This document shows positions 1-37,605 of a stretch of 37,605 nucleotides of DNA, one piece after another (within the stretch, counting starts at the first letter, position 1; every line of letters starts with the position of its first letter). The position numbers and the translations under genes are program-made. Under the pieces are notes generated by a model. That model made no database searches. It had not been told where the DNA came from and saw nothing but the letters and a program-made list of their open reading frames with translations. Origin of the DNA: Candidatus Kuenenia stuttgartensis (GTDB lineage: Bacteria; Planctomycetota; JAKEIC01; DYIT01); contig DYIT01000038.1 in assembly GCA_020723505.1 (NCBI GenBank), positions 1 to 37,605 on the forward strand, given 5' to 3'.

Positions 1-1
1 C

Positions 2-2941
2 CAGGCCGAGCACCTCCAGGTGGCCCCGGAGCTGGTCCTGGCCGGGGTCCTGGGCGCCGCGGCCGTGGTCGCCGCGTCCGCCGAAATCTCCGCAATCCTT
101 GCCCGCTTCGGCGGCCAGGCCGCCTCCGCGCTCGAGCGCTCGGCAGAATCATGGCTCCGTTCGAAAACGCCGGGGACCGCGCCTCCTCCCCTGTACTCCG
201 CAATGCGCGACGCGGCACTCTCCGACCTCCTCCTCCCGGGCACGTCCGCCCCCGCCGGGTACCGCCTCCGCATCGGCCACGCGTACAGGAAGGCCGGCAT
301 GCGGCGCGAGGCCGCGGCCATGGCCGCCGGAGCGGCGAAGGCGTCCCCGGCCGGCGGAGCCGCCCGGGACGAGGCGTGCGCCCTCGCCGCCGCCGAATCG
401 GCCGCATCCGGCGACCTCCCCGCCTGCCGGGTCTTCCTCGACATGCTCGCGCCTGGCGGCCGGGTCCTGAAATCCCCCGCGGCCGAGCTCGCCGCCGAGG
501 CGGAAGCTGCCTTGAAATCATGGTCCCCTCCCGATTCCGGCCGCCGGCCTTTCTTGCTCCCGTTCGAGAGGATTTGGCGGGTGAAGCTCAATCCCCGCGA
601 CAGGAAATCCATACTCGAACCTCGAAACAAACCGCCGTCGGGCCTCGATCATCTGGCGTTCGTCTTCTCGGAAATAGCGACCCCAGCCGAGGAAGCAGCG
701 GCCGGCGGCGTGGAAGGCGACCCCGATGACAGGCTGGAAGACAGGATGAGCCCCTACAGGATTGACTGCATCGACGCGTTCACGGGAGACCTCGCGTTCC
801 CGGTTGAATCCTTCAATTCGATGGTCTCCGGCGGGGTCCCGTCCCTGGCCTGGTCAGGCCGGGACATCATTCTGTGGGACGGCGTATACCTGTCGAGGGT
901 TGCCGGATCATCCGGAAAGAGGCTGTGGCGCGTTCGCGTCGCGGAAATGATGGGCGGCGAAAAAGGCACGGCCCTTTCGGCCTCCGACGATCTGGTCCTG
1001 GTGCTGTCCCGGGAGGCCGTTGCCGCCTTCGATTCCGGCACCGGGGAGGAAATCTGGAGGCTCGGAGCAGGGCCGGTACAGGCGGCTCCGGCGAAAAGCG
1101 GAAGGGGGCCTGCGCGCTCCCGCGTTTCATTCGACGGCATGGACATCATCGGAGCCACGTGCCTCGTGACCACCGGCGACGGCGACATCGCCGGTCTCGA
1201 CGCGAGGACAGGGGCGCAGAAGTACAGGCTATATGCCGGGCCGCTGTCCGGGAGGGCGAAGTTCCAGTACGTCATGTGGCACCTCTCGCGGGACAACGGG
1301 GGCCTTTCCGGCAGCTTCCAGGACGCCGACGTCTATTTCCCTTCCCATGCCGCAATCGGGAACAGGCTCGACGTCGTCGTGCGAAGGTTCGCCTGCGATT
1401 CGCTTGTATCGTTCGACGCGGAGACGGGCCGGGAGATTGAATCCCGCGATTTCCCGCGGGATACCGGCCCTTCGGGAACGCTCGAGCATTACTACCTCGC
1501 CCCGATTGAGAGAATCGACGACCTCGGCGGCGGGTCGAGGCTGCTCTTCCAGCATCCGAGGACAGTGAGAGTCCTCGACGGCGGAGAAACAAGGACCGCC
1601 GTGTTCCCGGAAGGCCTCGAAATCGGCGACATCCACGTGCTCGGCGGCGCCTTCCTGGCCGAGTTCTCCAACGCCGGCGCAATCGGCGGCATGGGAACGG
1701 GGGCCTGGATTCTCCGTGACGATTTCGAGCTGCTCGCCGCGCACAGGCTCGGGGACCTCGCGTTCCTCTGCTCGCGCCCGTTGTTCAGCCGCTTCTATCC
1801 CCCCCTTCTCAGGTCCTATCCCGCCGTGCTTTTCCTGGTCGACCTGCGGACCGGAGCCCTGGTGCGGAAATGGTTCCCGGAAAGGCCCGACTTCCTGGCT
1901 TCCGGCGCGGCGGCCGGGAAAATCATGCTCATGCTCTACAACGACTGCATCGAGGGCTGCGCCGCCGCGGACTCCGCGGCGCTTTTAGACCGGGCCAAGG
2001 CCCTGTCCTCGCGCGAAGACGACGCCGCGACGTTCGAGCGCGCCGAAATCATGCTCAGGCTCGGCAAACCCGCCGACGCCCTGCTCGGCCTCGAAGCCGC
2101 CTTGTCCGGCCTTGGACGCAGGGGCATCCCCCTCGATCTGGACGGAATACGGCGCGTCGGGATTCTGCTGCGGCTTCAGAAGGAGCTCTACCTGCGCGAA
2201 ACCGTTCCCCTGCCCCGCCTCCCGGCCCGCGCCGTCTCCGAACCTCCCGCGGAACCCGGCAGGCAGAACAGGTTCAGGCTCAGGGACGGCATCGAAGTGG
2301 ATGGGGATTCGTCGGACTGGGCCGGGATTGAGGAGCGCCTCCTCGCCCCCGCCCAGGGGCGCCTCGGGCTTTCGAGGCGAATCAGGACCTACCGCCCCCC
2401 GGGGGATCCCGCGCTGCCCCGCGTCAGATGGAAGGCGGCCCTCGGCGTCTCCGACCTCTATTTCCTTTTCGAGGTCGAGGACGCGGAGCACGTGGAGCCC
2501 AGGTTCGAGGCGAGGCGGCTCTGGGACGGCGACAGGGTCGTCCTCTTCGTTGACGAGACGAAGTTCTCGGTCGCGCTGCGCGGCGGAAAGGCGGAGACCG
2601 AGGACGTCGCCATGGGCGCGAGCAGGTTCACAATCCCCGCCGCAGCGTCGAGATCAGGGACCACGACTACCTACGAAATCGCCGTGCCGATCGCGCATTT
2701 CGTGCGCTGCCGGAGCCTGCCTCTCAAGTCCCCTTTCACCGTGCGGCTTTTCCCCTCCCTTCCGGGCCCGGGGGACGAGATTGACTTCGGATTCGCGGTC
2801 TACGACCAGGATTCCGACGGCAGGTGGGCCGCGCTGTTCAACTGCCCGGGAGCCTTCGAGGATTACGACGAATCGAAGGCCGCCGGAGAAGCATACGACG
2901 GCAGGGACCAGAGGTTCCTCGCCTCGCTCAGGGTGGAATAG
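2..2941 (+). CDS. PQQ-like beta-propeller protein with C-terminal CBM9-like domain (5' partial)
   Basis: The frame is open to the left edge, so the start probably lies outside the window; the first candidate is a GTG at 20 with no clear ribosome binding site. Near the N-terminus there is a hydrophobic stretch (LVLAGVLGAAAVVAA), which suggests membrane anchoring. Roughly residues 240-640 (counted from GTG 20) contain repeated strands of the PQQ-binding propeller type, such as AFDSGTGEEIWRLG, GLDARTGAQKYRLY and SFDAETGREIES. From about residue 750 to the end there is a CBM9/DOMON-like beta-sandwich, opening with IEVDGDSSDW and containing YFLFEVEDAEH and DRVVLFVDE. Fusions of this kind are typically extracytoplasmic and bind ligands or carbohydrates, but no enzyme motif is visible. 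The SIMPL gene follows 94 bases downstream on the same strand. Domain assignments are by pattern and moderately sure; the function is unknown. Confidence 0.72.
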   Translation, partial: QAEHLQVAPELVLAGVLGAAAVVAASAEISAILARFGGQAASALERSAESWLRSKTPGTAPPPLYSAMRDAALSDLLLPGTSAPAGYRLRIGHAYRKAGMRREAAAMAAGAAKASPAGGAARDEACALAAAESAASGDLPACRVFLDMLAPGGRVLKSPAAELAAEAEAALKSWSPPDSGRRPFLLPFERIWRVKLNPRDRKSILEPRNKPPSGLDHLAFVFSEIATPAEEAAAGGVEGDPDDRLEDRMSPYRIDCIDAFTGDLAFPVESFNSMVSGGVPSLAWSGRDIILWDGVYLSRVAGSSGKRLWRVRVAEMMGGEKGTALSASDDLVLVLSREAVAAFDSGTGEEIWRLGAGPVQAAPAKSGRGPARSRVSFDGMDIIGATCLVTTGDGDIAGLDARTGAQKYRLYAGPLSGRAKFQYVMWHLSRDNGGLSGSFQDADVYFPSHAAIGNRLDVVVRRFACDSLVSFDAETGREIESRDFPRDTGPSGTLEHYYLAPIERIDDLGGGSRLLFQHPRTVRVLDGGETRTAVFPEGLEIGDIHVLGGAFLAEFSNAGAIGGMGTGAWILRDDFELLAAHRLGDLAFLCSRPLFSRFYPPLLRSYPAVLFLVDLRTGALVRKWFPERPDFLASGAAAGKIMLMLYNDCIEGCAAADSAALLDRAKALSSREDDAATFERAEIMLRLGKPADALLGLEAALSGLGRRGIPLDLDGIRRVGILLRLQKELYLRETVPLPRLPARAVSEPPAEPGRQNRFRLRDGIEVDGDSSDWAGIEERLLAPAQGRLGLSRRIRTYRPPGDPALPRVRWKAALGVSDLYFLFEVEDAEHVEPRFEARRLWDGDRVVLFVDETKFSVALRGGKAETEDVAMGASRFTIPAAASRSGTTTTYEIAVPIAHFVRCRSLPLKSPFTVRLFPSLPGPGDEIDFGFAVYDQDSDGRWAALFNCPGAFEDYDESKAAGEAYDGRDQRFLASLRVE

Positions 2942-3035
2942 TGTTCCAAAACCCGTCCTGCGCGGGTAACTTACCCGGGATGGGAGCTCCGTCCTCCGTG
3001 GAGGAATCCCGTCCGTCCGTCTTGTCGGGGATGAA

Positions 3036-3800
3036 ATGATGAGAGTATTCGCGGTTTTGCCGGTCCTCGTGCTGCTCGCGCTCCTCACGGGCGACGCTGC
3101 GTCCCAGGATTCCCCCTCGCAGCCGGAGGAGAGGCACATCGAGGTCATCGCCCAGGGGAGGCTTTCCATGACGCCCGACGGGGCCGCCGTGGTCTTCAGG
3201 ATAGAGGACTCGTCGACCTCGGCGTCCGACTCGTACAAGGTCTGCGCCGAGAGGGTCAGGAAAATCTCGAAGGATATCGAGGAGCTGAAAATCCCCGGCC
3301 TCACGCTGGCCGAAGGCCCCGTCTGCTACTTCGCGGGTTCGCTCGCCGACCCTGAAACCGATTCCCACAGGAGGGTGACGTGCAGGATTGACCTCGCCGC
3401 GGCATTGGCCCTGAAGGGCGAAGACCGGGAGCTGGCGTCCAAGTCCGCAATGCTCATCGACGCGGCGGGAAGGTCCGGCGGCTATCCCATATCCAATCCC
3501 GCGGGGCACGGGCACCTGTTCTTCAGGGTGGACAGAATCGATGACTTCACGCGGGAAATCTGCTGCTCCGGACTCGATCAGGCGAAGCTCCTCGCTGCGG
3601 CCATCGCATCCAGGATGGGTGTAAAGGCCGGACGCGTCATTTCGGTCGCCGATTTGAGAGGATCGCAGGAAAGCCCGGATTCCGACGTCGCCTTCGCCAT
3701 GCTCTTCTCGTCCTGCCCCGCCGGCGAAAGGTGGGTCTACGACGGCAGGAAGATCGAGTGGCGGAAGAACATGAAGGTGCGGTTCTCGATTTCAGAATAG
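3036..3800 (+). CDS. SIMPL (DUF541) domain exported protein
   Basis: 254 residues beginning with a signal peptide (MMRVFAVLPVLVLLALLTG, likely cleavage after DAASQ). The mature part starts with EERHIEVIAQGRLSMTPDGA, the usual opening of the SIMPL/DUF541 fold, in which the strand 'i.V.G.g.....PD.a' is followed by helices. A later segment (GLDQAKLLAAAIASRMGVKAGRVISVADL) matches the family's conserved helix and strand, where arguments are combined into a two-fold repeat. Members are periplasmic or outer-membrane proteins of unclear role, some linked to oxidative stress. Two ATGs overlap at the start (3036 and 3039), and the purine-rich GGGGATGAA precedes them. The gene stops 3 bases before the sugar phosphotransferase, so the two are likely co-transcribed. 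The family call is good; the role is unknown. Confidence 0.8.
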   Translation: MMRVFAVLPVLVLLALLTGDAASQDSPSQPEERHIEVIAQGRLSMTPDGAAVVFRIEDSSTSASDSYKVCAERVRKISKDIEELKIPGLTLAEGPVCYFAGSLADPETDSHRRVTCRIDLAAALALKGEDRELASKSAMLIDAAGRSGGYPISNPAGHGHLFFRVDRIDDFTREICCSGLDQAKLLAAAIASRMGVKAGRVISVADLRGSQESPDSDVAFAMLFSSCPAGERWVYDGRKIEWRKNMKVRFSISE

Positions 3801-3803
3801 CCC

Positions 3804-5207
3804 ATGCTCAAGAAGCACAGTCAGGTCTTCCTCACGCTGATGCAGCTGCTGGACGCCGCCGTCACCGCTTCCGCGTGGGCCCTCGCATACCTGATACGCG
3901 TCAAATCAGGCGTAATCGAGCTCACAAGGGGCGAACCCGACCCGGGCCTGTATTTCGCCGTGCTCCCGGTCGCGGCGCTCGTCAGCGTCGTCTGCTACAG
4001 GTGGGCCGGCCTCTACAGGCCCCGCAGGGAGGGCGCGGCCGTAGAGGAGCTGCTCCTCGTCGTCAAGGGCACGTTCTTCGCTCTCGCTGCCCTTCTGGCG
4101 CTCTCGTTCTTCTACCGCGAGTACGAGTATTCCCGCGCCGTCGTGGCCATCTTCGCCGTGCTCAATCCGCTCATGCTCGGGCTGTCCCGATTCGCCCTTA
4201 GAATTGCGCTCCGCCGGCTCAGGGCCCGGGGATTCAACATGCGCAGGGCGGTTATAGTCGGCGCAGGCAAGCCCGGCCAGAAGCTGGCGGAAGCCATCGA
4301 ACGCAATCCCTGGACGGGAATCAGGGTCGTCGGATTCGTGGACCACAGGCCGGAGCGAAAGGGGAAGAAGTTCGCCGGAGCCCAGGTCCTAGGGCCGATT
4401 GTCGATCTGCCGGCCATCATCGCCTCTTCGAGCGCCGACCAGGTCTTCATAGCGCTTTCCGGGCGGGACTCGTGGCTGATTGAGGAAGTCATGGGCCTTC
4501 TCGCCGAAACAATGGTCGACGTCAGGGTCGTTCCGGATCTCTTCTCCTTCTACACCCTGAACCGGGAAGTGGGCGAGTTCGACGGCCTGCCCGTGCTCGC
4601 CGTGAGGGAAAGCCCCCTCCACGGCTGGAGCAGGGTCGTGAAAAGGGCGGTGGACATCGGATTCTCGCTCGCCGTGCTGATCCTCCTCCTGCCCCTGCTC
4701 CTCCTCCTGGCCGCCCTCGTGAAGCTGACCTCGAAGGGGCCGGTCTTCTACCGCCAGGAGAGGATGGGGCTGGGCGGAGACGTCTTCGGAATGTACAAGT
4801 TCCGGTCCATGAGGACCGACGCCGAGGCCGCAACCGGGGCCGTATGGGCGAAGGAGAACGACCCGAGGAGGACCGCGTTCGGCGCCTTCCTCCGGAAGAC
4901 GAGCATGGACGAGCTCCCGCAGTTCTTGAACGTGCTCGTCGGAGACATGAGCATAGTGGGGCCCAGGCCGGAACGCCCGGTCTTCATAGAGGAGTTCAAG
5001 AAGAAGATTCCCAGGTACATGTTCAGGCACAAGATGAAGGCCGGGATTACGGGCTGGGCCCAGGTCAACGGATGGCGCGGCAACACCTCGCTCCGCAAGC
5101 GAATCCAGTACGACCTCTACTACATAGAACACTGGTCGAACTGGTTCGACGTCAGAGTCATGTTCCTCACGGTCCTGAGGGGGCTCATCGGCAAGAACGC
5201 GTACTGA
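3804..5207 (+). CDS. Polyprenyl-phosphate sugar phosphotransferase (WcaJ/WbaP-type)
   Basis: 467 residues. The enzyme moves a hexose-1-phosphate from a nucleotide sugar to undecaprenyl phosphate, the first membrane step of exopolysaccharide or O-antigen synthesis. Four hydrophobic helices lie in about residues 8-130. A Rossmann CoA-binding-type domain follows (AVIVGAGKPGQKLAEAI, then VVGFVDHRP). After another membrane segment (IGFSLAVLILLLPLLLLL) comes the catalytic bacterial sugar transferase domain with its hallmark stretches GPVFYRQERMG, KFRSM, RKTSMDELPQFLNVL, DMSIVGPRPE and GITGWAQVNGWRG. The length fits the family (about 460-480). It begins 3 bases after the SIMPL gene with a weak ribosome site. 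No glycosyltransferases or flippase genes are near, so it may be an unlinked initiating enzyme. Glucose is the commonest substrate, but which sugar is used here cannot be read from the sequence. Confidence 0.9.
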   Translation: MLKKHSQVFLTLMQLLDAAVTASAWALAYLIRVKSGVIELTRGEPDPGLYFAVLPVAALVSVVCYRWAGLYRPRREGAAVEELLLVVKGTFFALAALLALSFFYREYEYSRAVVAIFAVLNPLMLGLSRFALRIALRRLRARGFNMRRAVIVGAGKPGQKLAEAIERNPWTGIRVVGFVDHRPERKGKKFAGAQVLGPIVDLPAIIASSSADQVFIALSGRDSWLIEEVMGLLAETMVDVRVVPDLFSFYTLNREVGEFDGLPVLAVRESPLHGWSRVVKRAVDIGFSLAVLILLLPLLLLLAALVKLTSKGPVFYRQERMGLGGDVFGMYKFRSMRTDAEAATGAVWAKENDPRRTAFGAFLRKTSMDELPQFLNVLVGDMSIVGPRPERPVFIEEFKKKIPRYMFRHKMKAGITGWAQVNGWRGNTSLRKRIQYDLYYIEHWSNWFDVRVMFLTVLRGLIGKNAY

Positions 5208-5425
5208 CCCTTCGGGCCGTGCAGCATGCGTCGCCCCTGCGGCCCGCGGCGCCGGTCATGGATTCCGGCTTTTGAAGATTTCAAGGTTTTCCCGGTGTTC
5301 CTCCATGCCCTTCGTGGCGGATTCCCGTTGCGGCTCGGCTGCGTTTTGATTTGTTTTTTATCGTCGGGGATTTAGGATTGTGCTCCCGGGATCGAATCCC
5401 CTGGTTCATGGTTGAGGACACTGCA
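5208..5425. other. Intergenic gap before PEP carboxykinase
   Basis: 218 bases with no convincing gene. A GC-rich inverted region (CTGCGGCCCGCGGCGCCGG) and the GGATTCC word at 5263 lie early in it. A T-rich stretch at about 5343-5361 (GTTTTGATTTGTTTTTTATC) is the likeliest promoter zone for pckA, although no textbook -35/-10 pair stands out. The same word GTTTTGATTTG recurs at 19926 ahead of the tRNA-Pro promoter. Confidence 0.4.
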
Positions 5426-7069
5426 ATGGATTTCCACCGCAGGATTGACAACGTGCTGACCATGCACAGCAAGGTGGCGGAGGACCCGCCCCGTGCGCAG
5501 ATGATTCGCAGCGCAATCGAGAACCGCGAGGCGGTGGCTTCGAAATGCGGGGCTCTGGCCGGCTGGACGCCTGTGGAGTCCACGGGGAGGAGCCCCAAGG
5601 ACACCTACATCGTCAGGCGGAAGCCCAGCGAGGAGCACGTGGACTGGAGCGCAGAAAACAACGTCCCCATGGAACCCGACACGTTCGAGATGATGAAGAA
5701 GGACGCGCTGGCCGCCATCGGCGCGGCCGGGCAGATCTACATGACGAACAGGGTCCTGGGAGCCGACCCGGATTACTGCCTCGGAATCCGCACCGTGAGC
5801 GACCGCGCGCTGACCGCCCTGTTTACCGACAACATGTTCCGGCCCGTCCCCCCCGAGGCCGGCGGGTCCGTGTTCCGCGACCTGCCGTTCCTGGTCGTCG
5901 CTCTGCCCTATCACAAGCTCGATCCGGAAAAATACCAGGGGAGGCTGAGAATAGACCCCGCGACAGGGAAGACCTCCACAATGGCTGCGGCCATGGACTT
6001 CGACGACAGAATCGGCCTCATCATCGGATCCGCCTACCTGGGAACACTGAAGAAGCTCATGTTCACCGTCATGAACTACCTCACTCCCGAGCATGGGATT
6101 CTCCCCCTGCACTGCGCCGCCAACGAGGGGCCCAAGGGCGGGGTCAACCTCCTGCTCGGCCTCTCGGGCACCGGAAAGACCACGCTGTCCGCCGATCCGC
6201 GCAGGGTGCTCCTCGGCGACGACGAACATGCATGGAGCGACTCGGGCATCGCCAACTTCGAGGGCGGTTGCTACGCCAAGCTGATTAACCTGCGCCAGGA
6301 GAAAGAGCCGGAAATCTTCTACGCCATAAACCACAACGCGGCTCCCGAGGACCACGGCGCAATCGTCGAGAACGCGATGATCTACCCGGACGGGACCTTC
6401 GACTTCGGCGACACGCGCCTGACGCCCAACTCCAGGGGCTCCTACCCGCTGCGTTTCCTCTGGCACTTCAAACCCTCGGCCGTCGGCGGCCATCCGGACG
6501 TCATCCTGTTCCTCACGGCGGACGCGAACGGCGTCCTCCCGCCCATCGCGAAGCTCGACGTCGACCAGGCGATGTTCTGGTTCATGATGGGCTATACGAG
6601 CAAGGTTGAGGGAACCGAGAGGGGGATTGTGAATCCGGTCTCCAACTTCTCGCGCCTGTTCGGAGCGCCGTTCATCCCGAGGCGCTCCAGCGTGTACATC
6701 AAGATGCTGGGCGAGAAGGTGCAGAGGCACCGCACCCGGACGTATCTCGTCAACACCGGCTGGAGCGGCGGGCCCTTCGGCATCGGCAAGAGGATGGACA
6801 TAGATCTCACGAGGCTGCTCGTGGACGCCGCGGAGAAGGGCGCGCTGGAGGACGTCGAATTCGGACTGGATCCCGTCTTCAGGCTCAGGATCCCGAAGTC
6901 CTGCCCGGGCCTGTCCAACGCGGCGCTCCTCAATCCCAGGGACACGTGGACCGACAAGGCGGAATACGACGCGCGGGCAGGGAAGCTCGCCGCCGAGTTC
7001 AGGAACTGGTTCGAGAAGAAATGCGACAAGTCCGGCGTCCCCGCGTCAGTGCTGTCGCAGTGCCCCTGA
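5426..7069 (+). CDS. pckA: Phosphoenolpyruvate carboxykinase (ATP-type)
   Basis: Catalyses oxaloacetate + ATP to phosphoenolpyruvate + CO2 + ADP, the entry step of gluconeogenesis, in the cytoplasm. I chose ATG 5426 (547 residues) because GAGGA lies 7 bases upstream. The frame also offers ATG 5408 and TTG 5351. The P-loop GLSGTGKTT is at residues 245-253 (Lys251). It is followed by LSADPRRVLLGDDEHAWSD, the metal/nucleotide 'kinase-2' block of the ATP-dependent family, and NFEGGCYAK. The substrate-side signature RSPKDTYIVRR (near residue 54) and the TGWSGGPFG-type loop near residue 447 are also those of ATP-PEPCK, not the GTP enzyme. The length is normal. The gene stands alone, with VapBC on its 3' side after 196 bases. 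Confidence 0.95.
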   Translation: MDFHRRIDNVLTMHSKVAEDPPRAQMIRSAIENREAVASKCGALAGWTPVESTGRSPKDTYIVRRKPSEEHVDWSAENNVPMEPDTFEMMKKDALAAIGAAGQIYMTNRVLGADPDYCLGIRTVSDRALTALFTDNMFRPVPPEAGGSVFRDLPFLVVALPYHKLDPEKYQGRLRIDPATGKTSTMAAAMDFDDRIGLIIGSAYLGTLKKLMFTVMNYLTPEHGILPLHCAANEGPKGGVNLLLGLSGTGKTTLSADPRRVLLGDDEHAWSDSGIANFEGGCYAKLINLRQEKEPEIFYAINHNAAPEDHGAIVENAMIYPDGTFDFGDTRLTPNSRGSYPLRFLWHFKPSAVGGHPDVILFLTADANGVLPPIAKLDVDQAMFWFMMGYTSKVEGTERGIVNPVSNFSRLFGAPFIPRRSSVYIKMLGEKVQRHRTRTYLVNTGWSGGPFGIGKRMDIDLTRLLVDAAEKGALEDVEFGLDPVFRLRIPKSCPGLSNAALLNPRDTWTDKAEYDARAGKLAAEFRNWFEKKCDKSGVPASVLSQCP

Positions 7070-7205
7070 TTCCTGCATCCGCAGCATCGGAAAGGATCCC
7101 GGGCCGTCGTCTTTCCGACGAAAGCCGGAATCCAGGCGGTCGGTTAGCCCTGCTGCGCTAATCCTAAGCAGTTCGATCACGCTTTCCTGACCTCTTGCTT
7201 TATAC

Positions 7206-7243
7206 ATATAAATAATGCATCATTTCATATATAAATAATGCAT
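7206..7243 (+). promoter_or_regulatory. Tandem operator-like repeat upstream of vapBC
   Basis: A 15-base AT-rich word, ATATAAATAATGCAT, is present at 7206-7220 and again at 7229-7243, so the copies start 23 bases apart, about two helical turns. Each copy ends in the palindrome ATGCAT. The stretch lies 23-60 bases before the antitoxin start in an otherwise GC-rich region, and TTGCTT (7195-7200) lies just upstream. VapB antitoxins commonly repress their own operon at such paired sites, so this is probably the operator overlapping the promoter. That role is inferred from position. Confidence 0.5.
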
Positions 7244-7265
7244 ATAAGTCTTTTCGGAGGCCAGT

Positions 7266-7463
7266 TTGAGGACTACTCTCAACATGGACGACGACCTTGT
7301 GGAAAAAGCCATGAGGCTGACCGGAATCAGCGAGAAGACGTCGCTGGTACGGCTCGGGCTCGAGGCGCTTATTGCGCGCGAAAGCGCGGCCAGGCTGGCC
7401 ATGCTCGGGGGCACGGAAAAACGGCTGGATGCCCCCCGCAGGAGGAGGGTGTCCAACGGCTGA
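7266..7463 (+). CDS. vapB: VapB-type antitoxin
   Basis: 65 residues, starting at a TTG with GGAGG at 7256-7260, 5 bases upstream. The N-terminus MRTTLNMDDDLVEKAMRLTG is the standard ribbon-helix-helix opening of the DUF2191/VapB family, so the TTG is preferred over the in-frame ATG at 7284. In the family, two such N-termini form the DNA-binding dimer and the C-terminal tail wraps around the VapC toxin; here the tail is basic (RRRRVSNG). The stop codon lies 1 base before the VapC start, the usual translational coupling. Confidence is high because of the partner gene. Confidence 0.85.
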   Translation: MRTTLNMDDDLVEKAMRLTGISEKTSLVRLGLEALIARESAARLAMLGGTEKRLDAPRRRRVSNG

Positions 7464-7464
7464 A

Positions 7465-7827
7465 ATGGTGCTTGCGGACACCTCGGTCTGGGTAACGCAC
7501 CTGCGGAGGGGATCCCCCCGCCTTTCAGGGCTGCTCTCGGATGGGGCGGTGGCGGTCCATCCTTTCGTCATCGGCGAACTCGCATGCGGGAATATTGGGA
7601 ACAGGGCCGAGATTCTGTCCCTGCTGGGTTCGCTGCCCGCGGCCTCGGTCGCTGAACACGGTGAAATCATGGGATTCATTGAGAACAGGCGTCTTATGGG
7701 CAAAGGGCTGGCGTACATCGACGCCCACCTGCTCGCTTCCTCGATGCTGTCCGGGGCGCGGCTATGGACCGAGGACAAACCGCTCGCGCGCGCGGCTTCG
7801 GCCATGGGCATCGCGTTCCACCCATGA
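7465..7827 (+). CDS. vapC: VapC toxin, PIN-domain ribonuclease
   Basis: 120 residues from ATG 7465, one base after the vapB stop. PIN-domain toxins cut specific RNAs (often tRNA or 23S rRNA) using acidic residues that hold Mg2+. The expected residues are present: Asp5 in MVLADTSVW, Glu38 in IGELACG, Asp86 in YIDAHLLAS and Glu103/Asp104 in LWTEDKPL. The length and order match the VapC family. An in-frame extension upstream (to 7372) overlaps vapB and has no start with a ribosome site. The gene is complete, so the pair looks functional; its target cannot be told from sequence. Confidence 0.9.
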   Translation: MVLADTSVWVTHLRRGSPRLSGLLSDGAVAVHPFVIGELACGNIGNRAEILSLLGSLPAASVAEHGEIMGFIENRRLMGKGLAYIDAHLLASSMLSGARLWTEDKPLARAASAMGIAFHP

Positions 7828-7833
7828 ATAGAG

Positions 7834-8385
7834 ATGGACATGGTTGCCGGAGCTGCAAACCGTTTTCTGTACGGCGTCTTTCGGGGGCCGAAGGCAATCG
7901 GCAGGCTCCTTGTGGGCGAGACCGGCTCGCGGATATGCGCCGTGAGCTTCGTCGCTGAAGTCGGACCGCAAGCCGCCGCCTCCCGCGCCGCGGCGCGGGA
8001 GGGATGTTCCGGCGCGGAGCGGGGCGCGACATCGCTCCTTGAATCCGCCTTCAGCCAGCTTGACGAGTACTTCTCGGGGAGCAGGCGGTTCTTTACCCTG
8101 CCCCTTGCCCTTTCAGGCTCGGAATTCGACCTGCTGGCATGGGAGATCCTCCTGCGCATCCCCTACGGATCCACCATGAGCTACGCCGAACAGGCCGGCA
8201 GGATGGGAAGGAAAGGCGCCGCCCGCGCTGTCGGCGGCGCGAACGGCAGGAACCCGGCCGCAATCGTAGTGCCCTGCCATCGTGTCATCGGGAGCGACGG
8301 GGCGCTCACCGGCTTCGGCCCTGGAATCGGAAAAAAGAAGTGGCTACTCGATCACGAGAGAAAATCCCATGGGGTCAGGCCTTGA
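7834..8385 (+). CDS. ogt: Methylated-DNA--[protein]-cysteine S-methyltransferase (Ogt/MGMT)
   Basis: 183 residues. This suicide repair protein takes alkyl groups from O6-alkylguanine onto its own cysteine. The active site is VVPCHRVI with Cys148. The downstream loop TGFGPGIGKKKWLLDHE is the family's substrate-pocket region (usually LTGYGGGLERKRWLLxxE). The DNA-binding segment runs from FDLLAWEILLRIPYGSTMSYAEQA to GAARAVGGANGRNP, with the helix-turn-helix and Arg finger region. The N-terminal part is the variable ribonuclease-like lobe. The gene starts 6 bases after vapC with only a weak GAGA ribosome site, so it may be read with the toxin-antitoxin operon. The outer-membrane-like gene follows 14 bases later. 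Confidence 0.92.
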   Translation: MDMVAGAANRFLYGVFRGPKAIGRLLVGETGSRICAVSFVAEVGPQAAASRAAAREGCSGAERGATSLLESAFSQLDEYFSGSRRFFTLPLALSGSEFDLLAWEILLRIPYGSTMSYAEQAGRMGRKGAARAVGGANGRNPAAIVVPCHRVIGSDGALTGFGPGIGKKKWLLDHERKSHGVRP

Positions 8386-8399
8386 TTAGGAAATGCCCC

Positions 8400-8978
8400 A
8401 TGAAGCCCGCAGTCATGGCATTCGCGCTGCTTGCGGCGGCTCTCCCCGCCCAAGGGCAGGGGCTCCTCGACCCAACCGATCCCGGACAGATCGCTTCTGG
8501 CGTCTCGCTTGGCGGCGGGGTCCATCTCTGGGGATCGGTAATCGAGGTCGGGCAGGAGGTCCTCAGCGGGGATTACTCGCTATCCTTCGAGGGGTTCTAT
8601 TCGCGAAGCGACCGGTCCTCAGGCTCCGACCGGACCAGGTCGGATATCGCGGGCGTGGATTTCATGCTGCGTTTCTACGGGTTTCCTTCCGAATGGCTCG
8701 GGATATACGCAGGCGGAGGCATCCTGGCCGGACTCGACTACTGGCGCCGGCGGGACGTCCACGGACCGGAAGTCGACCACGGCCTGAGCGGAGGAATGGG
8801 CCTCATGCTCACTGTCGGCTTCAAGATCACGGTCGCATGGAACATGTATCTCGACGTCTTCGTCAAGGCGGGCATTGCCGCCGGACTCGAGCAGGGCGGC
8901 GTGTGGGCCGCCGCCCCCGCGGGATACTTCGGTATCAAAATCGGCTTCTGGGCGCCTGCCGGCGCAAGAGAGGAGTGA
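8400..8978 (+). CDS. Small outer-membrane beta-barrel-like protein
   Basis: 192 residues from ATG 8400, preceded by AGGAA 7 bases upstream. It has a signal peptide (MKPAVMAFALLAAALPAQGQG). The mature part is built from alternating glycine- and aromatic-rich strands, for example VSLGGGVHLWGSVIEV, DYSLSFEGFYSR, GVDFMLRFYGF, LGIYAGGGILAGLDYW, GGMGLMLTVGFKITV and GYFGIKIGFW. That pattern fits an eight-stranded OmpA/opacity-type barrel ending in an aromatic strand. The last residues (APAGAREE) extend past the terminal Trp. No specific family is recognised. The longer frames starting at 8139 and 8393 overlap ogt or lie in another frame and are not credible. Confidence 0.65.
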   Translation: MKPAVMAFALLAAALPAQGQGLLDPTDPGQIASGVSLGGGVHLWGSVIEVGQEVLSGDYSLSFEGFYSRSDRSSGSDRTRSDIAGVDFMLRFYGFPSEWLGIYAGGGILAGLDYWRRRDVHGPEVDHGLSGGMGLMLTVGFKITVAWNMYLDVFVKAGIAAGLEQGGVWAAAPAGYFGIKIGFWAPAGAREE

Positions 8979-9049
8979 TTAGGCGCTGGTCGCCGCTGAT
9001 TCGTGATCGTTCGCTGGCGGGTCAATGCCTCCCAGGGCATGACGGCAGA

Positions 9050-9098
9050 GAGTCCAAAGTCGAAGGTCCGAAGTCAAAGGTCGATTGTTCGAGGTCGT
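9050..9098 (+). repeat. Degenerate GTC-rich repeat, locus A
   Basis: Between the barrel gene and the helicase, runs such as AGTCCAAAGTCGAAGGTCCG repeat a 7-10 base word of the form GTC(C/G)AA(A/G). Similar words occur at 12994-13027, 15010-15042 and 18411-18641. No protein is encoded. Confidence 0.6.
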
Positions 9099-9109
9099 CA
9101 TCACTCGCC

Positions 9110-9136
9110 CGGATTCCTGCTTTCGCCGGAATGACG
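9110..9136 (+). repeat. REP-like palindrome GGATTCC...GGAATGAC
   Basis: CCGGATTCCTGC is followed by TTTCGCCGGAATGACGG, giving inverted arms ATTCC/GGAAT around a short loop. A close relative lies at 12109-12137. Words of this type are common dispersed intergenic palindromes in many bacteria. Confidence 0.5.
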
Positions 9137-9184
9137 GCGGTGTGCTGTAGCCGCGGCACTCAGCTGCCGCGATCGGCCTGCGCC

Positions 9185-12085
9185 CTACGGCTTGCGCACG
9201 ATCTTCTCGATGTCCCACTCCACGGGCAGGCGCACTACTTCGCCTGATCGTTCGTAGAGGATGAATCCCTTTTCCATGCCGTACAGGAGCAGGTCTTTTG
9301 TTATCTCCACGTCGTCGCGGCAGTACTTCTCAATCAGGTCCATCTTCCCTTCCTTGAACCACGCGAGCGCCTGCAACCCGTCCGCCGACTTGTCCCTGCC
9401 GAGGGTGTGCATGCCGAGCTTCCCGAGACCGATTCTGAACCCATAGCGGTCCTTGATGTATTCGAGAATGTCGAACGTGGGCAGCGCATGGAGCTTCGCC
9501 GCCGGGACGTACCCCGAAAGCACGGAGTAGTCGAATTTCTTCACGTTGAAACCCACCACGAGGTCCGCCGCGGACAGGAGATTGACGAGCGCCGGGACTT
9601 CGTCCTCATGGAAAGACGAGAATACGCCTCCCCGCGAGTCCCACGCCACGACGACCGAGACCCGCATCAAATTCGCGTTCTGCCATCCGCCAACCTCCTC
9701 AGCGCTGCGCCGGGTCTCCACGTCGAACACGACCACCCGCCTGCCCTGGAACGGGCCGCCCTCCCCGGCCTCGGCCGCGCCTGCGGCGGGCTCGGGCCCT
9801 TCGCCGGCCGGCTCGGCGGATGCCGCGGGCACAGGGAGCACCCTGCGGTTCAGCATGACCTCGAGAATCGCTTTCGCGCACCGCTTGTCCAGCGGCTTGT
9901 TCCCTGACCCGCATTTCGGCGAATGCACGCAGGAGGGGCAGCCGTCCTCGCACGGGCATTCCGATACGAGGCTCAGAGTGCGACCGAGCAGGTCCAGGGC
10001 CGCGTCGAAACCCCGCTTGCACAGCCCGATTCCGCCGGGATAGCCGTCGTAGATGAAAACCGCGGGCGTCCGCGTCTGCTCGTGCAGCACGGTCGAAATC
10101 CCCCCCAGGTCGAATCTGTCGCAGAGCGCGATCAAGGGGAAGACGGAAATCGCCGCATGCTCGAGCGCATGGAGTCCGCCCATGAAGTGCATGCCCTCGT
10201 TCTCCATCGCTTCCCCGAGCCCCGCTGGGAACTCGAACCAGATTCCCGTGGTCTCGAACGTCTGCGGGGGCAGGTCGAGCTCGTGCACGCTCAGCAGTTC
10301 CTGCGTATTCTGGTTCCTCTTCTGGAATCCGACGACCTTCTCCGTCACCTTGAGCTTGCCGTAGTTCAGGATGAAGTTCCCCTCGGGCCTGCGGGAAATG
10401 GTGTCGATTATCTCGGTTTCCTTTTCGGACAGCGCGGACGTGTAGTAGGCGCACCTCGTGGGCTCGGCGAAGATGTTCGACTTCTTGAGGTCGATGCCGG
10501 TAACTATGAACTTCCCTCCCCTGTGCAGGTAGACGGCTCCTTCGTGGCATTCTGAGAAGGTGCGCGCCCCGCCGATTGACCCGATGACGCGGTTCGTGCC
10601 CTTCTCCAGTATCGTGAACCCCTCGCCAATCGACCTTATGTCCACGAAACGATGCGGCTTGCGCCTGGCGGAGAAAATCTTCCTGCCGTCCGCGCTGCGC
10701 AGCAGCCTGCGCTGGTTCTCCATGAGCTCGACCGCCTCGCGCCCGGCTTCGAGGTCGAAAGCGTCCCCCTGCGTCTCGAGCGGCCGCTCGGAGGCGGCGC
10801 ACTCCAGGTGAGGGCCCAGAATCTGCGGATTATAGGGGTCGAGCGCCGCGGACTCGAACGGCCTCCCGAAGAAATCCTCCGGATGCCTCATGAAGTACTG
10901 GTCCAGCGCGTCCTGCATGGCGACCAGCACGACCGCCGATTCCCGTCCCGCGCGCCCGACCCTGCCGCCGCGCTGCCACGTGTTGATGACCGTGCCTGGA
11001 TATCCGACGAGGATGCACACGTCCAGGGCGCCGATGTCAATGCCCATCTCCAGGGCGGACGTCGATATGACTCCGGCCATCCTTCCCGAAAACAGAGCCT
11101 CCTCGATTTCGCGGCGCTCCTCGGGCAGGAATCCCGCGCGGTACGAGCTGATTCTGTCCTTCTGGGCCGGAAGCTCGTCCACGACCCAGGAGTACATGAG
11201 CTCGGTGATTTTCCTGGCCTTGGTGAAGGCTATGGTCTTGAGGCCTTTCTTCACCGCGTGGACGAAGATCCTCGATGCGGCCGTGTACGCCGAGACCGCC
11301 GGGTTCACGAAAAGGAAGTTCCTCTCCGCTGCGGGCGACGAGTCGCGGTCCACCACGGAGAAATCGAGCCCCGTGAGCGCCTTAGCATGCTGGCCCGGGT
11401 TCGAAATCGTGGCCGAGCACGCTATGAACGTCGGCGACGCCCCGTAAAAAGCCGCCATCCTCCGAAGCCTGCGCGCCACCTGCGCCACGTGCGACCCGAA
11501 CACGCCGCGGTAGTTGTGCAGCTCGTCGAGCACCACGAACTTGAGCCCGGTGAAGAACTCCTTCCACGCGTCGTGGAACGGCAGGATTGACCTGTGAACC
11601 ATGTCGGGATTCGTTACGATGATGTTCGGCGGCGAGAGCCTGATCTTCTTCCTCTTCTGGTCAGGCGTGTCGCCGTCGTACACCGCCGCAAACCCCGCCG
11701 GGACAATGTCTAGCGACCCTCCGAGCTCGAGGACCGTCTTGAGCTGGTCCTGCTCCAGGGCCTTGATTGGGAAGACGTAGAGCGCCTTGGATGAAGGGTC
11801 GCGGAGGATTGCGTCGAACACGGGCGCGTTGTACGCCAGCGTCTTCCCCGAAGCAGTGGGCGTGGCCACTATGGTGTGCTTCCCCGCGAGGATTTGCCGG
11901 ACTGCTTCGGCCTGGTGCCTGTAGAACTCCGGCGCACCGGCCGCGGCAAGGGCGTCGACCAGCCTCCTGTCGAGCGCCTCCGGCGGCTTCTCGAAGCAGG
12001 GGACCCTGGCCTCGATTCTGCGCCGGTAGAGCGCCCCCTCGCTCTTGAAGAACCGTTCGAGGTCCTCTATGAATCTGCTAATCAA
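9185..12085 (-). CDS. MrfA-like DEAD/DEAH helicase fused to a DnaQ-like (MrfB-type) exonuclease
   Basis: 966 residues from a TTG with CAGGGAG about 7 bases upstream. Residues 50-440 are a superfamily 2 helicase: motif I ATPTASGKT (74-82), motif II DELH (187-190), and a second RecA lobe with QRGGRVGRAGR. Residues about 640-740 carry the MZB/DUF1998 zinc module, with a Cys cluster (CPCEDGCPSC, then KCG) near residues 707-725, as in YprA/MrfA. After an Ala/Glu/Gly-rich linker, residues 785-966 form a predicted RNase H-like exonuclease: Asp788-x-Glu790 (DVET), the GFNVKKFDYSVL block, and Tyr921-x3-Asp925 (YCRDD). In Bacillus subtilis, MrfA and MrfB are separate proteins that repair mitomycin damage. 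Here they seem joined, so DNA unwinding and 3'-5' degradation would be coupled. Repair is the best guess for the role. Confidence 0.85.
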   Translation of the reverse strand: MISRFIEDLERFFKSEGALYRRRIEARVPCFEKPPEALDRRLVDALAAAGAPEFYRHQAEAVRQILAGKHTIVATPTASGKTLAYNAPVFDAILRDPSSKALYVFPIKALEQDQLKTVLELGGSLDIVPAGFAAVYDGDTPDQKRKKIRLSPPNIIVTNPDMVHRSILPFHDAWKEFFTGLKFVVLDELHNYRGVFGSHVAQVARRLRRMAAFYGASPTFIACSATISNPGQHAKALTGLDFSVVDRDSSPAAERNFLFVNPAVSAYTAASRIFVHAVKKGLKTIAFTKARKITELMYSWVVDELPAQKDRISSYRAGFLPEERREIEEALFSGRMAGVISTSALEMGIDIGALDVCILVGYPGTVINTWQRGGRVGRAGRESAVVLVAMQDALDQYFMRHPEDFFGRPFESAALDPYNPQILGPHLECAASERPLETQGDAFDLEAGREAVELMENQRRLLRSADGRKIFSARRKPHRFVDIRSIGEGFTILEKGTNRVIGSIGGARTFSECHEGAVYLHRGGKFIVTGIDLKKSNIFAEPTRCAYYTSALSEKETEIIDTISRRPEGNFILNYGKLKVTEKVVGFQKRNQNTQELLSVHELDLPPQTFETTGIWFEFPAGLGEAMENEGMHFMGGLHALEHAAISVFPLIALCDRFDLGGISTVLHEQTRTPAVFIYDGYPGGIGLCKRGFDAALDLLGRTLSLVSECPCEDGCPSCVHSPKCGSGNKPLDKRCAKAILEVMLNRRVLPVPAASAEPAGEGPEPAAGAAEAGEGGPFQGRRVVVFDVETRRSAEEVGGWQNANLMRVSVVVAWDSRGGVFSSFHEDEVPALVNLLSAADLVVGFNVKKFDYSVLSGYVPAAKLHALPTFDILEYIKDRYGFRIGLGKLGMHTLGRDKSADGLQALAWFKEGKMDLIEKYCRDDVEITKDLLLYGMEKGFILYERSGEVVRLPVEWDIEKIVRKP

Positions 12086-12108
12086 GTCAGGCTCCCTGGA
12101 CGAATAGC

Positions 12109-12137
12109 CCCGGATTCCGTTTCGCGCCGGAATGACC
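12109..12137 (+). repeat. REP-like palindrome GGATTCC...GGAATGAC, second copy
   Basis: CCCGGATTCCG followed by TTTCGCGCCGGAATGACC, just upstream of the helicase start and downstream of the TM2 gene. It resembles the element at 9110-9136, so the helicase gene is flanked by one copy on each side. Confidence 0.45.
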
Positions 12138-12238
12138 TGGCGGCGCGCCGCGCATCGTGCTTGCGTCTGCGGCTCGTGGCTTTTGGTCCGCTGAAGCGGC
12201 CCGGCGGATGGGAGGGCGATTCGGCGTGTCGAACCCGC

Positions 12239-12598
12239 TCATTCGAACGGCACTCCCTCCGCGTCCTCGGTCACGGTGCAGACCTCGACTATCGTCCAGA
12301 TGAAGGCGGGAAGCCAGAGAATCCAGCATGACAGGATGCTCATGAGCAGCTGCGCGAGCCCCTTGCCCGTGTAGCCTGCGTAGAAGTTGTGTATGCCGGG
12401 GAAACCGAAGAAGCCCGGAAGTAGGCCGAGCAACTGATAGGTCGACTTGCTCTTCGCCTGGCGCCCCTGCTGCACGGGTCCATGCGGAACCGGAGCAGAG
12501 TATCCCGGTTCCCCGGCATGACCCGATGCGGGCGCCCCGCACCTCTTGCAGAACCCCTCGCCGCCTCGCACCTCGCCTCCGCATTGCCCGCAAAACAT
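12239..12598 (-). CDS. Zinc-ribbon TM2-domain membrane protein
   Basis: 119 residues. The N-terminus is a zinc ribbon with Cys3, Cys6, Cys17 and Cys20 (FCGQCG, FCKRCG). A Gly/Pro-rich linker leads to a TM2 domain at about residues 48-105: two membrane helices around the family's FPGIHNFYAGYTGKGLAQLL block, which carries the conserved G-x-H-x-F-Y-x-G pattern. The C-terminus is acidic. GAGGTG lies 6 bases before the ATG. TM2 proteins are widespread small membrane proteins without an established biochemical role in bacteria. The gene stands alone between the helicase and a repeat-filled gap. Confidence 0.85.
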   Translation of the reverse strand: MFCGQCGGEVRGGEGFCKRCGAPASGHAGEPGYSAPVPHGPVQQGRQAKSKSTYQLLGLLPGFFGFPGIHNFYAGYTGKGLAQLLMSILSCWILWLPAFIWTIVEVCTVTEDAEGVPFE

Positions 12599-13012
12599 GG
12601 TTCACCTCAAGGATAGGGGCCTTTGAATTCGATGCCGATACAGTATAACCCGGATAACGACAAACAGTCGCGGATTATCCCGGATTAGACGAGCACGGAA
12701 TGAAACCCGCCCCGCCTTCGTCTGGAGTCCGGGAAGAGACGGAGTGAAACCCGCCGAGCCTCATGGTTTATCATCAAGGCGGAGGCGGGGCGGGCTTCGC
12801 TCCGCGGATGCAGGATTTCCAGGCGAAGGCGGGCAGGGTCTTCGACGGTCCACGGCTCGCAGCCAGTCAACGGTTCACGCCATCTTCCCATCCCTCTTCT
12901 CTATTCTCTCTTCCCTCTTCGCCCCTACAGCCCACGGCTCACGGTCTTCGACCCTCGACCCTGCACCCCTCACCCTGGCAACCAGGCAAGTATTGACCTG
13001 CGACTTTGGACT
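12599..13012. other. Repeat-rich intergenic gap
   Basis: About 410 bases with no believable gene. The words GGAATGAAACCCGCC (12700-12714) and GGAGTGAAACCCGCC (12740-12754) form a direct repeat. CCGCCCCGCCT (about 12709) can pair with AGGCGGGGCGG (about 12783). From 12900 there is pyrimidine-rich low-complexity sequence (TTCTCTATTCTCTCTTCCC), then CCACGGCTCACGG and CGACCCTCGACCCTG words, then the GTC-rich locus B (12994-13027). Confidence 0.5.
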
Positions 13013-13027
13013 TCAGACTTTGGACCT
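12994..13027 (-). repeat. Degenerate GTC-rich repeat, locus B
   Basis: Plus-strand words GACTTTGGACTTCAGACTTTGGACC, read on the minus strand, give the GTCCAAAGTC pattern of locus A. The repeat overlaps the last codons of the radical SAM gene and supplies its stop codon. Confidence 0.55.
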
Positions 13028-14866
13028 GTTCAAAGCGCATCCCGTCTTTACGGGCATGCACCCCGCGCACCGCCCTTCGATGCAGGAATCCGTAAGGTCT
13101 CCGCAAAGGCTCTTCTCGTACTCCCGGCGCAGGAATTCCCTGGAAACGCCGGGATCCACAATCTCCCACGGGAACGACTCCTCGTCGCCCCTGGCCCTGG
13201 AATAATTCCTCGGGTCCACCCCGGTCTCCAGGAAAGCCCTGTCGTACAGCTCGGGTTTGAAATGGTCGTCCCACGCGTCGAACCTGCAACCGAGCCTCCA
13301 CGCGGCCTCCACCGCCCTCGCCACATCCCTGTCCCCGCGGGCAAGCACGGTCTCAATCATGTTGCGCCGCGGGTCGTGCATCTTGAACTGCACCGACTTC
13401 ATCCTCACCTTGCGTTTAATCTCCCCCTGGAACCCCCTGAGCCGGTCAATCTGCTCCATCTGGCACCACTGCATGGGCGTGTGAGGCCTGGGGACGAAAT
13501 TCGACACCGTCACGTTCACCTGGCCCGGCCCCCTGCCAAAGGCCCTCCTCAGACCGGAAATCCGCTGCGCCAAATCCACGACCGCCGCCCGGTCGTCCTC
13601 CGTCTCCCCGGGAAGGCCTATCATGAAATAGAGCTTCAGAACTCTCCAGCCGCGCCGCCACGCCTCCACGGCCACCTTCTCGAGATCCGCGTCGTGCACG
13701 TTCTTGTTCACCCTGTTCCTCAGCCCCTCGCATGCCGCCTCGGGAGCCAGCGTCAACCCCGATTTGCGCACCTCCGACAGGCCCTCGGGCAGGTCGGCTA
13801 GCCCCTCGTCTATGCGGAGCGACGGCATCGAGACGCCGACGGCATGAGGAGTGAATTCGGCCACGAGGTCGCGCAGAAGGGCCGACACGCCGGGGTAGTC
13901 GGCACTGGAGAGCGACGCAAGCGAAATCGAGGAGTATCCCGTGTTCCGGTACGTCTCCCTGGCGAGTTCCAGAATCCTCGCCTTCGACCTGAGCCTCGGC
14001 GGCCTGCGCGTGTACCCGGCCTGGCAGAACCTGCAGAAATTCGGGCATCCGCGCATGATCTCGAGCACGATCCTCTCGTGCGCCGTCTCCACTGCCGGCA
14101 CGGGAGGCGCCACGGGGAACCGGGCGTTCTCGAAGTCCGTGCACAGGCCGGCCTGTATCCTCGCGGGCAGGCCGTCCTTCAGCGCCTTCACCATGCCCGT
14201 GCTCCCCGCTCCGGCGGGCGCGTACAGCGAAGGCACGTACACGCCACGGATCACGGACAGGGCTTCGAGCAGCGCCGGCCTTTGCATCTCCCGCAGGGGC
14301 AGGTCGCGGAGGGCTTCGAGGAAACCCGGGAGCGTGTCCTCGGCGTCCCCGGGCAGGAAGGCGTCGACGAAGGGCGCCATGGGCTCCGGAGCCATGGTCG
14401 CCGGCCCTCCGGCAATAACGAGCGGGTCGCCCGGACGCCTGTCCGCGGACCTGAGCGGGATGCCCGCGAGGTCCAGCGCGTTGAGCACGTTGGTGAAGAG
14501 AATCTCGTATTGAATCGAGAACGCGACAACGTCGAACTCCCGCACCAGCGACCTGCTCTCGAGAGTGAATAGCGGGATGCCCCTGCCGCGCATCGCCGCC
14601 TCCATGTCGGGCATGGGGCAGAAGAACCGCTCGGCGGCGACTCCGTTCCCGGCGTTCATCAGGTCATGGACTATGTGGAATCCGAGGCAGGACATCCCGA
14701 TTTCGTATGCGTCCGGGAACCCGAGCGCAACCCGCAGATCCGCCGCGCCCAGGTCCTTCCTCGCAACGTTGCATTCCAGGCCGAGATACTGCCCCGGCTT
14801 GCGGACAGTCTCCAGAATCCCGAAAAGCAGGTCGTCGGAAATCCTCGAAATCGCGGGCATGCGCAT
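13013..14866 (-). CDS. B12-binding-type radical SAM protein (TIGR03960-like)
   Basis: 617 residues. The N-terminal half resembles the cobalamin-binding-type fold common in this group (VALGFPDAYEIGMSCLGFHI, then DVVAFSIQYEI and PLVIAGGPATMAPEP). The radical SAM core holds the 4Fe-4S motif CPNFCRFC with Cys274, Cys278 and Cys281, followed by QAGYTRRPPRLRSKARI. Further core motifs are LKLYFMIGLPGETEDD and NFVPRPHTPMQW. The C-terminus has a second Cys group (CIEGRCAGCMPVKTGC) that could bind another cluster or zinc. Proteins of this type are uncharacterised; many stand next to a DUF2344 partner, which is absent here. The start is ATG 14866 or ATG 14860, both with weak ribosome sites. The last residues (NRSKV) and the stop are encoded by GTC-rich repeat sequence. 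Confidence 0.85.
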   Translation of the reverse strand: MRMPAISRISDDLLFGILETVRKPGQYLGLECNVARKDLGAADLRVALGFPDAYEIGMSCLGFHIVHDLMNAGNGVAAERFFCPMPDMEAAMRGRGIPLFTLESRSLVREFDVVAFSIQYEILFTNVLNALDLAGIPLRSADRRPGDPLVIAGGPATMAPEPMAPFVDAFLPGDAEDTLPGFLEALRDLPLREMQRPALLEALSVIRGVYVPSLYAPAGAGSTGMVKALKDGLPARIQAGLCTDFENARFPVAPPVPAVETAHERIVLEIMRGCPNFCRFCQAGYTRRPPRLRSKARILELARETYRNTGYSSISLASLSSADYPGVSALLRDLVAEFTPHAVGVSMPSLRIDEGLADLPEGLSEVRKSGLTLAPEAACEGLRNRVNKNVHDADLEKVAVEAWRRGWRVLKLYFMIGLPGETEDDRAAVVDLAQRISGLRRAFGRGPGQVNVTVSNFVPRPHTPMQWCQMEQIDRLRGFQGEIKRKVRMKSVQFKMHDPRRNMIETVLARGDRDVARAVEAAWRLGCRFDAWDDHFKPELYDRAFLETGVDPRNYSRARGDEESFPWEIVDPGVSREFLRREYEKSLCGDLTDSCIEGRCAGCMPVKTGCALNRSKV

Positions 14867-15009
14867 GGGGATCCATCGAATACGGAATCAGACCCGGGGC
14901 AATCCATGGGATTCTACTCCCGCTGCCGCCAACTTCGTAGTCATTTCGGCCCGCCTTCGTCTTGAACTCCTTTCGAGGGCGGATTATGGGATTTGGGATT
15001 TCCCTCGCC

Positions 15010-15042
15010 TGTGGACTTTGGACATTCGACTTTCGACATTCT
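15010..15042 (-). repeat. Degenerate GTC-rich repeat, locus C
   Basis: Words TGGACTTTGGACATTCGAC and TTTCGACATTC follow GGGATTTGGGATTTCCC (14987-15003) in the 207-base gap between the second carbamoyltransferase and the radical SAM gene. The orientation matches locus B. Confidence 0.5.
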
Positions 15043-15073
15043 CGTTGATTGGCGGCGGAACCCGTCCCGCTCG

Positions 15074-16651
15074 TTACTTCTCGACCAGCCATCTCCCCAT
15101 GACCAGCGCGTCGAGCGGCGAGGAGTAGAAGGACATGACGGCGTCCCTCGGGGTGCAGACAATGGGTTCCGGGCCGATGTTGAACGAGGTGTTGAGCACC
15201 GCTCCGGCGCCTGTGAGCGCCTTGAACGCCGAGATCAGGGCGTGGAATTCAGGCTGGACCGCTTTGCTCACGGTCTGAGCCCTGACCGATCCGTCCACGT
15301 GAACGACGCCCGGGACTTCGGACCTTGCCGCGCCGTTCGCCATGAACGCCACGAGCATGAACGGCGATTCCCGCCAGACGTCGAAATACCTCGGCATGTC
15401 CTCGAGCAGGACCGACGGCGCGAGCGGCCTCCAAGGCTCCCTGCCCTTGATACGGTTCACCTTCGCCGCGATCTCCGGGTCCCTCGGGTCCGCAAGGATG
15501 CTTCTGCCGCCGAGCGCGCGGGGACCGATTTCCATGCCGCCCTGGAACCAGCCTATGATTCTCCCCTTGGCGAGGAGGGCGGCCGCCTCTGCCGCGGGGT
15601 CGTCCATGGGCCTGAAATTGCCCATGCGCGTCCGCGTAAGCGCCGTCCTGACCTGCTCGTCCGTGAATTTGGGGCCGTGGAACGCGTGGTCGAACTTGAT
15701 GTCCGGCTTGACGCCGACGATCTCGCGGTAGGTGAGCATCGCCGCGCCCAGGGCCGTCCCCGCGTCGTTCGACGCCGGCTGCACGAAAATCCTCTCGGCG
15801 ATTCCCGACCTGAGCAGCGCGCCGTTCGCCGAGCAGTTCAAGGAGCACCCGCCGGCCAGGCAGAAGTCGGAAATCCCGGTTTTCTCCCTGAGGATGGTTG
15901 CCATTGCGATGAGGCCCTTTTCGAAGGCCGCCTGAATCGTCGCGGCGAGGTCCTTGTGCTCCTGGGTGATTTCCGCGCCGGGCCGGCGCGGGACGAGCTT
16001 GGACGTGAACCTGCGGAATCTGCGCTTCGAAATGTAGGGGAGATTGGGGGGATCATACCAGTCGATGAAGTCCAGCCTCGAGATGTCCGGCGTTCCGTAC
16101 GCCGCGAGCCCCATCACCTTGCCCTCGTCGCGGTGGGCAATGAACCCGAGCGCTTCCGTGACCTTGCCGTAGACGTAGCCCCACGACTCCTTGAGCGGAA
16201 GCTCCTGGATGGCCCTGATGTCGTCTCCTTCGCCCACGCCGAGCAGCCCGGACTCCTGCTCGCCCCTGCCGTCCCATGTTATGACGCAGGCCTTGTCGAA
16301 GGGCGAGGGGTAGAAGGCGCTCGCCGCATGGGTCAGGTGGTGGCGGATGTACTTTACGCGCTTGTCTTCGATGTCAATCGGCAGCTGCTTGAACTGGTAG
16401 TCCCAGATGAACTTCTCCTTGCGTTTGCGGTAGTCGGCGGCGTCCCATCCCACGGATATGAAGTTCACGCCGGAGAGATCGATGCAACCCGCCTCGAGGC
16501 AGTTCTCGAGGGCCTTGTTCGGAGCAACGCCGTGGGACTGCTTGAACCTGTTGAGCCTCTCCTCCTCGACCATGCGGACGAGTCCGCCGCCGGAAATCAG
16601 GCACGCGGCGTTGTTCCAGGCCATCGGGTGCGTAAGGCCCAGTATGTGCAT
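15074..16651 (-). CDS. Carbamoyltransferase, NodU family (second of a tandem pair)
   Basis: 525 residues. NodU/TobZ-type enzymes use carbamoyl phosphate and ATP to place a carbamoyl group on a hydroxyl of a sugar or natural product. The N-terminal domain is Kae1-like: it opens MHILGLTHPMAWNNAACLI, then MVEEERLNRFK, and has the metal-binding H-x3-H at His104/His108 (HHLTH), then CVITWDGRGEQESGL. The middle carries FCLAGGCSLNCSANG. The C-terminal domain has GWFQGGMEIGPRALGGRSILADPRD and VLNTSFNIGPEPIV, both standard. It starts 4 bases after its upstream paralogue, whose last codons contain the AAGGA ribosome site, so the two are coupled. The acceptor is unknown; no sugar-pathway neighbours are in the window. 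Confidence 0.9.
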   Translation of the reverse strand: MHILGLTHPMAWNNAACLISGGGLVRMVEEERLNRFKQSHGVAPNKALENCLEAGCIDLSGVNFISVGWDAADYRKRKEKFIWDYQFKQLPIDIEDKRVKYIRHHLTHAASAFYPSPFDKACVITWDGRGEQESGLLGVGEGDDIRAIQELPLKESWGYVYGKVTEALGFIAHRDEGKVMGLAAYGTPDISRLDFIDWYDPPNLPYISKRRFRRFTSKLVPRRPGAEITQEHKDLAATIQAAFEKGLIAMATILREKTGISDFCLAGGCSLNCSANGALLRSGIAERIFVQPASNDAGTALGAAMLTYREIVGVKPDIKFDHAFHGPKFTDEQVRTALTRTRMGNFRPMDDPAAEAAALLAKGRIIGWFQGGMEIGPRALGGRSILADPRDPEIAAKVNRIKGREPWRPLAPSVLLEDMPRYFDVWRESPFMLVAFMANGAARSEVPGVVHVDGSVRAQTVSKAVQPEFHALISAFKALTGAGAVLNTSFNIGPEPIVCTPRDAVMSFYSSPLDALVMGRWLVEK

Positions 16652-16655
16652 CTGT

Positions 16656-18230
16656 TCAGTCCTTGGAAACCATGAAGTCGCCCATGGCCATGCTGTCCAT
16701 GGGCGACGCGAAGAACGTCGCCAGCGCGTCGCGCGGAGTCATGACGATGGGCTGCCTGGACAGGTTGAAGCTGGTGTTAATCAGGGCTCCGACGCCGGTC
16801 ATGTCCCTGAACCTTGCCAGGAGGTCGTGGAACCGCGGGTTGTCCCCGTGAGCGACGGTCTGCGCCCTCATCGTGCCGTCCACGTGCACCGCTGCCGGAA
16901 TGGCCTCCCGGGCGCGCTCTGAAGCCATGAGCGCCATCTGCATGAAGGGCGAGTCCGCGGGGCCGTCTATCATGCCGCCCGCCTCCTCGGCCATGATTGA
17001 CGGCGCCAAAGGCCTCCATTCCTCCCTGCCCTTGAGGTCGTTCACGCGCCTGCGCATCTGATCATCCCGCGCGTCCGCGAGGATGCTCCTGCCGCCCAGA
17101 GCCCTCGGGCCGAACTCGGACCTTCCCTGGAACCAGCCCACCACCTCGCCGGCCGCAAGCCTCTGCGCCGCCTCGCCGCAAACGTCGTCCATGCGCCTGT
17201 ATCTGCCCGCCCCGGCCGTCCTCAGCGCCGCCTCCACCTCCGCGTCAGCGAATCCCGGGCCGAGGAACGCGTTCGTGAGCCTCCCGGATGGCCAGTTCCC
17301 CGCCTCTTCGCGGTATACCCACAGCGCGGCCCCGATGGCCGTCGAAAGGTCGTGCGGAGCAGGGTTCACGTAGAGCTCGTCCGCGAAACCGGACCTCAGC
17401 AGCGCGCCGTTCATCGAACAGTTCAGCGCGCACCCGCCCGATACGCACAGCTTCCTCCCTCCGCCCGCACCGGACAGGTACTCCGCCATCTGGAGGGCGC
17501 CGCGCTCGAGCACGGCTTGAATCGTCGCCGCGGCGTTCCGGTGCTCCCCCGTTATCGGCGCGCTCTTGCTCCTGCCTTTAATCCTCGAGAGGTAGGCCCT
17601 GAACCGGTTCCTGTCGATTAGCGGCACGTCCCGGTCCCAGTCCACGAAGTCCGCGCCCTCGAGGTCCGGCTCCCCGTAGGACGCGAGCCCCATCACCTTG
17701 CCCTCGTCGCTGTGGAAACGGAATCCCAGCGCCGTCGTCACCTCGCTGTAGATCCAGCCCCATGACGCCTTGGTCGGCACGGATTTGAGGATCTTGAAGT
17801 CCGCCCCGTCCCCGATCCCGAGCACGCCGGATTCGCTCCCACCGTACGCGTCCAGGGAGATGACCCCCGCCTTGCCGAACCCGGACAGGAAATAGGATGC
17901 AATCGCGTGCGCGAGATGGTGGCGGACGAACCGGACGCGCGAGTCCTCGATGTCGAACGGAAGCAGGCGCGCGAGGTAGTTCCAAGGGAACCGCTTCTTC
18001 CGCTTCTGCTTGTTTCCAGCCTCCCACCCGACGGCGAAGAAGTCCACGTCGTCCATGCCGATTCCGCCAGCCTTGAGGCAGGCTTCGATTGAAAGCAGGG
18101 GCGGGACCCGCGAGGAGAACTTGAACCGGTTGAGCCTCTCCTCCTCCACGACGAAGACCAGCTCCCCGTCCTTTACAAGGCACGCTCCTGTGTTCCAGGA
18201 AATCGGGTGCGTGACGCCCAGGACTATCAT
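16656..18230 (-). CDS. Carbamoyltransferase, NodU family (first of a tandem pair)
   Basis: 524 residues from ATG 18230 (MIVLGVTHPISWN). I chose this over a frame-open start at 18269 because it aligns exactly with the start of the neighbouring paralogue, and AAGG lies about 8 bases upstream. It has the same layout: VVEEERLNRFK, the H-x3-H pair at His104/His108 (HHLAH), ISLDAYGGSESGVLG, CVSGGCALNCSMNG, GWFQGRSEFGPRALGGRS and LINTSFNLSRQPIV. The length is normal for the family. The two copies are clearly diverged, so they may have different acceptors or work as a pair. The upstream gap is filled with GTC-rich repeats. Confidence 0.9.
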   Translation of the reverse strand: MIVLGVTHPISWNTGACLVKDGELVFVVEEERLNRFKFSSRVPPLLSIEACLKAGGIGMDDVDFFAVGWEAGNKQKRKKRFPWNYLARLLPFDIEDSRVRFVRHHLAHAIASYFLSGFGKAGVISLDAYGGSESGVLGIGDGADFKILKSVPTKASWGWIYSEVTTALGFRFHSDEGKVMGLASYGEPDLEGADFVDWDRDVPLIDRNRFRAYLSRIKGRSKSAPITGEHRNAAATIQAVLERGALQMAEYLSGAGGGRKLCVSGGCALNCSMNGALLRSGFADELYVNPAPHDLSTAIGAALWVYREEAGNWPSGRLTNAFLGPGFADAEVEAALRTAGAGRYRRMDDVCGEAAQRLAAGEVVGWFQGRSEFGPRALGGRSILADARDDQMRRRVNDLKGREEWRPLAPSIMAEEAGGMIDGPADSPFMQMALMASERAREAIPAAVHVDGTMRAQTVAHGDNPRFHDLLARFRDMTGVGALINTSFNLSRQPIVMTPRDALATFFASPMDSMAMGDFMVSKD

Positions 18231-18683
18231 CCGCAAAGCCTTAAAACCGAGCCGGGCGGGTCCTGACACGGATTCGACCGCCGCAGTGCGCGGTTATACC
18301 ACGCCGAAATCCGGTGAAAAGCGAAAAACCCATGATGCATTGCGTTGGAATTGCGGCTGCCCGATGCAGGAATGGTGTTCTCCACACGCGGGAATGATGG
18401 TTGCTCGATAGAGTCGAAAGTCCAACGTCCAAGGTCTGAAGTCGAAAGTTCGAGGTCCAACGTCGAGAGTCGGAAGTCTAAAATCAGAAGTCGACATATG
18501 ACCTTGGACTTCAAACCTTCGTCGTTCAGAGCACGTATCCCCGGCCTCGTTGACCCTAGACGTTGGACCTTGGACATTAGACTTCCACATTATCCATGAT
18601 TTGACTTCCGACTTCAGACCTTGGACCTTAGACTTTGGACGATTTCAGTTCCGGCTCGCCCTGGTTTTGGATATGGAACTTGC
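18231..18683. other. Divergent intergenic gap dominated by GTC-rich repeats
   Basis: About 450 bases between the divergently read carbamoyltransferase and pseudouridine synthase genes. No credible gene is present. The centre and right are the locus D repeat (18411-18641). The bases before 18400 look like plain sequence and may hold the carbamoyltransferase promoter, though no clear -35/-10 pair is visible. Confidence 0.5.
18411..18641. repeat. Degenerate GTC-rich repeat, locus D, in inverted halves
   Basis: The left half (18411-18502) runs in the GTCCAA orientation and the right half (18547-18641) in the TTGGAC orientation. The two form an imperfect large palindrome. The best arms are 18427-18449 and 18604-18626, which match at 22 of 23 positions as reverse complements. 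The spacing would allow a long hairpin with about 150 bases between the arms. Confidence 0.7.
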
Positions 18684-19667
18684 GTGGAGAACTTCAATCC
18701 GTTTCCGACGTTCAGGTTCAAGGCTCATCCGGTGCATGACGGGATGAGGACCGACGTCTTCCTCAGCCTCAAGATGGCATGGAGGTCGCGCACTTCAATC
18801 CGGAAAGCCATCGAAGCAGGCAGGGTGGCGATTGAAGGAAGGCCGGTCAAGCCATCCACGAGGCTGAGGACCGGCGACAAGGTGACGGTCTCTCCGGATC
18901 CGCGCGACCTGCCCGACTTCGACCCGTCCTCGGTGAAGGTGGAGGTCGTGTACGAGGACGACGCGATAGCGGTATTCAACAAGCCTCCGGGAATAGTCGT
19001 GCATCCGACCGGGACCCATCTCAACAACACGTTCATGCATGTAATGGTGCACAGGTACGCGGGAATGAATCTGCCCGGCGGGGAGAAGGTGCTCCCTTGC
19101 CTTGCTCACAGGATTGACCGGAACACGTCGGGCGTGCTCATGATTTCCAAGGACCCGCGGTTCCGGCCGTTTCTCCAGAAGCAGTTCCACGGCAAGGGCG
19201 TGTCGAAGGAGTACAGGGCGATAGTGCATGGAAGCCCTGCGGAGGACTTTTTCGAAGCCGATCTCCCAATCGGGTTCGACCGGGACTCGGTGATCTCAAT
19301 AAAGCGCGCGATCCGCCGCGACACCGGCCTGCCATCGAAGACCCTGTTCGAGACAATCGAGAGATTCGGCAGGTTCGCCCTGGTCGCAGCGAAGCCGGTC
19401 ACGGGCAGGACGCACCAGATACGCGTCCATCTCGCGGCCCTGGGCCATCCCATCATCGCGGACGACATGTATTCCGAATCCAAGAGCCTCTCGTGCGGCG
19501 ATCTTGTTCCGGGGTCCGGGGACGAGGTCGTAATCAGCCGCCATGCGCTCCACGCCTTCAGGCTGGAAATCACGCACCCCGTCACCCTTGCCAGGGCGGC
19601 CTTCACCGCTCCCATGCCGAAGGACATGGAGGACGTTCTGGCCCTCCTGCGCACCGTGGTCATTTAG
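18684..19667 (+). CDS. RluA-family rRNA/tRNA pseudouridine synthase
   Basis: 327 residues from GTG 18684, with GGAA 5 bases upstream. The frame is open to 18621, but that part is encoded by repeat sequence. The start must precede ATG 18744 because the S4 RNA-binding domain begins just before it (DVFLSLKMAWRSRTSIRKAI ... RLRTGDKV). The catalytic domain contains the active-site motif HRIDRNTSGVLM with Asp145, the early strand VVYEDDAIAVFNKPPGIVVHP, and the GRTHQIRVHLAALGHPI block near the C-terminus. The enzyme converts uridine to pseudouridine in structured RNA. The family includes RluA, RluC, RluD and TruC, and the particular target site cannot be assigned from this sequence. The gene is on its own. 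Confidence 0.88.
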   Translation: MENFNPFPTFRFKAHPVHDGMRTDVFLSLKMAWRSRTSIRKAIEAGRVAIEGRPVKPSTRLRTGDKVTVSPDPRDLPDFDPSSVKVEVVYEDDAIAVFNKPPGIVVHPTGTHLNNTFMHVMVHRYAGMNLPGGEKVLPCLAHRIDRNTSGVLMISKDPRFRPFLQKQFHGKGVSKEYRAIVHGSPAEDFFEADLPIGFDRDSVISIKRAIRRDTGLPSKTLFETIERFGRFALVAAKPVTGRTHQIRVHLAALGHPIIADDMYSESKSLSCGDLVPGSGDEVVISRHALHAFRLEITHPVTLARAAFTAPMPKDMEDVLALLRTVVI

Positions 19668-20013
19668 TTGAAATACTGTTGTAGAAACTTGGGTTCTTCT
19701 GACCATTCCTGCCGGCAAGCTGCCTATTGCAGAAGGTCCGCCGAAATCCTCGAGAGGGCTGGCAGGTGAAGGCGGATGATCTCTGTGCCCTCTGTGGTGA
19801 ACAGACTTCATATCCTCCGGAGCGCTAGTTTAAGCGACATTGGGGTGAAAGCAGCCTCCGGCGGCGCAGGTCGCACTTCAGACCGATGACCGATCACCGA
19901 TGACCGTGCACAGCGGACCTCGGGCCGTTTTGATTTGCGATTTGGCAGTCGCCTTTGCCGGAAAATCCTTGCATTCCCTTGCCGCCGGTTCTATCCTGGA
20001 TTCGTCTCTTGAG
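19668..20013. other. Intergenic gap with boilerplate repeats and the tRNA promoter
   Basis: About 345 bases without a gene. It includes the word CTCTGTGCCCTCTGTGGTGA (19781-19800), a phrase I have seen often between genes in uncultured bacteria, and a short tandem GACCGATGACCGATCACCGA (about 19880-19899). The tRNA promoter occupies the right end. Confidence 0.45.
19969..19997 (+). promoter_or_regulatory. Sigma-70-type promoter of tRNA-Pro
   Basis: TTGCAT (19969-19974) and TATCCT (19992-19997) are separated by exactly 17 bases. The predicted start of transcription is about 20004, some 10 bases before the mature tRNA. The match to the consensus and the spacing make this a good candidate. Confidence 0.55.
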
Positions 20014-20089
20014 CGGGGCGTGGCGCAGTTTGGCTTAGCGCGCTTGAATGGGGTTCAAGAGGTCGGTGGTTCGAATCCACTCGCCCCGA
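20014..20089 (+). tRNA. tRNA-Pro (anticodon GGG)
   Basis: A 76-base cloverleaf. The acceptor arms are CGGGGCG (20014-20020) and CGCCCCG (20082-20088), with discriminator A at 20089. The D arm is GCGC...GCGC. The anticodon stem CTTGA/TCAAG encloses loop ATGGGGT, giving anticodon GGG. The T arm is GGTGG TTCGAAT CCACT. CCA is not encoded. A run of six T (20090-20095) follows directly, and the 3' end takes part in a perfect inverted repeat. Confidence 0.95.
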
Positions 20090-20134
20090 TTTTTTCGCCA
20101 GTACGCAGGCATCCAGCGAAAAAATCGGGGCGAC
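20081..20134 (+). terminator. Perfect inverted repeat made from the tRNA-Pro 3' end
   Basis: TCGCCCCGATTTTTTCGC (20081-20098) is matched by its exact reverse complement at 20116-20133, separated by 17 bases. The T-run directly behind the tRNA suggests termination. The arms include the last nine bases of the tRNA, so a longer transcript could trap the acceptor strand in this hairpin. It could also be a trace of integration at the tRNA. Confidence 0.6.
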
Positions 20135-20161
20135 TCTGCGTAGCCCTGGCCCTGACACAGA

Positions 20162-20389
20162 GGCGAAGCAGAGTCCCTGGCACAGAGGCGAAGCAGAGTC
20201 GCAAGATCTGTCGGGGCGATTAAGCTCGACTCCGCCATGTCTACCCAAGGCGTGAGATTCTGCGGGATTCACTCCGTCATAGCCATAGCCGATACGCGAA
20301 GCAGAGCCGCTCGTGCAAACCAGGCGAAGCCGAAGCAGAGCCGCTCATGCAAACCGGCGAAGCAGAGTCGCAAGACCCGCCAGGCGAAT
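20162..20389 (+). repeat. Array of CGAAGCAGAG repeats
   Basis: The 10-base word CGAAGCAGAG occurs five times, starting at 20164, 20189, 20297, 20331 and 20358. Longer nested copies exist. One pair of about 34 bases is at 20187-20220 and 20356-20389. Another is GAAGCAGAGCCGCTC(A/G)TGCAAACC at about 20298 and 20332. The inverse tRNA-end word TCGGGGCGA occurs twice (20125 and 20211). The array occupies the whole gap between tRNA-Pro and the GIY-YIG gene. Confidence 0.75.
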
Positions 20390-20438
20390 CAGGGAGATTG
20401 ACTGCCGGCAGAACACAGAATCAACCAGGGAGAATCAC

Positions 20439-20681
20439 TTGCTCTACGTCTACCTCATGCGCAGTATCGGTAATCCCGACCGCAGATACGTCGGCTTTTC
20501 GACCGACGTCGAAGCACGAATCGCAGACCACAACACCGGCAAATCCCCGCACACCTCGAGGTCCCGGCCATGGCAGCTCGTCGCCGCGATCCGCTTCGAG
20601 GACGACGACAAGGCCCGCGCCTTCGAACAATATCTCAAGTGTGGATCCGGTCATGCCTTTGCCCTCGGCCATTTCTGGTAG
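20439..20681 (+). CDS. GIY-YIG superfamily small protein (UPF0213/YhbQ-like)
   Basis: 80 residues from TTG 20439, chosen because AGGGAG lies 6 bases upstream and because the conserved domain starts at once (LYVYLMRSIG). The frame is open further left, but that part is repeat sequence. The GIY and YIG strands appear as YVY and RRYVGFSTD. They are followed by the conserved RIADHNTGKSPHTSRSRPW segment, a Glu in FEQYLK (the likely metal ligand), and the terminal GSGHAFALGHFW. The family is thought to nick DNA or act in repair; its natural role is unsettled. It looks complete despite the repeats around it. Confidence 0.8.
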   Translation: MLYVYLMRSIGNPDRRYVGFSTDVEARIADHNTGKSPHTSRSRPWQLVAAIRFEDDDKARAFEQYLKCGSGHAFALGHFW

Positions 20682-21068
20682 CACCGCCAATCCCGCAAGC
20701 TTCGGCACTATCCTGCCGACTCTCCGCCTTCTCCTGCGCGATCGTCTCTTTTGAAGCCCTCGATGCAAGCTCTCGAACGCGCAAGACGAGGTTCCGGATT
20801 CCGAGGAAGCCCTCGCCGCGCCTGCGTCCGGGGATATCAAAGGCGGCCGTCGAATCGCTCAGGAAAAGGTGAATGGCGGGCGGTGTTCTAACCTGTGTCA
20901 AGTGAAGACTTGACCCCAAACCCATGACCCCAAACCCACGCGGGCATGAGCTCGATGTTGCCCCTTCAAGTCAGGTCGCCCAGGGTACGGAGCCCATTCG
21001 CTTCGACGAGTACAAATACAATGCGGATCCTCGCAGACGACGTCTCAGGTGTAGACGAGCGCTCGGCC
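20682..21068. other. Gap with palindrome and short direct repeats
   Basis: About 390 bases. An open minus-strand frame (20635-20925) shows no recognisable family and is not called. GTCAAGT GAAG ACTTGAC (20897-20914) is a perfect 7-base inverted repeat. It is followed by two copies of TGACCCCAAACCCA (20911-20938). Confidence 0.45.
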
Positions 21069-21698
21069 CTACCAGCCAGGGGGCTTCTGAAAGGCCCCAT
21101 GGGCGTCGCAAAGTTGCGGGGGGAGCAGGGAGTTCCGAAGAGCGCTCACTCGGATGGTCTTCACGAAAGTCGCGATCCTGTTCAGATCCGCGCTCCATCT
21201 GCGAGGAGGGAAGATGATCCCGACCTTTTTCCCGAAATCCTGGCGTACGACTCGGACGGGTTCCTTCAAGTCGCTGTCCGCCGACACGATAACGGCTTCG
21301 TCGAAGCGGCCCGTGAAGCAATCGCAAAGAAGGTGTGTGGCAAGATTCACATCGGAGCCCTTCTCCTCCCACTTGAGGACCTTCACCCATTTGGGCGGCT
21401 CTCCGGGAGGCTGCCCGGCGAGCGGCATGCTGACTTCCGATGAAAGGAAATGACCGAGGACGATCTCGAGGCTGGGAAGGGTTCTGAGTGCCCGTAGGAA
21501 GACCTGCTGCCTGCTGGTTTTCTGGGGATCATGCGGTGGTGAGGAGACCATCGCCGTGAAATATTTCACCTTCGCCACGTCATGTTTGGGAAGGACCTGC
21601 TTGAAGAGTGCCTCGAAATTCAACCACTTATACGGCGTATTCTTAACGGCGCCGTAGTAGAAGTTGAACCCGTCGACGTAGACGTAGGTTTTGCCCAT
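21069..21698 (-). CDS. NYN (LabA/DUF88-type) PIN-like nuclease
   Basis: 209 residues from ATG 21698; the frame is open to TTG 21707. The NYN fold is a PIN-like RNase. The catalytic acidic residues are visible in order: YVDGFNFYYG near the start (Asp9), EEKGSDVNLATHLL in the middle and VIVSADSDL later, followed by FGKKVGIIFPP. The C-terminal 30 residues (ALRNSLLPPQLCDAHGAFQK) look variable. No ribosome site is seen. Instead a strong hairpin lies 9 bases upstream of the ATG. NYN proteins of this class are common in accessory regions and are suspected RNA-processing or defence factors. The downstream gene on this strand is the repeat zone, so it is monocistronic. Confidence 0.85.
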   Translation of the reverse strand: MGKTYVYVDGFNFYYGAVKNTPYKWLNFEALFKQVLPKHDVAKVKYFTAMVSSPPHDPQKTSRQQVFLRALRTLPSLEIVLGHFLSSEVSMPLAGQPPGEPPKWVKVLKWEEKGSDVNLATHLLCDCFTGRFDEAVIVSADSDLKEPVRVVRQDFGKKVGIIFPPRRWSADLNRIATFVKTIRVSALRNSLLPPQLCDAHGAFQKPPGW

Positions 21699-21707
21699 CA
21701 AGAGCAA

Positions 21708-21727
21708 AGGCCGGCTTTCGCCGGCCT
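21708..21727 (-). terminator. GAAA-tetraloop hairpin just before the NYN gene
   Basis: AGGCCGGC and GCCGGCCT form a perfect 8-base stem. On the minus strand the loop is GAAA and the hairpin is followed by TTTGCTCTT. It resembles a terminator but sits only 9 bases from the NYN start codon, where it could control translation. Confidence 0.5.
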
Positions 21728-21786
21728 CGCAACCAAGCCCGAAGGCACTGGTGGGGTCCCTATGTGTAACTCATCTGTAGGATAGG

Positions 21787-22589
21787 ATGAAGGGTATGGC
21801 CGGAGGTGTCAAGTATATTCTTCATTACGGTGTAAATCCTGCGGGCACGACTTCGAGGTCGTCATCCGGTCGGTCGAGCCCTGCGAGGTCCGCGAGGCGG
21901 AGGCGGCGCCAGCGAAGGCCGAGCCGCCGGTGCCGCGTCGCTCCCGACCGTTCCAGGGGGGCCCCATGGTCCTGGACCCGGGCCGGATCACTCTCTGCGG
22001 GGTCACGGTCATCACCGACAAGGGCACGGGGCAGGCGATGATGATGCTCGCGGAGTTGGCGAAGAAGGACCGCGGCCGCTTCGTCCGGCGCTCTGCCGAG
22101 GACCTGAAGAAGGCGATCGGCGCCGACTCGCTCCAGACCATCACCGGGTGCGCGAAGACGATCCGGGTCAACATCCAGGCCCGGCTGAAGAAGGAGCTCG
22201 GCCTCCTCTGCGGCGACCAGGACGTCCTGGTCCGTGACGGGCAGGGGTATCACCTGCAGGACTGGATCGAGGTTGGGGAGGAGGATGCGGTCGAGGGACC
22301 GGCGGGCGGTGCCGCGACCGCCGACTTGGCGGGCGAGGCCGTCGCTGCCCCGGCCTTGAAGGCCAAGGGTGCGGCCTCCCGCGCCCCCGTGGATGCCGCC
22401 ACGCGCGCGCGGCGGGAGGGGATCATGAAGGAGATCCGGGCGGGGACCGTCGTAGGCCGGGACGCGGTCGCCGCCCGCTTCGGAGTCAGCGCCACCACCG
22501 CCAAACGAGACCTCGCCGCCCTTGCCGCCCAGGGCCTCGTCGAGTTCGTCCGGCGCCCGCACCCGGGGCACTACCGGCTGAAGGGGTAG
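21787..22589 (+). pseudogene. Frameshifted zinc-ribbon/winged-helix DNA-binding protein
   Basis: The longest open part is 21930-22589 (219 residues from a GTG). Its middle resembles a winged helix (KTIRVNIQARLKKELGLL ... VLVRDGQGYHLQDW). The C-terminus is a DeoR-type helix-turn-helix (VVGRDAVAARFGVSATTAKRDLAALAAQGLVEF). Upstream in the same frame, without a start, one reads CKSCGHDFEVVIRSVEPC, an FmdB-like zinc ribbon. The only good start, ATG 21787, lies in another frame and reads MKGMAGGVKYILHY up to 21828. Adding one base near 21828 would join these into KYILHYRCKSCGHDFE, a normal ribbon. So a base seems lost, by mutation or by sequencing error. If the loss is real, translation could still begin at GTG 21930. 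Confidence 0.55.
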
Positions 22590-22764
22590 ACGGGCACCTT
22601 ACCTGCCTGGGTTTCGCCTGGCTTTCCATGTCCGCGCCTCTCCGGGGGCGAACACGAGAGATGGTTGAAGCGACTTCCTTAGGATCGTGCTCTCTGGTAG
22701 GATGCGTCAGGCTACAAGGTGGCGAAAACGCCCGCCGAGGGTATCTGCTCCTGCGAAGGGAGCC

Positions 22765-22824
22765 ATGATGACCGAACTGATGTCCTCCAGCGTAACGACT
22801 TGTTGCTGCTGCAGTGGTTGTTAA
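22765..22824 (+). CDS. Cysteine-rich 19-residue peptide (candidate RiPP or metal-binding peptide)
   Basis: ATG 22765 and ATG 22768 open a short frame ending in TTCCCCSGC before TAA. AAGGGAG (22756-22762) sits 5 bases before the second ATG, a good ribosome site. It lies in the stem GCTCC/GGGAGC, so translation may be hairpin-controlled. The N-terminal half (MTELMSSSV) could serve as a short leader. The core has four consecutive Cys plus Ser, Gly and Cys, as expected of thiazole- or lanthionine-forming precursor peptides or of a metal ligand. No modifying enzyme gene lies in the window, and a chance ORF of this size is quite possible. Confidence 0.35.
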   Translation: MMTELMSSSVTTCCCCSGC

Positions 22825-22834
22825 CTCCCCTTCC

Positions 22835-23518
22835 TCACCAGAGCCTCCACCAAGGCTTCTTTGATTTCAAAGGCTGTGGAGTTGTCTGCTGGTGAAGTCG
22901 AAATTCCTTCGTCCAAAACCGAAATGTGTCACCATGCATTGAACCATCGTCCCCCAACGGGTATTCAAGTCCGATCTTCTTCATGAAGTCACACATCTGC
23001 CAGCAATCAGAATTAGTGAAATCGTCGTCGGGATATGCTTTAGTTGGATTTTCCTCATCAAGATTCCACTCGGAAAAGTAATTCAAAATTGCGCCAGTAG
23101 AGAGGGATGGAATGAGTTCGGCGATGAGAGCGGCATCTCCCTTCCATCTCTCCTTCTCCTCCAATGGAAGTTCCTCCCAATATTCAGGCACTGGGTTGAA
23201 CCAGCCAACCTCCTTTCCATCCTGGTAAAGAACATACATCCAGAAGTCACCGTCATGAATATGAAGTGAGAACACAGGCTTCAAGAGTTTCTCTGAAAGG
23301 AATCTTGAGGCTTCGTTCCATTCTAAAAAACCGTCAGGATACATGACGGTGGTGTTGGGGCCATTCCGAGTGATGACACCGATGTTCGGGTCATTTGTGC
23401 TTCGTTCAACTTTCAACTCAAAACCACCGTTATGACTCAGAGCGAAATCAGATAATGCTCTCTTAACGTTCTTTGGTTCAGCACCGATAAGACCGGAAAG
23501 TGCTAGGAACAGCCCCAT
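22835..23518 (-). CDS. Hypothetical protein, possible immunity-type
   Basis: 227 residues. AAGGAGAG lies 7 bases before the ATG. I do not recognise the family with certainty. The start MGLFLALSGLIGAEPKNVKRALSDFAL is followed by a mixed alpha/beta body rich in Trp, Tyr and acidic residues (FWMYVLYQDGKEVGWFNPVPEYWEEL), then a basic tail KSKKPWWRLW. Soluble, acidic, aromatic-rich proteins of this size are common among polymorphic-toxin immunity proteins, and the neighbours point the same way. Base composition is clearly lower in GC than in the left part of the window, a sign of transfer. It is the last of three minus-strand genes. Confidence 0.6.
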   Translation of the reverse strand: MGLFLALSGLIGAEPKNVKRALSDFALSHNGGFELKVERSTNDPNIGVITRNGPNTTVMYPDGFLEWNEASRFLSEKLLKPVFSLHIHDGDFWMYVLYQDGKEVGWFNPVPEYWEELPLEEKERWKGDAALIAELIPSLSTGAILNYFSEWNLDEENPTKAYPDDDFTNSDCWQMCDFMKKIGLEYPLGDDGSMHGDTFRFWTKEFRLHQQTTPQPLKSKKPWWRLW

Positions 23519-23606
23519 AGCTCACTCTCCTTTTTCAGGCCAGCGGTAGTGTGTTCGATGCTGATGGCAATGTTCGTCCGCGGTATGGCGCGTTTATACG
23601 TTCCAC

Positions 23607-24416
23607 CTACGCTTCAAGGCGTCTAATCGCCAATCCGGAAACGCCCTCAACTACTGCTTTGGGATCGCACCCGTAGAGATCAGCTCCACTGAACGGGTTG
23701 AGCTCAAGGAGACGAAGACTGTCTTCTGTCTGGCAAACATCCATGACATAGACTTGTTCGGGTGACTCAAGCGCCGAAGCAACCTCTGTCGCGTACATCC
23801 ATGGTTCACCCGTCGGTTGGTCCGGAAGGGCTGTGCGCCCGTCCGCTGCGTAGGCGCTTCCCGCAACGACTTGACGAGAAACAACCACGTATCGCCACTC
23901 GCGGCTGACGACCCGCGCTGGAGCGATGACTATCGGAAGATTTTTATCTTCGTAGTAGAAGCCGAAGTCGAGCGCGTCGAGGGATATCGCCGAGGATGGG
24001 AGCACACGCCCTGCGAAGGGCTTCAGCGGGCTATCCGGACGTACGAACACAGAGTCCGGACTGCCGATGCAGGAAACGACTTCGAGGGTTGATTCAACAA
24101 GCTCCCTGACCGTCGTTGCACGCCACGGTGTATTGAGAATCCATTGGCTCGCCCCTGGATACCATGCTGTGCAATAGAAAGCGCGAGTCTGGCAGAATGC
24201 TCCCGGGCGCCATGGGAGATCACTATGGACGCGGGCAGCATTGCCGAGGCTGCCGTGAAAGATAACAGAGTAATCGGACAGCCTCGGCCAATCACCTGTT
24301 TCCCACCAGAGGTCGTCCCAGAGCACAAGACCGTGGCCGGCCTCGCGGACGGCGTTCGACATCGCCTCGTACCCTGGACCGAACACCTGAGGCTCAAGTA
24401 CCCATGTGGTTTTCAC
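23607..24416 (-). CDS. ATP-grasp (DUF4343/R2K-type) protein
   Basis: 269 residues from GTG 24416 (VKTTWVLEPQVFGPGYEAM). The frame is open to GTG 24479 (290 residues), and neither start has a strong ribosome site. The R2K features are visible: an N-terminal VLEP...GHGLVLWDD strand-helix-strand, then VFVRPDSPLKPFAGRVL with the Arg and Lys that name the family, REWRYVVVSRQVVAGSAY, and the metal-binding end VMDVCQTEDSLRLLELNPFSGADLYG with Asp, Glu and Asn. ATP-grasp enzymes join a carboxylate to an amine. R2K members occur in phages and in conflict-related islands, where peptide tagging has been suggested. It lies between two likely immunity-type genes on the same strand. Confidence 0.75.
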   Translation of the reverse strand: MKTTWVLEPQVFGPGYEAMSNAVREAGHGLVLWDDLWWETGDWPRLSDYSVIFHGSLGNAARVHSDLPWRPGAFCQTRAFYCTAWYPGASQWILNTPWRATTVRELVESTLEVVSCIGSPDSVFVRPDSPLKPFAGRVLPSSAISLDALDFGFYYEDKNLPIVIAPARVVSREWRYVVVSRQVVAGSAYAADGRTALPDQPTGEPWMYATEVASALESPEQVYVMDVCQTEDSLRLLELNPFSGADLYGCDPKAVVEGVSGLAIRRLEA

Positions 24417-24507
24417 GGCTTCACTCTTTACACGGTACTGCTTCGTGACCTGAACGTTTCGGCTGAGCGGTGGGTGCACGCTTTAGGCTCAACCGATGAT
24501 TCGGTTT

Positions 24508-24828
24508 TCATTCGATCTTGGTGTGGTATTCCCACCCACGCCGCTGTGTTAGGCGATCATCATACTTCTGCGCGCGATCGACCAGGCCCATGCTCAGTGC
24601 GGCTTTTGCCATGAGCTCCAATAAGTGCGGTGTCTCGAACCCGGATTCCTCCAAAACATCATCGAGCATATCAAGAGCGAGCTCTAGTTCGTTGTGATCA
24701 AGATACTCTTCGAATGCCGCAATCCGGTCCGAGCAGATGCCTTCTTCTGCTTCCGATATGTGGGAACGGGCATCACGCAGGTATGCCGTCGTACGTTCCC
24801 ATGATCTCAATAGTTCATCAGATGCCAT
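24508..24828 (-). CDS. MafI-like immunity family protein
   Basis: 106 residues from ATG 24828 (MASDELLRSWERTT), chosen over 24864 because GGGAA lies 6 bases upstream. The central part, FEEYLDHNELELALDMLDDVLEE, followed by LLELMAKAALSMGLVD, resembles the helical MafI-type immunity proteins that neutralise secreted polymorphic toxins. The whole protein is predicted helical and acidic. No toxin gene is seen in the window; orphan immunity genes are common in such islands. It is the first of three minus-strand genes with similar lower GC. The family call rests on one motif and is moderate. Confidence 0.5.
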   Translation of the reverse strand: MASDELLRSWERTTAYLRDARSHISEAEEGICSDRIAAFEEYLDHNELELALDMLDDVLEESGFETPHLLELMAKAALSMGLVDRAQKYDDRLTQRRGWEYHTKIE

Positions 24829-25543
24829 CTGTTTCCCAATCCTGCCGAACGCGCAGCCCTTCATCCTCCCCTCGTAATATTAACTCAATTCGCCAATCTT
24901 CCAACCATCTTCTGCGTTGTGTAACGGATTGTTGTCCTTTCCGTAGTCCAAAGTATTCCTCTGTTCCCATTGTCCATCAGACTATCCCAGGATGTGCCCG
25001 ATGTCCCCTCGAATGTCCCTCCGAATGTCCCCGGGGCCATGGCCCATGACCCACCAAGCTGGGTCATGGCCCACCAAGCTGGGCCACGGCCCATGACCCA
25101 TCAAGCTGGGTCATGGCCCACCAAGCTGGGCCACAGCCCAGGTCTGGGCGCAGTCGGCAAGCGCGGCTCCCGTTGGGCGTGGGTGGCGAGGCGTCGGCAG
25201 GTTGGCCCCAAGGCACGTCGGCCGTCCCCCGGCGCGCCGTGGCGGCCCCTGGGTCGCGTGGTGGGCGCCCGGGGGCCACCACCAGGGCTTCTGCGGGGGC
25301 GGTCTCAAGAACACTTCCGCAAGATGTTGACCGCCTTGAGGATGTACGGTTCGGGGCCGTGGAGGAAGGCGGCGAGGAAGGGCTCGACGGCGGCGGACGG
25401 TTCAAAGTTCGGCCAGTTGCCCCGAGCAGCAGAAGGTGAGCTGAACGCAAGGTTTGCGTACTTGCCCCTCCTGGGCAGTGCGGCTCTGAAGGTCAGGATT
25501 AGACGGTAGTTTACCGGCTAATTCACAGACAAGGAGGTCGCAC
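24829..25543. other. Large non-coding gap before the integrase
   Basis: About 715 bases. The left third is plain. At 24995-25034 the word GAATGTCCC and variants recur in tandem, and at 25041-25134 lies a 47-base tandem repeat. The right half (25140-25510) is very GC-rich. On its minus strand, 25305-25518 reads open as ...GNWPNFEPSAAVEPF... but has no start, so it may be a gene remnant. Confidence 0.4.
25041..25134 (+). repeat. Two tandem 47-bp units, each built from hairpins
   Basis: Units at 25041-25087 and 25088-25134 differ at one base. Each holds CATGACCCA / TGGGTCATG around CCAAGC (or TCAAGC) and GGCCCA / TGGGCC around CCAAGC, so four hairpins stand in a row. The next six bases begin a decayed third unit. 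Confidence 0.8.
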
Positions 25544-26731
25544 ATGTCCAGGAAGCCTTCCCAGAATCCCCCGCCGTACCGTCATCACAAGCCCTCGGAC
25601 CAGGCTGTCGTCACCCTGAACGGCAAGGACCATTACCTCGGCCCCTTCGACTCGGAAGCCAGCCACACCGAGTACGACCGCCTCGTGGCTGAATGGCTTG
25701 CTCAAGGCCGGCGCCTGCCCGCCCAAGGGGAAGAAGGGCAGGAGCTGTCAGTAGGAAAGGTCATGCTCGCCTTCATCAGGCACGCCGACCAGTACTACGT
25801 CAAGCCCGACGGCAAGCCGTCCTCAGAGGCGAACGCAATGCGGTGCGCCCTGAGGTTCGCCAGGAAGCTCTACACCCATCTCCCGGTCAGAAAGTTCGGC
25901 CCCAAGGCGCTCAAGGCCTGCCGGGAAGCCATGATTCAGGCCGGGCTCTCGAGGAACTGCATCAACGGCTACGTGGCGCGCATCAGGATGATGTTTAAGT
26001 GGGCGGCCGCGGAGGAGCTCGTCAGCCCCGAGGTCTTCCACGGCCTCCAGGCGGTATCCGGCCTCCGCAGGGGACGCTCTGCTGCTAGGGAGACCGAGCC
26101 TGTCACGCCGGTCTCTGATTCACAAGTCGAGGCCATCCGGCCTTTCGTCCTGCCGACCGTCTGGGCCATGGTCCGCGTACAGAACCTGACCGGGATGAGG
26201 AGCGGCGAACTGACCATCATGAGAGGGTGCGACATCGATAGGAGCAGCCAGGTCTGGGTCTACACGCCTGCGACCCACAAGACTGCTCATCACGGGCTCT
26301 CCAGGACCGTCTACCTCGGCCCGCGGGCGCAGGAGATAATCGCCCCCTACGTCCGCAAGAACCCTTTCGGCTACCTCTTCCGCCCGGAGGACGCGATGGA
26401 GACCTTCAACATGAATCGCCGGAAGAATCGCAGGTCCCCGATGACCCCGAGCCAGGCGAAGAGGAAGCAGAAGAGCAATCCGCAGAATCCGCCGGGGGAC
26501 CGGTACACGACCGCCAGCTACAGGAGGGCGATTACCAGGGCCTGCGATAGGGCTGGCATCCCCTCCTGGCACCCGCATCAGCTGCGCCACACGGCGGCGA
26601 CCAGGATAAGGAAGGAGTTCGGGATTGAGGCTGCCAGGGTGGTGCTTGGGCACACCAGCGCAGAGATGACGGAGGTCTACGCCGAGATCGACAAGATGAA
26701 GGCCAGCGATATCATGGCACGGGTGGGGTAA
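25544..26731 (+). CDS. Tyrosine recombinase / phage-type integrase
   Basis: 395 residues, with AAGGAGGT (25531-25538) 5 bases before the ATG, an excellent ribosome site. Residues 1-190 contain an N-terminal AP2-like segment (QAVVTLNGKDHYLGPFDSE) and a SAM-like core-binding domain. The catalytic domain has all canonical residues: Arg219 (MRSGEL), His345 and Arg348 (HPHQLRH), His370 (LGHTS) and Tyr379 (EVYAEID). These cut and rejoin DNA through a 3'-phosphotyrosine link. The enzyme is complete. It probably inserted the segment that follows to the right edge. No attachment site is visible; direct repeats flanking an element would be needed. The AP2-like N-terminus resembles planctomycete site-specific integrases. 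Confidence 0.92.
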   Translation: MSRKPSQNPPPYRHHKPSDQAVVTLNGKDHYLGPFDSEASHTEYDRLVAEWLAQGRRLPAQGEEGQELSVGKVMLAFIRHADQYYVKPDGKPSSEANAMRCALRFARKLYTHLPVRKFGPKALKACREAMIQAGLSRNCINGYVARIRMMFKWAAAEELVSPEVFHGLQAVSGLRRGRSAARETEPVTPVSDSQVEAIRPFVLPTVWAMVRVQNLTGMRSGELTIMRGCDIDRSSQVWVYTPATHKTAHHGLSRTVYLGPRAQEIIAPYVRKNPFGYLFRPEDAMETFNMNRRKNRRSPMTPSQAKRKQKSNPQNPPGDRYTTASYRRAITRACDRAGIPSWHPHQLRHTAATRIRKEFGIEAARVVLGHTSAEMTEVYAEIDKMKASDIMARVG

Positions 26732-27318
26732 GTAGATATCATATCGATGAAGGAGCGGAATCTTTACCCCTTTGCCCTTTCGGCTACGTTCGAGCCGGGC
26801 ATGAGAGGTTCCCATATTTCTTCCGAATGTCTGTCCCTCCGTACCGTCGTCCTTGCCTCGGCGGGCCGAATGGCTGCATGCAGCAGGTCCTTCGCCGTCC
26901 GTCCTAGCCTTCAACAAGATGGGAGCGGTTCGGCGCCCACGACTGACCTTTCGGGGCTGCAACGTTCGCTTAATGCTGCGGCCCGGAAGGTTGCTTGCCC
27001 CCCAAGGAGAACCATAATTGTTGAGCTCTCACCTCCGCGGGTCACCCTGGAATGGCACAAACTCTGACTACTTGGGCAACCTGCCGACTCCCGAGGCCGG
27101 ACTCTCATCTGCTAGACATGCGGCCCCATGGGCTGCCCCCCATCCTCCCTTCATCGGCCATTCTCACCTCCCCCTCCAGCTCCCCCGGTGAGTTTTCTCC
27201 CGCCCAACAACGCCTTGCCCTGACTTTTTAATACTCGCCACTACACTTCTATTGAAATAAAGCGATATGCGCTTGAAGGGTCAAAATCTGACGAAATGAG
27301 ACTCAAGGGAGGGGAACG
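26732..27318. other. Gap downstream of the integrase
   Basis: About 590 bases with no convincing gene. A frame at 26747-27067 has no family resemblance and was not called. The weak promoter pair CTGACT (27220-27225) and TACACT (27242-27247) with 16 bases between lies 70 bases upstream of the next gene. An attachment site would be expected near here or left of 25544, but none is recognisable without comparison. Confidence 0.4.
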
Positions 27319-27624
27319 ATGATTGACGTTCAGAACGAAGAGCTCCTGACATTTTCAAGAGCAGCGAGGCGGCTTCCCGGAAGGGGTGAGAATTCAGGTG
27401 TCCACTCCTCGACCCTTTACCGCTGGAGCCAGAGAGGGCTCCGCGGCATCCACCTCGAGACGGTACAGGTCGGCGGGAGGCGTTGCACATCAATGGAGGC
27501 CCTCTACAGGTTTTTCACCAGTCTCCGGCAGGCATCAGCAGGCGGTGCCAATGAAACAGGCCAGAACGAATCCTGGAGGAGGGACCTGGATGTCGAGCGC
27601 AAACTGGAGAGCGCTGGAATCTAA
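27319..27624 (+). CDS. DUF1580-type small DNA-binding-like protein
   Basis: 101 residues. GGGAGGGG precedes the ATG by 5 bases. The pattern VHSSTLYRWSQRGLRGIHLE then VQVGGRRCTSMEALYRFF (about residues 31-68) is the DUF1580 signature: a helix-turn-helix followed by a two-stranded wing and a helix, as in excisionase-like MerR relatives. DUF1580 proteins occur mostly in Planctomycetota, usually next to integrases, so this is probably the element's excisionase or regulator. The tail is acidic and polar. It is the first gene right of the integrase on the same strand. Confidence 0.75.
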   Translation: MIDVQNEELLTFSRAARRLPGRGENSGVHSSTLYRWSQRGLRGIHLETVQVGGRRCTSMEALYRFFTSLRQASAGGANETGQNESWRRDLDVERKLESAGI

Positions 27625-27678
27625 AAACATTTGATGAGCTTAGATTGATTGAGGTTGGACAATTGGAAACCTGTGTAA

Positions 27679-27693
27679 ATGGGCAATGCCCAT
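27679..27693 (+). promoter_or_regulatory. Perfect palindrome, possible operator
   Basis: ATGGGCA A TGCCCAT is a perfect 15-base palindrome 55 bases after the DUF1580 stop and 150 bases before the zinc-finger gene. It could be a binding site for a dimeric regulator; the neighbouring DUF1580 protein is the obvious candidate, by position only. Confidence 0.3.
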
Positions 27694-27842
27694 GGGTGAC
27701 AGAGATTTTTCTAGCGGTACGAACGATTCGTAACGCCATCCCAGGAGGGGGATAACAAACGAATATAAAACCTACTCCGTTCGTGACTATCATTATATAT
27801 GTGAACCCGATGTGACCAGCACATTGAAGGAGCCCGTTCAGC

Positions 27843-28289
27843 ATGTCTAGCATGCCAGAGTTCGAACACGAGGAAATAGAGGAACATGGTGCCTCCGCGG
27901 CGGAAAACGGAAAGCCCTACATGTCCCCCTCCCCCCACTGTGAGGCCCTGACAAGGGCTGGAACCCAATGCCGCATGGCCAGGACGTTCGGCTCACGTTA
28001 TTGCGTGAACCACAACCCCGACCTGGCCGGGAGAATCCATGCTGCCAGGGCCAAGGGCGGGAGCACCGCCAAACAGCTGTCTATCGCGGGAAGGAGACGG
28101 ATTTTTCTGTCAGAGATTCCCAAGCGGATTCAGACGATTGCAGATTGTCTGCAGGTGCTGGACATCACGACTAGGGGGGTCCACCGAATTTGCTTTGTTT
28201 TTACCCATGCTCCTCCTTTCCGCGCGAACGCGCGATACAGCTCCTGCAGGTTAAAACATGGCTTGACCGGTGCCCCCCCCCCCGGATAG
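27843..28289 (+). CDS. Cys/His zinc-finger-like protein, probably 3' frameshifted
   Basis: 148 residues as read. AAGGAG lies 9-10 bases before the ATG. A zinc-binding block is clear: Cys33, Cys43, Cys54 and His57 (HCEALTRAGTQC ... YCVNHNPD), followed by AARAKGG, a pattern seen in many small phage- and element-borne proteins. After about residue 110 (VLDITTRG) the text stops looking like protein. A second frame at 28190-28384 reads AIQLLQVKTWLDRCPPPRIE, which would be a natural helical continuation, so an indel near 28190-28220 is likely. The stop codon follows an 11-C run (28273-28283). The role is unknown; a DNA-binding factor of the element is plausible. Confidence 0.55.
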   Translation: MSSMPEFEHEEIEEHGASAAENGKPYMSPSPHCEALTRAGTQCRMARTFGSRYCVNHNPDLAGRIHAARAKGGSTAKQLSIAGRRRIFLSEIPKRIQTIADCLQVLDITTRGVHRICFVFTHAPPFRANARYSSCRLKHGLTGAPPPG

Positions 28290-28559
28290 AAGCCAAGCTC
28301 GATGAGCCTCACCTATATCCTTATGACAAAAGACCCCCTGTATTTTTAAAGCAGGTGTTGTACCGGGTCGGGATAGAAATGTGATGGGAAGGATGCTTTG
28401 TCTGGCAGGGGTAGGAGTCCCTCATCTTGTTCGTATTACAGAAGGGGGGTGGCTTATGGCGGACTTGAACCTCTTGCTTTTGCTATATCCTTAGGTAGTC
28501 TATCTATTATCAACTGAGCAGTTCGACCTCGTTGCACAATCAAGTTTCGGTGGACAGGC

Positions 28560-31500
28560 ATGGAGATTTCGTCTAATCGGTTTCTGAGGGAGTACGCGCA
28601 GTCCGAGGGGATAGCACTGCCTACCGACGGCAGTGGCGGGACTCTGGATTTCTCCGGAGAAAACAGCCTCTTGAACCTATTGATTAGCAAGGGGATAGGG
28701 GAAAATCGCCTCGCCGCCCTGCTTGTGAAATTCGCAGAATTCAAAGAGGTCCAAAGCGTCCCAGCCATGTCGAACAGCCTGGCCTTCGGGCTCCAACTTT
28801 CTCAGCAAAAGTTGGTCTCGGCCGCGGACATCTGGTCAGCCTTTACAGACCAGGAGCGCACATGGGCATCAGGGACCGAGAAGTCCCTCGACTGGTTCCT
28901 CATGCGCCAGGGGAAGATTACGGCGGAGCAGGTCCTACATGCGCTGAAGGAAACAGGGAAGAAGGTCGTAGTATGCAGGTTCTGCGGCCGAAGAGAGATG
29001 CTTGCCGTAGAATCTGGCGAATCTAGGCTCAATTGCCCTGAATGCCTTGGCCTCATGACAGAGGCTACGAGCGCCACGGACCTGCACGTGGAAGACGAAG
29101 CTGCAAAGCATGTCCCTTCACTGCTCGGCACCGTGATTGCCGGGTGCTCCATTGAGCGTCTCCTCGGCAAGGGCAGCATGGGAGCGGTGTACCTAGCCAA
29201 GCATATCTCGCTCAACAAACCCGTAGCAGTGAAAATCCTCACTACAGGCCCTGAGAACAAGAAGGCTACGAAGCGCTTCGTGCGCGAGGCCCGTACTGCA
29301 GCCCGCCTCGACCACCCCAACGTCGTGCAGGTCTTCGACACGGGCATGTCCGGCGACCAGCACTACATTGTCATGAAGTTCGTCGAGGGCGAGAGCGCAG
29401 CCGCGAAGGTCAAGCGCGACGGCCCCATGCCAATCCAGGAAGCTGTCAGGATAGTCATAGACGCGTCAAAAGGCCTCCAGGCCGCCCACCGCATCGGGTT
29501 CATACATCGCGACGTCAAACCTGACAACATCATGATTGACCTCGACGGAATCGTGAAGGTAGCCGACTTCGGGCTTGCAAAGGAGCTGGATGTAAAGGGA
29601 TCTGTCCTGACCGCAGACGGCCAGGCCATGGGCACGCCGCATTACATGAGCCCGGAACAGGCCAGGGACGCCAGCTCCGTGGGCCCTGCTGCGGACATCT
29701 ACTCCCTCGGCGCAACCCTTTACACCCTGCTCAGCGGTAAGCCGCCGTTCTCAGGATCGACCGTATGGGCAGTGGTCAACGCAGCGCTGAATGACCCTGC
29801 CCCTGATATCCGCAAATCAAGACCCGACGTCCCTGACCAACTCGCTGAATTTCTCCTTCGGACGATGGAGAAAAATCCTACAAAACGCCCCGCGAGTATG
29901 ATTGACTTCTGTAAGGAACTCGAGGCAATAGTGCAAGGAACCGCAAAGAGAGTCCATGAAACACCGATGCAAGAAAATACATCGGATGTTGTAATTCGCG
30001 TCGAAATGGACAAGCGAATCCACTTCGCCTTTCAGCAGAATGATGTTCCTGTAGTAAAAAGCATAGTCATCGAGAACATCACCGAAACCAATTTAGGCCC
30101 CCTCACCCTGCAGGTCCAATCAGAACCAGCTTTCTCGAAGGAATGGGACCTCAACCTCTCAGGCATCGCTCAAGGCGCCTCAAGTATAGTAAGGACGCCC
30201 AATATACAGCTGTCACCGTCATTTCTCGAATCACTGACGGAACGTCTCCAGGGATTCCTGCGTTTCGAAGCCAGTATAGGAGGACGCACAATCGGAAGTA
30301 CTGAGGAAGTAGTGACTCTGCTTGCGAAGGATGAGTGGCCTGGCCTCGGCTCACTCCCGGAAATCCTAGCCGCCTTCGTGCTTCCTAACCATCCAATTAT
30401 CGAACAGATTCTCCACGAAGCTTCCCAATGTTTGGAGAAATGGACTCGCTCTTCATCGCTCTCCGGCTATCAGGAGAGCGGTCCTAAACGGGTCGCATAC
30501 CAAGCAGCGGCGGTCTATGAGACGTTACGGTCCTGCCATCTAGCATACGTCAATCCACCAGCGAGCTTTGAAACCGAGGGGCAGCGCATTCGGCTGCCGG
30601 ACAGAATCCTCCGTTCAAAGTTGGCCACGTGCCTTGACGTCGCCATTCTTGCCGCAGCATGTCTTGAGCAGGCTGGCCTGCACCCCCTAATCCTATTCCA
30701 GAAGGGACACGCTTTCACGGGTTTCTGGCTTCAAGACGAGTGCTTCCCCGAACCTGCAGTCGAGGATTCCCATAGGGTGAACAAACGTGTAGCCCTAAAT
30801 GAATTACTTGTTTTCGATGCGGTCGGCATTACCTCCAAGCCGAGTTTGGATTTCCAGGCAGCGGTACGAGCCGGGAATTCACTACTTCAGAATTCTGCCG
30901 AGTTCGTATGTGCAGTGGACGTGCGTCGCGCGCGAATAAGCGGCATCCGGCCAATGCCCGAGCGAATAGATGGGGAAAAAGGTTCAGTAACTGAATCCGA
31001 ATCCCAGACCGTCGCCTTCAAAGCCCCTGACCTTGAGAAAATTCCTGAACTGTCATCAGAGGTAGCCACAGCCCCTGAAATGCCGAAAACGAGGTTGGAC
31101 CGATGGTCACGAAAGTTACTTGACCTCACTCTTCGGAATCGCCTTCTAAACTTCAGGGAATCCCAAGGTGCACTGCGCTTGATGTGTCCGGACATCTCTT
31201 CCTTAGAGAACGCCCTAGCCGCAGGTGAGGAATTCCGCATTTTGTCGCGCCCTCTAGAATATGGGGACAAGGACCCACGTAGTGCAGAGGCGATACGAGA
31301 GAGAACGGGCAAAGACCCAATAGAGGAGTTCCTCCATACAGAGATGAAGGAGAATCACCTCTACTCGAATCTCGGCAAAGATGAGCTTCAGAAACGCTTG
31401 CTTAAAATATTCCGCGACGCGCGTTCCGGCCTCGAAGATGGAGGCGTAAGTGGACTGTACGTCGCGATGGGGTTCCTCTCTTGGTACGAATCGCCTGGGC

Positions 31501-34500
31501 ACGATACAGCCCACCTCGCTCCAATACTACTTTTGCCAGCTGAGCTGAGGCGAAAGTCAATCCGTGAGGAGTTCTCTTTGGCCTTTGGAGATGAGGAATC
31601 CCGAATAAATGTAACGTTGCTAGAGATGCTTGATAAGCAGTTTGGGATAAAGATATCAGGTTTAGACCCCCTCCCCACGGACGAGTCCGGTCTCGATGTG
31701 AAGAAAATCCTCCAGGAGGTCCGTAAGGCCGTAAAAAACATCGACCGCTGGGACGTGTGTGAGGACCTACTCTATGTCGGTCGCTTTTCGTTCAGTAAAT
31801 TCCTCATGTGGCGTGACCTCGTCGAGCGTGAAGCCGACCTACGTCGCAATCAGGTTGTGAATCATTTGATATACAATCCAGAGGAGCCATTCCAGCAAGC
31901 CGGGAAGATGCCTGATGCATGCCGCATCGATGAGGAGAGGTCGCCGCTGGGGACATACTGTCCTCTGTCATCGGACTCGTCCCAGCTTGCCGCCGTTTAT
32001 GCTGCTGCGGAGGGGAAGTCCTTCGTCCTCCACGGGCCGCCCGGGACTGGCAAATCACAGACGATTACTAATCTAATAGCTCACTGTCTAGCGGCAGGAA
32101 AAAGCATCCTTTTCATTTCGGAAAAGATGGCTGCCTTGAATGTTGTGCATTCGCGGTTGAAAGCCCTTGGGCTAGACCGTTTTTCCCTTGAAATACATTC
32201 AAACAAGGCTAAGAAGTCAGAAGTCCTGCAAAAGCTTGGGGAGGCGTTCACCAAATCCGGGAAAGAACCTCAGGAAGCCTGGAGAATTGAAGCTGAACAA
32301 ATCCAGGACTTGCGAGGGCGGCTAAACGAATATGCCAGCGCTCTACATAAAAGCCGCCGGACCAGAGAGACATACTTCGAAGCCATTTCACGCCTTGCAG
32401 CATTGCGCACATTACCCCGAGTTAATCTCAGCTTGCCCTCAGTAGATAACGTCGATGGGCAAACACTCAAACGACTGCGGGAAACAACTGAGCGTTTAGC
32501 TACAGTTGCCGACATATGTGGGGGAGTCTCAGATCACCCTTGGGCGGCTACCACGCCTGGAAATTGGAGCCAGGCATTTGAGGATGATACGCGAACTGCC
32601 AGGGCACGCCTTCAATCGGCTATTGAATTACTCGAGCCTGCCGCAGCGAATGTGGTAAAAACCGCCGGTTTAGTACATTCAGGTATGTCATTAGCAGATT
32701 CATGGAACTTGAAGGACTTTCAAACCCTCGCAGACTTTGCGGAAGCATTCTCGAAGGGATACTCACCACCAGCAGAGCTCTTGACCGGCAAAGACAGCGA
32801 AGAAATATCGCGAAAAACAAGCTACTGGGTCGAACACGGCCGGAATAGAGACATTTATGAAGGGGACCTGTTCAAGCGGTATCACAGGACGGTCATGGAT
32901 TTGGATTTGGACACATTGCGCAGTCTTCTAGCGAAATCTCAGAGGTCCTGGTGGCCGCTATGCTGGATACAACGCAGAGCTATTCGCAAACGTCTCAGTG
33001 AGCATACCATCGACGGTACTAAACCTGCCTCGACGGAACTCGAACATGACCTGGATTTGACGCTTGCCTTGCGTACCGAGGAAAAGACATTGTCGGATGC
33101 AGACTCGGAAGGTAAGGCACTTTATGGGGCCTACTGGAGGGGTGGACAGCCTGATTGGGAAGAGATCTCAATTTTAGCGACGTGGGCTGCGAAAGTCCGT
33201 GAGATATCACTTGCTGCTGCGGGAATGAATTTAGACACGGCCGCTTCCTTACGTGCAATGTGGGGAAGGCTTGCTTGCGAGGGCAAGGAGCTTCTCAAGG
33301 AGGGAGGAACTCTGCATGCCGTTTTAAAGGGATGGCTTCGAGTATGGAGGGAGTTCCTAGATGCCAAAGCTGCTGTGAAGGAAAAACTAGGCGTCATCTC
33401 AAAGTTAGCGTGGGGTGGTGTAAAGAATCCGGGCGCAATTACGTATATGCAAAAGACCCTTAGGACCTGGAGTGAGAATGAAAGAAGGTTCAGGGATTGG
33501 TGTGCTTGGCGCGATGTGCGGAACGAGGCGGTGGCACTTTCCCTTGAGCCTATAGTCGATGCCTGTGAAAAGGGAATCCTACAAAGTTCCGAGCTTCCAG
33601 CGGCGTTTGAGAAAGCTTTCGCTATCTGGTGGACAGAAGCTATAGGTAAGACAGAACCGGTACTAGGCAATTTCTTCTCACCAGAGTACGAAAGAGTACT
33701 CAAGAAATTCCGAAAAACAGATGACCGATTCCGTGAATTAACCAAGGATCTTGTAGTCGCGCGCCTCGAGGCAAAAGCGCCAGAAGTCGCTTCTACGGAC
33801 GTCAAAAGCTCAGAGATGGGGATTCTCGCGCGCGAGCTCCAGAAGAAGAGCAGGCACATGTCCATTAGGTCACTGTTCCAGAAGATTCCCAATCTCCTTC
33901 CTAGGCTGAAGCCATGCTTACTAATGAGCCCCATTAGCGTAGCCCAATACCTTGATTCCAAGTTCCCACCCTTCGATATTGTGGTATTCGACGAGGCTTC
34001 GCAGATTCCGGTTTGGGACGCCGTAGGCGCAATAGCACGAGGAAGACAGGCAATAATTGTGGGAGACCCGAAACAACTACCGCCAACCTCGTTTTTCCAG
34101 CGAGGGGATTCTCCGGAAGGAGAAGTCGAGGAGGATTCCGTCGAGGACCTTGAGAGTATTCTAGACGACTGCCTGGCCGCCCGCATGCCCTCTTTGCATC
34201 TGGACTGGCATTACCGCAGCCGGCACGAAAGCCTCATCGCTTTCAGCAATTCCCGCTACTACGATGGGCGCTTGTTGACTTTTCCCTCGCCCAATCCCTC
34301 TGGCATGGGTGTATCATGGAGGCCAGTGCCAGGAGGAATCTACGATAAGGCAAAAACGCGCACGAACCGAGCCGAGGCCGAATCGCTGGTGAAGGAGGTC
34401 TTGAAACGCCTTAAGAATTCCATACTCTGCCGGAGAAGCATCGGCATAGTGACGTTCAGCCTGGTCCAGCAGGAACTCATCGAGGACTTACTCGAGGCGG

Positions 34501-35912
34501 AACGTAGAATGGACCCTTCCATTGACAGGTTCTTCTCGGATGAAGTGCTGGAACGTGTTTTCGTTAAGAACCTCGAGAACGTTCAAGGAGATGAGCGTGA
34601 TGCGATTCTCTTCTCCGTTGGCTATGGGCCAGACGGAGACGGGAAAGTCTCAATGAACTTCGGGCCTTTGAATCGAGACGGAGGAGAACGACGGCTCAAC
34701 GTCGCCATTACCCGCGCGCGCATGGAAGTCATAGTGTTCTCGACACTTCGAGCGGATCAAATCGACTTGAACCGCACTCGGGCACGCGGTGTCGCAGATT
34801 TGAAAGCTTTTCTTGAGTATGCGGAAACAGGCGCCTCAGTGTCGTCTCAGGCTGTATCGGCCAAGGCTGAAGCAATGGGAGCAATTGAATCTGAAGTAGC
34901 TCAAGCATTGCGAAGGAAAGGTTGGAAGGTCGATGAAAGAATTGGACGTTCGGGATACCGAGTGGACCTAGGAGTCACATCGACTGATAGGCCGGATGAA
35001 TATCTTCTAGGTATCGAGTTTGACGGGCCAGGATATGGCAAGGCTCGCACTGCCAGAGATAGAGACAAATTGCGCAAGGACGTACTGGAAGAATTAGGAT
35101 GGATTCTGCACAGAGTATGGGCTGCGGATTGGATTCGTGACCCGATAAAGGAGGTTGAGAAAATCGAAAAAGCGCTTACTGCCGCATCCAACATAAGGGC
35201 GAGCCAAATAAAGGAGGGAGTGGAAGCTAAGACCCTGACCGCTGTGCAATCACATCTTGTTGAGCGTATCAAAGCGAAAGAATCGGATGAAGAAAATGCA
35301 TCTATTGCTGTGGTTGCATCTCCATCCGCGCAGACTGACTTGCCAATATATAAACCCTTCCCTACATTTAGACCGATAGGTATGCCGGAATCGTTCTTTT
35401 ACAGCAGCGAAGATGCGAGAATTGGGAATGCACTTAAAAAGGTTGTTGATTTCGAGGGCCCGATGAGTGTGGCGCTTGCGGCTCGTCGCATTGCCCTATT
35501 GTGGGGAATCGAGTGTGTTTCGAAAAAGGTGCTCACACGTGTGGTCGAACTCATTCCCAGCACTGGAGTCAAGTTAGTACCAGCACCGGAAGGGGATTTT
35601 CTGTGGCCACTTCATGATGATCGGCGATTGTATGAGCGATTTCGCGTCCCCGGCACAGATGAATCATCTTGTAGGTCCATTGAGGACCTCCCTCTCATTG
35701 AAATAGTCAACGCTGTAATATATACGCTTAAGCGGACTGTGAGCCTACCGGTTGAGGACCTTTGCCGTAAAACTGGGAAGCTATTCGGATTCTCTCGAAC
35801 GAGCTCGAAGGTGCGCGAGAAAATTCTCGAAGGTATTGATTTAGTCGTGAATAGAGGACTTGCTGTGAGGAATGGGGACATCATTACCGAGAAGGCGAGA
35901 AAGAGCTTCTAG
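28560..35912 (+). CDS. Ser/Thr kinase fused to an Hhe-like DUF4011-helicase-Vsr defence protein
   Basis: 2450 residues in one open frame. Residues 1-130 contain a planctomycete kinase-type sensor region (LSQQKLVSAADIWSAF, ITAEQVLHAL). A zinc ribbon follows at Cys139, Cys142, Cys159 and Cys162. The kinase spans about 196-460: GKGSMGAV (203-210), Lys225, HRD with Asp318, DFG with Asp336, YMSPEQA. A beta-sandwich and a transglutaminase-like domain (Cys691, His717, Asp753) come next, then DUF4011 from about 847 (LDRWSRKLLDLTLRNRLLNF). The superfamily 1 helicase has GPPGTGKS (1159-1166), DEASQ (1811-1815) and RRLNVAITRAR (2044-2054). A Vsr/MTES_1575-like nuclease shows Asp2136 and Glu2153-x-Asp2155, and DUF3320 lies at about 2277-2340. 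All catalytic residues look intact. DUF4011-helicase-Vsr is, from memory, the Hhe anti-phage system; the kinase fusion is unusual. Confidence 0.9.
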   Translation: MEISSNRFLREYAQSEGIALPTDGSGGTLDFSGENSLLNLLISKGIGENRLAALLVKFAEFKEVQSVPAMSNSLAFGLQLSQQKLVSAADIWSAFTDQERTWASGTEKSLDWFLMRQGKITAEQVLHALKETGKKVVVCRFCGRREMLAVESGESRLNCPECLGLMTEATSATDLHVEDEAAKHVPSLLGTVIAGCSIERLLGKGSMGAVYLAKHISLNKPVAVKILTTGPENKKATKRFVREARTAARLDHPNVVQVFDTGMSGDQHYIVMKFVEGESAAAKVKRDGPMPIQEAVRIVIDASKGLQAAHRIGFIHRDVKPDNIMIDLDGIVKVADFGLAKELDVKGSVLTADGQAMGTPHYMSPEQARDASSVGPAADIYSLGATLYTLLSGKPPFSGSTVWAVVNAALNDPAPDIRKSRPDVPDQLAEFLLRTMEKNPTKRPASMIDFCKELEAIVQGTAKRVHETPMQENTSDVVIRVEMDKRIHFAFQQNDVPVVKSIVIENITETNLGPLTLQVQSEPAFSKEWDLNLSGIAQGASSIVRTPNIQLSPSFLESLTERLQGFLRFEASIGGRTIGSTEEVVTLLAKDEWPGLGSLPEILAAFVLPNHPIIEQILHEASQCLEKWTRSSSLSGYQESGPKRVAYQAAAVYETLRSCHLAYVNPPASFETEGQRIRLPDRILRSKLATCLDVAILAAACLEQAGLHPLILFQKGHAFTGFWLQDECFPEPAVEDSHRVNKRVALNELLVFDAVGITSKPSLDFQAAVRAGNSLLQNSAEFVCAVDVRRARISGIRPMPERIDGEKGSVTESESQTVAFKAPDLEKIPELSSEVATAPEMPKTRLDRWSRKLLDLTLRNRLLNFRESQGALRLMCPDISSLENALAAGEEFRILSRPLEYGDKDPRSAEAIRERTGKDPIEEFLHTEMKENHLYSNLGKDELQKRLLKIFRDARSGLEDGGVSGLYVAMGFLSWYESPGHDTAHLAPILLLPAELRRKSIREEFSLAFGDEESRINVTLLEMLDKQFGIKISGLDPLPTDESGLDVKKILQEVRKAVKNIDRWDVCEDLLYVGRFSFSKFLMWRDLVEREADLRRNQVVNHLIYNPEEPFQQAGKMPDACRIDEERSPLGTYCPLSSDSSQLAAVYAAAEGKSFVLHGPPGTGKSQTITNLIAHCLAAGKSILFISEKMAALNVVHSRLKALGLDRFSLEIHSNKAKKSEVLQKLGEAFTKSGKEPQEAWRIEAEQIQDLRGRLNEYASALHKSRRTRETYFEAISRLAALRTLPRVNLSLPSVDNVDGQTLKRLRETTERLATVADICGGVSDHPWAATTPGNWSQAFEDDTRTARARLQSAIELLEPAAANVVKTAGLVHSGMSLADSWNLKDFQTLADFAEAFSKGYSPPAELLTGKDSEEISRKTSYWVEHGRNRDIYEGDLFKRYHRTVMDLDLDTLRSLLAKSQRSWWPLCWIQRRAIRKRLSEHTIDGTKPASTELEHDLDLTLALRTEEKTLSDADSEGKALYGAYWRGGQPDWEEISILATWAAKVREISLAAAGMNLDTAASLRAMWGRLACEGKELLKEGGTLHAVLKGWLRVWREFLDAKAAVKEKLGVISKLAWGGVKNPGAITYMQKTLRTWSENERRFRDWCAWRDVRNEAVALSLEPIVDACEKGILQSSELPAAFEKAFAIWWTEAIGKTEPVLGNFFSPEYERVLKKFRKTDDRFRELTKDLVVARLEAKAPEVASTDVKSSEMGILARELQKKSRHMSIRSLFQKIPNLLPRLKPCLLMSPISVAQYLDSKFPPFDIVVFDEASQIPVWDAVGAIARGRQAIIVGDPKQLPPTSFFQRGDSPEGEVEEDSVEDLESILDDCLAARMPSLHLDWHYRSRHESLIAFSNSRYYDGRLLTFPSPNPSGMGVSWRPVPGGIYDKAKTRTNRAEAESLVKEVLKRLKNSILCRRSIGIVTFSLVQQELIEDLLEAERRMDPSIDRFFSDEVLERVFVKNLENVQGDERDAILFSVGYGPDGDGKVSMNFGPLNRDGGERRLNVAITRARMEVIVFSTLRADQIDLNRTRARGVADLKAFLEYAETGASVSSQAVSAKAEAMGAIESEVAQALRRKGWKVDERIGRSGYRVDLGVTSTDRPDEYLLGIEFDGPGYGKARTARDRDKLRKDVLEELGWILHRVWAADWIRDPIKEVEKIEKALTAASNIRASQIKEGVEAKTLTAVQSHLVERIKAKESDEENASIAVVASPSAQTDLPIYKPFPTFRPIGMPESFFYSSEDARIGNALKKVVDFEGPMSVALAARRIALLWGIECVSKKVLTRVVELIPSTGVKLVPAPEGDFLWPLHDDRRLYERFRVPGTDESSCRSIEDLPLIEIVNAVIYTLKRTVSLPVEDLCRKTGKLFGFSRTSSKVREKILEGIDLVVNRGLAVRNGDIITEKARKSF

Positions 35913-36234
35913 TGAGTTTTATCCCGTGTTCTCCATTTAATGCTCTTGATTCATGGCGATTCAGGAAATCAGGTGATTTCCCGATCGACGGAGTCGCCCG
36001 AGCTCAACGGCTTAACGGCCTTCTACTTGTCCTGAAGCCCATGGCTACACAAATACAATGAGCCCTTCTCCGATTTCCCACTTCTTCCCCGTCTTCCGCC
36101 ATTCCCCTTCTTCTGAGCCCCTAAAACCCCGCCTGAATTTGTCATAAGAAGAAGGTCAGAGAAATCCTTCCCCTTTGTAGCCCTTTCCGACCCGTTTCTT
36201 CCTGAACCAAGTCCTATTCTGAAAGGAGACGAAC
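35913..36234. other. Gap between the kinase-Hhe gene and the DUF932 gene
   Basis: About 320 bases, with no gene called. A hairpin GGAAATC AGGT GATTTCC (35964-35981) lies 52 bases after the stop codon, without a T-run. The stretch 36061-36120 is strongly pyrimidine-rich. The purine-rich GAAAGGAGAC (36222-36231) is the ribosome site of the next gene. Confidence 0.45.
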
Positions 36235-37164
36235 ATGCAACCGGCAATTCCTCTGAATCAACTTGAGACCCTGCTCCGGGAACGCGAAAGATGCTTCCAG
36301 GACCGGGTCGTGCCCGCATCAGGCATAAGGATGGACGACACGGGCAAAATCGTCATTCAGGGTGAATCCCACCCCCTGCAGGACCACGTCCTGACGCTCC
36401 TCGGCCCCAAGCTGGGCATCCCCGCCGCCTACCTCAGGCACTGCCCTCCCGAGCTCCGGGCCATCAACGTAAATCACTGGATGGAGCGGCTCGGCGATAG
36501 GAACCTCTTCGTGCGCATGGATGGCCATGCGGTCCGCGCCGTGCTTTCCGCCCGGTACGTGCCCGTCAGCAACCTCGAGCTGGTCAGGCATGCAACCAGG
36601 ACCATCCCTCCCGAGACGGGCGCCTTCGTGACCCTCTCCGAGACCCGATTGGTCTGCCAAGTCCTCCTCAAGGAGCACCGGCAGCTCATGGCCCCTGGGG
36701 ACGAGGTCCTCGGCGGTATCACGCTGGCCAACAGCGAGGTGGGGTTCGCATCCCTGGAGGTGGCGCAGTTCCTGCACAGGCTGGTCTGCTCGAACGGACT
36801 CATTGTCCGGGTAGCCGGTGAGTCCCTACGCCGCATCCACCTCAAGAACCGCGTCAGCCTCGTTAATGAGGTGTTCGCAGCCCTCTCATCCGTGGTCGAG
36901 GGCCTCCCCCGCTCCCTGGAATCCATGAGGAACGCCAGGGAAGTCGCCCTCCCCGACCCCTCTTCCACCTTGGATGCCCTTCCACGCCGCTACGGCCTAT
37001 CGGAGGACGAGCACAGCGCAGTCAGAGCTGCGTGGCAGGAGGAGCAGGGCGACACGCTCTACCACCTCATCAACGCCCTGACTGGCGCAGCCAGGAACGA
37101 AATGCTCTCCACGGAGAGCGCCCTCAGGCTCCAGACCCTGGCTGGCGACCTGCTCCCGGCTTGA
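36235..37164 (+). CDS. DUF932-type phage/plasmid-like protein
   Basis: 309 residues. AAAGGAG lies 6 bases before the ATG. The layout fits the DUF932 family: an N-terminal region with HPLQDHVLTLLGPKLGIPAAYL, then FVRMDGHAVRAVLSARYVPVSNLELV, GGITLANSEVGFASLEVAQFLHRLVCSNGLIV, and a helical C-terminus. DUF932 proteins are frequent on plasmids, phages and integrative elements; their role is not settled, though links to replication or transfer functions have been suggested. Codon use is GC-rich, unlike the Hhe part of the giant gene before it. The next gene follows after a hairpin and has the same type of ribosome site, so the two may form a unit. Confidence 0.8.
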   Translation: MQPAIPLNQLETLLRERERCFQDRVVPASGIRMDDTGKIVIQGESHPLQDHVLTLLGPKLGIPAAYLRHCPPELRAINVNHWMERLGDRNLFVRMDGHAVRAVLSARYVPVSNLELVRHATRTIPPETGAFVTLSETRLVCQVLLKEHRQLMAPGDEVLGGITLANSEVGFASLEVAQFLHRLVCSNGLIVRVAGESLRRIHLKNRVSLVNEVFAALSSVVEGLPRSLESMRNAREVALPDPSSTLDALPRRYGLSEDEHSAVRAAWQEEQGDTLYHLINALTGAARNEMLSTESALRLQTLAGDLLPA

Positions 37165-37186
37165 CCCGACTTCTTCTGGAAACAGC

Positions 37187-37223
37187 CCTGTCCCTGCTTG
37201 TCCCGTAGGCAGGCGGGGACAGG
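37187..37223 (+). terminator. Long GC-rich hairpin after the DUF932 gene
   Basis: CCTGTCCCTGCTTG pairs with CAGGCGGGGACAGG (14 base pairs with G-U pairs) around a 9-base loop. No T-run follows. It may slow transcription or protect the upstream message end between the two genes. Confidence 0.55.
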
Positions 37224-37275
37224 TGCGTCCAGGGGCGGGGGAAACCAATCCCTCTCGCCCCAGAAAGGAGACCCA

Positions 37276-37605
37276 ATGATTAATGCCAAAGTGACCGTCA
37301 CCAAGAAGAGACCCGCATCAGTGGAGTTATCATCGGATGCGTTCTCGGCGACCCTGGAAATCGAACTTCCCGACGCTGTCTTCATCAACGGAAACGGCGA
37401 CCTTCGGCAAACCCTGGCGAAGCTCTTCAAAGAGGTGAACGCCGAGGTCGACTCCCAAATCATCAACGGCAACGGACACGAGGAACCTCTCTGCAACCCT
37501 CCGGAACCCATCCAAGACACGGAAAGGCTGCCGGCGCCCATCGACCCCACGAAGAAAGCCCCCTCTTCCCGCTTGAGAGCTCCCAGGAAGCCCGCGGGCG
37601 GCAAC
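37276..37605 (+). CDS. Hypothetical protein (3' partial, runs off the window)
   Basis: 110 codons are seen with no stop before the edge. AAAGGAG lies 5 bases before the ATG, the same ribosome-site type as the DUF932 gene. The first half is a short beta-rich segment (AKVTVTKKRPASVELSSDAF, ATLEIELPDAVFING) and a helix (LRQTLAKLFKEVNAEVD). Then come Pro-rich linkers and a basic stretch, RLRAPRKPAGGN, typical of nucleic-acid contact. I do not recognise a family. It probably belongs to the element with the DUF932 gene. Confidence 0.55.
   Translation, partial: MINAKVTVTKKRPASVELSSDAFSATLEIELPDAVFINGNGDLRQTLAKLFKEVNAEVDSQIINGNGHEEPLCNPPEPIQDTERLPAPIDPTKKAPSSRLRAPRKPAGGN

Follow-up and report, generated by a model that had tools for sequence, protein, structure and literature searches.

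The protein of 2450 residues described here is encoded by a single gene in a 37,605-nucleotide stretch of DNA (the window) from a Planctomycetota bacterium. Comparison with its relatives shows that it arose by an in-frame fusion between the inner half of a receptor kinase native to the same genome and an entire anti-phage protein, ProA, which now stands where the membrane helix and the ectodomain would be. The combination was not met in any of the relatives examined and suggests that a defence protein that attacks DNA has been connected to the signalling of the cell itself. Both ProA and the receptor kinase family are of known kinds; their joint architecture is new, and the literature searched, which takes in neither bioRxiv nor most subscription journals, yielded no account of a kinase fused to DUF4011 or to ProA. 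If the two activities are coupled, a bacterial protein kinase would be driven directly by a helicase-nuclease as it recognises foreign DNA. Sensor and kinase would then be wired together in a single chain, and the protein would offer a natural experiment on whether ProA senses DNA unaided. The gene also illustrates how, by a clean domain swap, a bacterium rich in kinases can draw a defence gene into one of its signalling families.

Architecture of the fusion gene

Reading of the frame confirmed the claim of a first-pass annotation, made from the DNA letters alone, that this is one unbroken frame of 2450 residues: it is open from an ATG throughout all 2450 codons, with no internal stop (Table 1). 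The further claim that the frame combines an intact kinase with a complete defence helicase-nuclease was borne out as well, both by Pfam domains scoring above their curated cut-offs (the kinase, DUF4011, AAA_11/AAA_12, MTES_1575 and DUF3320 all match at this level) and by the presence of the motif residues, each of those named at the outset (Lys225, Asp318, Asp336, Lys1165, Asp2136 and Glu2153) having the expected identity. The source genome is a draft (4.95 Mb in 207 contigs, 89% complete, 4.4% contamination), probably metagenome-assembled, and the contig ends together with the window, at position 37605.

Table 1. Positions in the window of the fusion gene, its parts and the neighbouring genes.
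Feature	Positions	Strand	Basis
Whole gene, cytoplasmic half of a receptor kinase plus ProA, 2450 aa	28560..35912	+	Frame, Pfam, NCBIfam
N-terminal helical domain, residues 1-132, also present in three receptor kinases of this genome	28560..28955	+	Sequence comparison
Zinc ribbon, Cys139/142/159/162	28974..29045	+	Cys invariant in 21 aligned sequences
PknB-like Ser/Thr kinase domain, residues 198-445, Lys225/Asp318/Asp336 intact	29151..29894	+	Pfam, fold match, residues
Join, about residues 465-475; in-frame ATG at 29967 (Met470), possible relic of the ProA start	29952..29984	+	End of homology, frame comparison
Ig-like beta-sandwich, first domain of ProA, residues 475-587	29982..30320	+	Structure model, Foldseek
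Transglutaminase-like domain (weakly supported), about residues 600-793, Cys691/His717	30357..30938	+	Model, Foldseek, alignment
DUF4011, residues 852-1024	31113..31631	+	Pfam
SF1 helicase; Walker A 32034-32057 (residues 1159-1166), motif II 33981-34004 (residues 1808-1815)	31971..34742	+	Pfam, alignment
Vsr-like nuclease MTES_1575, residues 2110-2206, Asp2136/Glu2153/Asp2155	34887..35177	+	Pfam, alignment
DUF3320, residues 2280-2318, winged-helix region in the account of PMC3710099	35397..35513	+	Pfam
Phage-type integrase, upstream of the fusion, possible mobile context	25544..26731	+	
DUF1580 protein, upstream	27319..27624	+	
DUF932 protein, downstream	36235..37164	+	

The large half is a complete ProA

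The match to the NCBIfam ProA equivalog (NF058533) extends over residues 489-2413 of the fusion and over profile positions 2-1903 of 1903, and scores 2147 bits, well above the cut-off of 1500. On the other hand, the Hhe equivalog (NF042953) gave 783 bits against a curated cut-off of 2000, which rules out membership in Hhe in spite of the DUF4011 domain and the matching stretches shared across the helicase-nuclease part; the label "Hhe-type" originally attached to this protein had to be abandoned. With the ProA cut-off passed and the Hhe cut-off failed, the large half is, on profile evidence, ProA and not Hhe. The fusion differs from the ProA model in having about 470 extra N-terminal residues, which comprise the helical domain, the zinc ribbon and the Ser/Thr kinase. 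Among the PADLOC models the best match was to a candidate system, PDC-S37 (1317 bits, residues 843-2442). The name "Prometheus" is listed in the literature as that of a DefenseFinder system, with no definition of it among the papers searched; to judge by the name, it may be the system to which ProA belongs.

Within this half, the Pfam matches to DUF4011 (2e-44), MTES_1575 (8e-28) and DUF3320 (9e-7) are accompanied by AAA_11 (residues 1138-1286) and AAA_12 (residues 1869-2061), and the helicase displays Walker A, Walker B and further motif strings. Comparison of 112 aligned domains of the Vsr-like nuclease showed that Asp2136 (109/112) and Asp2155 (108/112) are almost always kept, Glu2153 being less conserved than Asp2136 (E in 87/112); Phe2154 of the fusion is unusual, as 89 of the 112 domains have Cys at this position.

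The structure model of residues 475-845 is confident (pLDDT 93.3), and its stretch 475-587 is a beta-sandwich. Foldseek returned weak matches with this model (TM about 0.2), with beta-sandwich proteins on top; transglutaminases are present among the first 17 matches (E 6e-4 to 9e-4), aligned over about 120 columns, or as a whole at about 17 Å rmsd. The transglutaminase-like character proposed earlier is weakly supported: Cys691 and His717 are kept in all 57 of 57 aligned homologues, the Pfam family DUF553 matches below its cut-off (E 0.029), and the fold matches just mentioned are weak. The transglutaminase-like module of ProA was also seen in other frames of the phylum (loci L076-L085, 252-876 aa), which are without DUF4011 matches.

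The kinase half is related to receptor kinases of the same genome

The N-terminal half has the hallmarks of a Hanks-type kinase, namely, the catalytic Lys, the HRD Asp, the DFG Asp and a PknB-like kinase fold. The Pkinase profile matches at 7e-52, above its curated cut-off, the structure model of this half aligns to PknB with a TM score of 0.92 (normalised by the target), and all 50 matches listed in the fold search are kinases.

Three genes of the same genome (L209, L210 and L211; 1126-1208 aa) are homologous to the fusion from the N-terminus to about residue 465, with 41-44% identity over approximately residues 1-480. Their kinase domains are 53-55% identical to that of the fusion, and residues 1-190 find in them three good matches (33-38% identity); elsewhere in the phylum the same residues yield weak matches of at most 49 bits, in 29 of 293 other genomes. 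All three sister proteins consist of the N-terminal domain, the zinc ribbon, the kinase, a single strongly hydrophobic helix and a C-terminal FGE-sulfatase domain, and two of the three have Glucodextran_B or Ig-like domains. The fusion shares with these FGE-sulfatase receptor kinases the first three parts; it differs from them in carrying ProA where they have the membrane helix and the ectodomain, and by the family test it falls outside their family. Its best hydropathy window reaches 1.66 versus 2.7-3.2 in the three sisters, that is, hydropathy reveals no membrane helix comparable to theirs, and no FGE-sulfatase match is found among the 25 listed of 29 Pfam families. In the kinase tree (54 rows from the fetched loci), the fusion and the three receptor kinases form one clade with a support of 100/97, from a bootstrap noted as not fully settled, and the fusion branches first within it. 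On the strength of this grouping, the kinase half is native to its own genome.

The kinome of this genome is very large, with 125 kinase-domain matches (E up to 1e-10) in 4.95 Mb, a count that includes the fusion itself and takes some kinases as two pieces; some frames (C142, C145 and C189) have two kinase matches each, of nearly full kinase length.

A Ser/Thr kinase domain is likewise the feature that the fusion shares with several kinase-bearing defence systems. Its scores are below the cut-offs of both the BREX PglW model (NF033442; 74 bits vs 990) and the MADS MAD6 model (NF047741; 165 bits vs 460). PADLOC models of PD-T4-6 do match the kinase (best 282 bits), a match that is no specific evidence of membership. 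Stk2 also has a Ser/Thr kinase domain; abortive kinases of this type, when triggered by phage, phosphorylate proteins and bring about cell death. Neither Stk2 nor PglW, MAD6 or PD-T4-6 is known to be fused to a helicase-nuclease.

ProA is common and its fusion to a kinase is found once

ProA scores over the cut-off in 42 of 392 genomes of the phylum, including the source genome, and a search at E up to 1e-100 reaches 118 of the 392, a figure that includes the source genome together with lower-similarity DUF4011 relatives. In the classes of two other members of the phylum, ProA is over the cut-off in 38/154 and 3/17 genomes, some of which overlap with the 392-genome sample; when the first two ProA domains were used as a query against another class, matches came from 50 of 397 genomes, partly through other proteins. 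At least 558 ProA relatives were present among the candidate stretches on GTDB contigs, the best 80 of these at least 558 being kept and representing many phyla. Relatives are also found on 7 viral contigs and on plasmids of Paraburkholderia, Thioclava, Paracoccus, Rhizobium and Bacteroides. The order of the source genome is represented in the sample by one further genome, which gave no ProA match. When ProAs were placed in a tree of 71 rows (the fusion plus the 70 best-scoring of 144 others), the nearest to the fusion, itself on a long branch, were three ProAs from the phylum that stand alone (87/87).

Judged by this comparison, ProA by itself is common, and the kinase is the new element of this gene: it is carried by one of 145 distinct ProA-type ORFs, the fusion alone. 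These ORFs are stop-to-stop frames with Ig-like, transglutaminase-like and DUF4011 parts from loci L001-L172 and L243-L280, the count leaving out loci L173-L242 and L281-L300, which had been retrieved as matches to the kinase or to the domain preceding it. The upstream end lies within the locus for 141 of the 144 other ORFs and is cut in 3; helicase and nuclease follow in the same ORF in 114 of 145, and 25 of the remaining 31 run off the locus. Another 22 DUF4011 ORFs, which lack the first two ProA parts, gave no kinase in frame, and none of the 1066 matching plasmid records or 56 phage records contained a single place covering 80% of a kinase-plus-ProA-start query. The first-pass annotation knew of no description of such a fusion, and in these searches no second instance came to light.

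Further fusions were sought by Pfam in the N-terminal stretches of other long frames, 20 stretches from 19 genes (L042 and L277 being one gene), and this possibility was discarded as no kinase appeared; the frames being stop-to-stop, these extensions may be partly non-coding. What they contained was DUF4145 in L134, DUF4011 itself in L041, L042/L277, L267 and L272, and, in one of the 20, a RING-finger match below the cut-off. A simple merger with a kinase gene that regularly neighbours ProA was set aside as well: a kinase ORF is present in 3 of 87 GTDB and viral loci (flanks up to 10 kb, often shorter), with no pattern apparent from these raw counts. Among the phylum loci, L271 (partly seen as L041; three kinase ORFs) and L278 have a kinase ORF near a DUF4011 relative. 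In L271 (G043:C87, from a 12.3 Mb genome) the kinase ORF, 8740-11595 (-), overlaps a DUF4011 helicase-nuclease frame, 3821-10414 (-), being located on the same strand and immediately upstream; this is possibly a neighbour stage of a kinase and a DUF4011 protein.

Proposed mechanism and direction of signalling

The chances appear to us about evenly balanced that the origin outlined above is combined with a dual function, in which ProA engages and cuts foreign DNA and the kinase serves as a second output. In this scheme, the inner half of a receptor kinase (N-terminal domain, zinc ribbon and kinase) was fused to a whole ProA gene. ProA would engage and cleave foreign DNA via the DUF3320 winged helix, the helicase and the Vsr-like nuclease, and this engagement would cluster or release the kinase, which would then phosphorylate its own chain and targets in the host. 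This would add a second layer of defence, in the form of arrest or of an alarm that reaches the kinase network.

A precedent for such an arrangement is provided by published architectural relatives. The account of these proteins in PMC3710099 (2013) presents giant proteins of the MTES_1575 type, in which a transglutaminase, an SF1 helicase, a Vsr nuclease and a wHTH are combined with an N-terminal HEPN RNase; the RNase is proposed there to cause suicide if DNA cleavage fails, and the C-terminal winged helix to recognise invading DNA. They resemble the fusion in the transglutaminase-like peptidase, SF1 helicase, Vsr nuclease and wHTH/DUF3320 and differ in having a HEPN RNase where the fusion has a kinase, as compared by published architecture; the kinase would thus occupy the position of the RNase. 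We infer the direction of signalling, from ProA to kinase, from architecture alone: an input at the ProA end and an N-terminal output are favoured because the sensor-like part of the sister kinases is C-terminal and the RNase of the HEPN giants is N-terminal. L134 may provide another case of an effector slot at the N-terminus: it is a ProA relative with DUF4145 ahead of ProA (residues 29-112 of a frame opening at base 250), DUF4145 being counted among the HEPN families in the same source. More tentatively, and with somewhat less than even chances, the N-terminus of ProA may be a plug-in slot for a second effector directed at the cell, HEPN in the giants and a kinase here, the fusion being then a soluble "DNA receptor kinase" that reports invading DNA by phosphorylation.

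The opposite assignment, in line with the first-pass annotation, seems unlikely to us. Here the sensor or switch would be the kinase, together with the ribbon and the domain that precede it; it would activate ProA by phosphorylation, leaving ProA as the sole effector. It would agree with an intact kinase placed in cis, and with the invariance of the four ribbon cysteines in 21 aligned sequences, which points to a functional N-terminal part, perhaps involved in ligand binding; the overlap of the two frames in L271 indicates, moreover, that a kinase and a DUF4011 protein can be neighbours. However, the N-terminal domain and the ribbon recur in the three receptor kinases, whose ectodomain is a separate part at the C-terminus, and are, therefore, not infection-specific, and a ProA free of kinase is the rule (144/145 ProA-type ORFs), so that ProA needs no fused kinase. 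The location of the sensor-like part C-terminal of the kinase in the sisters and of HEPN at the N-terminus in the giants also makes this assignment less likely than signalling from ProA to the kinase.

The join between the two halves

The kinase homology stops at about residue 465; in the structure model, residues 477-483 form the earliest strand of ProA. Met470, located between them, may be the old start of ProA, since other ProA frames can open very near the same point: among 54 further ProA ORFs in which a QQN motif can be recognised, 12 have frames that open no more than 30 residues ahead of it. A median of 35 residues precedes the first domain in the 145 ProA-type ORFs. Inspection by eye revealed no clear Shine-Dalgarno sequence before Met470; an internal start there could produce ProA alone. 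Two points count in favour of our preferred explanation: the join coincides with a border between domains and has an in-frame ATG next to it, and the motifs of both halves are present. The difference in GC3 between the kinase half (0.69) and the ProA half (0.53) points to a different origin of the two. The kinase half is closer in GC3 to its contig neighbours (about 0.66 in the two genes directly upstream) than to its three sisters (0.80-0.83).

Counting against our preferred explanation, a step in GC3 is also expected of a recent and perhaps useless fusion. It seems rather improbable, nevertheless, that ProA merely landed in a copy of a kinase gene and still functions, either by itself or with the kinase as a passive appendage that is irrelevant to defence. 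An accident of this kind would fit the single instance among the 145 distinct ORFs, the GC3 step at the join, the in-frame ATG at 470 and the crowding of the genome with kinases (125 matches). It fits less well with the catalytic residues kept in both halves and with all 2450 codons being open, and the kinase half has drifted from its sisters (to 41-44% identity over residues 1 to about 480) with its motifs retained, unlike a dead passenger.

That two genes were wrongly joined in the contig is highly improbable, even with one draft genome as the source, the join seen in no second genome and the GC3 step at the join: the 501 bases around it are single-copy in the genome (otherwise only two 51-base matches, 78%, in the kinase part), so that an assembler would have met no misleading repeat, the join is in frame and falls between the end of the kinase homology and the first ProA strand, and the GC3 of the kinase half is near that of the two upstream genes and unlike that of the chromosomal sisters.

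Surroundings of the fusion gene

The first-pass annotation placed the fusion in an integrase-bearing element. The integrase gene upstream makes this plausible, but a bounded element is not established, as no att-like repeats were found from position 19900 to the contig end. A defence island was considered and rejected, the eight neighbouring ORFs giving one PADLOC match (E up to 0.001), to a CARF model at 8e-4.

Several other features of the window were recorded. Two near-identical 47-base repeats and a third, overlapping copy (66%) lie at 25034-25127, before the integrase. Between the integrase and a tRNA-Pro gene there is a pair at 22835-24479 (-), formed by a low-GC ORF (GC 0.465) without a Pfam match and an adjoining ATP-grasp gene of the R2K clade, and the 3' end of the tRNA-Pro gene is overlapped by a perfect 18-base inverted repeat (20081-20133). 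Further upstream, two tandem carbamoyltransferase genes at 15074-18269 (-) are adjoined by a radical SAM gene at 13013-14866.
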